From NCBI GenBank assembly GCA_003166865.1, contig PMUP01000013.1:84383-148382 (forward strand): a stretch of DNA of 64,000 bases, in the 5' to 3' direction. This stretch comes from Bryobacterales bacterium (lineage in GTDB: Bacteria; Acidobacteriota; Terriglobia; Bryobacterales; Bryobacteraceae). Of the stretch, positions 1 to 64,000 are shown piece by piece (within the stretch, counting starts at the first letter, position 1; each line of letters begins with the position of its first letter). The notes beneath the pieces are model-generated. The model saw only the letters and a list, made by a program, of their open reading frames with translations. It made no database searches and was not told the DNA's origin. The position numbers were made by a program, and so were the translations under genes.

Positions 1-1301
1 GGGCGATACAGATCGTGCTGCATATCGTCCTCGCGCGACCAGGTGAGCTTTACTGGATTGCCAATAGCCTTGGAAATCTCAACCGCTTCGCCGACGAAAT
101 CGTCTCCGCCGCGACGGCCAAATCCGCCGCCGAGGTACATGGTGTGGATCTGGATCTTATCGGGAGGAAGACCGGTGATTTTGGCCGTGGTCCCCATGGC
201 CGCGGTCTGGATTTGCGTGGAAACCCAAACTTCGCAGCTGGCGGCGCGCACATCGGCGGTGCAATTCATCGGCTCCATGGGAGCGTGCGACAAGTACGGC
301 ACTTCATAAACGGCCTCGAGTTTCTTTGCGCCGCTGGCGAGCGCGGCGTTAACGTCGCCATCATTGCGGGCCACCGCGCCGGGCTTTTCGGCGAGATTCA
401 CGAACAGCTCGCGAATGCTGGCGCTGCTGAGATTGGCGTTCTTGCCCTCGTCAAACTGAACCTGCAGCGCGCGCCGGCCTTCCATGGCGGACCAGGTGTT
501 GTCGGCGATGACAGCCACGCCGCGCGAGATCTGGACAACTTGCTTGACGCCGGGGACGGCCTTGGTTTTCGTATCGTCGAAGCTGGCTACTTTTCCGCCG
601 AAGACGGGGCAGCGCGCGACCACGGCGTAAAGCATGCCGGGACGGCGTGCATCGAGACCAAAGGCAGCAGTGCCGTTCACCTTGCCTGGAGTGTCCAGGC
701 GCTTGGGCGATGTCCCGATCAGGTGGAATTGGCTCGGATCCTTCACCGCGACTTTGGCAGGCGCCGGCAGCTTTCCCGCGGCGTCCGCGAGACTGCCATA
801 GCTCAAGCGCGCGTTGGTGGCGGTGTTGATGATCTGTCCATTCTCAGTGCGAAGCTGCGATTTTGCGACGCCCCACTTTTGCGCGGCGGCATCGAGCAAC
901 ATGTCGCGGGCGGACGCGCCGGCTTTGCGCAGAGGATCCCAGCAAGTGCGGATGCTCATGCTGCCGAAGGTGCCTTGCAGCGGACCGTAGGCGGGGTCGA
1001 CTGGTGCAAATTCGGTGCGGACCTGTTTCCAATCGCAGTCCAGCTCTTCGGCCAGCAACTGCGAGAGCGAAGTCATCGGGCCCTGGCCCATTTCCGATTT
1101 GTGGATCGAGAAGCTGACGATGTCGTCGCCACCGACATGGATGAACGCGTTCAGTTTCGTCGAGGTAGTGGCGGCTTCGAGCTTGCTGCTTTCGGGCAAA
1201 TGGAATCCGATAAAGAGGCCGCCCGCGGTGGCTACGCCGGCTTTCAGGAAACCTCGGCGATTTAGGTGGGCGCGTTTTACATGGGAAAGAGTGGCGCTCA
1301 T
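1..1301 (-). CDS. Molybdopterin-binding large subunit of an isoquinoline 1-oxidoreductase/aldehyde oxidase-type dehydrogenase, C-terminus cut off by the window edge
   Basis: The minus strand is open from an ATG at 1301 to the left edge, about 433 codons with no stop. The N-terminus carries a twin-arginine signal ([15 protein letters not shown]), so the protein is probably exported folded to the periplasm. Residues that follow match the xanthine dehydrogenase/IorB family: a [12 protein letters not shown] segment, the GGGFGRRG cofactor-binding motif, and WSREDD near the edge. In this family the large subunit binds molybdopterin-cytosine dinucleotide and hydroxylates an aldehyde or N-heterocycle. 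Its ATG overlaps the stop of the iron-sulfur subunit as ATGA, so the two are translationally coupled. The substrate cannot be told from sequence. The plus-strand open frame over this stretch is a shadow. Confidence 0.9.
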
Positions 1302-1810
1302 GCTGCGTCTCCTTCCGCTACGTTCTGCGCAACCGTCGCATTGCGATTGGCAGCGGCCTGATACTGCGCGGCGAGGTGAACGGCATGGCGGATGGCCTGG
1401 TAGGTTCCGCAGCGGCAGATGTTGCCGTGCATGGCCTCGTCGATGTCGGCGTCGGTGGGGTGCGCGGTCTTCTTGAGCAGGCCCACGGCGGTCATGATCT
1501 GGCCGGATTGGCAGTAGCCGCACTGCGGCACGTCGACTTCGATCCACGCGCGCTGTACGGGATGGCTGTTGTCTGACGAAAGGCCTTCGATGGTGGTGAC
1601 GCTCTTGCCGGCGACCGTTGAAATCGGCGTAACGCAGGAGCGGATGGGCTGCCCGTTGATGTGTACGGTGCAGCAGCCGCACAACGCCATGCCGCAGCCG
1701 AACTTGGTGCCGGTCATTCCGAGCGAGTCGCGCAAAACCCATAGCAGCGGCATTTGCGGCGAGACGTCGACGGTTTGTGGCTTTCCATTGAGAGTGAACG
1801 TGACTGGCAT
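1298..1810 (-). CDS. [2Fe-2S] small subunit of the IorA/aldehyde oxidase family
   Basis: This 170-residue protein carries electrons from the molybdenum subunit encoded directly downstream. Two cluster-binding sets are intact: Cys39, Cys44, Cys47 and Cys59 for the plant-type ferredoxin cluster, and Cys97, Cys100, Cys132 and Cys134 for the second [2Fe-2S] cluster of the helical domain (CGYCQSGQ and CRCG motifs). The length is normal for the family. The ATG at 1810 has an AGGAGG ribosome site at 1816-1821. The C-terminal tail of about 20 residues is low complexity. There is no FAD subunit nearby, which fits the two-subunit IorAB type that passes electrons to a cytochrome rather than NAD. The upstream AT-rich stretch (about 1845-1860) may hold the -10 region, but no clear -35 was seen. 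Confidence 0.93.
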
Positions 1811-2066
1811 CGGGGCCTCCTGGGAGCTGACGGTGTGTATCTCTACTATATAACCAAATGAAACAGGAAGCTCTGATCATAGGCACAGTGTTTTGCTCCA
1901 AAAGGCAGCGCCCTGGCTTGGTACATCTGGAGGCGTTCTCGCAAAGCGGGTTGCACGCACTGTAGACTCGCTCGCGCCGTTATAAAGAGGAGCGGGGTCA
2001 GTCTGAAATATACTCGTTGTGGCCCGGGAGCTTAGAGGCAAAAACCGGGAGAAGGGGGAGCGCGCA

Positions 2067-4139
2067 ATGCCAGGCAGTTTGCCCCAAGACGGTGATCAGG
2101 AGCCCAAATGGGCTTGGTATACGGAGTGGATTGGCAATATCATTACCTTCACTCCCCTCATCTGGATACTCAGCCCGCTGAATGGCTGGATGGATAGCTC
2201 TTCTCATCCGACACTGGCTGCCCTCTGTGTGTTAGCAGTATTGGGCGCTTACGCTATCTCGCTTCAGATTGGCTGGGCTATAGGACGATTTGTAGGGCTG
2301 TTCGCGGCCATTGCCGGATGGGCCATCCTTCGGCTCTTGCTGCCGCCTTTGTGGCCGCAGTTGGTGCGCTTGTCAGCGCTGGTTGTGAAGATAATCCCGC
2401 TGTGTGCGGCGGCCGGAGTGGTCTTGATTTTGCTCTACGGCATCCGTCCAGGAGGATGGATTCGAGCAGTGCTTGACAGCGGTGACTCAAGCGACTCGAC
2501 CACTGCGCTTCGAGTTTTCACCCAGATCGGTGCGGGTTTATTCGGGGTGATCTTCGTTCTGATGCTCGCCTTTGGCAGTCGCACAGCGTACACGTGCTTC
2601 AGGGCGGCAGCATCCTGGTTCATAGTCCTGTTGCTTGCCAAGATCGCCAGCCGGAGCGCCGGAACAGCGAAGACCTTCGGGGGCTTTCTGATCAAGAACA
2701 GCTTCGAGCTGATCCTGGTTTTCATGTGCGTGTCTCTGGGCATGGTTATGGCATCCTTTGCGGTCGACCACATCCCGCCTGATACCCTTCATAAGGTACT
2801 CCTTCAGTGGAAAGACAGGAATTTGTGGCTGGTGAATCATCTGGCAAGGCTCTCTCCAGGTCCTAGACTAGGCTTCTTAATCGTCGGCCTTGTTTACTGG
2901 CTCGAGGCTCACATTCAGAAGAAGTTTGGCGAACGCGCTGGGAGGCGAACCGAAAGCGCCTGGAAGTGGTACAAGGCGGGACAGAAGTGGGTTCAACGAG
3001 CCAATCTGGTCATGTTCTTCGTAGTCTCTTTTACTTTCCTGGACGCACGGGCCGACGGGCCAGCGGCGAAGCTGGAAGCGCGCTTGGACTCGGATGCGCG
3101 CGAATATCGAGACCTCCGGGTCCAAATCCAGAATCGCATCGAAGAGCGAGTCCGGTATCAACTCTACAGCAGTCCACCGCCGGAAATCGTCCGCGCCATC
3201 AAGAATGAGTCCAGCGATAGATCTTTGAAATTTGAACAACGCATAAGCGAACCGAGGGAGCGCGTTCGGGCAGAGTCGGCGCTCGATATGCCGGCCCGGA
3301 AGGAGGCGCTCGAACGCGCCGATACGATAAGCCTCTCGCGTTTGAGAAAATGCCGGGAGGCTGTTAACAAACTAGTAGCCAAGGTTCCACCAGAATGGCT
3401 AGCGTCTGAATTTGGCCACGAGACTGCAAATAAAATCCTCGAAATGCCGACGAAGGCGTTCCTGGAGATTCTAGCGGGGGATCGTCCGGTGCTGCGGAAG
3501 TTCGTCGAGGCGGTCAGCAAGAGCATCACCGGTGACATCTTGGAGCGTCTTGAGCAGTCGTCGCGCGAACTCCGTGATGAAATGTTGCGTACGGAAAATC
3601 CCATCGAGATAGATGGCAAGACCGAAGAGGCAGCGTCGCTGATCGCGGCGAAGCCGCTTGAATTGGCCTCGACGGACATCCAGGGGATCCTTAAGGCCCA
3701 AGAACGGACCTGGGTATCGCCTCCGATCATTGGGCCAAACCCTCCAATGGATAATCCTGTGCAGAAGACTCTCGCGATCGATAAGCTGCGCAAGAAGCGC
3801 GAAGAGCTTCGAAGGCTCCGCGAATTCGGGGACGATGAATCGATTGCCTCTGCAGGGCTCACGGACGCTTTAGTTGAGATCGCACTTCGGAAACCAGATC
3901 AAACGCGTTTGGCACTCATAAGCGAACTCCTCGACAGCTGCCGCGCGCAGGTCGACTCCTTGGTCAGGAATTCCTCGCCACAGTCCGCCCAGAGCGTCAT
4001 CGCCATCGTTGGTGAGAGGGAATACGATCAGGTCAAAAACAAGCCCCTTATGAGTTTAGTCCCGCCGGTGCCAAAGGATACAATCGAGCCAAAATCTAAG
4101 CCTTCGGAGATCCCAGTAAGGCCGGAGAGAATTCACTAA
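2067..4139 (+). CDS. Large membrane protein of unknown function with a long helical cytoplasmic or periplasmic tail
   Basis: I do not recognise this family. The product is about 690 residues. The first half holds roughly seven or eight hydrophobic segments, among them WAILRLLLPPLWPQL, IIPLCAAAGVVLILLYG, IGAGLFGVIFVLMLAFG, ILVFMCVSLGMVMASFA and MFFVVSFTFL. The second half (from about residue 335) is soluble, charged and rich in Arg, Glu, Leu and Ala, with heptad-like runs that suggest long helices or coiled coil. I prefer the ATG at 2067 over the GTG at 2019 because GGGGGAG at 2054-2060 is well placed before it. The reading frame looks less G+C-rich than its neighbours, which may mean later arrival. 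It stands alone on this strand, with no partner gene that suggests a role. Confidence 0.75.
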   Translation: MPGSLPQDGDQEPKWAWYTEWIGNIITFTPLIWILSPLNGWMDSSSHPTLAALCVLAVLGAYAISLQIGWAIGRFVGLFAAIAGWAILRLLLPPLWPQLVRLSALVVKIIPLCAAAGVVLILLYGIRPGGWIRAVLDSGDSSDSTTALRVFTQIGAGLFGVIFVLMLAFGSRTAYTCFRAAASWFIVLLLAKIASRSAGTAKTFGGFLIKNSFELILVFMCVSLGMVMASFAVDHIPPDTLHKVLLQWKDRNLWLVNHLARLSPGPRLGFLIVGLVYWLEAHIQKKFGERAGRRTESAWKWYKAGQKWVQRANLVMFFVVSFTFLDARADGPAAKLEARLDSDAREYRDLRVQIQNRIEERVRYQLYSSPPPEIVRAIKNESSDRSLKFEQRISEPRERVRAESALDMPARKEALERADTISLSRLRKCREAVNKLVAKVPPEWLASEFGHETANKILEMPTKAFLEILAGDRPVLRKFVEAVSKSITGDILERLEQSSRELRDEMLRTENPIEIDGKTEEAASLIAAKPLELASTDIQGILKAQERTWVSPPIIGPNPPMDNPVQKTLAIDKLRKKREELRRLREFGDDESIASAGLTDALVEIALRKPDQTRLALISELLDSCRAQVDSLVRNSSPQSAQSVIAIVGEREYDQVKNKPLMSLVPPVPKDTIEPKSKPSEIPVRPERIH

Positions 4140-4267
4140 ATGCGAATCATGCTAATTGTCCATTCGGCGATCCGGATGGCTATCACCGGGACGAATTGGC
4201 GGAAGGACTGGATGAAAAGAGCCCGGCTCACCATTTGGTAAAGCCGGACCCCGGCCGCTAGCTCACA

Positions 4268-4747
4268 GTGCTACGCTGGCTGTTTATGCAGTTGTCCGAC
4301 ATTTTTCTCGGCCAGGGCGAGCCGAAGTTCACGGATTTGTTGCGCGGCATCTCGATCGGCAAGCTGAAGACGTATCAGCTCTACGACCGCATGAAAGTCC
4401 GTCTGCACCTGGCGAAGCTAAACTCCGAGAACCTTCGCAAGGCGGCGCCGAAGTTTTGGGCAAGACTCAGCGAGAGGGACGAGGAATTTGCCAGCGAACT
4501 GGCGCAGGCCATCCTGGTCTCGCATCTGGACATGATCAAGGCGGTGATCGACGATCTCGGGATTCCCAACCAAGACGGCTTTTTCGACAAAGACATCGAC
4601 GGCTCGAAATATTTTACCGACGGTTGGCAGACGCGGTCCTATGAAAAATTCAAAGACGTCTATCCGCCGCAAGTGCTGCTGTTTTACATCAACCATCTGG
4701 CGTGGGAGTTGGCGAAGAGCGAACAGGTGTTTCAGGTTCCCGCATGA
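4268..4747 (+). CDS. Conserved-looking small protein of unknown function, coupled to the ankyrin gene
   Basis: The product is about 159 residues from a GTG at 4268, or 153 from the ATG at 4286 (MQLSDIFLGQGEP); neither start has a clear ribosome site. The sequence is soluble, helical and mixed charge, with no signal peptide or membrane segment and no motif I can assign. Its stop overlaps the ATG of the ankyrin-repeat gene as ATGA, so the pair is probably one transcriptional and translational unit. The codon pattern and a smooth amino-acid composition make a real gene likely. The function is unknown. Confidence 0.72.
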   Translation: MLRWLFMQLSDIFLGQGEPKFTDLLRGISIGKLKTYQLYDRMKVRLHLAKLNSENLRKAAPKFWARLSERDEEFASELAQAILVSHLDMIKAVIDDLGIPNQDGFFDKDIDGSKYFTDGWQTRSYEKFKDVYPPQVLLFYINHLAWELAKSEQVFQVPA

Positions 4748-5400
4748 GCCAACAATTCTTCGAGGCGATCCGCGCGGGCGATCGCGGCAAGGTGGAGGAG
4801 CTGCTTAACGCGAACGCGGGGCTGCTGGGCGCGAAGGACGAGAAAGATCTGGGTCCGTACACTGCGGCGAAATATTCCGGGCGCAACGAGATTGCGGCGC
4901 TGTTGCTCGAAAGGGGCGTGGAGCTGGACGTGTTCGCCGCTTGCATGGCGGGAGCGCGGGAACGCGCGGTTGAATTGATTGGCCAGGAGCCCGAGCTGGT
5001 CAAAACATACAGCCATGACGGCTGGACGCCGCTGCATTTGGCGTGCTTCTTTGGGCATGCAACGCTTGCGGAAATGCTCATCGCGCAGGGGGCGGAGGTG
5101 AACGCGCGATCGCGCAACGGAATGCAGAACACTCCGCTTCACGCCGCAGCCGCGGGACGGAATCGGGACGCCGTGCGCGTGCTTCTGGAACACGGCGCCG
5201 ATGTCAACGCGCGGCAGGAGGGCGGATGGAGGGCGCTGCACGCCGCGTCGCAAAATGGGGACGTGGAGATGGTTCGGCTGCTCATCGCGGGCGGCGCGGA
5301 TGTGCAGGCTCGAGCTGAAAACCAGCAGAACGCGCTGGATATGGCCTTGACTAAGGGCCATCCGGCCGTAGTGGAAGTGTTGGAAGCGTACGCCCAATAA
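4744..5400 (+). CDS. Ankyrin-repeat protein
   Basis: The 218-residue protein is built almost wholly of ankyrin repeats. Recurrent signatures include DGWTPLHLACFFGH, NTPLHAAAAGRN, GWRALHAASQNGD and the inter-repeat turns GAEVNARS and GADVNARQ, giving about six repeats. Ankyrin domains bind partner proteins, and no catalytic domain is attached. No signal peptide is visible, so it is predicted to be cytoplasmic. The start at 4744 is chosen because it forms the ATGA overlap with the preceding gene. The partner is unknown; the upstream unknown protein is the first candidate. Confidence 0.92.
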   Translation: MSQQFFEAIRAGDRGKVEELLNANAGLLGAKDEKDLGPYTAAKYSGRNEIAALLLERGVELDVFAACMAGARERAVELIGQEPELVKTYSHDGWTPLHLACFFGHATLAEMLIAQGAEVNARSRNGMQNTPLHAAAAGRNRDAVRVLLEHGADVNARQEGGWRALHAASQNGDVEMVRLLIAGGADVQARAENQQNALDMALTKGHPAVVEVLEAYAQ

Positions 5401-5410
5401 TCAGACAACA

Positions 5411-6427
5411 GTGGTCGAAGATCAAATCCAACAATTACAGGCGGCCGCGCTGGCGCGGATCGAAGAAGCGAGGGATCGGGACGCGCTCGAGCAAGTGCGC
5501 GTGGACGTGCTGGGGCGCAAGGGATCGCTGGCGCAGTTCGACCTGGGCAAGCTACCCTCCGAAGAGCGGAAAATTGCGGGCAAGGCGCTAAACGCTGCAA
5601 AACAAGTACTGGCAAGCGCGTTTGAAACAAAAGATCAGACCTTTGCGGCGGAGGCGCTCAACTCCCGGCTGAAGCAGGAATGGCTGGATTTGACGCTGCC
5701 CGCGCCGGGCCCCCGGCCGGGAAGCCTGCACCCAGTAACCATCATCCAGAACGAGATTGAAGATCTGTTCACTTCGCTCGGGTTCGCGGTGCTGGATGGT
5801 CCGGAAGTGGAAACCGAATATCACAACTTCGACGCGCTCAACATTCCGCCCGAGCATCCGGCGCGCGATATGCAGGACACGTTCTGGCTCTCTAACGGCC
5901 ATTTGCTGCGCACGCATACGTCGCCGGTGCAAGTGCGCGGCATGGAAAGGCTGGGGCCGCCGCTGCGCATGATCGCGCCCGGCCGCGTGTTCCGCAACGA
6001 GGAAGTGGACGCGTCGCACGAGCACACGTTTTATCAACTGGAAGGCATGATGGTGGACCGCAAGGTCTCGGTGGCGCACCTGATCTATTTCATGAAGACG
6101 CTGCTGAGCGCGATCTTTCATCGCGAGGCGGTGGTGCGGTTGCGTCCGGGCTATTTTCCGTTCGTGGAGCCTGGCTTCGAGCTGGACATCGGCTGCCTGA
6201 TTTGCGCCGGAGTTGGTTGTCCGGTGTGCAAGCAGAGCGGATGGGTGGAGTTGCTGCCGTGCGGCTTGGTGCATCCTAACGTGCTGCGCATGAGCGGGAT
6301 CGATCCAGATGAGTGGGGCGGTTTTGCGTTCGGCCTGGGACTGACGCGGCTGGCGATGATGCGCTACGGCATCGACGACATTCGCCTGTTTGCGAGCGGC
6401 GATTTGAGGTTCTTGCGGCAGTTTTGA
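5411..6427 (+). CDS. pheS: Phenylalanine--tRNA ligase alpha subunit
   Basis: PheS is the catalytic subunit of the alpha2-beta2 enzyme that charges tRNA-Phe. The 338-residue length is standard. The N-terminal 90 residues form the helical tRNA-contacting arm. The class II core follows: motif 2 around GRVFRNEEVDASHEHTFYQLEG-like residues (HTFYQLEG), and motif 3 with GLGLTRLAMMRYGIDDIR at the C-terminus. A CxxxxxCxxC-type cluster (CLICAGVGCPVC) lies between, as in many bacterial PheS proteins. The start is a GTG at 5411, 10 nt after the ankyrin stop. It is followed 16 nt later by pheT, the usual operon. Confidence 0.97.
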   Translation: MVEDQIQQLQAAALARIEEARDRDALEQVRVDVLGRKGSLAQFDLGKLPSEERKIAGKALNAAKQVLASAFETKDQTFAAEALNSRLKQEWLDLTLPAPGPRPGSLHPVTIIQNEIEDLFTSLGFAVLDGPEVETEYHNFDALNIPPEHPARDMQDTFWLSNGHLLRTHTSPVQVRGMERLGPPLRMIAPGRVFRNEEVDASHEHTFYQLEGMMVDRKVSVAHLIYFMKTLLSAIFHREAVVRLRPGYFPFVEPGFELDIGCLICAGVGCPVCKQSGWVELLPCGLVHPNVLRMSGIDPDEWGGFAFGLGLTRLAMMRYGIDDIRLFASGDLRFLRQF

Positions 6428-6443
6428 GCGCCGATAGACAGCG

Positions 6444-8423
6444 ATGAGATTTTCCTACAACTGGATTCGTGAGCTGGTTCCGGGCCTGGACGCGGAGCCC
6501 GCGGAGTTGATGCGGCTGATCACGATGAAGACGGCCGAATGCGAGGGGTTGGAACGGGTGGGCGCGGACACCGTGATCGAGGTGGACAACAAGTCGCTGA
6601 CGCATCGGCCGGATTTGTGGGGGCATTATGGAATGGCGCGCGAAGCGGCCGCGATCATGCATGGGAAACTGCGCGATCCGGTGAAACTGGATTTGTTGCC
6701 AAAGGGCAAAGCGCCGGTGGAGATCGCGATTGAGGATTTTGCTCTGTGTCCGCGGTATAGCGCGCTGGTTTTCGAGAACGTCACGGTGCGGCCGTCGCCG
6801 ATGTGGCTGCAGGATCGCTTGAAATCAATCGGGCTAAACGCGATCAACAACATCGTCGATGTGACCAACTACGTTATGTCGGAACTGGCGCAGCCGATGC
6901 ATGCGTTCGATGCCGCGAAGCTCCATGGCCCCACGATTTTCGTGCGCGGCGCGCGCGCAGGCGAGCAGATTGTTGCGTTGAACGAGGAGAGCTACAATCT
7001 GAGCCCGGCGAATCTGGTGATCGCCGATGCGGAAGCGCCCATCGCGCTGGCGGGAGTGATCGGCGGATTGCATAGCGCGATTGGGTCGGACACCAAACGC
7101 ATTGTGTTGGAGAGCGCGAATTTCCAAGCGGCGAGCGTGCGGAAAACCTCGGTTGCATTGAAGCTGCGCACGGATGCATCCATGCGATTCGAAAAGTCCC
7201 AAGACCCGTTGAGTACGGTGCGAGGCTTGGCGCGAGCGGTGGAATTGCTGGCGGAGGTCTCGCCGGGGATTCGGCTGGTTGGTGGCCTGGCCGACTCGCA
7301 TGGCGAGCTGAAAACGCCCGCTCCCATCGAATTGAGTGTCGATTGGTTGAAGGCCAAGCTGGGGCGCGAGCTGGATGCGCGCGAGGTACGATCGATTCTC
7401 GAGTCGCTCGAATTTGGCGTGCGGGAAAGCGCGCCCGGCCGTTTCCTAGTCACAGTGCCGAGCTGGCGGGCGACCAAAGACATTTCGATCAAGGATGATC
7501 TGTTGGAGGAAGTCGGACGCATGGTGGGGTACGAGTCCATCACACCGCAGGCGCCGCTGATCGAATCCGTTGTGCCGCCCGAGGACGCCTCGCGCAAGTA
7601 TTTGCGCCGCGTACGCAATATGGCCACGGCGCAGGGATTCACCGAAGTCTACAATTACTCGTTCGTCACGGAAGAAATGGCGCGGGCGTTCCACATGAAT
7701 TTGGAGGAGCACGTGGGAGTCGCGAACCCGATCGCCTCCGGTCAAACGCTTTTGCGCGCCAGCCTGCTGCCGGCGATTCTTAAGAACATACTCGACAACA
7801 GCCGTCACTTGGGGACATTCAGGCTGTTCGAAATTGGGCGCGAGATTCATGCGCGCGACGGGGCGCTGCCGGAAGAAGTCCCGCATTTCGCAGCCGCGAT
7901 GTACGCGCGTGAGGGTGATGGCCGCGAGTCGCTGTTTGAGTTGAAGCGCCTGGCGGAGTGCCTGATGGATGGATGTCAATTGCGGCCAGCCACGGCGCGA
8001 GCTTTTGAACATCCCGAGCGAGCGGCGATCATCGCGTGGCGTAGCGAAGAGATCGGCCGCTTGTTTGAGCTGCACCCGTCGCTGGTGTCCAAGGGTCGCG
8101 CCTCGATTTTGGATCTCGATCTCGGCAGGATGGAGAAGCTCGACCAGCGGGAACGACGCTATGAGGCGATACGGCGCTTTCCCGTGAGTTCCTTCGATAT
8201 CACGGTAGAGGCGCCGCTGCGGGCGCTTGCGGGCGATATTGAACAGAAGCTGGCTGGGGCCGCGGGAAGCGATCTGGTGGAAATCAAGTTCCTGGGCGAG
8301 TACGTGAGGGGAGAGCGAAAGAGCGTCTCGTACCGCCTCAGTGTGGGGGCGTGGGATCGCACGTTAACCTCCGAGGAAGTGGGCGTTATCCATGACCGGG
8401 TGATGGCCGCGGTTCCAGATTAG
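6444..8423 (+). CDS. pheT: Phenylalanine--tRNA ligase beta subunit, short form without the EMAP/OB tRNA-binding insert
   Basis: PheT partners PheS and carries the editing domain that removes mischarged tyrosine. The N-terminus (MRFSYNWIRELVPGL) is typical, but the sequence passes from MKTAECEGLERVG directly to VIEVDNKSLTHRPDLWGHYGMAREAAAI. In longer PheT proteins about 110 residues of EMAP-type OB fold lie between those two segments. The B3/B4 editing region, the B5 region, the inactive synthetase-like core and the C-terminal FDX-ACB anticodon-binding domain (from about residue 565) are all present. The total is 659 residues against the usual roughly 790-800. The frame is unbroken, so this looks like a natural short form rather than a frameshift. 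Confidence 0.95.
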   Translation: MRFSYNWIRELVPGLDAEPAELMRLITMKTAECEGLERVGADTVIEVDNKSLTHRPDLWGHYGMAREAAAIMHGKLRDPVKLDLLPKGKAPVEIAIEDFALCPRYSALVFENVTVRPSPMWLQDRLKSIGLNAINNIVDVTNYVMSELAQPMHAFDAAKLHGPTIFVRGARAGEQIVALNEESYNLSPANLVIADAEAPIALAGVIGGLHSAIGSDTKRIVLESANFQAASVRKTSVALKLRTDASMRFEKSQDPLSTVRGLARAVELLAEVSPGIRLVGGLADSHGELKTPAPIELSVDWLKAKLGRELDAREVRSILESLEFGVRESAPGRFLVTVPSWRATKDISIKDDLLEEVGRMVGYESITPQAPLIESVVPPEDASRKYLRRVRNMATAQGFTEVYNYSFVTEEMARAFHMNLEEHVGVANPIASGQTLLRASLLPAILKNILDNSRHLGTFRLFEIGREIHARDGALPEEVPHFAAAMYAREGDGRESLFELKRLAECLMDGCQLRPATARAFEHPERAAIIAWRSEEIGRLFELHPSLVSKGRASILDLDLGRMEKLDQRERRYEAIRRFPVSSFDITVEAPLRALAGDIEQKLAGAAGSDLVEIKFLGEYVRGERKSVSYRLSVGAWDRTLTSEEVGVIHDRVMAAVPD

Positions 8424-8602
8424 TGCACGTGCATGGGATCGCCAAAGTAGCCGATGATCCGCTCGGCGCACAGCCGACAGGCCTCCAGTTCATCAGGATC
8501 GCGCCCTTCGCAGTGCAGCAACTGCTCGTCGCGGACGGCCATGCTGCGCCCGCAAACCCAGTCGTCGCCGTCGCGGGAATGAATATGGTTGAAATCGGTC
8601 AA
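8420..8602 (-). CDS. Small cysteine-containing protein, unknown function
   Basis: This 60-residue frame lies antisense in the gap between pheT and rpmB. It has four cysteines, Cys17, Cys31, Cys42 and Cys45, the last two as CRLC, which could make a small zinc site. The composition is acidic and soluble. Its TAA overlaps the pheT TAG tail to tail. The ATG at 8602 has no strong ribosome site. The main support is that it fills an otherwise empty gap and has a motif-like Cys arrangement; a chance frame cannot be excluded. Confidence 0.5.
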   Translation of the reverse strand: MTDFNHIHSRDGDDWVCGRSMAVRDEQLLHCEGRDPDELEACRLCAERIIGYFGDPMHVH

Positions 8603-8687
8603 GATACTTTGTCAGAATATCAGATCGGTTGCGGCGGCAATTCCCATATTGATAGACTGGATTGTAACCCCAAGGAGCGATAGGACA

Positions 8688-8903
8688 ATGGCGAAAGTAT
8701 GTGATGTGTGCGGACGCGGGCCGCAGTTCGGCAATCGGATCAGCCATGCGCACAACGTCAGCAAGCGCCGCTGGAATATAAACCTGCAGAGCGTTCGCGC
8801 GCTTGTGAACGGCGCGGCCAAGCGCATCCGAGTTTGCACCTCCTGCATCCGCAGCGGCAAGGTTCTAAAGGCCGGCAAAGTTGCGAAGCCTGTGGCCGCG
8901 TAA
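8688..8903 (+). CDS. rpmB: Large-subunit ribosomal protein bL28, zinc-binding form
   Basis: The 71-residue product begins MAKVCDVCGRGPQFGN and continues with ISHAHNVSKRRWNINLQ, both diagnostic of bL28. CxxC pairs at CDVC and CTSC make it a zinc-ribbon (C+) version. The ATG at 8688 is set by AAGGAG at 8672-8677; a longer in-frame extension to 8589 is not part of the family. It is not next to rpmG, its frequent neighbour. The C-terminal tail rich in Lys, Ala and Val is a few residues longer than the core fold. Confidence 0.97.
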   Translation: MAKVCDVCGRGPQFGNRISHAHNVSKRRWNINLQSVRALVNGAAKRIRVCTSCIRSGKVLKAGKVAKPVAA

Positions 8904-8942
8904 GATCTCTCCGCCGCCCTCCGTCCCACTGACGGACTCCCG

Positions 8943-9800
8943 ATGAAGTTCGTGACCTTCCGGCGTGCGAGTGGTCGTCCCGAGGCAGGCGTGTTGCTGG
9001 GCGATCAAGCGGTGGGTTTGGCGGGCGCTGGGTTTTCCAACATGCTCTCGGTGCTGGCCAGCGGGGCTGAAGGGCGCGCCAAGATCGAGAACTTCGTTCA
9101 TCATCGGCCCGCGGATTCGACGTTCCCGCTTTCCTCCATCCAGCTTCTTGCACCCGTGCCGCGGCCGCCCAAGCTGATCTGCGTGGGGCTGAATTATCGC
9201 GATCACGCCGCCGAAGCCCGGCAGGAGATTCCCAAGATCCCGAACATCTTCGCGAAGTTTTCAAACGTCGTGATCGGTCCGGGACAGCCCATCGTGCTTC
9301 CGAAGAATTCGCGGCAGCCCGACTACGAGGCCGAATTTGCGTTCGTCATCGGAACGGGCGGACGGCATATTCCGGGCTATGCATGGAGAGAGCACGTCTT
9401 TGGGTACACGGCGTTCAACGATGTCAGCGCGCGCGATTTTCAAAGGGCCACTTCGCAATGGATGATCGGCAAGACGTTCGACACGTTCGCGCCCATGGGC
9501 CCGTGCCTGGTAAGCGCGGACGAGATCGCCGATCCACATGCGCTCGACATTAGCCTGCGCATCGGCGGTGAAACGTTGCAGCATTCCAATACGCGCGAAC
9601 TGATCTTCAAGATTCCGGACCTGTTGGCGTATCTTTCGAGCGTGGTGACGCTGGAACCGGGCGACGTGGTGGCGACCGGAACCCCCGCCGGCGTGGGATT
9701 CGCGCGCACGCCGCCGCGCTACTTGCAGCCGGGAGACGAAGTGATCGTCAGCATTGAGGGCATCGGCGAGCTGCGCAACCCAGTGGTTGCTGAAAGCTGA
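8943..9800 (+). CDS. Fumarylacetoacetate hydrolase (FAH) family protein
   Basis: The 285-residue protein has the small N-terminal domain followed by the FAH catalytic fold. Signatures are KLICVGLNYRDHAAE, the metal-binding DYEAEFAFVIG, AFNDVSARDFQ, and the C-terminal PGDVVATGTPAGVGFARTPP. These enzymes need Mg2+ or Mn2+ and hydrolyse or decarboxylate acylpyruvate-type compounds, for example in aromatic-acid breakdown or oxaloacetate tautomerisation. The exact substrate cannot be assigned. It ends 3 nt from the convergent AhpD-like gene, with no obvious terminator hairpin between. Confidence 0.93.
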   Translation: MKFVTFRRASGRPEAGVLLGDQAVGLAGAGFSNMLSVLASGAEGRAKIENFVHHRPADSTFPLSSIQLLAPVPRPPKLICVGLNYRDHAAEARQEIPKIPNIFAKFSNVVIGPGQPIVLPKNSRQPDYEAEFAFVIGTGGRHIPGYAWREHVFGYTAFNDVSARDFQRATSQWMIGKTFDTFAPMGPCLVSADEIADPHALDISLRIGGETLQHSNTRELIFKIPDLLAYLSSVVTLEPGDVVATGTPAGVGFARTPPRYLQPGDEVIVSIEGIGELRNPVVAES

Positions 9801-9803
9801 AAG

Positions 9804-10208
9804 TTAGGGCCGCTTGGTTAAGAATCTCTCGTCGATTTCAACTTGATAGCCGCTCGCGAGGCGATTAGTTTCGTTCGCCATGCCGACTACCGCCATCAGC
9901 TCGGCCAGCATGGCATCGGACATTCCCGCTTTGCGCGCGGCGGCGGTATGCGAAGCGATGCAATATCCGCACTGATTGGTCGCGCTCACGGCGAGATAGA
10001 TCATCTCCTTGGTAACGGCGTCCAGAGCGCCCGGCGCCATAATCTCCTTGACGCTCGCCCAGGTGCGCCGGAGCGTAGCGGGGTGGTGCGCCAACGCCTT
10101 CCAAAAATTGTTGATCCAATCGGTTTTGCGCGTGGCCATGATGTCGTCATAGACCGCGCGAACTTCAGGGCTGGCATCCGGGTAATCGATCAATCCTAGG
10201 GTCGCCAC
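9804..10208 (-). CDS. AhpD-like/carboxymuconolactone decarboxylase family protein
   Basis: The product is 134 residues from a GTG at 10208, preceded by AAGGAGG at about 10214-10220. A longer frame running to 10487 is antisense to guaB and is rejected as a start. The fold signature is TNQCGYCIASHTAAARKAGMS, where the CxxC pair with a following His is the redox centre of AhpD-type peroxidase reductases. The protein could act in peroxide defence or as an uncharacterised decarboxylase-like member; the CxxC favours the redox role. It is divergent from guaB across 67 nt. Confidence 0.9.
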   Translation of the reverse strand: MATLGLIDYPDASPEVRAVYDDIMATRKTDWINNFWKALAHHPATLRRTWASVKEIMAPGALDAVTKEMIYLAVSATNQCGYCIASHTAAARKAGMSDAMLAELMAVVGMANETNRLASGYQVEIDERFLTKRP

Positions 10209-10275
10209 AATTCCCTCCTTGTTCCTCCTTGACTTTCTTATCGTATCGGTTCCGGCATAATAGAAGTACTCCTGC

Positions 10276-11727
10276 ATGATCCAAGAAACGATTCTGGAAG
10301 GTCTCACCTTCGACGACATACTTCTCCAGCCGGCGCACAGCAGCATCGTGCCGGCGGACACCGACACGCGCACCTGCGTGACGCGACACATCGCGATGAA
10401 CATCCCGATCGTCAGTTCGGCGATGGACACGGTCACCGAATCGCATCTCGCCATTGCTTTGGCGCAGCAGGGCGGCATCGGTATCATTCATCGCAACATG
10501 TCCGTCGAGCGCCAGGCTGAGGAAGTGGACCGCGTGAAGCGCAGTGAAAGCGGCATGATCGTGGACCCGATCACGATCGAGCCGGAGCTGAAGATTTCCG
10601 ACGCCTTGGAGTTGATGAAGCGCTACCGCATCTCCGGCGTGCCGGTGACCAAGCACGGCAAACTGGTTGGCATATTAACGAATCGCGATTTGCGATTCGA
10701 GACTCGTCACGATCTTCCCATTTCGGACGTGATGACCAAAGAGAACCTGATCACCGTACCGGTGGGCACCACGCTGGAAGAGGCCGAGAAGATTCTGCAC
10801 CATCACCGCGTGGAGAAGCTGCTGGTGGTGGACGAACACTTCGCGCTGAAGGGCCTGATCACGGTCAAGGATATTCAGAAGAAACTGAAGTACCCCAACG
10901 CGGCGAAGGATCCGCAAGGGCGATTGCGCGTTGGCGCGGCGGTGGGCTCCGGCGCCGACTTCCTGGAACGCGCCCAGGAGCTGGTGGCGAGGAAGGTGGA
11001 CGTGCTGGTGGTGGATTCGGCGCACGGGCACAGCGACCGCGTTATGGAAGCCGTACGCACCATCAAGCACCGGTTCCCGGACGTGGATTTGATTGCCGGA
11101 AACGTCGCGACATTCGAAGGCGCGCGGGACTTGATCGGCCTGGGCGCCGATGGAATCAAGGTTGGTATCGGGCCGGGTTCCATTTGCACTACGCGTGTGG
11201 TCAGCGGCGCGGGCGTGCCGCAAATCACCGCGATTGCCGAGTGCTCGCGCGCCACGCGTGGTTCCGGCGTCCCGCTGATTTCCGACGGCGGCATCAAGTA
11301 CTCCGGTGACATCAGCAAGGCCATCGCGGCCGGCGCCGATGCGGTGATGCTCGGCGGTCTGTTGGCTGGCACCGAGGAGAGCCCGGGCGAAACGATTCTC
11401 TATCAGGGACGAACGTTCAAGAGTTATCGCGGCATGGGTTCCATGGGCGCGATGACCGCCGGATCGGACCGGTACCCGCAGGACACCAGCGGAAAACTGG
11501 TGCCGGAAGGCATCGAGGGTCGGGTTCCCTACAAAGGCCCGCTGTCGGAGCTGGTGTATCAACTGGTGGGCGGTTTGAAAGCTGGGATGGGTTACTGCGG
11601 CTGCCGCAACATTCGCGAGCTGCAGGAGAACGCGAAGTTCCTGCGAGTGACGTCGGCGGCGCTGCGGGAGGGTCACGTACACGATGTGATCATCACCAAG
11701 GAAGCGCCTAATTATCGGTTGGAATAG
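10276..11727 (+). CDS. guaB: Inosine-5'-monophosphate dehydrogenase
   Basis: GuaB oxidises IMP to XMP with NAD+, the committed step to GMP. The 483-residue protein has the TIM barrel interrupted by two CBS domains (about residues 95-210, for example [17 protein letters not shown] and [20 protein letters not shown]). The catalytic Cys lies in [11 protein letters not shown], and the flap region is AGSDRYPQD. The length is normal. The start at 10276 is the only reasonable ATG. A CATAAT at 10256-10261 could be a -10 box, but the best -35 (TTGACT, 10229-10234) is too far away at 21 nt. The 3' end overlaps the convergent aminotransferase gene by 16 nt. Confidence 0.97.
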
Positions 11728-12833
11728 CTAAGCACGCGGGGTGCAAGCTTCGAAATGTTCGAGGCGACTTGCTCCACGTGCGACGTCGTCATTTGGGGAT
11801 AAAGCGGCAGGCTGAGCACCGTGCGCGCGGAGTCCTCGGCCACTGGAAAATCGCCCGCCTTATATCGCACGTCGGCGTAAGCAGCCATCAAGTGAATCGG
11901 CAGCGGATAGTGGACCGCGGTCTGGATGCCCGCCGCTTCCAGGCTTCGCTGCAATCCGTCGCGATTGGAGGCGCGAATCGTGTACAGGCAATATACGTGC
12001 CGCGAATCCGGCGTTGCTTGCGGCCGCGCGACCGAAGAGTCTTCGAGCAGACGATCATATTCAGCAGCGAAGGCGCGGCGCGCTTCGATCCAATGCTCGA
12101 GACTGCGCAGCTTCACGCGCAAGATGGCCGCCTGGATAGCGGGCAGCCGGTAGTTGTAGCCCTTGAGACGCGGGCGATAACGTTGCTCCTCGCCCCAGCT
12201 ACGCAGCAGCGCGGCCGTGCGCGCGTATTCCGGATTATTGGTGGTGAGCATGCCGCCTTCACCAGCCGCGCCGAGGTTCTTGGTGGGATAGAAACTGAAG
12301 CAGCCGATATCACCGATGCCGCCGGCGCGACGCCCGTGGTATTCGGCGCCGTGGGCCTGGGCCGCGTCTTCAATGACGATCAGCTTGTGGCGCCGGGCAA
12401 TTTCGAGAATCGGATCCATGTCGGCGCACTGGCCGTACAGATGCACCGGGAGAATAGCGCGCGTGCGGGCGGTGATGGCCGCTTCGATCTTGCTGACGTC
12501 GATGTTGAACGTGGCTGGGTCGATATCGACATACAGCGGAATTGCGCCGGCGTAACCGATCGCTGCCACCGTCGCATAGAAAGTGAACGGAACGGTGATC
12601 ACTTCGTCGCCCGGTTGAATGCCGGCCGCGAGCAACGCCAGATGCAACGCGCTGGTTCCGGAGTTGACAGCAACGCCGTGCTGGACGCCGCAATAGCTTG
12701 CGAATTCCTCTTCGAGGGCAGTGACTTCGTGGCCCCCGACAAAATGCCCGCTTTCGAGCACGCGCCCTACCGCGGCGTCAATCTCGGTTTTGAGTTCGTG
12801 ATACTCGGCGGCAAGATCAAGGAGGCGGATCAT
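11712..12833 (-). CDS. DegT/DnrJ/EryC1/StrS-family PLP-dependent sugar aminotransferase
   Basis: The 373-residue protein matches the family that aminates nucleotide-linked keto sugars. Signatures are [16 protein letters not shown] for the PLP-phosphate loop, [11 protein letters not shown], and the Schiff-base lysine in [16 protein letters not shown]. It is third in an operon with asnB and a glycosyltransferase, 10 nt after the latter, so it probably makes an amino sugar for a surface or flagellar glycan. A strong ribosome-site-like GGAGG lies close to the preceding stop. The exact sugar cannot be told. Confidence 0.93.
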
Positions 12834-12843
12834 GCAAGGTGGA

Positions 12844-14028
12844 TCAAGTCAGGAGGAGTTCAAATTTGCGAGCAACTACTTCCCAAGAATAACATGCAGA
12901 GACCATTTCCCAGGCTGCCTGGGACTGCTTGCGGCGCGCATCCGCACAGCGGAGTAAAGCTAGGCAGCGCTCGGCGAAAGCCTGGGGTGAATCCGCAAGT
13001 GCGATGTTCTCTCCGTCGCGAACGTCGAGCCCCTCGGCTCCGGTGGTGGTGGAAACTACGGGGATCTTGGCGGCCATCGATTCATAAATTTTGAGGCGCG
13101 TGCCTCCGCCGATGCGGAGTGGGACGATGGACACCGCCGAGTCCCATAGGTAGGGACGCACATCGTCAACCGTGCCGGTGACGTGGATGCGGTCGTCAGC
13201 TTCGGCCAGGCGCAGGATTGCCGCGGTGGGGTGGCGGCCGACGACGGTCAGCGAACACTCTGGAAGCCGCCGGCGAATCAGCGGGAGAATGTCAGTTGCG
13301 AACCAGCGGACAGCATCGATGTTGGGCCGCCAGTCCATGGAACCGAGAAATACGAGGTCGGTCGAGGGCTGTGTGATCCTCGGGCGCGCGGCAAAATAGT
13401 CGAGATCAACGCCGGTGGGTACGGCCGCAACGCCCCGGACGCCGTAGAGCGACTGCATGGCATGCGCATCGGCCCCGGAGACAGCCACAATTCGTTTCAC
13501 GGTTTGGCACACGCGCCGTTCGTACCGCTGCATGCGGTCATACTGGCCTTGAAAGTACATCTTGATGAGGAACGTGCGCGCGTGTTCGGCATGCCGCTTC
13601 CAGATGATCGATTCCACATTGTGTTGGAACAGAACCGCCGCGCCAGGGTCTGGCATGTTTGCAGCCGAGAACAGAAAATCGCAGACGATCGCGTCGAATT
13701 TCTCCCGCTGAGTAAGACCATCCACCAGCCGTCTGAGCGCGCTTGAACGATAGCGCAGCACCGCCATAGGGAGTTTCGAAAAATGGCTTTCACAGATCTG
13801 GCGATAGAACCGCGGCGTAAATTCTGGTGGCGCCTGGTGCGCGATTGGATATGCCCTTGTGCAATACTCAACGCTGCGCTCGAGGCTGCCGCGCGCGGAA
13901 GGCCGGTGCAGGGCCGCATAGTGAATCTCGTGGCGCTGGTGCAGGCGCTTCAGAGTTTCCAGTGTGCGAATCTGACCGCCGCGCGTGGTGGGATGCAAAA
14001 AATCCGAGTTGACCCACAGAATCTTCAT
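12844..14028 (-). CDS. GT4-type glycosyltransferase
   Basis: The 394-residue protein has the GT-B fold of family 4. The C-terminal donor-binding half shows [23 protein letters not shown] and the [23 protein letters not shown]-type loop ([14 protein letters not shown]). The start at 14028 is chosen because [18 protein letters not shown] is the standard N-terminus and its ATG overlaps the asnB stop as ATGA. The layout resembles sugar transferases linked to exosortase/PEP-CTERM exopolysaccharide loci, which I infer from general likeness only. It should add a sugar to a lipid-linked or protein-linked glycan in the cytoplasm. Confidence 0.92.
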
Positions 14029-15920
14029 GCTCGCGCCGCGGCCCTGTTCCACGCGACCTCGCGCCGGCCGGTCAAGAACAAGTCGCCCCACAGTTGCAAA
14101 TTCACCAACCGCCAGATGCGATCGGTGGCGTCCAGGCGGCCGGCGCGATGCCGATGGATGAGCGCTTCCACCTCGCGCGAGTCAAGATAAGCAGCTAGCA
14201 ATCCATGGCGTGAACGCAACGCGGCGTAGAGCGGCTCGGCGCGCGGATCGAGTAGCCACTGCCGGAGCGGCGTAGGGAAACCCATCTTCTTGCGGTGAAT
14301 GATATCGCGCGGGAGCAAGTCGCGGACGGCTGCCTTCAGGATGTACTTCTGCGTGCGTCCGCGAATTTTCAGGCCGTCGGGGATGCGCGAGGCAAACTCC
14401 ACTAAGGTGTGATCCAGGAATGGAACACGGCTTTCGATGGACGCCGCCATGCTCATTTGATCCTGCTTCATGAGCAATTCGACGAGGTAAGTTTTCTGGT
14501 CGGCGTAGAGCGTGCGCGCCAGTGGAGAATCTTCGCGGCGCGCGTTCCAGTAACGCATGTAATCCTCGCAGCGGACGCCCGCATCGAACGCGCAGTAGAA
14601 ATTCTGGACGAACAATGACTCAAAACCAAGATCCCGGCCGAGCACCGTGTGCCGCAGTTTGCGCCGCAAGCCCGCGCCGAGGAGCCGCGACGTCTCGATT
14701 TGACCTCGAGCCCAGCGGCGGAGCGGTTCGGGCACGATGCCGTACGCCCGAGCCCAGCGCTGGTTGAGCTTTTGCCAACGGTAGCGCTGGTAGCCGCCGA
14801 ATAACTCGTCGCTGCCTTCGCCCGTCAGTACTACCTTGACATGCTGCGCCGCCAGCTTTGAAAGAAAGTAGAGCGAGACGCTGGAGGGCCAAGCGATCGG
14901 CTCGTCTTCGTGCCAGATTAGCCGGGGCAGCGCGCCGAAAAAATCGTCGATGCCAATGCTGACTTCGCGATGGTTGGTTCCGATCGCATGGGCCACGCGC
15001 CGGGCGTGGCTCAACTCGCTGAATGGCGCCTCGGAATAACCTACCGCGAAGGTTTGCGCGGGCCGTGAAACAGCGCGCTGCGCGAGGGCAGCAATGGCGC
15101 TCGAATCCAGGCCTCCGCTCAGGAAGACGCCCAGCGGCACGTCGCTCATCAGGTGCATCTCGACGGATTGTTCCAAGCGCCGGCGAGTTTCGGCGATCCA
15201 GTGGCGCGGGTCGAGATGCAGCTTGTCCGCGTTATTCTCCGGCAGATCCCAGTAGCGCTCGATCTTGAGTTCCGCGCGGTCTCCGCTCACGTCCAGCACC
15301 AGCCGGTGGCCCGGCATCAGCTTATGGATGTCGCGAAACAGCGTGCGATTGCCGCTGGTGTAGCCGAAGGCCAGCACTTCGGGCAGCAACTCCTCGGCGA
15401 GCGCCGGGGAAATTGCCGGATGCTCCAGCAGCGCCTTGATCTCGGAGCCGAACGCGAACAGCCGGCCGTCCCAGTAATAGTAGAAGGGCTTGATACCCAG
15501 CCGGTCGCGCGCGCAGAACAGGCGCCGGCGCGGTGCATCCCAGATCGCGAAGGCGAACATGCCTTGAAAGAGCCGCAGGCACTCGGGTCCGTACTCCTCG
15601 AACGCATGCAGGATGGTTTCCGTGTCGGAGCGCGTTTGATAGCGGTGTCCAGCCTGCTCGAGCGCCGGACGGAGCGCGGCGTGATTGTAGATTTCACCGT
15701 TGAAGGTGATCCAGAGCAAGCCGGTCTCGTTCGCCATCGGCTGGTGGCCGCCGTGGGGGTCGATGATGCTGAGCCGCCGCTGGGCCAGGTGAGCACAGGC
15801 GTCGTGATGGAACCCGAAATCGTCGGGGCCGCGATGGCGGATCGCCTCGGCCATTCGCGCCAAAGTGGCGGCGTCCCCGGACCCGGACGCCATACTCACA
15901 AATCCCGCAATCCCGCACAT
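14025..15920 (-). CDS. asnB: Glutamine-hydrolysing asparagine synthetase-type amidotransferase
   Basis: The 631-residue enzyme has Cys2 as the N-terminal nucleophile (MCGIAGF) in a class II glutaminase domain with IRHRGPDDFG, then a synthetase domain with the PP-loop SGGLDSSAIAAL and GEGSDELFGGY. The length is typical. Besides making asparagine, relatives amidate sugars in exopolysaccharide loci, and the next two genes (glycosyltransferase, DegT aminotransferase) favour that role here. It opens the minus-strand operon, diverging from tRNA-Ser. Confidence 0.93.
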   Translation of the reverse strand: MCGIAGFVSMASGSGDAATLARMAEAIRHRGPDDFGFHHDACAHLAQRRLSIIDPHGGHQPMANETGLLWITFNGEIYNHAALRPALEQAGHRYQTRSDTETILHAFEEYGPECLRLFQGMFAFAIWDAPRRRLFCARDRLGIKPFYYYWDGRLFAFGSEIKALLEHPAISPALAEELLPEVLAFGYTSGNRTLFRDIHKLMPGHRLVLDVSGDRAELKIERYWDLPENNADKLHLDPRHWIAETRRRLEQSVEMHLMSDVPLGVFLSGGLDSSAIAALAQRAVSRPAQTFAVGYSEAPFSELSHARRVAHAIGTNHREVSIGIDDFFGALPRLIWHEDEPIAWPSSVSLYFLSKLAAQHVKVVLTGEGSDELFGGYQRYRWQKLNQRWARAYGIVPEPLRRWARGQIETSRLLGAGLRRKLRHTVLGRDLGFESLFVQNFYCAFDAGVRCEDYMRYWNARREDSPLARTLYADQKTYLVELLMKQDQMSMAASIESRVPFLDHTLVEFASRIPDGLKIRGRTQKYILKAAVRDLLPRDIIHRKKMGFPTPLRQWLLDPRAEPLYAALRSRHGLLAAYLDSREVEALIHRHRAGRLDATDRIWRLVNLQLWGDLFLTGRREVAWNRAAARA

Positions 15921-15975
15921 GTCCGGTTAGTGCGAATTCGGGCGTGGCTGTCTCAGGATTGGGTAGACTGAAAAT

Positions 15976-16065
15976 GGAGGAATGGGTGAGTGGTTGAAAC
16001 CGGCGGTCTTGAAAACCGTTAGCGGGGAAACTCGCTCGGGGGTTCGAATCCCTCTTCCTCCGCCA
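15976..16065 (+). tRNA. tRNA-Ser (anticodon TGA), CCA encoded
   Basis: A full cloverleaf can be folded. The acceptor stem is GGAGGAA (15976-15982) with TTCCTCC (16055-16061), followed by the discriminator G at 16062 and an encoded CCA at 16063-16065. The anticodon stem GCGGT/ACCGT (one G-T pair) encloses the loop CTTGAAA, giving anticodon TGA at 16010-16012. A long variable arm, as in class II tRNAs, precedes the T-arm with GGTTCGAATC. The gene reads UCN serine codons. Confidence 0.97.
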
Positions 16066-16135
16066 TAGCACAGGGTTTCATGGAGATTCTGCGCGATTAT
16101 TGTGCGGGCCGCTGGATGCGGAACGATCCGGCCAA

Positions 16136-17488
16136 CTACTTCTTCTCGGCGACTGCCCCGGCTGTCAATGCCTGCGCGACGCTGGAAATCTGCGCCGTGG
16201 TTTCGTCAAAGGACGCTTTGTAATGCGGCTCCTGACGCAGGAACTGATCAATCGAGGAAAGGCAGCGCAGGCTGGTATCCAGCTTCGGATTCGACCCCGC
16301 GACATACGCGCCGAGCTGGATCAGATCTTCCGAGTTGTGATAGAGAGCCATGGCTTCACGCACCTTGTGCGTCACAACTTTCTCCTCCGGCGTGGAGATC
16401 TTCGACGTAAGCCTGCTCACGGATTGAAGCAGATCGATGGCGGGATAGTGTCCCTTTTCCCCGAGCTTGCGTGACAGGATGATGTGGCCGTCGAGAATCG
16501 AACGTACCGCATCCGAGATTGGTTCGTTAAAATCGTCGCCTTCGACCAGCACCGTATAGAGTCCGGTGATGGAGCCGCGCTGAAACTTGCCGGCGCGCTC
16601 GAAGACCTTGGGAAGCAGGCCGAACACGGACGGCGTGTAGCCTTTCTGGCTGGGAGGCTCACCGGCGGCCAGTCCGATTTCGCGCTGCGCCATGGCCAGC
16701 CGCGTGACCGAGTCCATGATGAGCATAACGTCCAATCCCTGATCGCGAAAGTATTCGGCGATAGCCGTGCACGTGAGCGCGGCGCGCACCCGCAAAGGCG
16801 CCGGCCGGTCCGAGGTCGCCACCACGATGACCGATCGCTGCAAGCCTTCCGGACCGAGCTCGTGATCGATAAATTCGAGGACCTCGCGATTTCGCTCGCC
16901 AATCAGCCCGACCACCGTCACGTCCGCGGCATTATGTTTCGCCAGACTGCCCAGCAGCACGCTTTTGCCAACTCCGCTGCCGCCAAAAATGCCCACGCGC
17001 TGGCCTTTGCCGATCGGCAGCATGCCATCGATCGCGCGCACGCCCGTAACCAGACGCTCCGTGATGTGCCGGCGCTCCAGGGGATTCGGCGGCGCCGCCT
17101 GCAGTGAATAATGAACGGCGGATTCGATCGGAGGCTTGCCGTCGATCGGCCGGCCGTAGCCGTCCAGAACGCGTCCCAGAAGACCCGGGCCAACCCGCAC
17201 GCTGGATTCATCGGCGCGCGCCACAATCGAACTGCCCGCAACCAGTCCATCGGTCTCCTCCAGCGGCATCGAAAGGAGCTGGCCATCGCGGAATCCGACC
17301 ACCTGCACCAGAATGCGGCGATTGCCCGACGATTCGATTTCGCACACCTCACCGACCGCCGCCAGGGGTCCCGTGGATTGTACGATCATGCCGGTGACCT
17401 CGGTGACCGTTCCGGTGCGCCGCATAGGATCGATATGATCGAGGGCTCGCTCGAAACCCGCCAGCGGAGATTTGTCCGCGGGGTTCAT
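16136..17488 (-). CDS. fliI: Flagellum-specific ATPase
   Basis: FliI energises the flagellar type III export gate. The 450-residue protein has the F1-beta-like layout: N-terminal barrel, Walker A GIFGGSGVGKSVLLG, Walker B with DVMLIMDSVTRLAMAQREIGLAAGEPP, and the family segment YTPSVFGLLPKVFERAG. It is the last gene of the flgB-flgC-fliE-fliF-fliH-fliI operon and overlaps the fliH stop by an ATGA. FliJ, usually next, is encoded at 60820 instead. No clear terminator was seen between this gene and the tRNA. Confidence 0.97.
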   Translation of the reverse strand: MNPADKSPLAGFERALDHIDPMRRTGTVTEVTGMIVQSTGPLAAVGEVCEIESSGNRRILVQVVGFRDGQLLSMPLEETDGLVAGSSIVARADESSVRVGPGLLGRVLDGYGRPIDGKPPIESAVHYSLQAAPPNPLERRHITERLVTGVRAIDGMLPIGKGQRVGIFGGSGVGKSVLLGSLAKHNAADVTVVGLIGERNREVLEFIDHELGPEGLQRSVIVVATSDRPAPLRVRAALTCTAIAEYFRDQGLDVMLIMDSVTRLAMAQREIGLAAGEPPSQKGYTPSVFGLLPKVFERAGKFQRGSITGLYTVLVEGDDFNEPISDAVRSILDGHIILSRKLGEKGHYPAIDLLQSVSRLTSKISTPEEKVVTHKVREAMALYHNSEDLIQLGAYVAGSNPKLDTSLRCLSSIDQFLRQEPHYKASFDETTAQISSVAQALTAGAVAEKK

Positions 17489-18108
17489 GCTTCCAGACGA
17501 TCCGCGAGGCCGCGTTCAATTTCGGCGAGCTGCGAATCGATGCCGGCGTCGACGTTGCCGCGTCCGGTTTCGAAGATACAGGCGCCCGGCTCAAGCGTTG
17601 GATCGGGCGCAACCTGAATCGACCGCTGGTGCGGGAGATTCTTCAAGTCCTGGTCCAGGCGCACTGCGATGGCCGGATGCACCCGCACGCGATGTACATC
17701 CTGGCGATCGAGCTTCTCGAGCACCACCGAGACGATGCTTTGGAGGATGTCGGGAGAGACCAGCAGCTCGCGATGCACGATTCGCCGCGCGATCGCCATG
17801 GACAGCCGCAGCAGATCGGCTTGCGCTTCCTTATAAATGACGGCTCGCATTTGCGAAAGTCCGGCGACGGCGCGCATAAGCTCCGCATTGGCCGCTCGCG
17901 CGGGTTCTTCGAGCGCGGCTCGGGCGGCGGCTTCTCCCTCCAGGTACGCTCTCTGTACAGCTTGGCGGAGCTGCTCGTCGTCGTTTTGCCGCGTTTGTAC
18001 CGGGGGAGCCGGCTGTGGCGCGGCGGCCGGCATTTCGCGCGGGGCAGCCGCGTTCCAATCGAAAGTCCGGCAGGAACTCGCCTGTTTGATGATTCGGTTT
18101 GCGCCCAT
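17485..18108 (-). CDS. fliH: Flagellar export ATPase regulator
   Basis: The 207-residue protein fits FliH: a low-complexity N-terminus rich in Ala, Pro and Gln, a central helical stalk rich in Ala, Glu and Arg (EAAARAALEEPARAANAELM), and a C-terminal V/A-ATPase subunit E-like domain (LLRLSMAIARRIVHREL, VRVHPAIAVRLDQDLK). FliH binds FliI and docks it on the C-ring through FliN. It starts 4 nt after fliF. fliG is missing from its customary place between fliF and fliH. Confidence 0.92.
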   Translation of the reverse strand: MGANRIIKQASSCRTFDWNAAAPREMPAAAPQPAPPVQTRQNDDEQLRQAVQRAYLEGEAAARAALEEPARAANAELMRAVAGLSQMRAVIYKEAQADLLRLSMAIARRIVHRELLVSPDILQSIVSVVLEKLDRQDVHRVRVHPAIAVRLDQDLKNLPHQRSIQVAPDPTLEPGACIFETGRGNVDAGIDSQLAEIERGLADRLEA

Positions 18109-18112
18109 AGTC

Positions 18113-19765
18113 CTAACTCTCTTCGTCCAGAAGCCAGGTCCGCAGGAGCTGCGTCGCGGCTGCCGGATCTTTGCGAACTTCCTGCCGCAGGTACTTGGTC
18201 AGCGCCTCGTTTTTTGTCGACGAGAGCATCGGAACTTTGAGCGCATCGATCAGCTGCTGTTCCTGGGATAGAGGATCCTCGGCCACCGGGGAAATTTCCG
18301 CGGAGGGCGGCCGCGGCGTGGCTGGATTCAGCGCAGCCACCGTTTCGGTGACGGCGACACGATGACGGCGACCCCGCGCCGCGAACCAAATGCCGGCGCC
18401 GATTATGAGGACTCCACCGGCTGCGGCGCCTGCGATGATTTTCGGATCCTTCTTCAGGTACCAGGGCGCTTTATCCTGGCCGGCGGGTAAGCCGCTGTGC
18501 GCGCTCGGCGCGTCTGGCCGATCCTCTCGAATGGATCCATCGAAGGGCAGCGTTTCTACAGTCACCTGATCGCCGCGCGCCGCATTGATCCCCGCGATGT
18601 TGGTGACCAGATTCTTGATCACATTGATCTTTTCCGGAAGCGGTGCGATAAACGTGCGGCTATAATTGGCGCCCTTTTTCTCCCACTTCATTTCCTGATC
18701 CAGCAGCACGGCGACCGTGACGCGCTTCACCGCGCCGCGCGGATGCTCCACATGGCGCACCATCCGGCTGGTCTGGTAATTGGTGTTCTCCGTGCGGCGC
18801 GTGGTGCCGCTGGCGGGCGCCGCGGCGGCGGCCGGAGGATTAGGAAGATTCGAGGCGACCCCGGGGATGCCTGCGTTCAGGCGGCCAGCGGCGGATTCAT
18901 CGGTGCGCTGCGACGAAACAATCGCGGACTTGGCCGGGTCCAGCACCTCTTCACTTTCCTCCACGCCCGAAAAGTCGCACTCGACCGAAACCCCAGTCCG
19001 GTAATTTCCGGCGCCCAGTATAGGATCCAACGTCTCATTGAGCTTCTTTGTCAGCTCATGCTCGACATTGACTTGATACTCGAACTGGCCCTCGGAGGCG
19101 GAGCCCAACGTGTCGCCGCTGCGAGGCTTGTTGAGCAGATCGCCGTGCGAGTCGACAATGGTGACCTGCTGTGGAGACAAGCCCTCCACCGCGCTGGCGA
19201 CCAGATGCGCGATGGCTGCGACATTCTCCGGGGCAAGCGACGCCTGGCGGCGCAGATTCAGCAGCACGCTGGCTTTGGCGGGCTGGCGCGATTCGACAAA
19301 CACGGAATCTTTCGGGAACGTGAGGTGCACACGCGCCTTTTCGATCTCACCCAGCGAGGCGATGGTTCGTTCGAGCTCGCCTTCGAGCGCGCGCCGGTAG
19401 TTGACCTGCTCGGCGAAGTCCGTGGTGGCGAAATTGGTTTTATCAAACAGCTCGAACCCGATGCGGCCCGACTTCGGGAGCCCTTCGCGAGCCAGCAGCA
19501 AGCGAGCTTCCGAAGCTTTGTCGGTGGGGACGAGAATGGTATTGCCGTCGTCCTCCAGCCGGTACTCGATATTGCCTTCTTTGAGTTTCTGCACGGCCTG
19601 TGCGGCATCTTCGCCGGCCATGCCGCGATACAGGGCTTTGAAATTCGAATCATGGCGCCAGCTTGAGATCGCGAGGAACGCCCCTCCCGCGGCCAGCACG
19701 GCCACCACGATGGAGACCCTTTGAAAGGCCGACATCGCGCTCCAGATTTTTTGCAATTGATCCAA
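18113..19765 (-). CDS. fliF: Flagellar MS-ring protein
   Basis: FliF forms the inner-membrane MS-ring on which the basal body is built. The 550-residue protein has an N-terminal membrane segment (VSIVVAVLAAGGAFLAIS), the YscJ-like ring-building motifs with LYRGMAGEDAAQAVQKL and GIPYEL-like turns, a periplasmic region, a second membrane segment (IIAGAAAGGVLIIGAGIWF) and a cytoplasmic tail. The tail ends RKDPAAATQLLRTWL, the helix known to bind FliG, although fliG lies 43 kb away. It is transcribed after fliE, with a 26-nt gap. Confidence 0.97.
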   Translation of the reverse strand: MDQLQKIWSAMSAFQRVSIVVAVLAAGGAFLAISSWRHDSNFKALYRGMAGEDAAQAVQKLKEGNIEYRLEDDGNTILVPTDKASEARLLLAREGLPKSGRIGFELFDKTNFATTDFAEQVNYRRALEGELERTIASLGEIEKARVHLTFPKDSVFVESRQPAKASVLLNLRRQASLAPENVAAIAHLVASAVEGLSPQQVTIVDSHGDLLNKPRSGDTLGSASEGQFEYQVNVEHELTKKLNETLDPILGAGNYRTGVSVECDFSGVEESEEVLDPAKSAIVSSQRTDESAAGRLNAGIPGVASNLPNPPAAAAAPASGTTRRTENTNYQTSRMVRHVEHPRGAVKRVTVAVLLDQEMKWEKKGANYSRTFIAPLPEKINVIKNLVTNIAGINAARGDQVTVETLPFDGSIREDRPDAPSAHSGLPAGQDKAPWYLKKDPKIIAGAAAGGVLIIGAGIWFAARGRRHRVAVTETVAALNPATPRPPSAEISPVAEDPLSQEQQLIDALKVPMLSSTKNEALTKYLRQEVRKDPAAATQLLRTWLLDEES

Positions 19766-19791
19766 TCCGGTTCTCCCGTTCTATCCCAAAA

Positions 19792-20097
19792 CTAGTCAGG
19801 CATCTTCATGACTTCCTGATATGCTTGCACGACCTTGTTGCGGACCTGCACGAACATATCGAAAGCCAGGCTGGAACGCTGCACGGCCAGCATCGTGGTG
19901 TGTGGATCGTCCTGCTCTCCGGAGACAAACTGGTTGATGGCTGTATCCGCGCCGCTCTGCAATTGCGAGACATTCCGGATGGACTGCTGGAGAATGGAGC
20001 TGAAAGCATCCGAGCCGGAGGCGCCACCCGTTGCCGGCGCGATCGGCTCCGGCAGGGGAATGTTTCGAATCGGTTGAAATGACGGGATGGAGGGCAT
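19792..20097 (-). CDS. fliE: Flagellar hook-basal body protein (MS-ring/rod junction)
   Basis: The 101-residue protein matches FliE, which joins the MS-ring to the rod and is an early export substrate. Signatures are FSSILQQSIRNVSQLQ and the C-terminal TTMLAVQRSSLAFDMFVQVRNK-type helix (LAFDMFVQVRNKVVQAYQEV). It sits between flgC and fliF, its usual place. Confidence 0.96.
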   Translation of the reverse strand: MPSIPSFQPIRNIPLPEPIAPATGGASGSDAFSSILQQSIRNVSQLQSGADTAINQFVSGEQDDPHTTMLAVQRSSLAFDMFVQVRNKVVQAYQEVMKMPD

Positions 20098-20113
20098 CTG
20101 ATAAGGTTCCCTT

Positions 20114-20545
20114 TTACTTGAGGATGTCGAGCGAGCGCTGGATCATGTCCTTCACGGCCGATATGGCCGCAACGTTGGCCTGATAGCCTCGCGAGGCGGT
20201 CATCAGATCGACCATGTCTTCCGCCGGATTGATGCGCGGGAACGCCACATACCCATCCACGTCCGCGTCGGGATGTCCCGGCAGGTAGCGTTTTTCGGGA
20301 TCGCGCTGGTCCACTGAAATGTCCGCGACTCTGACGCCTTGGCCCTCCAGCGCGGACTGAAATTCACTGGCGAAGGGCGACTCGACGGTGCTGCTCGCAA
20401 ATACGACGTCCTTGCGGCGATAGGGTCCACCGTCCGGGGTGCGCGTGGTTTCCGAGTTGGCGAGGTTTTCGGCGAGCACTTCGGCGCGCGCGCGCTGCGC
20501 GTCCATGCCGGAGGCGGAAACGGAGAGACTTCCAAACAGGCTCAT
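20114..20545 (-). CDS. flgC: Flagellar proximal rod protein
   Basis: The 143-residue protein has the rod N-terminal helix (SASGMDAQRARAEVLAENLANSETT) and the matching C-terminal helix (DLMTASRGYQANVAAISAVKDMI) that pack together in rod, hook and filament proteins. FlgC builds the proximal rod with FlgB and FlgF. Its ATG overlaps the flgB stop as ATGA. Confidence 0.97.
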   Translation of the reverse strand: MSLFGSLSVSASGMDAQRARAEVLAENLANSETTRTPDGGPYRRKDVVFASSTVESPFASEFQSALEGQGVRVADISVDQRDPEKRYLPGHPDADVDGYVAFPRINPAEDMVDLMTASRGYQANVAAISAVKDMIQRSLDILK

Positions 20546-20874
20546 GAGGTGCGTCCTTCGGTGATGGCTTCGCGAATTTCGTGAATATTTCCGCGCAGTA
20601 GCTGAGTGGCGATGTTGAAGCGGATATCGTTTTCGGCAAGCAGGCGCGCCTGATGGTCCAGGCTGACGTTGTTGCCGTCGTTCTTGGTGGGCAGGCCCTC
20701 AGGCTCGATGACGGTAGGCGAGGAACCGGACGCCCGGCTCAGTTCGCTTTGAAAATCGATGTCCTGGGTTTTATACCCCGGCGTGTCGGCATTGGCGATG
20801 TTTCGCGCCACCAGCTTTTGGCGCGCGCTGACAGCGTCGAGATATTGTTCGAGCTTCGATAATCCGTCCACCAT
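20542..20874 (-). CDS. flgB: Flagellar proximal rod protein
   Basis: The product is 110 residues with the FlgB signatures LVARNIANADTPGYKTQDIDF and LLAENDIRFNIATQLL. I place the start at the ATG at 20874; a TTG one codon upstream (20877) is the alternative. There is no Shine-Dalgarno sequence before it. A sigma-54 promoter match ends 16 nt upstream, so the mRNA is predicted to begin about 4 nt before the start codon. It opens the operon flgB-flgC-fliE-fliF-fliH-fliI. Confidence 0.96.
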   Translation of the reverse strand: MVDGLSKLEQYLDAVSARQKLVARNIANADTPGYKTQDIDFQSELSRASGSSPTVIEPEGLPTKNDGNNVSLDHQARLLAENDIRFNIATQLLRGNIHEIREAITEGRTS

Positions 20875-20889
20875 CAAGGTCTGAGGAAG

Positions 20890-20904
20890 GCAATTCCCCT
20901 GCCA
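20890..20904 (-). promoter_or_regulatory. Sigma-54 (-24/-12) promoter of flgB
   Basis: Read on the minus strand the site is TGGCAGGGGAATTGC. The -24 GG and -12 GC pairs have the required spacing, and only the sixth base differs from TGGCAC-N5-TTGC. The predicted +1 is about 20878, 4 nt before the flgB ATG. Confidence 0.8.
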
Positions 20905-20960
20905 TTCGGAACTGCCTGTAAATCAAGAGTAAGCAATGACGCTGAAGCCAAGATTTTGGA

Positions 20961-22367
20961 TCAGGTGGTTGCGGTGATCATGTTTTCGGCATCCTGCATC
21001 ATGGTGTTGATCACGCTGATGACTTCCGCAGACGCCTGAAAAGCCTCCTGATACTGTATCAGGTTGACGGATTCGGTTGCGAGGGAGACGCCTTGCACTT
21101 GGGTCCGATTGGCCTGCGCCTGTTCGAGCAGTTGCGTGGACATGGTGAGCCCGGACTGCTGTGTGTTGATGGCGCTGGCAGCGTTGCTCTCGGTGGTGCT
21201 CAGGAAGGTGGAGAAGCTTTGGCCGTTGATTTGGTCCGCCAGCGTGGCGCCTGAGGCGATGTTGGAAAGACTCTCCATGGCGTTGGGATTTGCCGCCATG
21301 GCTTTCGAAAGATCGGTGGAGGTATAGGACGAATTCACCTGCAGCGACTGCGCGATCGAGGACGGGTCTCCGGAGCCATACTGAAACAGCGGCGTGGAGC
21401 CACCCAGCGTCGCGTTGACCGAATCCGCCAATCCCTGCGCCAGTTGATTCAGCGCGCCCTGCTGGCTCCCGTTGCCGATCAGCGTTGGGGCGAAGTTGTT
21501 CACGTAGTTGATCAGCCCGCCGAGCTGGCCTCCGGTGACCGAACTGGTAATATCCTGGCCCTGGCCGTCCAGTATCCGCAGCGTCGGATTGCCCTGCGGA
21601 TACGCCGCACCCGGCGCCGGCCCCACCAGATCCGCTTGCAGCTTGAATTGCTGAGTTCCGGTGAGCAGCGGCGTTGTTCCGTTCATCAGAATCGATATGG
21701 TGCCGTTGCTATTCTGCTGTGCACTGATGGGAGCCAGGTTGGAGAGCGTCTCCAGCGACGAGTACACCTGCGCCTCCGCTGTCGCGCTGGGCGGAACTCC
21801 CGATTGGAGCTGCTGGTTGTACTCCTGGACCTGCCCCACCAGTTGGTTGATTTGCGACACTACGTCGTCGGCCGCCGATTGTGCGTTGGTCACCGTCTGC
21901 TGCACGGTTTCGGCCGCGCTACTGATATTGGCGGCGAAAGCCTGTGCGGCCTCGATCACCCCATTCTGCGGACCGCTGGAGTTGGGTGACGCCAACAGCG
22001 TGGAAAAGCTCTGCAACAACTGAGTGAGGGAGCCCAGAATGCCCGTCGACCCGGTGGGGTCGTTCAAATCCAGCACCTGGGAGACAGCGGTGGCGTTCTC
22101 GGTGAAGGATTGATATTGTCCGGCCTGGCCCTGTTGATACCAGACGGCCTGCTCCGCGAACTGGCTACGGCTATCTACGCTATCGATGCTGACGCCGCCG
22201 GCCAAACCCTGACTGATATCGAAGGCATCGGCTTGCGGCTCGACAATCTGTGCCGCATATCCTGGCGTGGTCTGATTGGCAAGGTTCTGACCGGTGATGC
22301 CAATCGCCTGCGAGTCCGCACTGAGCGCGGCACCGGCCAAATCGAGAGCTGCGTTTAAGCTAATCAT
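20961..22367 (-). CDS. flgK: Hook-filament junction protein 1 (hook-associated protein)
   Basis: FlgK joins the hook to the filament. The 468-residue product has the rod/hook N-terminal helix (LDLAGAALSADSQAIGITGQNLANQTTPGY) and a C-terminal helix with LIQYQEAFQASAEVISVINTMM, both typical. The middle is variable and rich in Gln, Ser and Asn. It follows flgN by 6 nt and is the last gene of flgM-flgN-flgK. The partner junction protein FlgL, often next, was not found in the window. Confidence 0.94.
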   Translation of the reverse strand: MISLNAALDLAGAALSADSQAIGITGQNLANQTTPGYAAQIVEPQADAFDISQGLAGGVSIDSVDSRSQFAEQAVWYQQGQAGQYQSFTENATAVSQVLDLNDPTGSTGILGSLTQLLQSFSTLLASPNSSGPQNGVIEAAQAFAANISSAAETVQQTVTNAQSAADDVVSQINQLVGQVQEYNQQLQSGVPPSATAEAQVYSSLETLSNLAPISAQQNSNGTISILMNGTTPLLTGTQQFKLQADLVGPAPGAAYPQGNPTLRILDGQGQDITSSVTGGQLGGLINYVNNFAPTLIGNGSQQGALNQLAQGLADSVNATLGGSTPLFQYGSGDPSSIAQSLQVNSSYTSTDLSKAMAANPNAMESLSNIASGATLADQINGQSFSTFLSTTESNAASAINTQQSGLTMSTQLLEQAQANRTQVQGVSLATESVNLIQYQEAFQASAEVISVINTMMQDAENMITATT

Positions 22368-22373
22368 CGCAAT

Positions 22374-22748
22374 TCACAACGCCCGTTCCAAGCCTCTCGG
22401 CGTATAGCCGACGACGCCTTCTGTTTCCAACTGTACGCGGGCTTGTTCAAACACGGCGGCCTGGCGAAGCAGGCATCGAACCACTGTCAGGCGCTCCTGC
22501 AAGGCCACCAGCCGGGGCGCCATAGCGGGGCTGGCGGTCAAATCCGAGCGTTCGCGGCAAGCCCATTCCATCTCGCTGATGAACTGTAGCAGGCCGCTGC
22601 GCCGTGGACTGAGCAGTACCGCGTGTGCCCGCTCGATGGACGCTTCGACACGATCCAGCCAGGCATTAGTGAAATCTTCGGTAGTGCAATCTTCGGTGCG
22701 CTCTTCCGCTACCGTCCGCGGCGCGTTAACATCCGTTTCAAGGAACAT
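22374..22748 (-). CDS. flgN: Probable FlgN-type export chaperone for FlgK
   Basis: The 124-residue protein is helical and charged, with no signal peptide or membrane segment. The core LDRVEASIERAHAVLLSPRRSG and the following helices suit a FlgN-like chaperone, but the sequence likeness is weak. The main support is position: it overlaps the flgM end by 11 nt and is followed directly by flgK, its expected client. FlgN proteins escort FlgK and FlgL to the export gate. Confidence 0.7.
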   Translation of the reverse strand: MFLETDVNAPRTVAEERTEDCTTEDFTNAWLDRVEASIERAHAVLLSPRRSGLLQFISEMEWACRERSDLTASPAMAPRLVALQERLTVVRCLLRQAAVFEQARVQLETEGVVGYTPRGLERAL

Positions 22749-23043
22749 TGCTCGGATCCGTATCCTGATCGACGATAGCTTGGCTCAATTTGGCGGGATC
22801 GACGGTATATTGACCCGATTGGTAGAGTTGTGTCAGATTTGCGACCTGCTGGGCCCGCTGATCGCCGGTGCTTCCGATCACCGAGGCTGCTGTCTGCGCG
22901 ACATCGGAGACGTCCACCCGGTCCAAACCGAATTGTTGCGAACTCAGACTTTGCGGTGCGCCAGGCGTCTGGCCTACGCGCGCAGTCTGGCTTGCATTCT
23001 GCGTCTGCCCGATGTTGTCCGGTGTCCCTGGTCCAATTTTCAT
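22738..23043 (-). CDS. flgM: Anti-sigma-28 factor
   Basis: The 101-residue product ends with the FlgM signature: VDVSDVAQTAAS, then RAQQVANLTQLYQSGQYTVDPAKLSQAIV. FlgM holds sigma-28 (FliA, encoded at 38830) inactive until the hook is complete, then is exported through the flagellum. The disordered Gln/Thr/Pro-rich N-terminus is typical. The ATG at 23043 has AAGG close upstream. Confidence 0.93.
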   Translation of the reverse strand: MKIGPGTPDNIGQTQNASQTARVGQTPGAPQSLSSQQFGLDRVDVSDVAQTAASVIGSTGDQRAQQVANLTQLYQSGQYTVDPAKLSQAIVDQDTDPSNVP

Positions 23044-23083
23044 ATGAATCCTTACGCCCCGCTAAAATACACTTCCAATCTAG

Positions 23084-23108
23084 TCTTCGGTCACATTGTG
23101 GATTTTTA
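23084..23108 (-). promoter_or_regulatory. Weak sigma-28-like promoter candidate before flgM
   Basis: On the minus strand TAAA (23108-23105) is followed after 13 nt by ACCGAAGA (23091-23084), which matches GCCGATAA at five of eight positions. The spacing equals that of the better flagellin site. It would give a leader of about 35 nt. The -10 is poor, so this is tentative. Confidence 0.25.
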
Positions 23109-23191
23109 AAGAACTTTTTTTGCCCAATGGACGCATAGATCGTTTTGCGTATAGACCCTGTGCAATCCGCGTACCATACAAAAAAACTTTC

Positions 23192-23216
23192 TAAATCCAG
23201 CGAACTGCGGCGATAC
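23192..23216 (+). promoter_or_regulatory. Sigma-28-like promoter of the flagellin gene
   Basis: TAAA at 23192-23195 is followed after 13 nt by GGCGATAC (23209-23216), close to the -10 consensus GCCGATAA. Flagellin genes are classic sigma-28 targets. The spacing is 2 nt shorter than in E. coli but near the range in Bacillus. The leader would be about 65 nt. Confidence 0.55.
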
Positions 23217-23290
23217 ACTCACTGAACGCAAGTGGGCCCAGAACGGGCAGCGGCGCTCTGAAACTTACGGTTCATAAAAGGAGAATCCAA

Positions 23291-24118
23291 ATGGGTAGTG
23301 CAGTATCTTTGACGTCCGCGATGCAGGCGAACCTGTTTTCCCTGGACACGATCAATTCACAGATCCAAACCGCGCAGACCGACTTGTCCACCGGCAAGGC
23401 GGTCAACTCGGCTGCAGACAATGCCACTGCGTTTTTCGAGGCGCAAGCAGGCACTACTGAGGCCAGTCAGCTCAACAACCTGAAGGACGCCATGGGGCAA
23501 GGTCTGCAGGTTGTGAATACAGCGCTCACGACTATCTCCACCGCCACCAGCATTCTGCAACAGATGCAGTCCTTGGCGCAGCAGGCGGAATCCACCACCA
23601 ACACGACGCAAATCGGTAACCTGCAGACGCAGTACAATCAGCTGCAGGGCCAGTTGAACGAACTCACGCAGAACGATGCCAACTACCAGGGCACCAACCT
23701 GCTGAGCGGCGTCGCCGGCAACAACCTGGTCATCAACTTCAACGCCGACGGAACCAGCAATATCACCATCTCGGCAACGGATACGACACAGACCACCTAT
23801 CAGCCCGCGGCGGCCACCAATTGGGCTAGCGGCAGCACCGCCATTCAGGCATCGGAGACAGCGGCGTCCAGCGCCGTAACCGCCTACAACGGTCTGTCAC
23901 AGACGCTCGGTTCATACAGCGCTCTCATCACCACCCGTCAGAATTTCACTACGCAGCTTGCCAACATCTTTACTACGGGCGCGAACAACTTAACCAACGC
24001 GGACATGAACCAGGAGAGCGCGGACCTGTTGGCCTTACAGACCCAGCAGCAGCTCAGCATCAGCGCTCTCAACATTGCCAACCAGTCGAACCAGTCGATT
24101 CTGCGGCTCTTTCAATAA
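23291..24118 (+). CDS. fliC: Flagellin
   Basis: The 275-residue filament protein has both conserved ends: SAMQANLFSLDTINSQIQTA with DLSTGKAVNSAADNATAFF at the N-terminus, and ESADLLALQTQQQLSISALN with IANQSNQSILRLF at the C-terminus. The pattern resembles the short flagellins of Caulobacter and other Alphaproteobacteria, matching the presence of flaF and flbT here. The central domain is short and rich in Thr, Ser, Asn and Ala, leaving many possible O-glycosylation sites. AAAGGAG at 23277-23283 precedes the ATG. FlgL was considered and judged less likely from the C-terminus. Confidence 0.94.
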   Translation: MGSAVSLTSAMQANLFSLDTINSQIQTAQTDLSTGKAVNSAADNATAFFEAQAGTTEASQLNNLKDAMGQGLQVVNTALTTISTATSILQQMQSLAQQAESTTNTTQIGNLQTQYNQLQGQLNELTQNDANYQGTNLLSGVAGNNLVINFNADGTSNITISATDTTQTTYQPAAATNWASGSTAIQASETAASSAVTAYNGLSQTLGSYSALITTRQNFTTQLANIFTTGANNLTNADMNQESADLLALQTQQQLSISALNIANQSNQSILRLFQ

Positions 24119-24223
24119 CGATCCCGGTTTGGATGAGGAACTCGGTTCGGACAGCAGTACGCAAGCCGGCGGAGGGGTGGGGATAACCGCCCCTTCGAAC
24201 GGTTCAGGTGGGAGCCTGCAGGG

Positions 24224-24258
24224 ATAAAAAAAGGGGACGGATTTTACTCCGTCCCCTT
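24224..24258 (-). terminator. Intrinsic terminator of the flgF-flgE operon
   Basis: A perfect 11-bp stem, AAGGGGACGGA (24231-24241) with TCCGTCCCCTT (24248-24258), encloses a 6-nt loop. Read on the minus strand it is followed by a run of T (24230-24224). It lies 26 nt past the flgE stop. On the plus strand there is no T-run, so it would not terminate the flagellin gene efficiently. Confidence 0.9.
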
Positions 24259-24283
24259 AACTGCGTCTATGCTCAGAAATACG

Positions 24284-25573
24284 CTATGGCTGGATGATGC
24301 TCAAGAGCTGCTCGATCATCTGATTCTGGGTGGTGATGACGCGCGAGGCAGCGGAATAGCCGGCCTGGAAGTTGATCAGATTGGTGAACTCGGTGGCGAT
24401 GTCGACATTCGACGATTCGAGCGACTCACCGAGAATCTGACCCGCGCCGCCAGCTAGTGCAACCGACGGCGGCAGCGTGACAGTGGACGCACCCGCACCA
24501 AAATCGTTGTCGCCGATGTTCACCAGGGAATCGGGATTTTGCACTCCGGCCACCGCGATCTGCCCGATCTCGGACTGCGCACCGTTGCTAAACGTCCCCA
24601 TGATCTCGCCGCCGTTGACAATCTGAACGCTCGATAGCGTGCCTGCCGCGAGCCCATTCTGCGTAACGTTGGTAACGACGGACGTCTGGCTGAATTGCGT
24701 CAGACCGGAGACGCCGCCGGCGGCCGGAGTGCCGGAGGGAGCGGTGGTCCAGGGGCTCCACGTGATGATGGGTTGATTCGGGATGCCGCTGGCGGTTGTG
24801 TACGTGAGGCCTGTGATGGTGATGGCCGCCGGCGTCGAGGGAGATAGCTCGCCGTTGGTGAAAGTAAGCGACGTGGTCGAAAGCAGCGAGGTGAGCTTGG
24901 AGCCGTCCTGAATGCTCGGGTCGGTGGAGCTGAGTGTAAGGTCCCATTGGTTTGGGGTGGTCGCGTCCTTGGTCATCGTCAGCGTGAGCTGGTGACTGCC
25001 ACCCTCGGAGTCGTACACCGTAATCGGGACCGAGAGCGAATCGCCCGCCGCTGCCGCCGCGTTCAAGTTCGCTGAGATGCTCACCGTACTGGTGGCGACC
25101 GCCGGAAGAGTGGTTCCCATGGGAATCGTGATGTTGCCGACCAGGCCGGATGTATCCACCTGGCCGGTTGCCGGATTCAGACTCCAACCCTGTACGTTCG
25201 CACCGTCCGCGGTCTGTAGGGTCCCATCGGCGCCAATCTGGAAGGATCCGTCGCGGGTGTATTCATAACTGCTGGGCGTTCCGGTGCTTCCAGCGGGGGC
25301 CAGCAGAAAAAATCCGTTCCCTTGAATGGCCGCGTCCAGAGGATTCGTGGTCGTCGTGATGGCGCCCTGGCTGAAGTCAGCCTCCGTGGTAGGCTGTTGC
25401 ACGCCGTTGCCAATTTGCGTGTTGTTGGCCGTCACGGTGCCCATCACGTCCTCGAAATTAATCTCCGAAGTCTTAAAGCCGGTCGTGCTCATATTTGCAA
25501 GGTTATTGCCCACCGCGTCCATCGCGCTGGAAAAAGCCTGCAGAGCCGAAAGTGCTGTATCAAAAGATCCCAT
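24284..25573 (-). CDS. flgE: Flagellar hook protein
   Basis: The 429-residue protein starts with the hook signature FDTALSALQAFSSAMDAVGN and LANMSTTGFKTSEINFEDV, has the FlgE D1/D2 beta-rich middle (GNGFFLL, YTRDGSFQIGADGTL), and ends with SNVDIATEFTNLINFQAGYS. It polymerises as the universal joint. It is the last gene of flgF-flgG-flgA-flgH-flgI-flgJ-flgE and is followed by the terminator. Confidence 0.95.
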   Translation of the reverse strand: MGSFDTALSALQAFSSAMDAVGNNLANMSTTGFKTSEINFEDVMGTVTANNTQIGNGVQQPTTEADFSQGAITTTTNPLDAAIQGNGFFLLAPAGSTGTPSSYEYTRDGSFQIGADGTLQTADGANVQGWSLNPATGQVDTSGLVGNITIPMGTTLPAVATSTVSISANLNAAAAAGDSLSVPITVYDSEGGSHQLTLTMTKDATTPNQWDLTLSSTDPSIQDGSKLTSLLSTTSLTFTNGELSPSTPAAITITGLTYTTASGIPNQPIITWSPWTTAPSGTPAAGGVSGLTQFSQTSVVTNVTQNGLAAGTLSSVQIVNGGEIMGTFSNGAQSEIGQIAVAGVQNPDSLVNIGDNDFGAGASTVTLPPSVALAGGAGQILGESLESSNVDIATEFTNLINFQAGYSAASRVITTQNQMIEQLLSIIQP

Positions 25574-25597
25574 TGGTCCCTTCCTTAGGTTGATGTA

Positions 25598-25957
25598 TTA
25601 CTGCTGTTTCCCTGCCGCCGGCTGGTTTTCTCGAGCCGGATTTTCCGCGAAATGCGAAACCACCATTTTGGCCAGTCCCAGGCCGCCCTGCGCGGCGAGC
25701 GCGCTGGCGAATTGCTGTTGGGCAATCTCCATGGCCTGGTTGTTGGCCTGATCGTCGTCGTCTTTTTCTCCCGTGCCGAACCAGTTCTCGTCCGGATCAT
25801 GCGCCGATTGGAGCATCTGCTGCAGCATCAGCGCTTCGAACTGCTGCGCCGCCGAAGCCAGATCCCTGTGGCCACCGGCCGATATGTTCGAATAACCTCC
25901 ATCGAGACTTCCCGCGGAGGGCGACATGACGCTAAGAGGAGGAATTGTGCCGTCCAT
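25598..25957 (-). CDS. flgJ: Rod-binding FlgJ N-terminal domain protein without muramidase
   Basis: The 119-residue product carries only the rod-binding half of FlgJ: AAQQFEALMLQQMLQSAHD and NQAMEIAQQQFASALAAQGGLGLAKMVV. Proteobacterial FlgJ adds a C-terminal glucosaminidase that opens the cell wall for the rod; that half is absent. Acting as a rod-assembly scaffold fits its place directly after flgI. A separate lytic transglycosylase at 62317 may supply the wall-cutting step. Confidence 0.9.
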   Translation of the reverse strand: MDGTIPPLSVMSPSAGSLDGGYSNISAGGHRDLASAAQQFEALMLQQMLQSAHDPDENWFGTGEKDDDDQANNQAMEIAQQQFASALAAQGGLGLAKMVVSHFAENPARENQPAAGKQQ

Positions 25958-27070
25958 CTAGATCACCTCAAGTTCCGCATCCAATGCACCGGACGCGCGA
26001 AGATTCTGGAGGATGGCGATGATGTCGCGCGGGGTCGCGCCAATCGCAACCAGCGCTTTGGCCAGCTGTTCGACGGTGGCGCCTTTCTCCAGTAGGATGC
26101 TCTTGGCCTTTTGTTCGGTTGCGTTGAGGGAAACCTCGGGCACCACTTGCGTGGAACCTCCCTGCGAGAACGGGCCGGGTTGCGATACCACATAATGCGT
26201 CTGGATTTCGACACTGAGCGATCCGTGTAGGATGGACACCGGCGCAATACTCACCTCTCCGCCAATGACGATGGTTCCGGTGCGCTCATTCACCACGACG
26301 CGCGCGGCCACATCCGTCTCGACTTTGATGCCCTCTATCTCGGCGATGAATTCGCTGCTGCGTCCGCGGTACTCGGTGGGGACCTTCACCAGCACCGTAC
26401 CGCTGTTTTCGGCTATAGCGATGGATCCCTGGCCGTGTTTGGCGGACTGTTGATTAATCTGCTCGGCGATGCGCTCAGCGGTCGTGAAATCGGCATGATG
26501 CAGCATCCAGCGCATGCTTTCGCCAGGCACCACCGATGGCGCCAGGCGCTCGACAATACCGCCTTCCGGAACGCGGCCGGCGGTGGGATGATTCACCACC
26601 TTGGAGGTCCCGCCGCCACCGGCGACGAATCCGCCCGTCACAACCGAGCCTTGAGCGGTCGCGTAGACTTGCCCATCCAGGCTGCGCAATGGACTGACGA
26701 TGAGCGTGCCTCCCTGCAGCGTGCGGGCGTCGCCAATAGCGGAAACCAGCACGTCTACTTTCATGCCCGGGCGCGCAAAGGGGGGCAGCATCGCGGTAAC
26801 CATCACCGCCGCTGTGTTCCTCACTTGAATAGCGGTGGGCGAAACGGTCACGCCCATACGCTCCAGCAGATTCGTCAAGCTCTGCGCCGAAAAGATGGTC
26901 TGCTGGCTGTCGCCCTTGCCGGCCAGACCGACCACCAACCCATATCCAACCAGGTGGTTATCGCGGACGCCCTCGATGCTGGCGAGATCCTTAAGGCGAG
27001 CGGCGCCGACCGGTACAGTGCTGCAGCACAGCAACGCGAAAGCAATCGAGACCGGCAGAAGCTTCTTCAT
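25958..27070 (-). CDS. flgI: Flagellar P-ring protein
   Basis: The 370-residue protein forms the peptidoglycan ring of the LP bushing. It has a signal peptide (MKKLLPVSIAFALLCCSTV) and family motifs RLKDLASIEGVRDNHLVGYGLVVGL, GKGDSQ and NTAAVMVTAMLPPFARPG. The C-terminus ends with the usual LVAIGATPRDIIAILQNLRASGALDAEL. Its presence shows a peptidoglycan layer inside an outer membrane. The gene lies between flgH (6-nt gap) and flgJ (adjacent). Confidence 0.97.
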   Translation of the reverse strand: MKKLLPVSIAFALLCCSTVPVGAARLKDLASIEGVRDNHLVGYGLVVGLAGKGDSQQTIFSAQSLTNLLERMGVTVSPTAIQVRNTAAVMVTAMLPPFARPGMKVDVLVSAIGDARTLQGGTLIVSPLRSLDGQVYATAQGSVVTGGFVAGGGGTSKVVNHPTAGRVPEGGIVERLAPSVVPGESMRWMLHHADFTTAERIAEQINQQSAKHGQGSIAIAENSGTVLVKVPTEYRGRSSEFIAEIEGIKVETDVAARVVVNERTGTIVIGGEVSIAPVSILHGSLSVEIQTHYVVSQPGPFSQGGSTQVVPEVSLNATEQKAKSILLEKGATVEQLAKALVAIGATPRDIIAILQNLRASGALDAELEVI

Positions 27071-27076
27071 AAGAAT

Positions 27077-27775
27077 TTAAATCGGCAGAATGCTCATCAG
27101 CAGCCGGTACAGGATGAACGGACGCCGTATCGCGTCGCCCACGACGCCCTTCCCGTTCACCTGAACTTCTAGTTGTGCCAGGTTGCTGGAGAGGACCGTG
27201 TTGTTGGCGAGATCGGCGGGACGCGCAACCCCACGCACGGTAACCACCTGCTTTTCGGAGTTCACTTGAATCTCTTTGGTGGCTTCGAGCACCAGGTATC
27301 CGTTCGGGAGAACATGCGTCACGCGCGCGGCCAGCATGGTAGTGATAGTGGCTGTGCGGGTGGTGGATCCGGCTCCTGCGAGGCTGCTGCCGGAAGTGGC
27401 TCCGAGTAAATTCGCCAGTGCGCCGGTAGGCGATTTTATGCCAGCGAGCTGAGTGATGTTGGCCGTTAAACTGGATGATCGGCTGGATGCCAGATTGCCG
27501 CCCGACACCGCCGAAACACTTTCGACTACTTGGATCGAGACCAGATCGTTCACGTTGCGGGAGCGGACGTCGCTGGCCATATCGCCCAGCGTGGACGACG
27601 CGACCCACAGGGAGCCGGGCGATTCGGGCTTCATCGCGTCGGTGCTGTGCAGCGCTTCCTGAATATATTTGTCGAGCGCGGAAGGCGGCGGCTGGGCTGG
27701 CTGTTTCTTCTTGCCTCTGTCATCCCCGGCCAGGAGCAGGCTCGATAAAAGAACGATCATGATCAGGAGTTTCAT
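27077..27775 (-). CDS. flgH: Flagellar L-ring protein, without the usual lipobox cysteine
   Basis: The 232-residue protein matches FlgH: LWVASSTLGDMASDVRSRNVNDLVSI, and the C-terminal VRGVARPADLANNTVLSSNLAQLEV with GDAIRRPF. FlgH forms the outer-membrane ring. The N-terminus MKLLIMIVLLSSLLLAGDDRGKK has a signal peptide, but where most FlgH proteins have a lipid-modified Cys it reads AGDD; no Cys lies in the first 30 residues. The ring may therefore not be lipid-anchored. The start overlaps the flgA end by 4 nt. Confidence 0.95.
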   Translation of the reverse strand: MKLLIMIVLLSSLLLAGDDRGKKKQPAQPPPSALDKYIQEALHSTDAMKPESPGSLWVASSTLGDMASDVRSRNVNDLVSIQVVESVSAVSGGNLASSRSSSLTANITQLAGIKSPTGALANLLGATSGSSLAGAGSTTRTATITTMLAARVTHVLPNGYLVLEATKEIQVNSEKQVVTVRGVARPADLANNTVLSSNLAQLEVQVNGKGVVGDAIRRPFILYRLLMSILPI

Positions 27776-28503
27776 GGCTGGTCGCCTGCCGTAAGACCGG
27801 TCGTCAGAGAAGGAGCGCGAGACGCGCTGTCGATCAAGACCTTACCCTGACCGGTAACTTGCGCGAGGAATGACTTGTGGGTTTCCGGATTGATCACGCG
27901 AATCACTTCTCCGATTCTTCCATTGCGTTCGGCGATCACCGGAAGGCTCAGCCACACGGCGTCGCCGCGGTATTCCGCGATGGCCTGCTCACCTTTCAAC
28001 ACGGACGCGGGCGGCGCGAGCATGCCGCGGAGAATGGGTGTATTCGCCAAAAGCGTACGTGTCGCGACCTTCCCGATCACACTGCCGATAGTGTCCGTGC
28101 AGCTTTCCGAAGGAAATCCGTCGTAGGACTCTTCGCGGAGCTGCGACGCCGCGATCGGCTCTTCCTGCCGTATGGTCTGAACGGCGACAATCCTGGTGCA
28201 GGGAATCGTGATCCGCACCACCGCCCAGATCGAAAAGCTATGGTCCACATCGCGCCGCACCACACCGCGCCAGCGCTCGGTCGATTGTTCGGCTGCCGGC
28301 GGAGTGAGCGCCTTCCAGTCGAATTCCACTTCGCCATCCGGAACCGGGAAGCGGCTCAGATCGACGATTTCGATGTTGGCGTCCTTGCGGTCCGGGCTCG
28401 CGGCCAGTGCTTTCTTCATAGCGCTCAGCACGGTTTCCCGATCGAGCGGGTGCGTGGCCGGAAGCTCCGCGGCGAGTAGAAATAAGAGAGGAAGGAAAAA
28501 CAT
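27772..28503 (-). CDS. flgA: P-ring assembly chaperone
   Basis: The 243-residue protein has a signal peptide (MFFLPLLFLLAAELPA) and the SAF-type domain of FlgA (EEPIAASQLREESYDG, LLANTPILRGMLAPPASVLKGE, IRVINPETHKSFLAQVTGQGKV). FlgA helps FlgI fold and assemble in the periplasm. Its ATG shares one base with the flgG stop (TAATG), so coupling is tight. Confidence 0.92.
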   Translation of the reverse strand: MFFLPLLFLLAAELPATHPLDRETVLSAMKKALAASPDRKDANIEIVDLSRFPVPDGEVEFDWKALTPPAAEQSTERWRGVVRRDVDHSFSIWAVVRITIPCTRIVAVQTIRQEEPIAASQLREESYDGFPSESCTDTIGSVIGKVATRTLLANTPILRGMLAPPASVLKGEQAIAEYRGDAVWLSLPVIAERNGRIGEVIRVINPETHKSFLAQVTGQGKVLIDSASRAPSLTTGLTAGDQP

Positions 28504-29294
28504 TATCGCTCGATGTTGTTGACGTCCTGATACATCTCGTCGGCCGCTTTCACCACCTTGGAGCTGGCTTCATAGGCACGCTGCGCGACGATCAGGTTGA
28601 CGAACTCGTCCACGACACTGACGTTGGATTGTTCTATATAGCCCTGCATAATGGTTCCGTTGCCTTCATTCCCTCCGGGATTGCCGATGATCGGATCGCC
28701 CGAAGCGTCGGTGGGCTGATAATCGCTGGCGCCGAGGCTGTTCAGCCCGGCTGGATTCGCAAAATTCGCAAGCTGGATCTGCCCCGCCTTCTGCGAGGAC
28801 GTCGAGCCGGGAGCGAGATAGCTGACTGTGCCGTCCGTGGCGACCGTGATGGATTGCGCATTCGAGGGAATCACGATGCTGGGCTGCAGCAAATTGCCGT
28901 TGCTGTCCACGATACTGCCGGTGGAGTTCAACTGGAAACTGCCGGCCCGCGTGTACGCCAGTTCGCCGTTGGGCAACTGAATCTGGAAAAATCCACTGCC
29001 TTGAATCACCAGATCCAAGGGATTGTCGGTCTCGGTGAAGCTACCCTGCGTGAACAGAATGGAGTTGGCGGCGGTGCGCGTTCCCAATCCCACCTGCAGG
29101 CCCGACGGAATCACCGTCTGCTGTCCGGCGGCGGCGCCTGGCTGCACCATGTTCTGATACATCAAGTCCTGAAACTGGGCGCGGCGCGATTTGTATCCGG
29201 TGGTGCTGGCGTTGGCCAAGTTGTTGGCGATGTTGTCGAGATTGGTTTGCTGAGCGTTCATTCCGCTCGCGGCGCTATAAAGAGCACGGATCAT
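28503..29294 (-). CDS. flgG: Flagellar distal rod protein
   Basis: The 263-residue rod protein starts ALYSAASGMNAQQTNLDNIAN with LANASTTGYKSRRAQFQDLM and ends with SNVSVVDEFVNLIVAQRAYEA and KVVKAADEMYQDVNNI, both diagnostic of FlgG. It forms the distal rod through the LP-rings. The sequence QGSGFFQIQLPNGELAYTR is the standard internal motif. It follows flgF by 15 nt. Confidence 0.97.
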   Translation of the reverse strand: MIRALYSAASGMNAQQTNLDNIANNLANASTTGYKSRRAQFQDLMYQNMVQPGAAAGQQTVIPSGLQVGLGTRTAANSILFTQGSFTETDNPLDLVIQGSGFFQIQLPNGELAYTRAGSFQLNSTGSIVDSNGNLLQPSIVIPSNAQSITVATDGTVSYLAPGSTSSQKAGQIQLANFANPAGLNSLGASDYQPTDASGDPIIGNPGGNEGNGTIMQGYIEQSNVSVVDEFVNLIVAQRAYEASSKVVKAADEMYQDVNNIER

Positions 29295-29309
29295 TTGGGT
29301 TCCTTTTAT

Positions 29310-30050
29310 TTACGGGTAGACTTTCGCGACTTCCGAGATGGCTTGTTTATCCATCTCCGCGCCAAGCGTAATGGCCTTCTGTAACATTTCGAACTGACGC
29401 ATGACGGAAACCAAGCGCACGGCGCCTTCGGCGGGCCCCGCGTTGGATTCCTCCACCTGGCCCTGACGGACTTCGGTGGCAACAGCCGGCGTGGCGACGT
29501 TGCCGGGGCCGGTGGGTTTGAAATAGCTTTGTCCGGCCTTGACCAAATCATGAGGATTCGAAAACTCGACCACGGAGAGCTGCGCGACGGTATTGCCGTC
29601 CTGCGTCAGGTTGCCTGAGCTATCGATTTGATAAGGACGCGTAGGATCGATCTTCACGGGATTGCCGGTCGCGTCCAGCACCGCGCGATCTTCCGCCGCA
29701 ACCAGGTCGCCTTTGGACGTCACCTTCAAACCGCCGTTGCGGGTATAGAGCGTACCGGAGGGACCGCGAACCGCTAGAAATCCTTTCCCTACCAAAGCAA
29801 TATCCAATGGATTGCCGGTGGGAGCGGTGTTCCCCTGGGTGAAGTCCACCCACGTGGACTTGATCCACGGTTGGGTCTGGGGCGCGCCGTCTTCGGAGCC
29901 AGACGCGTCTCCCGCTGTATAGAGACTGTACATTTCCTGATCGGCCTTGTAGCCCTGGCTCGACGAATTGGCTAGATTGTTCGCAAGAATGTCCAGCTCT
30001 TGCATGCGAGCTCGCAACCCGCTGGCGGCAATGGCAGATAAGGTATCCAT
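29310..30050 (-). CDS. flgF: Flagellar rod protein (FlgF)
   Basis: The 246-residue protein opens MDTLSAIAASGLRARMQELD with LANNLANSSSQGYKADQ, and closes with SNAGPAEGAVRLVSVMRQFEMLQKA. The frame can be extended to 30086, but that would run over the sigma-54 promoter, and MDTLSAI aligns with family starts. There is no ribosome site before this ATG. The predicted mRNA start is 9 nt upstream. It heads flgF-flgG-flgA-flgH-flgI-flgJ-flgE. Confidence 0.93.
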   Translation of the reverse strand: MDTLSAIAASGLRARMQELDILANNLANSSSQGYKADQEMYSLYTAGDASGSEDGAPQTQPWIKSTWVDFTQGNTAPTGNPLDIALVGKGFLAVRGPSGTLYTRNGGLKVTSKGDLVAAEDRAVLDATGNPVKIDPTRPYQIDSSGNLTQDGNTVAQLSVVEFSNPHDLVKAGQSYFKPTGPGNVATPAVATEVRQGQVEESNAGPAEGAVRLVSVMRQFEMLQKAITLGAEMDKQAISEVAKVYP

Positions 30051-30070
30051 CTTTAGAAATGAAGCCAGAA

Positions 30071-30085
30071 GCACGCCGTGTGCCA
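30071..30085 (-). promoter_or_regulatory. Sigma-54 (-24/-12) promoter of flgF
   Basis: On the minus strand the site reads TGGCACACGGCGTGC: a perfect TGGCAC element, correct spacing, and GTGC at -12. The predicted +1 is about 30059, 9 nt before the flgF ATG. Confidence 0.8.
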
Positions 30086-30198
30086 ATTGCCGATCTGTGG
30101 AAGTATCCAGTATTTAAGCGATAAACGCACCTGCCAGGCGTGATTCCGGGGACGAGAATCGGACATAGGAATTCATCCATAAGCAAAATTCTGTCTCG

Positions 30199-30223
30199 CA
30201 AATTCGCCGGAGCGTGCCGATAA
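30199..30223 (+). promoter_or_regulatory. Sigma-28-like promoter candidate before fliK
   Basis: GCCGATAA at 30216-30223 is an exact match to the sigma-28 -10 box. CAAA at 30199-30202 stands 13 nt before it. It lies between the divergent flgF and fliK sigma-54 promoters and could allow late expression of the fliK operon. The -35 part is weak. Confidence 0.4.
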
Positions 30224-30238
30224 TTAACGACTTCGTTT

Positions 30239-30253
30239 TGGCGCGCGGCGTGC
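30239..30253 (+). promoter_or_regulatory. Sigma-54 (-24/-12) promoter of fliK
   Basis: The site reads TGGCGCGCGGCGTGC, with GG and GC at the required spacing and an A following. The predicted +1 is about 30265, 2 nt before the fliK GTG. Confidence 0.65.
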
Positions 30254-30266
30254 ACTCGCGGAACGC

Positions 30267-31547
30267 GTGCGAATATCGATTCCAGCAAGCGGAGCGCATG
30301 CGCCATCCGCGCCGGACCTACACGCGGCCCGCATAGGGCCGAAGAGCAGCGACACCGGCGAATCCTTCCAGCCGGCATGGGACAGTGCGATGAAATCCGC
30401 GACTCGCGCGTCGTTACCAAATTCGGAGCCGAAATCGGGGCCCGCCAAAGAGGATTCGTCCGGCTCCGGACCCTCGGTAAATCCAGCGCCGAAGACGGGG
30501 AGCGGCAAGAGCGCCAACAGTCCGGATGCCACGCCGGCAAAATCGAATCCCGCGCCAGTCGTAGTCGCCACCGATCCCGCGCCGGCGGCGGATCCAACAG
30601 CGGATCCACCGTTAATATTGAAGACCGTCGAACCGCCGGCGGAACAGCCGCATTCCACGCCAGAGCCAGCGCTGCCTGTCGAGGGTTTCGCGCTGCCGGA
30701 GCCGGTGGCATCCTCGGCTTCTGTCGCCGCTGAGATTCCCGCGACGCCTCCAACGGAGTCCACCCAGGACGATACGCAAGCGCCAGTCGACCCCGGCAAT
30801 TTAGTATTCCAGTTGTCCCTCAACTCATCCGAACCTGCGCAGAAGGCCCAAATCGCGCCGGCGGAACAGGCGGAAACGCCGGCATTCCTCAGCGGGGAGG
30901 AGGTTCCCTCCACGCCACAGACGCACGCCGCCGCATCCGACTCGGACACGAACAATCAGAATCAGCAGGAACAGCCGCCGCCCTTGCCGCAGCTTCCATC
31001 CGCCGGGACTGATGGCACTATCGCGTCACAGTTCGGATTTCAGACTCCTTTGTCTTTTGCCGCACAGATTCCAGCCGCGAAAACCGACAACATCCCAGCG
31101 GCCGCATCCCCGCGAGCTGCTGAAAATGTTTCCACTCCGGATCTGCCCATGGCCGGGTCGGTCGATCGCGTCGGCCTGACCATCCGGGGAGCTGACGACC
31201 AGGTGGTGCGCGTGGAGATCAATCAATCAGGAGAGCTGGTTCAAGTCGGCGTGCGTACCGGTAACAACGATCTCGCGAACGAACTGCGCGCTTCTATACC
31301 GGAGCTGGTGCGCCGCCTGGATCAACAAGGATATGAATCGAGGGTGAGCATGCCGTCGTCCTCGTACGCGTCTTTGGCTCCAGCCGTGGTCGCCAGCGCG
31401 CATTCCGGGTTTCGATCGGGCGCGGACACCAACGGCAATACCAAATCGAACGGCAATGCCGCACCGGAGGATGAGCCGCGGCAACAGCGCCAGCGAAACC
31501 CGCAACGGGCCTGGCGCGAATTGGCATCCCAACTGCAAGAGGACTAG
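30267..31547 (+). CDS. fliK: FliK-like hook-length control protein
   Basis: The 426-residue product has a long disordered, Pro/Ala/Ser-rich N-terminal region (to about residue 290) and a C-terminal Flg_hook-type domain (VDRVGLTIRGADDQVVRVEI, GVRTGNNDLANELRASIPEL, VRRLDQQGYESRV). FliK measures the hook and switches export from hook to filament proteins. The GTG at 30267 lies 2 nt past a predicted sigma-54 transcript start; an ATG at 30390 is the other possible start. It leads the run fliK-flgD-fliN-fliO-fliP-fliQ-fliR-flhB. Confidence 0.85.
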   Translation: MRISIPASGAHAPSAPDLHAARIGPKSSDTGESFQPAWDSAMKSATRASLPNSEPKSGPAKEDSSGSGPSVNPAPKTGSGKSANSPDATPAKSNPAPVVVATDPAPAADPTADPPLILKTVEPPAEQPHSTPEPALPVEGFALPEPVASSASVAAEIPATPPTESTQDDTQAPVDPGNLVFQLSLNSSEPAQKAQIAPAEQAETPAFLSGEEVPSTPQTHAAASDSDTNNQNQQEQPPPLPQLPSAGTDGTIASQFGFQTPLSFAAQIPAAKTDNIPAAASPRAAENVSTPDLPMAGSVDRVGLTIRGADDQVVRVEINQSGELVQVGVRTGNNDLANELRASIPELVRRLDQQGYESRVSMPSSSYASLAPAVVASAHSGFRSGADTNGNTKSNGNAAPEDEPRQQRQRNPQRAWRELASQLQED

Positions 31548-31585
31548 CATTCCTTGCATTCAGAATCTGAAAGGAAAGTAAAATT

Positions 31586-31891
31586 ATGGCCAGTCCCATC
31601 TCAGCCGTGCAAGCCGCCGCCAACGCGAATTCCAGCAGTTCGAGCGGCGATTCCTCAACATCTTCCAACGTGAACCAGCAGATTAGCGAGAGTACATTTC
31701 TGCAGCTCCTCGTGGCGCAGTTGCAGAATCAGGACCCGTTGCAGCCAATGGATGGCATGCAATTTGTCACGCAATTGGCTCAATTTAGCCAGTTGGAGAG
31801 TATTTATGGCATTCAGAGCGATACGGACAAACTGGTTGCCGACGCAACCACTTCTTCATCGAGCGCCACCAGTTCGACCACGGGCAGCTAA
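31586..31891 (+). CDS. flgD: Short hook-capping protein FlgD (N-terminal domain only)
   Basis: The 101-residue protein has the FlgD core QISESTFLQLLVAQLQNQDP, LQPMDGMQFVTQLAQFSQLE. FlgD caps the growing hook and is discarded. Most FlgD proteins are around 220 residues with an Ig-like and a Tudor-like domain after the core; here the chain stops in a Ser/Thr-rich tail. The frame is clean, and the next gene starts 6 nt later, so no frameshifted remainder is hidden there. GGAAAG lies at 31572-31577 before the ATG. Confidence 0.92.
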   Translation: MASPISAVQAAANANSSSSSGDSSTSSNVNQQISESTFLQLLVAQLQNQDPLQPMDGMQFVTQLAQFSQLESIYGIQSDTDKLVADATTSSSSATSSTTGS

Positions 31892-31897
31892 ATAATA

Positions 31898-32236
31898 ATG
31901 ATGGGTCAATTGGAAGCGCCGCAGGCAAAAGCAGCGGCGCCACAAGCATCTTCCGCTGTTAGGCTCGAGCCGGCCGAGGTCCATTTGCCCGATCCGGCGC
32001 CCGAATACGCGCACCTTGCCGACGTTCCGCTGCGGCTGGAGGCCATGCTTGGCCGGCTCACCATGAACATGCGCGCGGTGGCGAGCCTGGAGAAAGGTTC
32101 GGTCCTCACACTGAGCCGCTCGGCCGGGGACAACGTGGATCTCTGCGTCGCCGGAGTGGACCTGGCCTCGGGCGAGATCGTGGTGATCGAAGACAGGATC
32201 GGCGTTCGCATCACGGATCTGCTGACGGTGGAGTAA
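31898..32236 (+). CDS. fliN: Flagellar switch protein FliN (short, SpoA domain)
   Basis: The 112-residue protein has a variable Ala/Pro-rich N-terminus and one SpoA domain (VPLRLEAMLGRLTMNMRAVASLEKGSVLTL, DLASGEIVVIEDRIGVRITDLL). FliN forms the lower C-ring and docks the FliH-FliI complex. A start at 31901 is equally possible. It precedes fliO by 3 nt. A second, longer FliN-type protein is encoded at 39623. Confidence 0.92.
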   Translation: MMGQLEAPQAKAAAPQASSAVRLEPAEVHLPDPAPEYAHLADVPLRLEAMLGRLTMNMRAVASLEKGSVLTLSRSAGDNVDLCVAGVDLASGEIVVIEDRIGVRITDLLTVE

Positions 32237-32239
32237 TAC

Positions 32240-32530
32240 ATGCAAGATATGTACCGCCAGTTTTTCGGTGTGCTGCTGGTCTTGGGAATCCTGATCACCG
32301 CCCTCTATCTGCTGAAGCAGCGCGGACTGGCGCGTTTCACCGGCATGCGTGTGCTGGGCGGACCGGAGCGCGTGATGAAGGTTGTGGAACGGATTCCGCT
32401 GACGGCGCAACACGCGGTGCACCTGGTGCAGATTGGCCAGCGGCGTGTTCTGATCGCTTCCTCGCCGCAGTCCTGCCAGCTCATTACCGAGATTTCAGAG
32501 CGGGACACCCCGCCACAGGCCGTGCAGTGA
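32240..32530 (+). CDS. fliO: Flagellar export scaffold protein FliO
   Basis: The 96-residue protein has one N-terminal membrane segment (FFGVLLVLGILITALYLL) and a small cytoplasmic domain (MRVLGGPERVMKVVERIPLTAQHAVHLVQIGQRRVLI). FliO helps FliP assemble into the export gate. It is placed directly before fliP, with GTGA overlap. Confidence 0.9.
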   Translation: MQDMYRQFFGVLLVLGILITALYLLKQRGLARFTGMRVLGGPERVMKVVERIPLTAQHAVHLVQIGQRRVLIASSPQSCQLITEISERDTPPQAVQ

Positions 32531-33267
32531 AACGTTTCCTCCGCAGGATGTTTTCACTGCTGGCGGCAAGCCCCATGCTGTTCGCCCAAAAGCAAGCCGT
32601 CCATACGCCGGCCTCGAATTTCCCCAGCCAGGCGAACCTGAGCACGTCCATGCAGATCCTTCTGCTGATGACGGTGCTCACGCTATTGCCGGCGCTGATC
32701 GTCTGCCTCACGCCGTTTCTGCGGCTTTCGATCGTGCTGCACTTCCTGCGCCAGGCGCTCGGCACGCAAACCGTTCCCTCGAATCAGGTGCTGGTGGGCC
32801 TCTCCCTGTTTCTCAGCCTGATCGTCATGCAGCCCGTGCTGTCGAATATGTACACGTCGGCTTGGCAGCCGCTGGAAGAAGGCAAGATCGGGTATCAGCA
32901 GGCAATGGATGCCGGTTCGGCTCCGTTACGGCAGTTTCTGCTGCACTTCACCCGGGAAAAAGATATCCAGTTGTTCCTCGAAATCAGCAAGACGCCTGCT
33001 CCCGCGACACCCAACGATCTGTCCTTGTCGATCCTCGGGCCAGCCTACATTCTTTCGGAGATTAAAGTTGCCTTCCAGATCGGCGCGGTGCTGTTCCTGC
33101 CGTTCCTGGTGATTGACATTGTGGTCGCGTCGGTGAGTCTTTCCGTCGGCATGGTGCAACTCCCCCCGGTGATGATCTCGGCGCCATTCAAAATTCTTCT
33201 GTTCGTTGTGGTCGACGGCTGGACGCTGCTGGTCGGATCGTTGATGAAAGGATTAACCCAAACATGA
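32527..33267 (+). CDS. fliP: Flagellar export gate protein FliP
   Basis: The 246-residue membrane protein has an N-terminal signal-like segment, then SMQILLLMTVLTLLPALIV, the signature TPFLRLSIVLHFLRQALGTQ, and C-terminal helices with LPPVMISAPFKILLFVVVDGW. FliP with FliQ and FliR forms the export channel core. The start is a GTG overlapping the fliO stop. The stop overlaps the fliQ ATG. Confidence 0.97.
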   Translation: MKRFLRRMFSLLAASPMLFAQKQAVHTPASNFPSQANLSTSMQILLLMTVLTLLPALIVCLTPFLRLSIVLHFLRQALGTQTVPSNQVLVGLSLFLSLIVMQPVLSNMYTSAWQPLEEGKIGYQQAMDAGSAPLRQFLLHFTREKDIQLFLEISKTPAPATPNDLSLSILGPAYILSEIKVAFQIGAVLFLPFLVIDIVVASVSLSVGMVQLPPVMISAPFKILLFVVVDGWTLLVGSLMKGLTQT

Positions 33268-33533
33268 CAACGGCACAAGTGGTCGAAGTGGTACGCGGAG
33301 CCCTGATGACCGCCTTCTTTCTGGCGCTGCCTCTGCTCGCGATCGGATTCCTTGCCGGTATCGTCATCAGCCTGACCCAGGTGCTGACATCCATTCAGGA
33401 TACGGCCGTCAACTCCGTCCCGCGCCTGCTGATCTTCCTTACCGCGATCATGCTGCTGCTGCCGTGGATGGTGAGCCGCAGCACCTCTTATACTGCCGAC
33501 CTGCTCACCAACATCGGCCGGTATGCCCGTTGA
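33264..33533 (+). CDS. fliQ: Flagellar export gate protein FliQ
   Basis: The 89-residue protein has two membrane helices (ALMTAFFLALPLLAIGFLAG and LLIFLTAIMLLLPWMV) and the family motif IQDTAVNSVPRL. It overlaps fliP by 4 nt and fliR by 11 nt, so the three gate subunits are translationally linked. Confidence 0.96.
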   Translation: MTTAQVVEVVRGALMTAFFLALPLLAIGFLAGIVISLTQVLTSIQDTAVNSVPRLLIFLTAIMLLLPWMVSRSTSYTADLLTNIGRYAR

Positions 33534-34299
33534 AACATCCCAGCTTCTGGCCTATGTTTTCGGATTCGCGCTAGTCGCCACGCGCGTTACCGGAGCCTTC
33601 TACTTCGTACCGATTCCGGGCATAGATCAAGTCTCCTGGCAGGCCAAAACCCTGATCATCCTGGCGATCACGTTCTCGTTGTTCACGCTGTGGCCCACGC
33701 CCGATCCCGCGCAGCACGCCATTGTCGCGGTGCTGGTCAGCGGCATGCTCAAGGAAGCCACCATCGGCATGGGCTTGGGCTTGATCGTTATGCTCTCCAC
33801 CGAATGTCTGGGCTTCTGCTTCCATATGGTCGGCTTGCAGGCCGGCTTCACTTTCGCCTCCACCATCGATCCGAACACACAAGCCGATTCGCCGGTGCTC
33901 GAAATCATGGGGCGCACCGTCGCGGGACTTCTATTCTTCGCGCTGGGACTTCATCATGCGGTGATCCGCGCGTTTGCCGCCAGCCTCCAGGCGCATCCCG
34001 CTGGAAGCTGGGCGCTGGGACCGGGCATCATTGAACCCGTAATCCGCTTGTTCCAGGTGATGCTCTCCACCGGATTGCGGCTGGCGATGCCAGTGATTGT
34101 GTCGATGGTGCTGATCGACGTGGCGCTGGCTCTGATAGGCCGCGTCAACTCGCACCTGCAGCTCCTGCATCTGGCGTTTCCGGTAAAGCTGGCGGCGTCG
34201 CTGGTGCTGGTGGCCTGGATCCTGATCGCTATTCCGTCCGTATACGGTGAACTCGCGATGCACGTGTTGAACGTGCTCCGGCAGGCCATGGGAGTTTAA
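33523..34299 (+). CDS. fliR: Flagellar export gate protein FliR
   Basis: The 258-residue protein has about six membrane helices and FliR motifs such as ARVTGAFYFVPIPG-like residues (TRVTGAFYFVPIPG), MVGLQAGFTFASTIDPNTQADSPV and FPVKLAASLVLVAWILIAIP. It starts inside fliQ (11-nt overlap) and ends 5 nt before flhB. Confidence 0.95.
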   Translation: MPVETSQLLAYVFGFALVATRVTGAFYFVPIPGIDQVSWQAKTLIILAITFSLFTLWPTPDPAQHAIVAVLVSGMLKEATIGMGLGLIVMLSTECLGFCFHMVGLQAGFTFASTIDPNTQADSPVLEIMGRTVAGLLFFALGLHHAVIRAFAASLQAHPAGSWALGPGIIEPVIRLFQVMLSTGLRLAMPVIVSMVLIDVALALIGRVNSHLQLLHLAFPVKLAASLVLVAWILIAIPSVYGELAMHVLNVLRQAMGV

Positions 34300-34304
34300 C
34301 CCGG

Positions 34305-35384
34305 GTGCCGGAATCGAATCAAACCGAGAAGCCAACACAGCGGCGCATCAGGAAAGCCCGTGAGAAGGGCGACTTTCCAGTATCGAGACACCTGTTGGGG
34401 GGCCTGCAATTCCTGATGGCGGTTACCCTGATCTCAGCGTTCTTCACCCAATGGGCCATGGGCATCGCCCAGTTGATGCTCGCCATGTTTCGCCGCGCAG
34501 CCACCGGAGAGCTGAACGCATCCGAACTGATTTATCTGGCGCGCGAATCCCTCATTCGCGGTGTCGGCGGACTGGCCGTGGCTGGCCTTGCGATTGTAGC
34601 GGTAGTTATGCTGAGTCAAATGCTGGTCACCAGTTTTGGAGTGAGTGTCAGCAAATTGACTCCCGACTTCAACAAGCTGAATCCTGTGTCGAAAATCAAG
34701 AACATGGCCAGCGCGAACCTGATCACTTTCAGCCAAGCCGTGCTCCTGATTCCTCTGTTCCTTTATCTGACCTTCCGAATCTCGTTGCAAAACCTGGATC
34801 TGTACCTTTCATTGCCGCACATCAGCATCACCTCGGCCGTGTTCGCAGCCGGATCGCTGATCGATTCGCTGCTGTGGAAGGCGGCCGCCGCGTTTCTCAT
34901 CCTGGGTCTGATCGACCTCGCCTGGGAGCGCCGCCGCTTCACCCGCAACCTGCGCATGAGCAAGCAGGAAATCAAGCAGGAAACCAAGGACACCGAGGGC
35001 AACCTCGAAATGAAGGGCCGCATCAAGCGATTAATGCGCGCGCGCGGACGTCACCGCATGCTGCAGGACGTCAAGAACGCCACTGCGGTGATTGTGAATC
35101 CCACGCATTATGCCGTCGCCATCTTGTACGAAACCGACTCGCGCCGCGCTCCGCTGGTGGTGGCCAAGGGCAAGAACAACCTGGCGCTGCGCATTCGCGC
35201 GATGGCCAGCGATTCGGGCATTCCGGTTGTGGAAAATCCCCCGCTCGCACGCGGTTTATACGATTCGGTGCAGGTCGGCCAGGAGATCCCCGTCCAGCTT
35301 TATCGCGCGGTAGCCGAAGTTTTGGCGCATATTTATAAGCTGATGAATAGTTATCGACACCGCCCCACGCATATCGGCTTGTAA
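34305..35384 (+). CDS. flhB: Flagellar export switch protein FlhB
   Basis: The 359-residue protein begins with the cytoplasmic N-terminus EKPTQRRIRKAREKGDFPVS, has four membrane helices, and ends in a cytoplasmic domain with the self-cleavage motif NPTH (in VNPTHYAVAI). Cleavage there with help from FliK switches export from hook to filament. The start is a GTG at 34305. It is the last gene of the fliK operon; a new sigma-54 promoter lies 17 nt downstream. Confidence 0.97.
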   Translation: MPESNQTEKPTQRRIRKAREKGDFPVSRHLLGGLQFLMAVTLISAFFTQWAMGIAQLMLAMFRRAATGELNASELIYLARESLIRGVGGLAVAGLAIVAVVMLSQMLVTSFGVSVSKLTPDFNKLNPVSKIKNMASANLITFSQAVLLIPLFLYLTFRISLQNLDLYLSLPHISITSAVFAAGSLIDSLLWKAAAAFLILGLIDLAWERRRFTRNLRMSKQEIKQETKDTEGNLEMKGRIKRLMRARGRHRMLQDVKNATAVIVNPTHYAVAILYETDSRRAPLVVAKGKNNLALRIRAMASDSGIPVVENPPLARGLYDSVQVGQEIPVQLYRAVAEVLAHIYKLMNSYRHRPTHIGL

Positions 35385-35400
35385 AAACACCGCCCGGTGT

Positions 35401-35415
35401 TGGCACTCCAATTGC
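35401..35415 (+). promoter_or_regulatory. Sigma-54 (-24/-12) promoter of flhA
   Basis: TGGCACTCCAATTGC is a perfect -24/-12 match with T before it. The predicted +1 is about 35427, giving a leader of 26 nt to the TTG at 35453 or 44 nt to the TTG at 35471, the longest leader of the six sigma-54 sites here. Confidence 0.85.
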
Positions 35416-35452
35416 GTTAGAAATCGAGAACCACCAGAGTTGTGTCTGGCAA

Positions 35453-37519
35453 TTGAGAGGAATCGATTCGTTGGGCAGATTGCGAAACACCTTCCAGTTC
35501 CTGAACGTCGCCGAGCTTGGCGTGCCGGTGGCGGTCCTCATGATCCTGGTCGCGTTGATTGTTCCGGTGCCAGGCTGGCTGCTGGATCTCCTGATCGTGA
35601 CCGACATCATGACGTCGCTGGTGGTGATGATGGTCTCCGTCTACATCACCCGGCCCGTGGATTTCAGCGTTTTCCCGACCACGCTCCTCCTTCTGACGTT
35701 GCTTCGCTTGTCCCTCAACATCTCCGCCACGCGGCTGATCCTTTCGAACGGCAATACCGGAACCGGCGCGGCCGGCACCATCATCGAAGCCTTCGGAAAC
35801 TTCGTGGTGGGCGGCAGCTTTGTGATCGGCGTCATTATTTTCCTCACCCTGATTGCGATTCAGTACGTCGTCATCAACCATGGCGCGGTGCGCATTTCGG
35901 AAGTCACGGCCCGGTTCACTCTCGATTCGCTGCCCGGGAAACAGATGTCCATCGATTCGGACCTGAGCTCCGGCATCATCAATGAAAAAGAGGCACGGGA
36001 GCGGCGCAAGATGCTCTCTTCGGAGTCCGATTTTTATGGCGCCATGGACGGCGCGACGCGCTTCACCCAGCGCGACGCCATCGCCAGTATTCTGATCACC
36101 GGCATCAACATCGCCGGCGGATTTCTGATCGGCGTCTTCCAGCACGGAATGCCACTGGTGAAAGCGCTGGAGACCTATACCGTACTCACCATCGGCGACG
36201 GCCTGGTTACCGTGATCCCCGCTCTGATGGTTTCGATCTCCGGCGGACTGATCGTCACGCGAGCCAGCTCCGAGGAACGCCTCAGCGCCCACTTCGTCCG
36301 TCAATTCTTTAGCAACGGAATGCCTCTGATGCTGGCGGCCGGGATGATCCTGACTCTCGCCATTATTCCCGGCTTGCCGAAAATCCCCTTCCTGCTGGTC
36401 GGCGGTGTTGCCGGGACCATTGGATGGCGGATCGAGGAGCGCAAGAAGCGCAACGCCGATGCCCCCAAGCCCGCGACCGCGACGGAAGTCAAAGAGAATC
36501 TGGAGGGACTCCTCAAAGTGGATCCGCTCGCCGTCGCGCTCGGCGTCGGGCTGGTAAAGATGATCCAGGCCGGACCCGACGCGCCGATTCTAAAACGCCT
36601 CACTGGCATTCGCAAGCAACTTGTGCTGGGCTTGGGATTCTTCCTTCCGCCCGTACGCTTCATCGACGACGTGAAGCTTCGTCACCGGGAATACGCGATT
36701 TTGATCAGGGGTAATGAGGTGGCCCGCTATGAAATGGCCGCCGGCTGCGACCTGGCGGTGCCGAACGAAGAGAATGTGCCGAAAATCGCCGGCGCTCCGA
36801 CGCGGGAGCCCAGCTTCGGCATGCCGGCCGTCTGGACCCCTTCGGCCAATTCGATGCAAGCGCGCAATTCCGGCTATACCGTGGTGGACCAAGTGAGCGT
36901 GATGGGCACGCATCTGATGGAAGTGGTCCGCGCCCATGCTCATGAGCTGTTCGGCCTGCAGGAAATGAAGAAGCTGCTCGATCTGGTGGCCGCCGAAAAT
37001 CCCAAGGTGGTGGAAGAAGTGGTTCCCAAGCTGTTGTCGCTCGCCGTGCTGCATCGCGTGTTTCAGAATCTACTGAGGGAGCGCATTTCGATCCGCGATG
37101 CGGTGACCATTCTCGAGGCCGCCGGCGAAGCCTCGCTCACCACCAAGAACGTGGTACTGATTACCGAATACGCGCGGCAGGCCATTCGCCGCTCCATCGT
37201 CCAGCCGTTCCTCGATCGCGAGGAGAAGCTGCGCGCCTACGTGCTCGATACAGCGCTGGATGAAGCCGTGGTCAGCTCCGTGCAGCACGGCGAGATTACG
37301 AGTCATCTGTCGCTCGCGCCCAGTCTGGTTCGCGAGTTCATCAAGAAAATTGAGGAGAAGGTCGGCAATCCCGCCGCACCCGTGGCGATTCTGGTGTCAG
37401 CGGGCGCGCGCTATTTCCTGCAGCAACTGGCGGAGACCGCGCTCAAGAACGTTTTCTTCCTGTCGCACAGCGATGTTCCGCCGACCACGCAGGTGGTCAG
37501 CGTGGGGTTGATACGGTAG
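35453..37519 (+). CDS. flhA: Flagellar export gate protein FlhA
   Basis: The 688-residue protein has eight N-terminal membrane helices, the FHIPEP signature region (TTLLLLTLLRLSLNISATRLIL, AVRISEVTARFTLDSLPGKQ, GIINEKEARERRKML, FYGAMDGATRFTQRDAIASI), and a C-terminal cytoplasmic domain that docks export substrates. Both candidate starts are TTG: 35453, or 35471, which has GAGAGG at 35455-35460 at a better distance; the second gives 682 residues (LGRLRNTFQFLN). It leads flhA-flhF-fliA-fliN2. Confidence 0.96.
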   Translation: MRGIDSLGRLRNTFQFLNVAELGVPVAVLMILVALIVPVPGWLLDLLIVTDIMTSLVVMMVSVYITRPVDFSVFPTTLLLLTLLRLSLNISATRLILSNGNTGTGAAGTIIEAFGNFVVGGSFVIGVIIFLTLIAIQYVVINHGAVRISEVTARFTLDSLPGKQMSIDSDLSSGIINEKEARERRKMLSSESDFYGAMDGATRFTQRDAIASILITGINIAGGFLIGVFQHGMPLVKALETYTVLTIGDGLVTVIPALMVSISGGLIVTRASSEERLSAHFVRQFFSNGMPLMLAAGMILTLAIIPGLPKIPFLLVGGVAGTIGWRIEERKKRNADAPKPATATEVKENLEGLLKVDPLAVALGVGLVKMIQAGPDAPILKRLTGIRKQLVLGLGFFLPPVRFIDDVKLRHREYAILIRGNEVARYEMAAGCDLAVPNEENVPKIAGAPTREPSFGMPAVWTPSANSMQARNSGYTVVDQVSVMGTHLMEVVRAHAHELFGLQEMKKLLDLVAAENPKVVEEVVPKLLSLAVLHRVFQNLLRERISIRDAVTILEAAGEASLTTKNVVLITEYARQAIRRSIVQPFLDREEKLRAYVLDTALDEAVVSSVQHGEITSHLSLAPSLVREFIKKIEEKVGNPAAPVAILVSAGARYFLQQLAETALKNVFFLSHSDVPPTTQVVSVGLIR

Positions 37520-37541
37520 GCGCCCGGTTCGAGGAGAAATT

Positions 37542-38828
37542 ATGTATTTGCAACTGAAATTCGGTGGAAAAAAGAACATGCGGAACGGGAGCAGCGCCGC
37601 GCCGCACAGCCCGGTGGCAGAGCTCGAGCCCGCCCCCGTACGCGCCGCGGCGGCTCCTACGTCCTCGCGGAACACTCTTGCCGAAGCCCGGACGCAATCC
37701 AGCGGCGTTCCGCGGATTAAGACCTATGTCGCCGAAAGTGTTCCGCACGCGATGACGCTCGCACGCTGCGAGATGGGCGAGGATGCCATCCTGATCCAGA
37801 CCAGGCGCCGCGAAAACATCGACGCCTCGAAACGGTTCGAAGTGACCTTCGGCATCGTGCCCAACACCGGACCTTCACCCCAACGTCCCAAGATCGCGGA
37901 CAAGCCCTCCAGCGGCGAGACAGCGGCCGACACGACGGATGCGGATACAGAGGTAGCGCGGCAACTGGGATCGCTGCGCCGCGAGCTGGCCGCGCTGCAA
38001 ACCATGCTGCGGCAATCGGCCTTCGGGAGACCGCCCGCGCTACAGGACAACCCGGTCGCTTCCGAAGCCTACGACGCGCTCCTTCGAAACAACATCGATG
38101 CGGACTTCGCCTCGAACCTGGTCTGCGCGATCGAGCCCGGTGCTGAATCGCCCGCCGAGGCCGTGCGCGGCCAGCTCGCCGCGCAGATTCGCACGGATTC
38201 CTCCATTGCGCGGGAAGGCAAGGCCGTGATCCTGATGGGTCCTCCGGCCTGCGGCAAGACCACCGCCCTGATCAAGCTCGCGGTCGAATACGGATTGAAG
38301 CTTGGCAACGCCGTCGAGATTTTCTCTCTGACCAAGGGCCAGACCAGCGTGGATCGCACGCTCGAGGCGATGACCGCAATTCTGGGCGTACCCTGCGAGG
38401 CGCTGCCGGACGCCGCGGCGCTGGAATCCGCGCTGGCTCGTCCCCGTGCGGAGGGAACGCTCGTGCTGGTGGATGCAAATGGTTATGGCTCGGGAGCCTC
38501 GGAGGACGAAATGGAGCTGGCGTCGGTACTGGCTTTCGGCGAAAATGCCGATGTCCATCTGGTGCTGCCCGCCACCTGGCAGGGCGTCAGCATACGGCAG
38601 ACCGTCGATCGTTTTGAAATCTTCCAGCCCGCGCGCCTGCTGTTCACGATGGTGGATCAGGCGGCGGTTTATGGTCCCTTGATTCAGGAAGCCTGGCGCA
38701 CCGGGAAGCCTCTGTCGTTCATCGGCAGCGGAACGGTGGGCAGGACTGCTTTGCGACCCGCCGATCTGGGTTGGATCGTCGCCCGCCTGTTCGAAGCCGC
38801 CCGGGAAACCGGCGGCGAGCGCGATTAA
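37542..38828 (+). CDS. flhF: FlhF-type SRP-like GTPase with divergent G motifs
   Basis: FlhF sets flagellar position and number in polar flagellates. The 428-residue product has the FlhF N-terminal element IKTYVAESVPHAMTLARCEMGEDAILIQTRR, though it begins near residue 59 after a Pro/Ala-rich extension. The G domain has P-loop GPPACGKTT (about residue 233). The usual DTAG is DANG (about 311-314), and the TKLD specificity motif is TMVD (about 369-372). GTP binding may thus be altered. Position between flhA and fliA is standard. The companion ATPase FlhG was not found. Confidence 0.88.
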   Translation: MYLQLKFGGKKNMRNGSSAAPHSPVAELEPAPVRAAAAPTSSRNTLAEARTQSSGVPRIKTYVAESVPHAMTLARCEMGEDAILIQTRRRENIDASKRFEVTFGIVPNTGPSPQRPKIADKPSSGETAADTTDADTEVARQLGSLRRELAALQTMLRQSAFGRPPALQDNPVASEAYDALLRNNIDADFASNLVCAIEPGAESPAEAVRGQLAAQIRTDSSIAREGKAVILMGPPACGKTTALIKLAVEYGLKLGNAVEIFSLTKGQTSVDRTLEAMTAILGVPCEALPDAAALESALARPRAEGTLVLVDANGYGSGASEDEMELASVLAFGENADVHLVLPATWQGVSIRQTVDRFEIFQPARLLFTMVDQAAVYGPLIQEAWRTGKPLSFIGSGTVGRTALRPADLGWIVARLFEAARETGGERD

Positions 38829-38829
38829 C

Positions 38830-39609
38830 ATGTATCCCGCGGTGCTAGGGCCCCCCGCCGGCGAGCGTCTCACCACGCAGCAGCGCGAGGATCTGATCCT
38901 GGAGTTCATGCCGCTGGTGTACAGCATCGCCAAACGGATTATTGGCGGACTTCCGGCGGAAGCTTCGTTCGAGGACCTGGTGTCGGCCGGGACCGTCGGC
39001 TTGATCCATGCCATCGACAATTTCGATTCGGCTTACGACGCCAAGCTGGCCACCTACGCGGCTCACCGTATCCGCGGCGCGATGCTCGATAGCATCCGTT
39101 CTTCGGATTGGATTCCCCGCCGGCAGCGAGCCCATATCAAGCGCCTGCAAACCGCTGTAGAGAACGTGCAGAAAAAAGTTCACCGCTTGAACGTTACCGA
39201 ACAGGAGATCGCGGTGGAGCTGGGCGTCAGCGTCGATGAGTATCGCGAAACGCTGGCGTCGCTGCCGGTAACCCGCGTGGTGAGTATCGAAGAGACTGTG
39301 CGTGACGGGCAGAACCGGGCGGAGTTGATTTCAGATTCTGAATCCGAATTAGCCTCCGTGGTTCTCGAACGGGCGCAGTTTCTGGAATTTCTGGCGACGG
39401 CCGTGCAACGCCTCGATTCGGAGGAACAAGCCGTACTGAGTCTGTATTACCAGGAAGGAATGGGCCCGCAGGAAATTGCGCAAATCATGAATCTGCCGGT
39501 GAAGCGGATCTATCAGTTGAAAGCGCAGTCCATCGTGCGCTTGCGCGCCTCGATGCAGAGACGGACCATGCGGGACACGGCGCGAGACACGGCGCGGGAT
39601 AAGAAATAG
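38830..39609 (+). CDS. fliA: Flagellar sigma factor 28
   Basis: The 259-residue sigma factor has regions 2 (EFMPLVYSIAKRII, SFEDLVSAGTVGLIHAIDNFD, YAAHRIRGAMLDSIRSSDWIPR), 3 and 4 (LDSEEQAVLSLYYQEGMGPQEIAQIMNLPVKRIYQLKAQ). These match the FliA/WhiG family. It directs late flagellar genes, here probably the flagellin gene. It begins 1 nt after flhF. Its inhibitor FlgM is encoded at 22738. The C-terminus has a short repeat, RDTARDTARDK. Confidence 0.96.
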   Translation: MYPAVLGPPAGERLTTQQREDLILEFMPLVYSIAKRIIGGLPAEASFEDLVSAGTVGLIHAIDNFDSAYDAKLATYAAHRIRGAMLDSIRSSDWIPRRQRAHIKRLQTAVENVQKKVHRLNVTEQEIAVELGVSVDEYRETLASLPVTRVVSIEETVRDGQNRAELISDSESELASVVLERAQFLEFLATAVQRLDSEEQAVLSLYYQEGMGPQEIAQIMNLPVKRIYQLKAQSIVRLRASMQRRTMRDTARDTARDKK

Positions 39610-39622
39610 AGCGGAGAAGAAC

Positions 39623-40336
39623 ATGACTATCAAGAAGACGGATGCGGCGCTGGAAACAGCGGCGGAGTTGTTCCTGACGGCATTCAACGGAAAAATTCCA
39701 GACGCTGGCACACTGGAAAGGACCGCGGCGGCGGAAAATCCCTTGGACCCCCAGGCGCGCTGGTTCCGGCAGACCTTCACTGGTCCAGCGAATTTCGAAC
39801 TATTCGCGGGAATCTCCAGCGGGGTCGCCGAGACGCTGCCGGGCGAATTGCCGCAGTTGATGGACGATGTTTTTCAAACCATGGCCCGCGCCCTCGGCAC
39901 CGTCGCGGGTTCCGTCGTCACGTGCGGCGCGTTGACTGAGGAAACGGCGGCGCAAGGCGAGGAAGAGATCGCCTATGAACTGTCCCGCGAATCGATTGCC
40001 GTCGGCTGCGTGATTCTGGCCGTTCCGGAATTGGCGCTGAGCTTTCTCGGTCGCGTGATTCATCGCGCGGATTCCGCCCTGGGAGAACGCTCCGCGCCAC
40101 GCCATTTGGATACGCTGATGAACGTCGACCTGCCAGTGAGCATCAGCTTCGGAACGACCGAGATGACGCTGGCCGATGTCCTTAAGCTCACCACTGGATC
40201 GATCGTCGAGTTCAATCATCTGTTGAGTGAGCCCGTCAACATCATCGTGAACAACTGCCTGGTGGCTCGGGGCGACGTGGTGGTGGTCGACGCCAACTAC
40301 GGCGTTCGCATCTCGGAAGTGATCGCCCGCGGGTAG
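39623..40336 (+). CDS. Second FliN/FliY-type switch protein with an extra N-terminal domain
   Basis: The 237-residue protein ends in a SpoA domain (LMNVDLPVSISFGTTEMTLADVLKLTTGSIVEF, VNNCLVARGDVVVVDANYGVRISEVI), the FliN signature. The first 160 residues form an extra domain, possibly CheC- or FliM-like (GEEEIAYELSRESIAVGCVI, VPELALSFLGRVI), which I cannot assign with confidence. GGAG at 39613 precedes the ATG. It may act in the C-ring with, or instead of, the short FliN at 31898. Confidence 0.85.
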   Translation: MTIKKTDAALETAAELFLTAFNGKIPDAGTLERTAAAENPLDPQARWFRQTFTGPANFELFAGISSGVAETLPGELPQLMDDVFQTMARALGTVAGSVVTCGALTEETAAQGEEEIAYELSRESIAVGCVILAVPELALSFLGRVIHRADSALGERSAPRHLDTLMNVDLPVSISFGTTEMTLADVLKLTTGSIVEFNHLLSEPVNIIVNNCLVARGDVVVVDANYGVRISEVIARG

Positions 40337-40358
40337 AGATCATGCGGTAACGGCGTCC

Positions 40359-42305
40359 ATGAGTAAGCATATCGTCGCCCGTCTATTGCAAGTCTGCGGT
40401 CCCTGCCGCATGTTGCACGCCGGCGCACAAAGCGCCGCCCTATTGGAAGACTTACTTCTGGCTGGTTGTGACGCCTATGCGTTCGGACCTTCTTTACAGC
40501 CGCATCCCCGCTGGATTGGCGCGTCAGGCGCACTGCCCGCGGGCGCGCCGCTGGATGCGATGCTAGTCGATATTTCTTCCGCTGACGATGCGCCGGTACA
40601 ACTCCGCTATTTCCTGGAGCGTTTCGGTACCCCCAAAGTGCTGGTCATTCGTGCGCAGGGACTGGACCGTAAAACTATCGAAAACCAACTTTTCGAAACC
40701 CTATGGCGCCGCCACCCGGGAGACCTGCCCGCTTCCGAATATGAGGGACTAAGCGAAGAGGCTCTCGGTGAATTGAGCTTTTATGAGCGCGTCAGTTTTT
40801 ATGAACGCACGCTGGAAGCGGGGTTATCGGCCGAGTGTTACGCGCAAGTGGACATGCTTCGTGAAAGCGGCGGACGCGCGGATGCACATATCGCGCGGTA
40901 TTCGCTGGCAGCGCAGTTTGTCCGGCCCGGCGACACGGTTCTCGATTGTGCTTCAGGGCTGGGTTACGGAACGGCAATTCTAGCGGCGCTTTCCTCCGGC
41001 GCAGCATTTATCGGAGTGGCGCCGGATGAAGCAAGCGTCGAATATGCCCGTACTAATTACGGACGCGACGGAGTGAGCTTTCGCACTGGGAATCTTAAAT
41101 CGATTCGGGATTCTTCCATCGATGTGATCGTATCAATGGACACGCTCGAGCATGTTCCGGATTGGAAAGCAGCGCTCAAAGAATTTCACCGCGTGTTGAA
41201 ACCGGACGGGCGCCTGGTGGCGAGTGTGCCGGACCGCTGGACGAACGCGGGTCATTTTCAAGTATTCGATTGGAGTAAGCTTGAAAATGGCCTCAACCAA
41301 CATTTCTTTGTGGAAATGCGTTATGCCCAGACAGCACCCGGCGGCTTCAGACTGACGGATGCCAGCCGTTCGCTACGGCCTGTGCAACTGGATGCCGTTA
41401 TCGACACGGAATGGCTGATCGCGGTTGCTTGTAAGAGTCCGCTGGAGGGCCAGGGACGCGGCGACTTCAAACACCCGGGTTTTCAAGCTTCATTTGAGAA
41501 AAGCGGCGCGGCGATCGTCGATTTCGCACATACCTATGACAATCCCTATTTGTACCGGACCATGGTTCAGATGGGTGAACGAATCCGGCACGATCTAAAG
41601 CTGGCGACGCTCGCCCATTGGGTGATCATGAATGCGCGTTCCGATTCCGCGGACCGGGGTGCGGCCATTTGCGTCTTCGGTTACCAGGTGCTTGAGAAGC
41701 GCGAGATAAAGATAGCCGCAAAGGTACTGGAGTTTATCACCGATTATATTGGCGTGACTTCAGACGAGCGGAAAAATCCGCATGTGCTGCGCTGGCGGCT
41801 TTCGTTGTCCTTTCTCGCCGGAAGAGTTTGCGAATTGATGGGCGACCGGGACCATGCAGCCAACTGGTATCACGCAGTGACGGACTGCAAATGGCGAGAC
41901 TTTTCACCTCTGCTTGCCACCAAGACTGTTGCAGCGTGTTTCTTTGAAGGGCGAATACGGCTGGCGGACGGCTCCATCGAACAGGCAAAATCCTGTTTTG
42001 CGCAAGGATTGGCCGAGGCGCTGGCCGCGGTGAAGGGCGACTTGAACGACGTTGTCGGCAATCCCGAACAACCTATTCCTTTCGGCCTTACTGAGCTCGC
42101 GGAAGTGATCGATATGGGATCGCAGTGCGCCAATGCCATCGCTCACTCGCCATTGTGGAAACGCGATCCGGGACTGTTCTGGAAACATGTGGACATCAAG
42201 CGGTTCGGCTTGGCATCCTGGGCCATCGAGCTGGAACAGGAAAATCAGAGCTTGCGCAACAGGCTTTCAGGCCAAGCAGTTTATAGCCTCTCGGGTGCTT
42301 CGTGA
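40359..42305 (+). CDS. SAM-dependent methyltransferase with large N- and C-terminal extensions
   Basis: The 648-residue protein has a class I methyltransferase core at about residues 150-330: motif I DTVLDCASGLGYGTAI, VIVSMDTLEHVPDW and FHRVLKPDGRLVASVPD. The first 120 residues look like a second, decayed Rossmann unit (CGPCRMLHAGAQSAALLEDL). The C-terminal 300 residues are helical and unassigned (LAGRVCELMGDRDHAANWYHAV may be TPR-like). The target is unknown; a role in flagellin or glycan methylation is an inference from its place in the flagellar locus. Its TGA overlaps the next GTG. Confidence 0.85.
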   Translation: MSKHIVARLLQVCGPCRMLHAGAQSAALLEDLLLAGCDAYAFGPSLQPHPRWIGASGALPAGAPLDAMLVDISSADDAPVQLRYFLERFGTPKVLVIRAQGLDRKTIENQLFETLWRRHPGDLPASEYEGLSEEALGELSFYERVSFYERTLEAGLSAECYAQVDMLRESGGRADAHIARYSLAAQFVRPGDTVLDCASGLGYGTAILAALSSGAAFIGVAPDEASVEYARTNYGRDGVSFRTGNLKSIRDSSIDVIVSMDTLEHVPDWKAALKEFHRVLKPDGRLVASVPDRWTNAGHFQVFDWSKLENGLNQHFFVEMRYAQTAPGGFRLTDASRSLRPVQLDAVIDTEWLIAVACKSPLEGQGRGDFKHPGFQASFEKSGAAIVDFAHTYDNPYLYRTMVQMGERIRHDLKLATLAHWVIMNARSDSADRGAAICVFGYQVLEKREIKIAAKVLEFITDYIGVTSDERKNPHVLRWRLSLSFLAGRVCELMGDRDHAANWYHAVTDCKWRDFSPLLATKTVAACFFEGRIRLADGSIEQAKSCFAQGLAEALAAVKGDLNDVVGNPEQPIPFGLTELAEVIDMGSQCANAIAHSPLWKRDPGLFWKHVDIKRFGLASWAIELEQENQSLRNRLSGQAVYSLSGAS

Positions 42306-43156
42306 ATCCGGTATTACCACGTGCCGTAGACGCGAGAGCGCTGATCGGATGGATGCCCCGAGATCAAGCCATAGCATTCTTGCGCGGCCTTTGCGTTTTC
42401 GATCCCCCACTCACGGAGCAACAGGCCGAGAGTTTCTGGGAGCCCTACAACCAGAATGTAGCCGGACTTCAGCGCCGCGTTACCACCCCCGAGAAGCTTC
42501 CCTTGAATGCCCAGGAAGAGAGATGGGCTGCCGACGCGATGAATTTCTATACAAACACGCTGCATGTCCCCAATGCCAGGGGGATCATCAAAATCGACCC
42601 CTTTAGTTTAGTGGCGCATCAGAACTACGTTTTGACCGAAAGAGCCACTACGTACTCGGCCCGTCTTCAGAGTGCAACAGACTGGTTCAACGAAGCGGTC
42701 AAACCAAGCCTGCCGCCGCCCAGGAACATCCAGGCGTTCGCTGTGCCAAACGCAATGAACATTGACCTGCCGCACGAAGAATTCACGCTGGCTTTCAATG
42801 TTCCGCTGAGTCAGTTCGCGGTGCAGGAGAACATCCGCTATGTGACAGCGTGGGAGGTTCGGCAGTTTGACAGGATGTTTCTGTGGGCGGGCTATCACCG
42901 CTCATATGCGCGCATGGTCAACGTCGCTCCAGATGCGAACGTTCGGTCACTGCTCATGGTCTTGGCGGACATGGGGACTGTGGACGTTTTTCCGGGTGAG
43001 CCAAATGGGGGAAGGAGAGCAGTTTTGTGCGGCCCAAATCCGCCGCTCTTTGGTGATTTTTTTGACGATCGTTTGTGTGCCGCGGTCAGACTCCGTAAGA
43101 GGAGATTCCAACTTCAGGTCCGCGCCAGTTGCGTATCCATCGACGACTCGAACTAG
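42302..43156 (+). CDS. Unknown protein coupled to the methyltransferase
   Basis: I do not recognise this 284-residue protein. It starts with a GTG in a GTGA overlap with the methyltransferase stop, so the two are likely made together. It is soluble, with no signal peptide. The stretch RQFDRMFLWAGYHRSYARM has a GxHR element reminiscent of ParB-type nuclease-fold proteins, but the rest does not clearly fit. The C-terminus is basic (RLRKRRFQLQVR). Confidence 0.72.
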   Translation: MNPVLPRAVDARALIGWMPRDQAIAFLRGLCVFDPPLTEQQAESFWEPYNQNVAGLQRRVTTPEKLPLNAQEERWAADAMNFYTNTLHVPNARGIIKIDPFSLVAHQNYVLTERATTYSARLQSATDWFNEAVKPSLPPPRNIQAFAVPNAMNIDLPHEEFTLAFNVPLSQFAVQENIRYVTAWEVRQFDRMFLWAGYHRSYARMVNVAPDANVRSLLMVLADMGTVDVFPGEPNGGRRAVLCGPNPPLFGDFFDDRLCAAVRLRKRRFQLQVRASCVSIDDSN

Positions 43157-43225
43157 TAGCAGGCCACGCATCGCTGAGACTGTACTTTCTCGGCCTTTCC
43201 GCCGATCAAACGAATGACCTAATCC

Positions 43226-44251
43226 ATGATTTCGCTGAAACGATATATTGAATCCAGACCGGAAGAATTGCTGAAGGCAATGTGCGAATCCTATCGCGCG
43301 TCGCTGACTGTGATGGGCACCAGTGCAACCCAGATATGTCCGCACCTCGGTGAAGACGTCGAACACGATCTGCTAAGCCTTCGGGACCGCCTGTCCCCCG
43401 ATGTTACCCCGGATACCGTGGTAGAAACCGGAAAGCAGGTGGAAAAAGAACTCGCGAAATGGGGCGAAAGTACTTCCACATACTTTCAGCAAACCGCGCA
43501 GGATATCAAAGAGCTCATGCTGACCGTGGTTGAAACAACGCAAGCTCTTGGGGAACGGGATCATCGGTTCGCTCGCGAGTTCGAAGAGTTCGCAGGACAG
43601 TTGGCAGCCATCGGCAACCTGGCTGATCTCACAAAAGTTCGGCAGTCGCTCGGCAAGAGCGCCCATCATCTTAAGTCTTGCGTGGAAAAGATGCTGCAAG
43701 AAGGGGAGCAATCGCTCTCACAAATTCGTACCGAACTGTCCGTGTATCAGACCCGGCTGGATGAAGCTGAGCGAGCGGCCACTCAAGACCCCGTCACCGG
43801 CGTGGCCAACCGGTACAAGGCTGAAAAGCGAATCCAACTGCTGATCGAAGGTTCCCGCAGTTATTCCATCGTGCTCTTCGATCTGGATAATTTCAAACAG
43901 ATTAACGATCGGTATGGCCATCCCGCCGGCGACGCACTTCTGAAACAGTTCGCCACCGAACTCCGATCGTTCTTTCGGGTGTCGGACATTGTCTGCCGAT
44001 GGGGCGGCGACGAGTTTCTCGTGATCGTGGACTGCACCGCCGAGCAGATCCGCGATCGTATCGAGCAGGTCCGAAAGTGGATCTGCGGCGATTACACCAT
44101 TCAAATCGGCGGCGAGCCGCGCAAGGTGAGCGTTCAGACTTCGGTCGGCTTGGCTTCCTGGCGTCCAGGCGAGACGGCCGCCGAGTTGATCGAGCGCGCT
44201 GACCGAGCTATGTACCAGGAGAAAGCCCAGAAGGTGAAGGGAGCGAGGTAG
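43226..44251 (+). CDS. Diguanylate cyclase with helical N-terminal sensor
   Basis: The 341-residue protein ends in a GGDEF domain with the intact catalytic motif (CRWGGDEFLVIVD) and the upstream FDLDNFKQINDRYGHPAGD. It should make cyclic di-GMP. The first 170 residues are helical, with coiled-coil pattern (KQVEKELAKWGESTSTYFQQ, SHIKSC-like helices) and no membrane segment, so it is a cytoplasmic enzyme. No RxxD inhibitory site was seen in the usual place before GGDEF. Its position in a flagellar locus points to control of motility or adhesion. Confidence 0.92.
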   Translation: MISLKRYIESRPEELLKAMCESYRASLTVMGTSATQICPHLGEDVEHDLLSLRDRLSPDVTPDTVVETGKQVEKELAKWGESTSTYFQQTAQDIKELMLTVVETTQALGERDHRFAREFEEFAGQLAAIGNLADLTKVRQSLGKSAHHLKSCVEKMLQEGEQSLSQIRTELSVYQTRLDEAERAATQDPVTGVANRYKAEKRIQLLIEGSRSYSIVLFDLDNFKQINDRYGHPAGDALLKQFATELRSFFRVSDIVCRWGGDEFLVIVDCTAEQIRDRIEQVRKWICGDYTIQIGGEPRKVSVQTSVGLASWRPGETAAELIERADRAMYQEKAQKVKGAR

Positions 44252-44257
44252 TACGTT

Positions 44258-44548
44258 ATGAAGGTCTTCGCACGTTGGATCTGCCGAACGGTTCTCCTCG
44301 TTATTGCGATTTCGGCCGGTGCTTTTGCCCAAGTGCCGAATCCGAAGCCGACCACAGTACCCCAGCCAAGGAAAAAACCTCTGGCACAACCTGGCGGCGG
44401 AAACTCGAAGAATGCCGCGTTGAGGACGAAATCAGAAAAAACCCGGGAGAAAGCCAACAAGGAAGTGAAGAACCGGGTCAAGGAAGCGAAGAAGCAGGCC
44501 AAGGAAGCCAAGAGGCGGGCCAAGGAAGCGAAAAAAGCTTCCAAGTAA
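44258..44548 (+). CDS. Small secreted basic Lys/Ala-repeat protein
   Basis: The 96-residue product has a signal peptide (TVLLVIAISAGAFAQ) followed by a Pro-rich linker and a strongly basic tail built of a repeated unit, KEAKKQAKEAKRRAKEAKKA. A long amphipathic helix is predicted. It follows the cyclase by 6 nt with AGGT near the start. The function is unknown; a highly positive exported helix could bind cell wall, outer-membrane or nucleic-acid anions. Confidence 0.7.
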   Translation: MKVFARWICRTVLLVIAISAGAFAQVPNPKPTTVPQPRKKPLAQPGGGNSKNAALRTKSEKTREKANKEVKNRVKEAKKQAKEAKRRAKEAKKASK

Positions 44549-44570
44549 CCGCGATCCCGGACCCCTTCCC

Positions 44571-47492
44571 TCAGACGCCGGATCCGGCTGCCCGTCCCAT
44601 TAACATACGCCGCATGGCGGCATAAATCCGATCGACAGCCGGCCGCCGGTAGGCCCACTTCTGATCCGGCTCCGGCGGATTGACCAGCATGGTGGCATTG
44701 GCCTCGAAGAGCAGAATCTCGCGGCTGGCGCTCAGTCCGAAGTCGATGCCAGCGTAGTCCAGCCCAAGCCGGGATTGAATCTCGGCCAGTGCCGTCATGG
44801 CGCGCGGACCTAGCACGGCCGGCATGTTCTCGATGAACTCCTCGTCTTCGGCGCGGTGCTCGGGACTCTCTGCCATTTCCGCGGTGAAATAGTGGATCTT
44901 CCAATGGCTGGAGATGGCGACGTGCAGCGGGTACAGTTCACCATCAATCATCATGACGCGGTACTTGCGCGCCTTGCCGTCCGGCCCGCGCGCGTCCAGG
45001 TAACGGAGAACCGTCAGATCCTCGCCGGGCAGCTCGGCCAGTGCCGCGGGCAATTGCGCGATCGCCTCGATCCGAAGGAAGTGACGCCCGGTGTGGAAGC
45101 CGGGAGTCCGGATCAGAAGCGGGAAGTCGAAACCGTGGCGGGCCAGCGTCGTGGCGGCGTCCGGCGAGGCCAGCAGCGCGCGCGGCAGCGTGACCGTCCG
45201 TGGCGTGATGACCCCCGGGATTCCGGAGAGGCGCTGCGCGTTGTCGCTGCGTCCAGTTGCGGCCACCGCAGCGGGCGCGTTGAGCACTGGCGTTGTCGTC
45301 AGGGCCAGCACGGACTCGGCTGCGGCCAGCGCCGGACCCGCCAGATCGGCGTCCCCGATGGCATTGAAGACCAACTGGTGCGGCGGCAGCGGAGTAGCGG
45401 GGTTATAGAACTCCACGAAAACCAGCGAGGTCTGGAAAACCCCATCGTCGAGAAAATGGCGCATGGGAATGTTGCCATCCATCGAACCCGCCAACAGCAG
45501 TACCGACACCGGCGGCCGCTCCCCGCGATACGGCAAAGCTACCACCGGCCGGCTCTCGAACTCCATTTGCCGATGCCGGGCAGCGCCTGACGGATCGCCG
45601 GATTCATCAAGGACACAGGCCAGGCCCTGGTGCGCTCCGGCGAGATCCGGGTGTAAGCGCAGAGCCGTTTCGTAATGTTCGCGCGCCTCCGTCAAGCCGC
45701 CGCTCTCACGCAGCGCATTTGCGAGATTGATGTGGCTGACCGGGTCGCCCGGGTGCCTGGCCACGGCTTCGGCGTAGGCAGTGCGCGACGCCGTGCGGTA
45801 TCCCGTTTCATACAGCAAGGTACCGAGGTTGTTCAACGCCGCCCGATGCGATGGTTCCCGCGAAAGCACCTCGAGATAAGCGTCTCTGGCATCGGCGGTG
45901 CGGCCAACTTCGGCCAGCAGGCAGGCGCGCTCAAATCGCAACGGAATCGCGGCGGCTCCAGATGCGATTTGCGCCTCCAGTTCCCGTAGCCGGAATTCTC
46001 TCCGCCTCCGCGGCTGCCAATCCTCCGCTTCCCCGCGCCGGGCCTGACGGCTGCTCAGCGCGCTGCATCCGATCGCGCGACCCGCAGCAACAGTCTTTTC
46101 AATCAGCGTATCGATCTCAGCTTGGCTCGTCCGGTGATTCACGATGGCGGCGCGAATCGCCAACCGGCCGTCGATAACCGTGGTCGACGGAGCGACGTCT
46201 CCGGCTTCATGAAGATCGGCGACGATGCGGGCATTGACAGCATGGGTATCATCGCCGGCGCGATAACGGAAACACACGATGTTCAGTTGCACCGGCGCCG
46301 CAAGTTCCAGTTCCCTCGTTTCCATGACGCGCGTCTCCAGATAGCGCGCCAGCTCACAGGTGCGCGAGATCACCGCGCCCAACGCATCGGCGCCGTACAC
46401 CTGGAGCGTGAACCACGCCTTCAGTGCGCGGAATCCGCGGGAGAGATCGGGTCCAAAGTCGCATGGCCAGGTTGAGCCGCCCGCCAGTCCCCGTTCCTCG
46501 CGGCGTAGGTAAGCGGCAGAGGTAGCGAAGGCTTGACGGTGCAGCAGGCCGTCGCGCACCAGGATGAAACCCGCATCATAGGGGACCTGGCCCCATTTGT
46601 GAAAGTCGAATGCAAGCGAATCCGCGCGCTGGATTCCGTTCAAACGGGGAGCGAGATCCGGCGCCAGCACGGCCAGGGCTCCGCAGGCTCCATCGACATG
46701 GAACCACAAATGCTCGCGGCGTGAAAGATCGGCCAGCGCGCTGAGATCGTCAATGGCCCCGGTATCCACGGTTCCGGCCGTGCCCACCAGCAGGAACGGC
46801 GTGAACCCCGCGCGGCGATCCGCTTGGATGGTCTTTTCCAATTCCGCTAGATCCATCCCCCGGCCAGGCCGGGCGGGAATCCGACGGAGCGCGTCGCTGC
46901 CGATGCCGCAATAGTCCATCGCCCGTGCGATGCAGGTGTGAGCGGCCACCGAGGCGTAGGCGGCCAGCCTCCGGGAACTCGCGGCGACACCCGCCGAGCG
47001 CACGTCGAAACCCAAAGCCACATCGCGCGCGATCAGCACGCCGATGAGATTCGCCATCGAAGCTCCCGTCACAAACAAGCCGGTGGCGCTCTCGGGAAAG
47101 CCGAAAATCGTCCGCATCCAAAGAACAATCTGGCACTCCACTTCGATCGGGATGTGATCGCGGCCACCGAGATTCGCGTTGAGACTGGCGGCCAGCATCT
47201 CGGCCAGGATCCCGACGGGAGTTCCACCGCCGTGCACCCATCCCATGAAACCGGGATGTGTATTGCCGGTGGCGTACGGCAGGATGTCTTTCAGGAATCT
47301 GCCGTGCACCTCGGCGAGATCGGAGGGAGTGCGGGGGACGGGATCGCGAAAGTGGTCCCGTGCCTCACTGGGGATTGGTTGCCAGACGGGACGCTCGCGG
47401 ATGTGCTCCACGTAGCCGAGAGCATCGTCCAGCATCCGGTGAGCTTGAATTCGGAAGGCGGGCCAGTCGGATGGGTCGAGATCGGTCGCCAT
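44571..47492 (-). CDS. Fusion of a PLP-dependent group II decarboxylase, TPR repeats and an ATP-grasp-like domain
   Basis: One unbroken 973-residue frame holds three parts. Residues 1-475 match aromatic-L-amino-acid/glutamate-type decarboxylases: His185 (ring-stacking position), Asp267 in HVDGAC, and Lys299 in DFHKW as the PLP lysine. Residues 515-645 are TPRs (RAALNNLGTLLYETG, VSHINLANALRESGG). Residues 660-973 resemble ATP-grasp ligases: LLIRTPGFHTG, KYRVMMIDGELYPLHVA, and the likely metal ligands Asp917 (AGIDFG), Glu930 and Asn932 (FEANATM). The product may turn an amino acid into an amine and ligate it to a peptide or acid. It starts 1 nt after motB/motD. It shares no overlap with the small convergent gene at 44548. 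Confidence 0.88.
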   Translation of the reverse strand: MATDLDPSDWPAFRIQAHRMLDDALGYVEHIRERPVWQPIPSEARDHFRDPVPRTPSDLAEVHGRFLKDILPYATGNTHPGFMGWVHGGGTPVGILAEMLAASLNANLGGRDHIPIEVECQIVLWMRTIFGFPESATGLFVTGASMANLIGVLIARDVALGFDVRSAGVAASSRRLAAYASVAAHTCIARAMDYCGIGSDALRRIPARPGRGMDLAELEKTIQADRRAGFTPFLLVGTAGTVDTGAIDDLSALADLSRREHLWFHVDGACGALAVLAPDLAPRLNGIQRADSLAFDFHKWGQVPYDAGFILVRDGLLHRQAFATSAAYLRREERGLAGGSTWPCDFGPDLSRGFRALKAWFTLQVYGADALGAVISRTCELARYLETRVMETRELELAAPVQLNIVCFRYRAGDDTHAVNARIVADLHEAGDVAPSTTVIDGRLAIRAAIVNHRTSQAEIDTLIEKTVAAGRAIGCSALSSRQARRGEAEDWQPRRRREFRLRELEAQIASGAAAIPLRFERACLLAEVGRTADARDAYLEVLSREPSHRAALNNLGTLLYETGYRTASRTAYAEAVARHPGDPVSHINLANALRESGGLTEAREHYETALRLHPDLAGAHQGLACVLDESGDPSGAARHRQMEFESRPVVALPYRGERPPVSVLLLAGSMDGNIPMRHFLDDGVFQTSLVFVEFYNPATPLPPHQLVFNAIGDADLAGPALAAAESVLALTTTPVLNAPAAVAATGRSDNAQRLSGIPGVITPRTVTLPRALLASPDAATTLARHGFDFPLLIRTPGFHTGRHFLRIEAIAQLPAALAELPGEDLTVLRYLDARGPDGKARKYRVMMIDGELYPLHVAISSHWKIHYFTAEMAESPEHRAEDEEFIENMPAVLGPRAMTALAEIQSRLGLDYAGIDFGLSASREILLFEANATMLVNPPEPDQKWAYRRPAVDRIYAAMRRMLMGRAAGSGV

Positions 47493-47493
47493 A

Positions 47494-48264
47494 CTAATTC
47501 GCGCGCGAATTGGGCAATGAAATCATACCCTCTTTATTGAGGATGACGATATCCACCCGCCGGTTCTTCGCGCGCCCTTGCAATGTGTCGTTGGTTTCCA
47601 AAGGAAAGGAGTCAGCGTAGCCCACCACGGACATCCGGCTGCTGTCGATCGAGAACTGAGTACTCAGCGCCTCCAGCATCGCGATGCTGCGTGCCGCCGA
47701 AAGCTCCCAATTGCTGTGGAATCGCGAATTATGGATGGGAACGGAATCGGTATGCCCTTCCAGGCGGATCGGATTGGCAATGTTTTCAAGCGTCGCCGCG
47801 ATCTTGCGCAGAACCGGAATGCCGGCCGGAGACACCTGGTCGTCACCGGAGACAAAGTAGGCTGCTTCCTGCAGGCTCACCACCAAGCCGCGTGCTTCTG
47901 TGTGAATGTTTATGCGACCCGCGCGGATGTCTTCCGCCAGGCTGGCCTTCAGCAATTCGCCGGTGGGGGAAAGGTCGGCTGGCGCGTGCTTAGCCGTCTC
48001 GGCCTTGGCTCCGCCTGGACCGCGCATCATACTGTTACCCTGACCTAGGTTATCGACGGTTCCACCCAGCACTTGCGACACTTTCGGCGGGCCGTCAAAG
48101 GCGCGGCGTACCGATTCGGCCGCCTTCATGACCTTGTGGCGATCCGCCTGGGAGCTGGCGTAGAGAACAACGAAGAAAGCGAACAATAGCGTGATGAAAT
48201 CAGCGTAGGACACCAGCCAGCGCTCGTGCGTGTGGGGTTCGCGCTCTCCACGGGAACGCCTCAT
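47494..48264 (-). CDS. motD: Flagellar stator protein MotB, MotD-like
   Basis: The 256-residue stator subunit has the cytoplasmic N-terminus, one membrane helix with the ion-binding Asp22 (ERWLVSYADFITLLFAFF, very like Pseudomonas MotD), and an OmpA-like peptidoglycan-binding domain (IRLEGHTDSVPI, WELSAARSIAMLEAL, NRRVDIVI). It anchors the stator to the wall. It overlaps the upstream motA-like gene (ATGA) and is followed 1 nt later by the fusion gene. A second MotB is at 58079. Confidence 0.95.
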   Translation of the reverse strand: MRRSRGEREPHTHERWLVSYADFITLLFAFFVVLYASSQADRHKVMKAAESVRRAFDGPPKVSQVLGGTVDNLGQGNSMMRGPGGAKAETAKHAPADLSPTGELLKASLAEDIRAGRINIHTEARGLVVSLQEAAYFVSGDDQVSPAGIPVLRKIAATLENIANPIRLEGHTDSVPIHNSRFHSNWELSAARSIAMLEALSTQFSIDSSRMSVVGYADSFPLETNDTLQGRAKNRRVDIVILNKEGMISLPNSRAN

Positions 48265-49118
48265 ACCTCAATGCGGGCCCTGACGGGGACATTGTTTTGG
48301 ATCGACGCCGGCTTCGCATCCGGATCGCCTGCCAGGCTCTCCAACTTCCTGCGGATCATCTTCGGATTCATGCCTTCCACGATGCCCGCCACGCCTTCGA
48401 GGATCAACTCAGTCATTTCGATGCGCCGTTTCGCGCGCCCCCGGATTTTACTCGCGGCCGGAAGGAACAGAAGATTCGCCGCGCCAACGCCGTAGATCGT
48501 CGCCACAAACGCCACGGCGATTCCGCGGCCAACTTCATCGATATTCGCCAGGTTCTTCATTACCTGGATCAGACCCAGTACCGCGCCGATGATGCCAATG
48601 GTGGGCGAATAGCCTCCTGCGCTTTCAAAAACCTTGGCCCGGCTGAGAAGGCGCCGCTCTTCCATTTCCTGGTCGAGTTGCATGGTGTGCTTCAATTCGG
48701 TCAGTTCCGCGACGTCGATGGCGAGATTGATCGCCTTGCGCAGGAATGGATCCTCGATCCGGTCCGCGTCTGATTCCAGGGACACGATGCCGTTGCGCCG
48801 CGCCTTGGTTGCAAATACGATGAGCTGCTCCAACATCGCCTGCGAGGAAACGCGGGGTTCGAAGAATACGTACCTCAACTCGCGTACCGCGGCGATCACG
48901 TCGGCAAAAGGGGTGCCAACCAGCACCGCGCCCACGGTGCCGCCCAGCACGATCAGAGCGGCCGTTCCCTGCGCGATGTCCGCGAGCGAGCCTTTTTCGA
49001 GCAACAAGCCGCCGACCAGGCCGCCGGCCGCGATGAGCAACCCTAAGACGGTTCCTTTATCGATGGCGAGGCCCGGACCCCCGTCCTTGTTTGTAGCGGC
49101 GAGGTTCGAATCACTCAT
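48261..49118 (-). CDS. motC: Flagellar stator protein MotA, MotC/MotP-like
   Basis: The 285-residue membrane protein has four helices and the MotA signatures ARRNGIVSLES, GGYSPTIGIIGAVLGLIQVM and ANLLFLPAASKIRGRAKRR, including the two functional prolines. Frame extension to 49211 is rejected; the ATG at 49118 overlaps the flbD stop by 8 nt and suits the family start. It works with the MotD-like protein encoded next. Confidence 0.94.
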   Translation of the reverse strand: MSDSNLAATNKDGGPGLAIDKGTVLGLLIAAGGLVGGLLLEKGSLADIAQGTAALIVLGGTVGAVLVGTPFADVIAAVRELRYVFFEPRVSSQAMLEQLIVFATKARRNGIVSLESDADRIEDPFLRKAINLAIDVAELTELKHTMQLDQEMEERRLLSRAKVFESAGGYSPTIGIIGAVLGLIQVMKNLANIDEVGRGIAVAFVATIYGVGAANLLFLPAASKIRGRAKRRIEMTELILEGVAGIVEGMNPKMIRRKLESLAGDPDAKPASIQNNVPVRARIEV

Positions 49119-49326
49119 TTTCGTTGGTGTTGCCTTCGGGAATGCCAGCGGAGATGCGCCGGCGGAACTCGACAATGCGCGAGAGAATTTCGTCCGCGCT
49201 CTCCCGGACAAACAGCCTTTGACCGGTGGTCAGCGCGATGGTGGTGTCGGGCACAGTCTCAATCTGCTCGATTAAGTCTGAGTTCAGCAGGATCGAATGA
49301 TTGTTGATACGCGTGACCCGGATCAT
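49111..49326 (-). CDS. flbD: Small flagellar protein of the FlbD/SwrD family
   Basis: The 71-residue protein matches the FlbD family (IRVTRINNHSILLNSDLIEQ, PDTTIALTTGQRLFVRES). Members are found beside motA in many flagellates, and the Bacillus member SwrD raises motor power. It lies between the sigma-54 activator (6-nt gap) and motA (8-nt overlap). This is distinct from the Caulobacter response regulator also named FlbD. Confidence 0.92.
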   Translation of the reverse strand: MIRVTRINNHSILLNSDLIEQIETVPDTTIALTTGQRLFVRESADEILSRIVEFRRRISAGIPEGNTNENE

Positions 49327-49332
49327 AGCCGA

Positions 49333-50754
49333 TCAGACGGCGGAGAATGCCGATTCCTTATCTACCTCAGCGCCGGTCAGCTCTTCGCCCAACTCGACTT
49401 GCAGCGCGTCAAGCTTGGCATAAAAGGTGGTGCGCTTCAGTTGCAGCAGAGTCGCGGCGCGCTTCTTGCTTCCGCCCGCGAGGCGCAAGGCTTCCGATAA
49501 AAGAGTCTTTTCGAACTGGCCCACGATGAGGTTGTAGTCGATGCCCTCGGTTGGCATGGCGAACATCCGCGGATGATTCGGAGACCCGCCCAGCGCGGTG
49601 AAGTCGGCCATCCGCAGGGTGCCGCGGCTGCCGCTGAGCGCGATCGCGCTTTCGATCGTGTTTTCGAGCTGACGGACATTTCCGGGCCACGGGAATTTTG
49701 TCAGCCAAGCCATGATCTCGGCCGGGATGGCCTTCATCGGGATTTGCTCATTGCGGCAGATTTTTTCGATGAAATGGGGCACCAGATCCGAAATGTCTTC
49801 TAGACGCTCGCGCAGCGTGGGCAGATGAATGGGCGCGACGTTCAAACGGTAATACAAGTCCTGCCGGAACTTGCCTTGCTCCACAAGTTTCGCCAGGTTG
49901 GCGTTGGTGGCAGCAATCACACGGACGTCCACGCGCATCGTTTCCGAAGATCCCAGGCGATGAAATTCGCGCTCCTGCAGCACGCGCAGGAGCTTGGCCT
50001 GTAGCGCGAAGGGCATATCGCCGATCTCGTCCAGGAACAGAGTGCCGCGATTGCCCTGTTCGAAGCGGCCCAGGCGGCTCTGAAAAGCACCGGTATAGGC
50101 TCCGCGCACATGGCCGAACAGTTCGGCCTCGAGCAATTCACCCGGGATGGCATCGCAGTTAATAGACACCATCGGTTGGCCAGCGCGAGGGCTGGCATCG
50201 TGGATGGCTCGGGCGACCACTTCCTTACCGGTTCCCGTTTCGCCCGTGATCAGCACCGTTGCGCGACGCGGGCTCACCAGCCGAACCAGTTCTTTCACCA
50301 CACGCATGGAACAGCTTCCACCAACCAAGCTGCGGCTCCACAGCTCTGCTCCATCGCCGGATTCCGCATCGCCCCATTTCTTCGATCCCTGGCGGCGAAG
50401 CTTCGCCATGGCGAGGGCGCTGGCGCGCTCCTCAAGCGAGGCCTGATCCGTGATGAATTCGTCCGCGCCGAGATAACACAGGCTAAAGGCCCCCGACGGG
50501 GACGTTTCCGGTACCCAGGCGATCAGGGGGGTGGCGCCGAGAGATATCCGCTGGATGCCCGCCAGCACTTCCGCATTTCCCATCTCCAGATGCGGTAGCC
50601 TTGCGACGATTACATCGGGCGCGTCCGCCGTACCAATCACGGCCGACAAGTCAGAAACTCGATGAATGATGTCTACGGCCCTTACACCTGGCGTTGAACT
50701 CCAGAAATCGGCAGATGCGGGGACGCCAGCGTCAGTACATACTGAAACTCTCAT
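49333..50754 (-). CDS. Sigma-54-dependent flagellar activator with a receiver lacking the phosphate-accepting Asp
   Basis: The 473-residue protein has an N-terminal receiver-like fold (1-115), an AAA+ domain (Walker A GETGTGKE, sigma-54 contact loop GAYTGA, Walker B GTLFLDEIGD, PWPGNVRQLENTI) and a C-terminal Fis-type HTH (GGSKKRAATLLQLKRTTFYAKL). In the receiver, VIVARLPHLEMG replaces the usual LLDxxMP, so no phosphorylatable Asp is visible, as in FleQ. It is the obvious activator for the six sigma-54 promoters of this locus. The GAYTGA variant is known to work. Confidence 0.93.
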   Translation of the reverse strand: MRVSVCTDAGVPASADFWSSTPGVRAVDIIHRVSDLSAVIGTADAPDVIVARLPHLEMGNAEVLAGIQRISLGATPLIAWVPETSPSGAFSLCYLGADEFITDQASLEERASALAMAKLRRQGSKKWGDAESGDGAELWSRSLVGGSCSMRVVKELVRLVSPRRATVLITGETGTGKEVVARAIHDASPRAGQPMVSINCDAIPGELLEAELFGHVRGAYTGAFQSRLGRFEQGNRGTLFLDEIGDMPFALQAKLLRVLQEREFHRLGSSETMRVDVRVIAATNANLAKLVEQGKFRQDLYYRLNVAPIHLPTLRERLEDISDLVPHFIEKICRNEQIPMKAIPAEIMAWLTKFPWPGNVRQLENTIESAIALSGSRGTLRMADFTALGGSPNHPRMFAMPTEGIDYNLIVGQFEKTLLSEALRLAGGSKKRAATLLQLKRTTFYAKLDALQVELGEELTGAEVDKESAFSAV

Positions 50755-50773
50755 ATGTATGCGTCTATCGGAA

Positions 50774-50822
50774 GGAATGCGTCACGAAGATAGGGGGAAT
50801 ACGGTCCAAAGATAGGGGGAAT
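50774..50822. repeat. Direct repeats with 22-bp period upstream of the sigma-54 activator gene
   Basis: AAGATAGGGGGAAT occurs at 50787-50800 and again at 50809-50822. A third GGAAT (50774-50778) keeps exactly the same 22-bp step but the rest is degenerate. The period is two DNA turns, so bound proteins would lie on one face. The repeats fill the gap between the flaF stop and the activator start. Confidence 0.75.
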
Positions 50823-50841
50823 TCAAGAGCGCGATGCGGGG

Positions 50842-51288
50842 TTAGCCCGAGATGTCGAGGAATCCTGTCGAGGAAATCGCCGCTTCTTCCTGGGCTGGAT
50901 GGGACGGCACGGTTGCAACCTGCAAGGCCTCCCCGATCCGCTCATTGACGCGGGCGATCGACAGCAGGTCCTCCACGGTTCCTCCGCCTGCAAACAAAGT
51001 GAAAATCCGCTTATCGATAAACTTGCTGAGACGGAGCAAGTTCAGGCGCAATGTTTCCGGCAGGGGGTTCGCGGGATTACTGAGCTCCACCTGCAGGAAC
51101 GACCATAGCCGTTGGTTATACTGGAGCGTATCCGTGAGGTTGTCGTCAAACTCAGTCGTGTGGTTCTCCTCCCACTTGCGCGCGCAATGGCGTAATTTCT
51201 GCGCCCCGCGAAAGAGCACCGAGGCCTCCAGTTCGCGCCCTTCCAGTGTTTCCCGTTGCATCTCTTCGTAAATTTTAGTTTGTTGCAT
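50842..51288 (-). CDS. flaF: Flagellin biosynthesis regulator FlaF
   Basis: The 148-residue protein matches FlaF (MQQTKIYEEMQRETLEGREL, LQYNQRLWSFLQVELSNPANPLP, LRLNLLRLSKFIDKRI). In Caulobacter FlaF is needed for flagellin translation and secretion and works with FlbT. The ATG at 51288 is chosen because GGAAGG at 51295-51300 is placed before it; a TTG two codons upstream is the other option. It follows the TPR-glycosyltransferase by 12 nt. Confidence 0.9.
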   Translation of the reverse strand: MQQTKIYEEMQRETLEGRELEASVLFRGAQKLRHCARKWEENHTTEFDDNLTDTLQYNQRLWSFLQVELSNPANPLPETLRLNLLRLSKFIDKRIFTLFAGGGTVEDLLSIARVNERIGEALQVATVPSHPAQEEAAISSTGFLDISG

Positions 51289-51300
51289 TTTCAACCTTCC

Positions 51301-52872
51301 TTAGGTCTGTCGAGTTTTGACTTCCTGCCGAAGATCCGACACCACCCGATCGGCTACGGGTCTCCAATTCCGCACGCTCTTCTGACGGAACAATCGCATG
51401 GACGGATACCACGGCGTATCTTCGCGATCCTGTAGCCACCGCCAATCGTTACAAGCCGGGAGCAGCGTCCAGACCGGCCTTCCCAGCGCGCCCGCCAGAT
51501 GAGTCACGGACGTATCCACGGTGATCAGCAAATCGAGCTCCGCAAGACACGCGGCCGTTGCGGCGTAGTCGGAAAGCCCTGGGCCCAGGTCGAAGATCGC
51601 TCTCGAACGCAGCCACTGGTCTTCCGCCGGCGTCGGGCCAAGCTGCAGACTGAAGAACTGCGCGCCATCGATGTCGACCAGATCTTGAAGCAGCTCCAGA
51701 GGCACCGAACGATTGCGGTCGTTATGATGCTTCGGATTGCCCCTCCACACCAGTCCTACGCGAAACTTGGAGCATGACGCCAGATCCAGGGGGACTGTCG
51801 AACCCGGCAGCGGCCGCAGATACGCAGGCTCTCCTGGAATCGAATCGACGAGTGTTCCGAACAATCGGGGCAGACTCATCAACGGGGCGTGGACGTCGAA
51901 CTCCGGCGCCGGCACGGGCCCTGAGAAGACCTGTGCGAGCTCCGGCATGCCTTCGAGAAGCGTCCGTAACGATTCCTGGCAGTGCACCAAAACCTTGGCT
52001 CCCTGGTGATGCAGCAGCCGGGCATAGCGAATGAACTGGATGGTATCTCCGGCTCCTTGCTCGGCGTGCAGCAGAATCGTTTTTCCTGCGATGCTCGATC
52101 CATCCCATTCAGGCTGCGGCAGCTTCCGTACGCCTGCACCGGGCTTTTTCCAGCGCCACTCGTATTCCTTCCAGCCTTGCTCGAAATCCCCCTGGAGCAG
52201 CGAAATCAAAGCGCGATTGGTGTGGGCTTCGGCATAATTGGGATCAATCGAGATGGCCTTGGAGTAACAACGCGCCGCTTCGCCGATGCGGGAAAGCTCC
52301 ACGCACAGATTGCCCAGGTTGTTCCACGCCGCCGCGTTATCCGGCCGGATGGCCAGCGCTTTGCGAAGCAGGGCTTCGGCCTCCCGCAGCTCGCCGCCGG
52401 CGCGCAGCAGAAGCGCCAGGTTACTCAGCGCTTCCGGAAACCGCGGCTGGTGCGAGATCGCCTTGCGAAGGTGACGGATCGCGTCCTCTGCCAGGCCCAT
52501 GTCGGCCAGTACGCCTGCGAGCAGGAAGCGGCTACCCGAATCGCGGGAGTCCGCATCACATAACGATTGCAGCACATCCCGCGCGGATTCCAATCGTCCC
52601 TCCGCACGCAACGCGGCTGCCAGCCGGTGACTGATCTCCTGATTCCCCGGTGCAACCGTCAGCGCCTGGCGGCAGACGATGGAGGCTGGCTGAAACAGCT
52701 TCAGCTCGAGGAGCGCGTCGGCCAGTGATAGATACGCCGGTTGGTTGCGGGGATCGATCTTCAGGCCCGCGACCCACTGCTGAGCGGCCTCGGCCAGACG
52801 GCCCTCGGCCTGCAGCGCTTTCGCCGAAGCGAAATGCCGCTCGACGCTCTGCTCGAATTCGGTTACTGGCAT
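51301..52872 (-). CDS. TPR-glycosyltransferase, FlmG-like candidate for flagellin glycosylation
   Basis: The 523-residue protein has about six TPRs at residues 10-245 (NQPAYLSLADALLELKLFQ, AAAWNNLGNLCVELSRIGEA, YAEAHTNRALISLLQGDFEQ) and a GT9/GT41-like domain from about 265 (LLHAEQGAGDTIQFIRYARLL, VGLVWRGNPKHHND, DLLITVDTSVTHLAGALGRPVW). Caulobacter FlmG has the same layout and glycosylates flagellin, with TPRs binding the filament protein. Its place between the HAD gene and flaF supports that role. It starts inside the HAD gene end (10-nt overlap). Confidence 0.88.
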   Translation of the reverse strand: MPVTEFEQSVERHFASAKALQAEGRLAEAAQQWVAGLKIDPRNQPAYLSLADALLELKLFQPASIVCRQALTVAPGNQEISHRLAAALRAEGRLESARDVLQSLCDADSRDSGSRFLLAGVLADMGLAEDAIRHLRKAISHQPRFPEALSNLALLLRAGGELREAEALLRKALAIRPDNAAAWNNLGNLCVELSRIGEAARCYSKAISIDPNYAEAHTNRALISLLQGDFEQGWKEYEWRWKKPGAGVRKLPQPEWDGSSIAGKTILLHAEQGAGDTIQFIRYARLLHHQGAKVLVHCQESLRTLLEGMPELAQVFSGPVPAPEFDVHAPLMSLPRLFGTLVDSIPGEPAYLRPLPGSTVPLDLASCSKFRVGLVWRGNPKHHNDRNRSVPLELLQDLVDIDGAQFFSLQLGPTPAEDQWLRSRAIFDLGPGLSDYAATAACLAELDLLITVDTSVTHLAGALGRPVWTLLPACNDWRWLQDREDTPWYPSMRLFRQKSVRNWRPVADRVVSDLRQEVKTRQT

Positions 52873-55331
52873 ACCGCTTCTTGCTCGATAGCCACGGGGA
52901 CATTTCGAAGCTCATCTCGGAGCTCACCTCGAGGCAGTCCCGCGCCGGCCACTTGAGTGAACAGGATGTCGATCTGCACGATGCCCGTGAAATTGCGAAT
53001 CTCATCAACCCGGGCTATCACGCCCGGGGTCTCCGTCACCAGGAAACAGCCAGGGAGTCCGGGGATCGCTTTTACGCCGAAGCTCGAAAGCTCCGCCGGG
53101 GATTTCCGGATCACGCGTACCGGCTCGCCAGGCTCAATCAGGCGAATAAGGATGGCTCCGATGGAGATGAAATCGCCCGGTGCGCCGAAGGAGAAGCCCA
53201 CCTCGAGAAGATTCGCGTCGCGGAACTGCATGGCGAACCGAGTCCAGCCCGTGCGGCGGCTCGAAAGCAAGTAGCTCTGGTCCGCGCGATGCGCCGCGCC
53301 GTCGTTCCAGAAGAAAATCATGCGCCTCGGATCTTCAGGACACTGGAACGCTTCGGGCCGCGCCTTTCTGAGGAAGATGCTGCGCACCGCCTCGCCAATG
53401 ACTGGATTTATCTGGTGCGCCAAACCGAAGATCCAATACACGCTGGAGCTTTCGAGGCTGGCCAACTGATGCGCGGACGCATATTCGAGGTATTCAGGCT
53501 CAATGTCGGCGGCGATGAGCGCGCGGGTTCTAGCGGAACCCATGTTTTCATCGTGCACCCAGGATCCGAAGGCCGCCAGCTCCGCCTTCACCGGCTCAGT
53601 CAGCGAGCGGACCAGAATCGCTTCCAGAAACGGGCGCAGAACCAGGGACCCGATGGCCGCGATGGAAGGTGCGGCCGCGAAGCGCCGGACAAAATCGAGC
53701 ATACCCTGCTGCACGCGTGCGATCTCCGCCCGCTGCCGCATCGGCAAATGTTGTTCGCCTAGCACGGGATCGCCCTGCGCGTCGTATCCGGTGGTGCTGC
53801 CAACATCGCACATCATGCATTGTTCCACCAGTTCGGGTGAGCGCATGAAGGAATGCGCGATTCGCAAAGGCTGCCCGTTCTCCGCCAGGAATCCCTCCGC
53901 GTGGGCGCCCGCGCGCTGGATCTTGCGCACGCCGCTGCCGGTAACAAGGTACAACCCATGGGTCTTAACCGGCACTTTCTCGTGATCGAGAATTTTCTGC
54001 AGGCAATGCTGAATCGTGCCCGAATAACCCAAATCAACCACCCCGATGCGTCCTGGTTGCGCTGGCACCGTCTTTCGGAAGTACGCGATCAACCGGCGTC
54101 GAGCCTCGGCCGAGGCTGCCACTGCGCGAGCCTTCAGCAGCGGATCTCCCGCAATCTTCTGCGCGAGCTTTCCGGCTGTTTCCGCGGAAATCAGCGCGTC
54201 GCCGTCGAGGCCCAGGGCTGACCAATCGATTCCCAGGGGCTCGCACAGATCCCGAGCGCGCGCAGGTTGCGGACGTGCCAGATAGCTTTGCAATTCCGCC
54301 GCATCGCCCCGGAAAATGCAGGCGCGAATCATGGCGTAACGGGAGGCGAAAAACTCAACCGTGTCGATCCCAGTACCGAACTCATCGAGCACGCGCTTCA
54401 AAATCCGGCCCTCGCGCATCAGGCAGAGTAGCGTGGGGATACCTTCCGCCAGCGAGCGCTCGATCACCCATTTTCCAAAACCCGCTATCACCGGACCGAG
54501 AAACAGAGCTCCCCAGGACCGCTGCGGATCCGTCCAGTTTTCAGAAGTGTCCACCGCCTGCGCCCGTACCGCGCTCAAACCCGCATCTCCGGTCCCGGGG
54601 AAATATGCCGCACGCTCCGATGGGGGCGCGGAGAGCTCCAGATCCAGGGCGCGCCGAAAATCCTCGGGCACGCGTGGACGCCACACCGCGGCCATCCCCA
54701 ATTCGCGCGCCGATTCAAAGTCCGCGTGCCGGTTGTCGCCAATATGCAGGATCTGGCCAGCCTTCCATCCGGTCCGCCGCATGAGCTCAGCATGCAACCC
54801 CCGCGCTTTTGGTTTCCGGTAGTGGCAGGAGTTGACGATCACGTGCGGCGTCCGCGGCAGAATCGCGCGCAGATGAACCTCTTCAAAATAGGTATCGGAG
54901 ACGAAGGCCGTCTGAATGCCCTTGGAAGCGGCATAGTCGATCAACTCAAGAATCTCCGGGTCGTGAAATGTGGATTCGCGCTCCAATTCGAGCTCGGCGC
55001 GGATTAGATCGGCCGCGGCATTTCCATCGCGCAATAACCCCGGCGGAAACGCGTGGTAAATCTCCTCGAGCGTCACTTCCCGATCGGAGTTTCGCCGTAA
55101 GCGGGCGGATTGCTCAGCCTCCATGCGCTCGATGGCAAAGCTTGCCGCTGACGTGGAAGGGTACAGCACGCCGCGTTCGATCAGCCTGGCTCCCAACGCG
55201 AAGAAGAGGTCCGTGGGAGCAGGGTACGTGCGCCAGACTGTTGTGTCGAAGATGTCAAGCGAGAGCAGCCGGATTTTGCCTGAATCGATGTGGCGTCGGG
55301 CGTCCTCTAGCGGTGCGTGCGGCTGATTCAT
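52863..55331 (-). CDS. Large HAD-superfamily protein, probably glycan-related
   Basis: The 822-residue protein has a HAD phosphatase-like domain at residues 15-235: DIFDTTVWR (the nucleophile Asp pair), VSDTYF, and the late acidic motif HIGDNRHAD. The rest is unassigned; a second conserved-looking block begins near WGALFLGPVIAGFGKWVIE, and FFASRYAMIRACI and VVDLGYSGTIQHCL are likely core strands. Such long HAD proteins often sit beside glycosyltransferases. The ATG at 55331 follows GGGGAC; an in-frame ATG at 55346 is possible. The following TPR-glycosyltransferase overlaps it by 10 nt. Confidence 0.83.
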   Translation of the reverse strand: MNQPHAPLEDARRHIDSGKIRLLSLDIFDTTVWRTYPAPTDLFFALGARLIERGVLYPSTSAASFAIERMEAEQSARLRRNSDREVTLEEIYHAFPPGLLRDGNAAADLIRAELELERESTFHDPEILELIDYAASKGIQTAFVSDTYFEEVHLRAILPRTPHVIVNSCHYRKPKARGLHAELMRRTGWKAGQILHIGDNRHADFESARELGMAAVWRPRVPEDFRRALDLELSAPPSERAAYFPGTGDAGLSAVRAQAVDTSENWTDPQRSWGALFLGPVIAGFGKWVIERSLAEGIPTLLCLMREGRILKRVLDEFGTGIDTVEFFASRYAMIRACIFRGDAAELQSYLARPQPARARDLCEPLGIDWSALGLDGDALISAETAGKLAQKIAGDPLLKARAVAASAEARRRLIAYFRKTVPAQPGRIGVVDLGYSGTIQHCLQKILDHEKVPVKTHGLYLVTGSGVRKIQRAGAHAEGFLAENGQPLRIAHSFMRSPELVEQCMMCDVGSTTGYDAQGDPVLGEQHLPMRQRAEIARVQQGMLDFVRRFAAAPSIAAIGSLVLRPFLEAILVRSLTEPVKAELAAFGSWVHDENMGSARTRALIAADIEPEYLEYASAHQLASLESSSVYWIFGLAHQINPVIGEAVRSIFLRKARPEAFQCPEDPRRMIFFWNDGAAHRADQSYLLSSRRTGWTRFAMQFRDANLLEVGFSFGAPGDFISIGAILIRLIEPGEPVRVIRKSPAELSSFGVKAIPGLPGCFLVTETPGVIARVDEIRNFTGIVQIDILFTQVAGAGLPRGELRDELRNVPVAIEQEAVCQ

Positions 55332-55443
55332 TCGGTCCCCACGCATTACGGCAATTCGTTTGCCATTTCGTTCCCGCTGGAATCGCAAGAGATCGAGCGG
55401 TAGTCAGACCGGTTTCCTGACTTCGGAGTGCGTTCCATGACGA

Positions 55444-55839
55444 CTAGGTGGCAGTCGTGATGGATTCCAGGAGGTTTTTCTCGTACCGCAGCAGGCGCTT
55501 CATCTTTTGCAGCGCTTTGTAATACTCTCCCGCGATGACCAGGCGGCTGACCTCCTGAAGCAGCGGGGCCATGCTCGATGCGGCGGCTAGCACTTCGCGC
55601 GTGAGGGCCAGGTACAGTTTCATGGTCTCTTCCCGCTGTTCCGGCTGGATGTATAGGAGCTCGATGGCCATATAGATACGGCTGCAGGGAGTCTCCGATT
55701 CCGGCAGGATGTCCGGACACCGAAGAATAGGGGTGTGAGTTTCGATCATCAATTGGGTGGAATACGCACCGTTGTTGCGGACCACTGCTCCGCCGAGGAT
55801 GATCCGCTCTTGTGGTTTGAGTGTAAGAACGAGTCCCAT
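55444..55839 (-). CDS. flbT: Flagellin translation regulator FlbT
   Basis: The 131-residue protein matches FlbT: LTLKPQERIILGGAVVRNN, PCSRIYMAIELLYIQPEQRE and AGEYYKALQKMKRLLRYE. In Caulobacter FlbT binds flagellin mRNA and holds translation until the hook is built. It lies 38 nt after a small unknown gene and 112 nt before the HAD gene. The pairing with FlaF in the same operon strengthens the assignment. Confidence 0.92.
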   Translation of the reverse strand: MGLVLTLKPQERIILGGAVVRNNGAYSTQLMIETHTPILRCPDILPESETPCSRIYMAIELLYIQPEQREETMKLYLALTREVLAAASSMAPLLQEVSRLVIAGEYYKALQKMKRLLRYEKNLLESITTAT

Positions 55840-55877
55840 GAGGCTCCTCGATTTATCGGCCGGCAGCCGCTTTTCGA

Positions 55878-56114
55878 TTAGCGGCCGCGCGCGAAATACA
55901 GCCGTTCCAGTTCGTGGACTTCATCCCGGCGGCGCCGCCTTTCCTGCTCCAGGCGATACCACACCCGACCCAGCAGAAAGAGCGTCGCGTGTTCCGCTTC
56001 ACCCTTCATTTGATTTAGCGTGATAATCTGCATCAGCTCCAGCTCGCTGTTGGACAGCAGATGCAGGGACGCGTCGGACTCTATCGGTTGGCGTCCGTCC
56101 TTTACTTTCGTCAT
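55878..56114 (-). CDS. Small charged unknown protein heading the flbT operon
   Basis: The product is 78 residues from the ATG at 56114, which has GGAGAG at 56125-56130 before it, or 88 from the ATG at 56144. It is helical and highly charged (LLSNSELELMQIITLNQMKG, YRLEQERRRRRDEVHELERL), and soluble. I cannot assign it. Its place before flbT suggests a flagellar accessory or chaperone role. Confidence 0.65.
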   Translation of the reverse strand: MTKVKDGRQPIESDASLHLLSNSELELMQIITLNQMKGEAEHATLFLLGRVWYRLEQERRRRRDEVHELERLYFARGR

Positions 56115-56162
56115 GTGTGTTTCGCTCTCCGGCAACAATGCCATAGTCTGCCTTCGGGCAAA

Positions 56163-56187
56163 GTATCGTCCGCCGCGCTGCATCTTA
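56163..56187 (-). promoter_or_regulatory. Sigma-28-like promoter candidate of the flbT operon
   Basis: On the minus strand TAAG (56187-56184) is followed after 13 nt by GACGATAC (56170-56163). The -10 is close to the flagellin gene's GGCGATAC, and the spacing is the same. It would start the long operon that runs to 44571. Confidence 0.4.
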
Positions 56188-56252
56188 TGGGAATTTATTC
56201 CCAGGGAACGCTTGCCGGGAGATTTTGCGGGGAGATTTCCGTTTTTTTCCCC

Positions 56253-56278
56253 CAAAGAGTACCGTAGCGTGACGATAC
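56253..56278 (+). promoter_or_regulatory. Sigma-28-like promoter candidate of the HDOD gene
   Basis: CAAA (56253-56256) is followed after 14 nt by GACGATAC (56271-56278), the same -10 as the divergent site. The leader to the ATG at 56308 would be about 23 nt. Confidence 0.4.
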
Positions 56279-56307
56279 TTCGGTCGAGAGATGCGCCCGG
56301 AACTCGC

Positions 56308-57183
56308 ATGTTAAACGCACACCTTGCCGACCGCGCCACCAAAGGCCAGGAATCCTACTGGGCTCTCAAAGGTTTACCTCCGTTTCCCGCCGTAGTGACA
56401 CGTCTACTGGGGTTACTTGCTACCGATAACTACCAGATGCACCAGCTCGTGGACCTGATCCGCGCCGATCCGATGTTTGCCTCCGAGCTGTTGCTCGCCA
56501 CCAATTCAGCCAAGTACGGCTCGCGGAAGGAGGTCACCGGCATCCGCCATGCGGTCGCGCTGCTGGGAATGGAAACGCTGCGATCCTTTGCTGTCGCCGT
56601 ATCTCTGCGCATGTACGTCGGGCGCGTCGCACGTCAGGACCAGCTCGGGAAAATCTGGCGTCATTCGCTGGCCACGGCGGTGATTTGCGACCTGCTTGCC
56701 GAATGCAACCCTGAGATCACCAAGAATTCGCGCGACGACACGGCTTACGTCGCCGGGCTGCTGCATGATATCGGAAGCCTGGGGCTGATGGTCGCGCATC
56801 CAAAGGAATACGCCGAGGCGCTGGGCAATGCCATTCAGGAATCCAAGGATCTTCGCGAAATAGAACAGAATATGTTCCAACTGGATCACTGCGCGGCGGG
56901 GCATCGGATCGCGTGCGCCTGGAAATTTTCACCCGCGATTGCCGAGGTCGCGCTGCGGCATCACCAAGAGCCCTCCGGCGGCGACTTCACATTGCTGGAG
57001 CAGGTCAAAGTGGGAGTCTTGATGGCCGACGCATTAGGTTACGAGGTGGTTCCTCCCCAGCATGTCATGACATTAGCGGAGCTGGCTGAGCTCCTTCCAG
57101 CAGCCGCGCGGGTCCGTTTCAATACACAAATCGACATGCTCCCCGGACGAATCGCGGAGCGCATCCGGTCCTTTGAATTATGA
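56308..57183 (+). CDS. HDOD-domain signalling protein
   Basis: The 291-residue product is an HDOD domain (PPFPAVVTRLLGLLATDNYQ, VALLGMETLRSFAVAVSL, HSLATAVICDLLAE, AYVAGLLHDIGSLGL). HDOD proteins often bind partners in signalling or motility and mostly lack the full HD active site, although an HD pair is kept here. The ATG at 56308 is preferred; a longer frame to 56020 would be antisense to the flbT-operon start. It is followed by motA. Confidence 0.88.
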   Translation: MLNAHLADRATKGQESYWALKGLPPFPAVVTRLLGLLATDNYQMHQLVDLIRADPMFASELLLATNSAKYGSRKEVTGIRHAVALLGMETLRSFAVAVSLRMYVGRVARQDQLGKIWRHSLATAVICDLLAECNPEITKNSRDDTAYVAGLLHDIGSLGLMVAHPKEYAEALGNAIQESKDLREIEQNMFQLDHCAAGHRIACAWKFSPAIAEVALRHHQEPSGGDFTLLEQVKVGVLMADALGYEVVPPQHVMTLAELAELLPAAARVRFNTQIDMLPGRIAERIRSFEL

Positions 57184-57214
57184 GTTTTCGCTACGGAAAG
57201 GGAAGAGCAGAGTC

Positions 57215-58075
57215 ATGTTCGTATTAGTCGGCATCTTGGTAGTCTTCGGATCGATTATCGGCGGCTACCTGATCGAGAAAGGAAATCTGCTGGTGCTGGT
57301 GCAGCCGGCCGAGTTGATTACCATCGGAGGGGCGGCCATCGGCAGCGCGCTCATCGCCAATCCCCCCGCGGTGATGAAGCGCATCCTCGCGGGAGTCCTG
57401 GCTTCGGTAAAGGGATCTCCCTACACCAAGGCTACATTTCTCGACACGCTGAAGATGCTGTATGAATTCTTCAGTCACGTCTCGAAAGTCGGCATGCAAG
57501 TCATCGAAGGTGAGGTGGACGCGCCCGACAAGAGCCCAGTCCTGTCGAAGTATCCCAAGTTCTTGGCGGACCAAAGCGCACTCGCGTTCGTGTGCGATAC
57601 CATCCGCACCTATTCCTCTGGTTCCATGAGCCAGCATCAGCTCGATCATTTGATGGAGATCGATCTCGAATCGGTGGAGCATGAAGATCAAACGCCGGTC
57701 TCGGCGTTGGCCACCATCAGCGATAGCCTGCCGGGATTGGGAATCGTTGCGGCGGTGCTGGGCGTGGTGGTCACCATGGGCTCGCTCGGCGGACCTCCTG
57801 AAGAGGTAGGGCACAAGGTCGCCGCGGCGCTGGTGGGGACTTTTCTCGGGATCTTATTGTGTTACGGCCTGGTGGGGCCGATCTCCTCCAACATGACCAA
57901 GCTGAACGAAGGGCGCGCACAGTATTACCAGTGCATCCGCCAGGGCTTGCTGTCGTTTCTGGACGGCAGCTCGCCCATATTGGCAGTCGAATTCGCGCGC
58001 CGATCGTTGCCAGCCGATCTCCGGCCAACGTTTAAGGATCTCGAAGAGACTTGCCGCAACTCGAAGAAGGCATAA
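57215..58075 (+). CDS. motA: Flagellar stator protein MotA (second copy)
   Basis: The 286-residue protein has four membrane helices (MFVLVGILVVFGSIIGGYLI, GLGIVAAVLGVVVTMGSL, ALVGTFLGILLCYGLVGPI) and the MotA core with DSLPGLGIVAAVLG and the second proline in GLVGPISSNM. The ATG at 57215 follows GGGAAGAG; a TTG at 57173 inside the HDOD end is rejected. It pairs with motB 3 nt downstream. Confidence 0.95.
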   Translation: MFVLVGILVVFGSIIGGYLIEKGNLLVLVQPAELITIGGAAIGSALIANPPAVMKRILAGVLASVKGSPYTKATFLDTLKMLYEFFSHVSKVGMQVIEGEVDAPDKSPVLSKYPKFLADQSALAFVCDTIRTYSSGSMSQHQLDHLMEIDLESVEHEDQTPVSALATISDSLPGLGIVAAVLGVVVTMGSLGGPPEEVGHKVAAALVGTFLGILLCYGLVGPISSNMTKLNEGRAQYYQCIRQGLLSFLDGSSPILAVEFARRSLPADLRPTFKDLEETCRNSKKA

Positions 58076-58078
58076 TCG

Positions 58079-58879
58079 GTGTCCTCCGGGCCGGTCATCA
58101 TCGTCAAGAAAAAAAAGAGCCGCCATGGCGCGCATCACGGCGGCGCCTGGAAAGTGGCCTACGCGGATTTCGTCACTGCCATGATGGCCCTATTCATTGT
58201 CCTGTGGCTGCTCAGCAGCAGTGAGCGCGTGCAGAAGACGGTGGGAGGCTATTTTCGCGATCCCCGAGGAAAAGGCAGAATGGTCGGCACCACTGTTTCG
58301 GGCGCGGGCGAAGCCATGCAGGTCAAGGTCGACGACATGGATAGCCTGAAAAAGAAGATCGAAAAAGCGATGGCGCAGGAGATGAAGGATTTTGACCGGC
58401 TCAAGGATTTCGTCAACATCACCATCACGGAGGAAGGCCTGCGCATTGAGCTGGTGGAGTCCGCCGCCGGGCTTTTTTTCGACAACGGCAGCGCAGTGCC
58501 CTCCCAGGCCGGCGCGGAGATCTTCGCGAAACTCGCCGAAGAAGTCGGTGCGTTGCCGAATCTGGTTGTTATCGAAGGCCACACGGACGCCAAACCATTC
58601 AATGGGAACCGCGAATATTCCAACTGGGAGCTTTCCTCCGATCGCGCCAACGCTGCCCGCCGCCTCATGATGAGCCACGGCTTGCGTCCGGATCAGGTCG
58701 CCCAGGTACGCGGATACGCCGACCAGCATCTTCGCAAGCCTGACGCTCCAGAGGATCCTTCCAATCGCCGCATTTCGATTCTGGTGAAGCGCGCCGAGCC
58801 ATCCCTACCGGCGGACCAGCCTGAAGTCGACCCAAAATCGGCCGCACCGCCCCGGACTCAGGCCACTAACACGCGATGA
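58079..58879 (+). CDS. motB: Flagellar stator protein MotB (second copy)
   Basis: The 266-residue protein has a basic N-terminus, one membrane helix with ion-binding Asp30 (WKVAYADFVTAMMALFIVLW) and an OmpA-like domain (VIEGHTDAKPFN, NWELSSDRANAARRL, NRRISILVKR). The YADFVTAMMALF form is that of classical proton-type MotB, whereas the first copy is MotD-like; the ion is not proven. The start is a GTG. The 3' end overlaps the convergent GGDEF-like gene by 22 nt. Confidence 0.95.
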   Translation: MSSGPVIIVKKKKSRHGAHHGGAWKVAYADFVTAMMALFIVLWLLSSSERVQKTVGGYFRDPRGKGRMVGTTVSGAGEAMQVKVDDMDSLKKKIEKAMAQEMKDFDRLKDFVNITITEEGLRIELVESAAGLFFDNGSAVPSQAGAEIFAKLAEEVGALPNLVVIEGHTDAKPFNGNREYSNWELSSDRANAARRLMMSHGLRPDQVAQVRGYADQHLRKPDAPEDPSNRRISILVKRAEPSLPADQPEVDPKSAAPPRTQATNTR

Positions 58880-59775
58880 CCGCCTGCCTTTGATCCGGCG
58901 TCCACGCCCTTCGTCAAGCGATCCGTTACCGACGTTGCCGTATCCCCAGTCTGGAACATGGTGCAGCCGATCGTAACTGTAATCTGAACCGCTTTTCCCC
59001 ACCAACGGATGCCGGACGCCGAGATCAGGGCGCGGATCCGTTCGGCTGCGATGGTAAGGTTAGCGATCGCCGGAACTTCCATAATCGCTAGAATCGAATG
59101 GTCTTCCCAACGTCCTGAGATGTCGGTAAACCGAATACAAAGCAGCGTCGTGCGGCTCACCATTCGAAGCAGTTGATCTCCGGCTTCGCGGCCCAGATTC
59201 CGGTCGCGATCCCCCAGATGGTCGATCGCGATCAACAGCGTTCCAGCCGTGATGCCATCCTCCTGGAAATGTTCGAGTCTCAATTCGAGCTGCTTCCGCA
59301 TGTACTCCTGCGACGCACTCTCGATTCTCTCGTCCCACAGCCCATGCTGGTTGAGCACCCGTCCGCGCCTGACAAGAGCAGGGATGTCCTTGCTCTCGCG
59401 AAGGATTTCACGCGCTCCGATCACCTCCCCGGTCGCCGATCGCACTGGCATGGTCCGCACCTCGACCGCGATTCTGTGTCCCTGCTTGTGCAGAAGAAAC
59501 ATGCGAGCACGCCGCTCCAGCTGATCGTCGAGCGTTTCCCGCAGCGGCACGCTGGCAGCCGGCTCTCCTGTTTCGCCGCAGTAGGAGAGGATATCGCGGA
59601 ATGGAGCGCCCAGAGCTTCGTTCGCTGCGAATCCGGTAATCGCCTCGGCGCGTTTGCTCCAGAACCTGACGATGCCCTGCCGGTCAGCGAACCAGACGCC
59701 GTCGGGCAAGGAATCGAGGAGCGCTAAATGCAGCGGCTCAAACTCCAGCGGGAGCTCCTCCAGTTCGCTTCGCAT
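58858..59775 (-). CDS. PAS plus degenerate GGDEF protein, directly after fliM
   Basis: The 305-residue protein has a PAS domain at about 15-130 (LLDSLPDGVWFADRQGIVRF, WSKRAEAITGFAANEALG, GEVIGAREILRE) and a GGDEF-fold domain from 165. In place of GGDEF it has GRWEDH, and the metal/substrate stretch reads IAIDHLGDRDRNLGREAGD. Cyclase activity is therefore unlikely; it may bind GTP, c-di-GMP or a partner. Its ATG follows the fliM TAA with no gap, so it is translationally coupled to the switch protein. Confidence 0.87.
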   Translation of the reverse strand: MRSELEELPLEFEPLHLALLDSLPDGVWFADRQGIVRFWSKRAEAITGFAANEALGAPFRDILSYCGETGEPAASVPLRETLDDQLERRARMFLLHKQGHRIAVEVRTMPVRSATGEVIGAREILRESKDIPALVRRGRVLNQHGLWDERIESASQEYMRKQLELRLEHFQEDGITAGTLLIAIDHLGDRDRNLGREAGDQLLRMVSRTTLLCIRFTDISGRWEDHSILAIMEVPAIANLTIAAERIRALISASGIRWWGKAVQITVTIGCTMFQTGDTATSVTDRLTKGVDAGSKAGGHRVLVA

Positions 59776-60750
59776 TTAATCCTCCCGCACCAGGCTCTCG
59801 ACGGCGAACGCCATTTTGCCGCCGGCGCTGACTGCCCGTCCTTGATACTTTGGCTTGCCATTCACTTTCAGAGTCATCACCGACTTCGCCGGGTGATCCA
59901 CGATAAGCACATCCCCCGCCTCCAGCGAAACCAAATCGCTGATGGAAATCGAAGGCGCACCCATGGTTGCTTCCAACCGGACCGTTCCCGCCCGGATCTT
60001 CCTAAAAATCTCAGCGGGTCTCGCCGGACCCGTCTCCACCTTGCGCGCCCTCCACTGCTGGTCAAATTTTTGACGCATCATCTTGAGAATGACACTCGGA
60101 ATGGCCAGGTTCATCATTCCCGACACTTCGCCGATCCGCATTTCGATCCCGATCGCCACCACGGCTTCCTGCGGCGCCAGCACCCGGAACGATTGGGTCT
60201 CTGTTTCCACCGCTTCGACGGCGAATTCCAGGTTTACAACGGTTCTCCAGGCCCCCTGGAGATCCTGTAGCATGATCCGGAACAAGCTTTGGAGCAGCTT
60301 CAATTCAATCTCGGTGGCTTCACGCGTGAGCGTCACTGGCTGCCGTCCGCCGCCACCTAGCAAAAGCTCAATCATGGGGAAGATCAGAGCTGGATTCAAT
60401 TCCATCACCGCGTTGCCTTCGTAGGGCTTTAACCCTAAGGAAAGTAAACAGGTTGGCGACGCCAACCCGGCGCTGAATTCCTGATAGGAGAGCTGCTTGA
60501 CACTGACAATCGAGGCCGTCAGATAGGCTCGCAGGTAGGCGGATAAGCTCGCCCCCAGGTTGCGCGCAAAGGTTTCGTGAAGAGTGTGGATAGCCTTCAA
60601 TTGCGCCTTTGAAATCCGGTCCGGACGGCGAAAATCGAAGAGGGGGTTCTTCATAGCCAAATTCGCGTCAAGATCGGCGGTGATTGGCGCGTCAATGGCC
60701 TCTTCTGTGACAGGTTCCGAGGATGGTTGCGACACGTTTTCTCCATTCAA
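59776..60750 (-). CDS. fliM: Flagellar motor switch protein FliM
   Basis: The 324-residue C-ring protein has the middle domain (KAIHTLHETFARNLGASLSA, VKQLSYQEFSAGLASPTCLL, FPMIELLLGGGGRQP, FRVLAPQEAVVAIGIEMRIG) and a C-terminal SpoA domain (MGAPSISISDLVSLEAGDVLIV). An N-terminal CheY-binding EIDAL-type motif is not obvious (EEAIDAPITADLD is nearest). The start is a TTG at 60750. GGAAAGAG at 60758-60765 would be its ribosome site, but the predicted sigma-54 transcript begins at about 60757, after that sequence. Confidence 0.95.
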   Translation of the reverse strand: MNGENVSQPSSEPVTEEAIDAPITADLDANLAMKNPLFDFRRPDRISKAQLKAIHTLHETFARNLGASLSAYLRAYLTASIVSVKQLSYQEFSAGLASPTCLLSLGLKPYEGNAVMELNPALIFPMIELLLGGGGRQPVTLTREATEIELKLLQSLFRIMLQDLQGAWRTVVNLEFAVEAVETETQSFRVLAPQEAVVAIGIEMRIGEVSGMMNLAIPSVILKMMRQKFDQQWRARKVETGPARPAEIFRKIRAGTVRLEATMGAPSISISDLVSLEAGDVLIVDHPAKSVMTLKVNGKPKYQGRAVSAGGKMAFAVESLVRED

Positions 60751-60768
60751 AACATCTCTTTCCGCAAT

Positions 60769-60783
60769 GCACGTACCCTGCCA
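60769..60783 (-). promoter_or_regulatory. Sigma-54 (-24/-12) promoter of fliM
   Basis: On the minus strand the site reads TGGCAGGGTACGTGC, with GG and GC at the right spacing. The predicted +1 is about 60757, 7 nt before the TTG start. It stands back to back with the fliJ promoter. Confidence 0.65.
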
Positions 60784-60790
60784 TTGAGCT

Positions 60791-60805
60791 TGGCATCAGA
60801 CTTGC
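60791..60805 (+). promoter_or_regulatory. Sigma-54 (-24/-12) promoter of fliJ
   Basis: TGGCATCAGACTTGC is a strong match, with T at the sixth base allowed by the consensus. The predicted +1 is about 60817, 3 nt before the fliJ ATG. Confidence 0.82.
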
Positions 60806-60819
60806 CCTAGAGATTGCGC

Positions 60820-61299
60820 ATGAGTAAACGGTTCGCGTTTCCCCTCCAGAAGGCGCTCGATTGGTATCGCCAAAGTCTGGCCGCGGAGCAGGCTTCGCTC
60901 GAACGCATCATTGGCGAGGTCCACGGGCTCGATCGTCTGAAAGAATCTCTCGAACGCCGCCAGCATTCGGAGCACGAAGAGCTTCACCGCGCGGATCCCA
61001 TATTAGGTAAGGACCTACGGGGGCTCGCCAACTACTCGGCGTTGATCCGGGCAGATCTCGCGCGCCTGGCGGCCGAAAAGAGCCGGAAGGAAGCCAGCCT
61101 CGTCGAACAGCGCCGGCGGGTGGGCGTGCATCACCGGCGCGTACGGGTGCTGGAGGAATTGGAACAGCGCCGCAAGGCGGACTGGGTGCGTGGCGTGAGC
61201 GTGGAAGAGGACTCGCTGGCCTCGGACGTGTTCCTTGCCTCCATGTCTCGGAAAAACACGCGCAACCGCGCGCCAGGGAGCAAAGAGCAAAACCCGTGA
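60820..61299 (+). CDS. fliJ: FliJ-like flagellar export protein
   Basis: The 159-residue protein is almost all coiled coil, with the FliJ-type opening FAFPLQKALDWYRQSLAAEQ followed by long charged helices (AAEKSRKEASLVEQRRRVG). FliJ is the stalk that links FliI to FlhA. Sequence likeness is modest, but length, fold and position before fliG suit it, and no other fliJ lies beside fliI. The ATG at 60820 is chosen over a TTG at 60814. It overlaps fliG by 4 nt. Confidence 0.78.
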   Translation: MSKRFAFPLQKALDWYRQSLAAEQASLERIIGEVHGLDRLKESLERRQHSEHEELHRADPILGKDLRGLANYSALIRADLARLAAEKSRKEASLVEQRRRVGVHHRRVRVLEELEQRRKADWVRGVSVEEDSLASDVFLASMSRKNTRNRAPGSKEQNP

Positions 61300-62324
61300 T
61301 CACCAACATCCCCACTGCCGAGGCGGTTTCTTCCATTCGCAAGGCGGCCATCTTTCTAGTCATTCTCGGCGAGGAAGCCAGCGCCGAGTTGCTGCGCCAT
61401 TTGTCCGGCGACGAGGTACAGAGGCTGTCACACGAGGTCGCCCGGCTGGGCGCGCTTCCGGCCGAGCAAACAGAGAAGGTTCTGGCCGAGTTTTATCAGA
61501 TGGCGGTCGCCCGGCAATACGCCAACCAGGGCGGCGTGGACTTCACGAAAAAGTTGCTGGCCCGCGCATTCGGGCCCGATGAATCGCGGCGCATGATCGA
61601 TCATCTGGTGCGATCCATGGGCGCCAGCCTGGCCAGCTTCGATTCGCTGCAACGCACCGATCCCCAGCAACTGGCGCGTTTCATCCATAACGAACATCCC
61701 CAGACCATCGCGCTGATCCTGTCGCATCTGCTGCCGGCGCAGGCGGCTGCGTTGCTTGCATCGCTGCCCGTCGAACTTCGGTCCGACGTGGCTCTGCGCA
61801 TGGCCAGCCTCGACCAGATATCTCCTGAAATCATTTCGAAAATCGCGGGCGTAATCAGCCAGAAACTGAAAAGCATCGGAGGCTTCAGCCGCGAAGCCTA
61901 TGGGGGCGTGCGCGCGGTCTCCGACATCTGCAATCGCCTGGATAGTGAAACGAGCAGCCAGATCCTCAATGAAATCGACCTGAGCGATCCCACCGTCGCC
62001 ACCACCATCCGCAACCTCATGTTCGTTTTCGAGGACATCCTGATGCTCGACGAACCCGCCATGAATGAGGTGATCGGAAAGGTCGATCGCAAGCTGCTGA
62101 TTACCGCGCTCAAAGGAACCAGCGAACAGCTCAAGGACCACTTCACGCGCCGCATGTCGACGCGCGCCAAGGAGATGCTGCTCGAGGATCTCGACGCCCT
62201 CGGCCCGGTGAAGATTAAAGATGTCGAGGCCGCCCAGCAGCAGGTAGTTGCTGTAATCCGCCAGCTCGAACAGCAGGGCGTCGTCTCGCTGCGCGGATCG
62301 GTGGGGGAGCAGTACGTTGTTTAG
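61296..62324 (+). CDS. fliG: Flagellar motor switch protein FliG
   Basis: The 342-residue C-ring protein has all three parts: the N-terminal FliF-binding domain (IRKAAIFLVILGEEASAELL), the armadillo middle domain (FIHNEHPQTIALILSHLLPAQAA), and the C-terminal torque domain (LMFVFEDILMLDEPAMNEVI, LKDHFTRRMSTRAKEMLLED). FliG turns ion flow at the stator into torque. The gene starts with a GTG overlapping fliJ. It is separated by about 43 kb from fliF and fliH, its normal neighbours. Confidence 0.97.
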   Translation: MITNIPTAEAVSSIRKAAIFLVILGEEASAELLRHLSGDEVQRLSHEVARLGALPAEQTEKVLAEFYQMAVARQYANQGGVDFTKKLLARAFGPDESRRMIDHLVRSMGASLASFDSLQRTDPQQLARFIHNEHPQTIALILSHLLPAQAAALLASLPVELRSDVALRMASLDQISPEIISKIAGVISQKLKSIGGFSREAYGGVRAVSDICNRLDSETSSQILNEIDLSDPTVATTIRNLMFVFEDILMLDEPAMNEVIGKVDRKLLITALKGTSEQLKDHFTRRMSTRAKEMLLEDLDALGPVKIKDVEAAQQQVVAVIRQLEQQGVVSLRGSVGEQYVV

Positions 62325-62961
62325 ATTCGTTCTCGCGCTACTTGCCGTTTCCACGGGGGTCGCGCAAACGGCTGCTCAGCAACAAACCGCGCAAATTCGA
62401 ACGCAGATGGAGGAGTCTCTGCGGAAGCAGACGGAATCGGTGGCGCGCCAGATCGAAGCCATACACACGTTGCAGCCTGGCGCTGCCCCGCCGCCGCCGC
62501 TCGCACCGCGCTCCTTGCGGCCGGTGTTGAGTACGCTGCGCCCCTGCGATCCTATCTCGCCCGGTTCTTTCGATCCGCAAATTCGCGCCGAGGCCGACCG
62601 GCAGGGTGTCGCGCCGGAGCTGCTGCGCGCCGTCATCTCCGCCGAATCCGCTTTCCTCCCCTGCGCGGTTTCTGACAAAGGCGCGATGGGGCTCATGCAG
62701 TTGATGCCGGGAACCGCCGCGGCCATGGGGGTTTCCGATCCGCTGGACCCGGACGACAACCTGCGCGGAGGCGTCCGCTATCTGGGCCAGTTGCTCGAAC
62801 GCTATGGAGGCGACCTCAGGCTCGCGCTGGGCGCCTACAACGCTGGCCCCGCTCTGGTGGACAAATTCGGCGATATCCCGCCCATCCCGGAAACGCAGAA
62901 CTATGTCCGCGAGATCCTGAAAAAGCTCGCGATCCCCCCGCCCGCTGCTCCGAAACCGTAA
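62317..62961 (+). CDS. Lytic transglycosylase (SLT domain), candidate flagellar wall-cutting enzyme
   Basis: The 214-residue protein has a signal peptide (FVLALLAVSTGVAQTAA), a Gln-rich helical linker and a C-terminal SLT domain: LLRAVISAESAF with the catalytic Glu, KGAMGLMQLMPGTAAAMGV, and LALGAYNAGPALVDKFG. The TTG start at 62317 overlaps the fliG end and has GGGGGAG at 62303-62309. Coupling to fliG, and the absence of the muramidase half of FlgJ, make it the likely enzyme that opens peptidoglycan for the rod. Confidence 0.9.
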   Translation: MFRFVLALLAVSTGVAQTAAQQQTAQIRTQMEESLRKQTESVARQIEAIHTLQPGAAPPPPLAPRSLRPVLSTLRPCDPISPGSFDPQIRAEADRQGVAPELLRAVISAESAFLPCAVSDKGAMGLMQLMPGTAAAMGVSDPLDPDDNLRGGVRYLGQLLERYGGDLRLALGAYNAGPALVDKFGDIPPIPETQNYVREILKKLAIPPPAAPKP

Positions 62962-62970
62962 GCAGGCGGT

Positions 62971-64000
62971 CTACCGTATGAGCTGCCAGAGTCCCGGTTC
63001 AACCTCGGCAAACCCGTGATCGCGATAGATGTTGCGCACCGGGATGTTGCGCGGCGTTTCGATAATCCGCCCAGTGAGCGTTTCCTGAACCTCGCCAATC
63101 ATGTGCCGCAGGAACTGGTGCTCGATTTCCATACCCAGCACGCGACAGCTCATCGCCAGCGCTAAAATACTCCCATTCACGATAACCGCGCCCCCTGTTA
63201 GCCCGTGATCTCCGAAGCGGTCTGAGACATCCAGGGAAAACAGATGCGCCGCCGAATTGGAGAGCAGCCCCGCAAGCTCGCTCAATGGAAATTTCCGGCC
63301 CGTGGTATTGAACTGCGTCGTGCGCTCAAACAGTTCCGCGAACCGTGACAGTCTGGAGTCGTTCGTTAATCCCTCAATACGGCACTGTATCTGAAGCGAG
63401 GAAAGATACTGGCCTTCGTCCATGCTGTCGGCGCGGAATTGCTGGCGCTCCAGTTGCGCTTTCACCAGGGTCGTGCGGACGGCCGATTCCTCGGTGATCA
63501 CCGGAACTTGCAGCCGCGGATCGTTGAGCAACATCCGCCGCAGGCTGAAGGGGTCCTCGCCCCAGACCTCGACTTCGGGCAGGCGCTGGCGCACACGGTC
63601 GCGCTCGACAGGATGATCGTCGATAAACACGAATGTATCCAGCGCAAAACCCAGCTCTTCGGCGATTGCGCGAATGTTATCGACCTTGTCGTTCCAGTTG
63701 ACGCGCCACGTCACGAAATCGTCGGGCCCGAGCAAGCGGTTGCGTGGGTAATTGTCGGGATATTTCCACAGTTCGCGAACCGTCGCCTCGTCGTTCTTGC
63801 TGACGCAGGCCAGCACCAGGCCGCGCTTTTTGAGACAGAGCAGCGCCTCGTGCAGGCCGAAGTAAAGGCCCACGTAAGAGAAAACTCCGCTGATCTCCGG
63901 CGCCCACGCAAAGGGGCTGCCGGTCTCGGCCAGGACGCCCGGCCATAACGTGCCGTCCAGATCGACGATGACACATTTCTTGCGCCCGATTCCCAGCACG
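62971..64000 (-). CDS. FkbH-like HAD-IIIC protein, N-terminus cut off by the window edge
   Basis: The 343 visible residues hold the HAD core VDLDGTLWPGVLAE with SKNDEATVRELW and FVFIDDHPVERDRV, then a GNAT-like C-terminal part (FAELFERTTQFNTTGRKF, DRFGDHGLTGGAVIV, MEIEHQFLRHM). This is the FkbH family, which loads glyceryl units or works in surface-glycan and polyketide pathways. The frame continues past 64000, and homologues have a longer N-terminus, so the start is missing. It converges on the transglycosylase gene with a 9-nt gap. Confidence 0.9.
   Translation of the reverse strand, partial: VLGIGRKKCVIVDLDGTLWPGVLAETGSPFAWAPEISGVFSYVGLYFGLHEALLCLKKRGLVLACVSKNDEATVRELWKYPDNYPRNRLLGPDDFVTWRVNWNDKVDNIRAIAEELGFALDTFVFIDDHPVERDRVRQRLPEVEVWGEDPFSLRRMLLNDPRLQVPVITEESAVRTTLVKAQLERQQFRADSMDEGQYLSSLQIQCRIEGLTNDSRLSRFAELFERTTQFNTTGRKFPLSELAGLLSNSAAHLFSLDVSDRFGDHGLTGGAVIVNGSILALAMSCRVLGMEIEHQFLRHMIGEVQETLTGRIIETPRNIPVRNIYRDHGFAEVEPGLWQLIR

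Follow-up and report, generated by a model that had tools for sequence, protein, structure and literature searches.

FlbT, FlaF and flagellin of a foreign type in an otherwise native flagellar gene cluster of a Bryobacterales bacterium suggest replacement of the filament module

Results

The flagellar gene cluster

The window, a 64,000-nucleotide stretch from a Bryobacterales bacterium (Acidobacteriota), carries a flagellar gene cluster with intact, co-directional flbT and flaF genes and, at some distance, a flagellin gene. The features that matter here are the following:

23291..24118, forward strand: flagellin gene (fliC), 275 aa, Flagellin_C match, between flgM/flgK and flgE
35453..37519, forward strand: flhA, native export gate marker
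47494..49211, reverse strand: motA and motB of native type, neighbours also at the native flagellin locus of relatives
49333..50754, reverse strand: sigma-54 activator gene of native type (PF00158, 234 bits), downstream of flaF
50842..51294, reverse strand: flaF, predicted flagellin secretion chaperone (PF07309)
51301..52872, reverse strand: TPR-GT gene, TPR repeats and a GT9-like C-terminal domain, predicted flagellin glycosyltransferase
52863..55388, reverse strand: HAD-like gene, 841 aa, N-terminal HAD-like domain (weak PF00702)
55444..55839, reverse strand: flbT, predicted post-transcriptional flagellin regulator (PF07378)
55878..56111, reverse strand: 77-aa ORF at the head of the run, based on the open frame and its spacing

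FlbT matches PF07378 with 105.3 bits (cut-off 27, E 2.8e-30, domain positions 1-125 of 125) and FlaF matches PF07309 with 76.9 bits (cut-off 23.6), while both score under the cut-offs of the NCBIfam equivalog models (79.7 bits against 91 for FlaF). On the reverse strand the order is 77-aa ORF, flbT, HAD-like gene, TPR-GT gene and flaF, then the sigma-54 activator and motA/motB; the HAD-like gene overlaps the TPR-GT gene by 10 bp and flaF begins 6 bp past the latter. This spacing fits an operon from the 77-aa ORF to flaF, which may extend into the sigma-54 activator and motAB. Since pattern scans for promoters (sigma-70, sigma-54, sigma-28) and terminators gave no clear excess over shuffled sequences, the limits of the operon are drawn from gene spacing alone. 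The preliminary description had placed FlbT, FlaF and the TPR-GT in one operon, which agrees with the spacing once the HAD-like gene is added as a fourth member between FlbT and the TPR-GT. With these two genes in between, flbT and flaF are split by 4.1 kb, whereas their adjacency is near-universal in the other loci read.

The 77-aa ORF had no match in the family search. The HAD-like protein is probably carbohydrate-related, judging from 21-31% identity to HAD proteins of plasmids, some of them annotated as rhamnan synthesis or glycosyltransferase; it had no relative among the flagellar loci read, and its start codon is uncertain, with an alternative ATG possible at 55331. Among solved structures no relative was found for FlbT, FlaF or the GT domain. 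The gene that immediately follows motB in this run (44571-47492) encodes a 973-aa protein in which a PLP-dependent decarboxylase domain is fused to TPR repeats.

A single flagellin of the FlbT-associated type

The flagellin gene lies 27 kb away from flbT, outside the flbT-flaF operon, and a genome-wide Flagellin_C search found no other flagellin gene in this genome; a second, weak Flagellin_C match on contig C104 was TolC-like on reading and was rejected as a flagellin. Native-type fliC is absent from the genome. The 275-aa protein is 43% identical to flagellins adjoining flbT in Desulfuromonadia, and its closest sequences are of the type found in Desulfuromonadia, Eisenbacteria and Betaproteobacteria, with some from Rhodospirillaceae close behind. 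It had been described as having an alphaproteobacterial-style C-terminus. The C-terminus does resemble the FlbT-associated flagellin type (NCBIfam NF009330, 121 bits, under the curated cut-off of the model), but this type is not confined to Alphaproteobacteria. At 20878-22367, flgK is found without an adjoining flgL, and the contig has no recognisable copy elsewhere; relatives have flgK-flgL.

The native flagellar core

When compared with all fetched loci, in which groups are unevenly sampled, nearly 30 genes of the flagellar core have their closest match in the bacterium's own family; the clear exceptions are FliC, FlbT and FlaF, with the TPR-GT as a tie. FlhA is 53-66% identical to its homologues within the family against 38-42% to those of FlbT-bearing lineages, and the FlhA tree places the window inside the family, beside the relative G495. 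Close to flaF, the sigma-54 activator has its top match in the own family (48%), and motA and motB are 59% and 52% identical to family sequences. The flagellar core is thus native, and FliC, FlbT and FlaF are of a foreign type.

One further observation in this cluster is a second motA/motB pair (57173-58879) with greater similarity to alphaproteobacterial sequences than to the loci read from the family, although the counterpart of this pair in the family may just lie outside the fetched loci. In several family members, among them G525, G453 and G497, FlhA occurs twice, in separate clades, which hints at two flagellar systems. Also encoded inside the cluster (40359-43156) are a 648-aa protein with a methyltransferase domain and a 284-aa protein for which no family match was found, and an FkbH-domain HAD protein (TIGR01686, 211 bits; 62971-63999) adjoins fliG and a lytic transglycosylase gene.

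The native filament module in relatives

Four relatives have fliW-csrA, a TPR-GT and fliC in one neighbourhood. The native locus of G545 reads motA-motB-fliW-csrA-TPRGT-fliC-fliD, that of G495 has fliC-TPRGT with fliD-csrA-fliW opposite, and G461 and G471 show related arrangements. The native flagellin of G495 is a 922-aa protein whose gene (1564-4329 of its locus) adjoins the TPR-GT. In the window, motAB and the TPR-GT are kept as neighbours, with flaF and flbT instead of the native set. Native-type FliC, FliD, FliW, CsrA and FlgL were not recognisable anywhere on the 248-kb contig; for fliW and csrA, which were found in the four relatives, a further 40 kb of contig C104 gave no match either. 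The absence of fliW and csrA is not decisive by itself, since two other relatives (G557 and G525) also have no recognisable copies near the flagellin.

Origin of the TPR-glycosyltransferase

The TPR-GT consists of clear TPRs and a C-terminal Glyco_transf_9-like stretch that scores just over the cut-off (23.2 against 22 bits). Sequence comparison makes it look native, probably a remnant of the native locus: identity is about 40% with the flagellin-adjacent TPR-GTs of its own family against 24.5% with a TPR-GT that adjoins flbT in a Caulobacteraceae genome, a comparator not proven to be FlmG. These values do not support the earlier proposal of an FlmG that arrived with the module; the label FlmG is not justified, and the protein may, by analogy, work in an FlmG-like manner.

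We regard it as possible, though less likely than not, that the TPR-GT, perhaps with the HAD-like gene, belonged to one four- or five-gene module that also brought in flagellin, FlbT and FlaF. Three Desulfuromonadia loci (L256, L257 and L040) carry TPR-GTs beside fliC-flbT-flaF, and the identities of the GT domain are about equal in all directions (up to 49% in the family, up to 48% in Desulfuromonadia and up to 49% in Alphaproteobacteria). Yet in family relatives motAB and native fliC already have a TPR-GT as a neighbour, and a quick tree of the GT domain gathers the Desulfuromonadia domains in a clade of their own that excludes the window (support 95), though without settling where the window belongs. 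Two of these loci contain open frames of about 2,240 aa with several TPR-GT units directly beside fliC-flbT-flaF (L256, 9734-16465; L257, 10715-17476).

Phylogeny of FlbT, FlaF and flagellin

FlbT is 42-48% identical to FlbT of Desulfuromonadia, Eisenbacteria and some Alphaproteobacteria, and FlaF is 46% identical to one Desulfuromonadia FlaF. In the concatenated FlbT, FlaF and FliC tree the window groups with Desulfuromonadia, Eisenbacteria and Betaproteobacteria (99/97), with all 22 sampled alphaproteobacteria outside; this test is conservative, since many of the 22 were picked as most similar to the window FlbT. The FlaF tree returns the same grouping (98/90), and the FlbT tree puts the window next to Eisenbacteria (94/91). 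In the flagellin tree the window falls among FlbT-associated flagellins, its exact position being weakly supported, and the flagellins of its own family form a separate clade (100/100). All three window proteins are long branches. Approximately unbiased (AU) tests did not reject a position just outside the non-alphaproteobacterial clade (concatenated, p 0.40) or a flagellin constrained with the family's own (p 0.085). The placements of FlbT, FlaF and flagellin are compatible with one another, as would be expected for a joint transfer, and so the earlier idea that the module moved with the flagellin gene gains support.

An alphaproteobacterial source, implied in the preliminary description, fits these trees poorly, and we consider direct transfer from an alphaproteobacterium followed by fast evolution unlikely. 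Some alphaproteobacterial FlbT sequences reach 40-45% identity, the NCBIfam flagellin models that were matched are of alphaproteobacterial type, and in the FlbT and concatenated trees rooting at the midpoint places the non-alphaproteobacterial clade within the alphaproteobacteria. This rooting is compatible with older transfers in either direction between Alphaproteobacteria and the other lineages. The grouping of the window with non-alphaproteobacteria in the concatenated and FlaF trees stands against a direct alphaproteobacterial source, even with many alphaproteobacterial rows of the former chosen for likeness to the window FlbT. Most likely, the genes were acquired with the flagellin from the module's non-alphaproteobacterial branch.

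Distribution of FlbT

FlbT was detected in one of 396 sampled genomes of the phylum and one of 200 of the order, in each case the window genome itself, and not in two other members of the same genus; flagella are common in the family, as FlhA is present in 135 of 150 genomes. As sampled, FlbT does not follow vertical descent in the phylum. A collection scan with three query sequences returned, as top-scoring relatives outside the phylum among named genomes, Oryzomonas (45%) and Eisenbacteria (43-47%), then the Olavius Delta 4 symbiont, with further non-alphaproteobacterial matches in Methylobacillus, a Burkholderiales bacterium, Hydrogenophilus and Thiobacillus. In the class of Oryzomonas, Desulfuromonadia, about a third of the genomes (65 of 195) encode FlbT, and in the loci read fliC is beside flbT in 30 of 30, with a recognisable flaF as well in 24 of 30. 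The suspicion that the module is wider than usually described is borne out by these counts: a review gives FlbT for Rhizobiales and Caulobacter only (PMC4347634), and our literature search found no paper discussing FlbT in Acidobacteria, Deltaproteobacteria or Geobacter. On a 22.6-kb Methylorubrum plasmid, two FlbT genes flank a flagellin gene (6133-8405 of the locus), and the stretch read has no further gene annotated as flagellar; this sets a precedent for a flagellin-FlbT pair moving alone.

Still less probable than an alphaproteobacterial donor is ancient inheritance, by which FlbT, FlaF and this flagellin type would have been present in an ancestor of Acidobacteriota and several other phyla, with nearly all acidobacteria losing them and keeping the FliW-CsrA type. 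The presence of the module in several phyla, the long branches of the window sequences and a composition equal to that of the host would suit this scenario, but the absence from every other sampled genome of the phylum and order would require many independent losses, and the family has its own well-supported flagellin clade.

The host genome

The assembly (6.67 Mb in 107 contigs, 96% complete, contamination estimate 1.5%) is that of an acidobacterium. TIGR03436 (acidobact_VWFA) has 34 matches in it, most over the cut-off, while none of 14 control genomes pass; together with the own-family flagellar core, these signature families rule out an alphaproteobacterial genome. The window also has pheS-, pheT- and guaB-like genes, as expected of a core chromosomal contig, and the GC3 of the foreign-type genes equals that of the remaining genes. 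Although the genome is a draft, an assembly or binning artefact joining a foreign piece to an acidobacterial contig is very improbable, and a contaminating segment was ruled out, because the foreign-type genes occur at two separate places within a 248-kb contig, each flanked on either side by native-type flagellar genes.

Discussion

Taken together, we consider it probable that a transferred FliC-FlbT-FlaF unit took the place of the native filament module in a flagellum that is otherwise native. We infer a single swap event and a donor related to today's carriers in Desulfuromonadia, Eisenbacteria and Betaproteobacteria, which would have given flagellin, FlbT and FlaF; the native flagellin would then have been lost from the genome, with the native hook, basal body, export gate and motor kept. 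Against a single event stands the distance between flagellin and flbT, by which a joint transfer is not shown by linkage. The long branches, the non-significant AU tests, the host-like GC3 of the foreign-type genes and the two relatives lacking recognisable fliW and csrA also count against this reading. The loci of the putative donor relatives contain the closest sequences and several have TPR-GTs nearby, but there the three genes are adjacent, whereas in the window they are dispersed in a cluster with a core foreign to them.

Regarding function, the predictions follow the Caulobacter system, where FlbT regulates flagellin mRNA and FlaF is a flagellin secretion chaperone (PMC7591256). The window shares with this system, and with Alphaproteobacteria at large, the same Pfam families over the cut-off and the FlbT-associated flagellin type; it differs in that the closest relatives of its proteins are found outside Alphaproteobacteria, two genes stand between flbT and flaF, the flagellin is far off, and export gate and motor are acidobacterial. 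Caulobacter FlbT binds the 5' leader of flagellin mRNA and controls its translation or stability, and Brucella FlbT has been proposed as an activator rather than a repressor (PMC4347634), so the effect of FlbT in the window may be activation or repression. By analogy, FlbT would act on the flagellin mRNA and match synthesis to export, and FlaF would hand the flagellin to the export gate. FlmG of Caulobacter binds flagellin via its TPRs and glycosylates it (PMC7591256). It has in common with the window TPR-GT an N-terminal TPR part, a C-terminal glycosyltransferase-like domain and a flagellar context, though the latter is nearer to the TPR-GTs of its own family; its TPR domain might likewise bind the flagellin, which would be glycosylated in the cytoplasm. 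Most likely, then, a foreign flagellin, accompanied by the regulator and chaperone that belong to it and decorated by a retained TPR-GT, would be supplied to a native export gate and motor.

Other bacteria rely on FliW-CsrA for an equivalent regulatory task, and its analogy to FlbT-FlaF has been suggested before (PMC4894983; PMC8306008). The proteins of the two systems are unrelated; FliW-CsrA, native in family relatives, lies in four of them at the motAB/TPR-GT/fliC neighbourhood, but was not found on the window contig. Replacement of a FliW-CsrA-type module is likely. A broader reading, to which we give about even chances, is that homeostasis of the FliW-CsrA type, along with flagellin and cap, was exchanged for FliC-FlbT-FlaF from a distant lineage, in which case FlbT-FlaF would be a portable cassette, and it and FliW-CsrA could functionally replace each other in different phyla.

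The module itself is of an already known kind, and the window adds a new occurrence to a survey in which FlbT extends to about a third of one non-alphaproteobacterial class, to Eisenbacteria and to Betaproteobacteria. In this case the flagellin and the proteins that handle it look exchanged, whereas the remainder of the flagellum was kept. It makes two ideas testable: that FlbT-FlaF and FliW-CsrA are interchangeable solutions, and that filament, chaperone and translational regulator may be inherited together as one unit.
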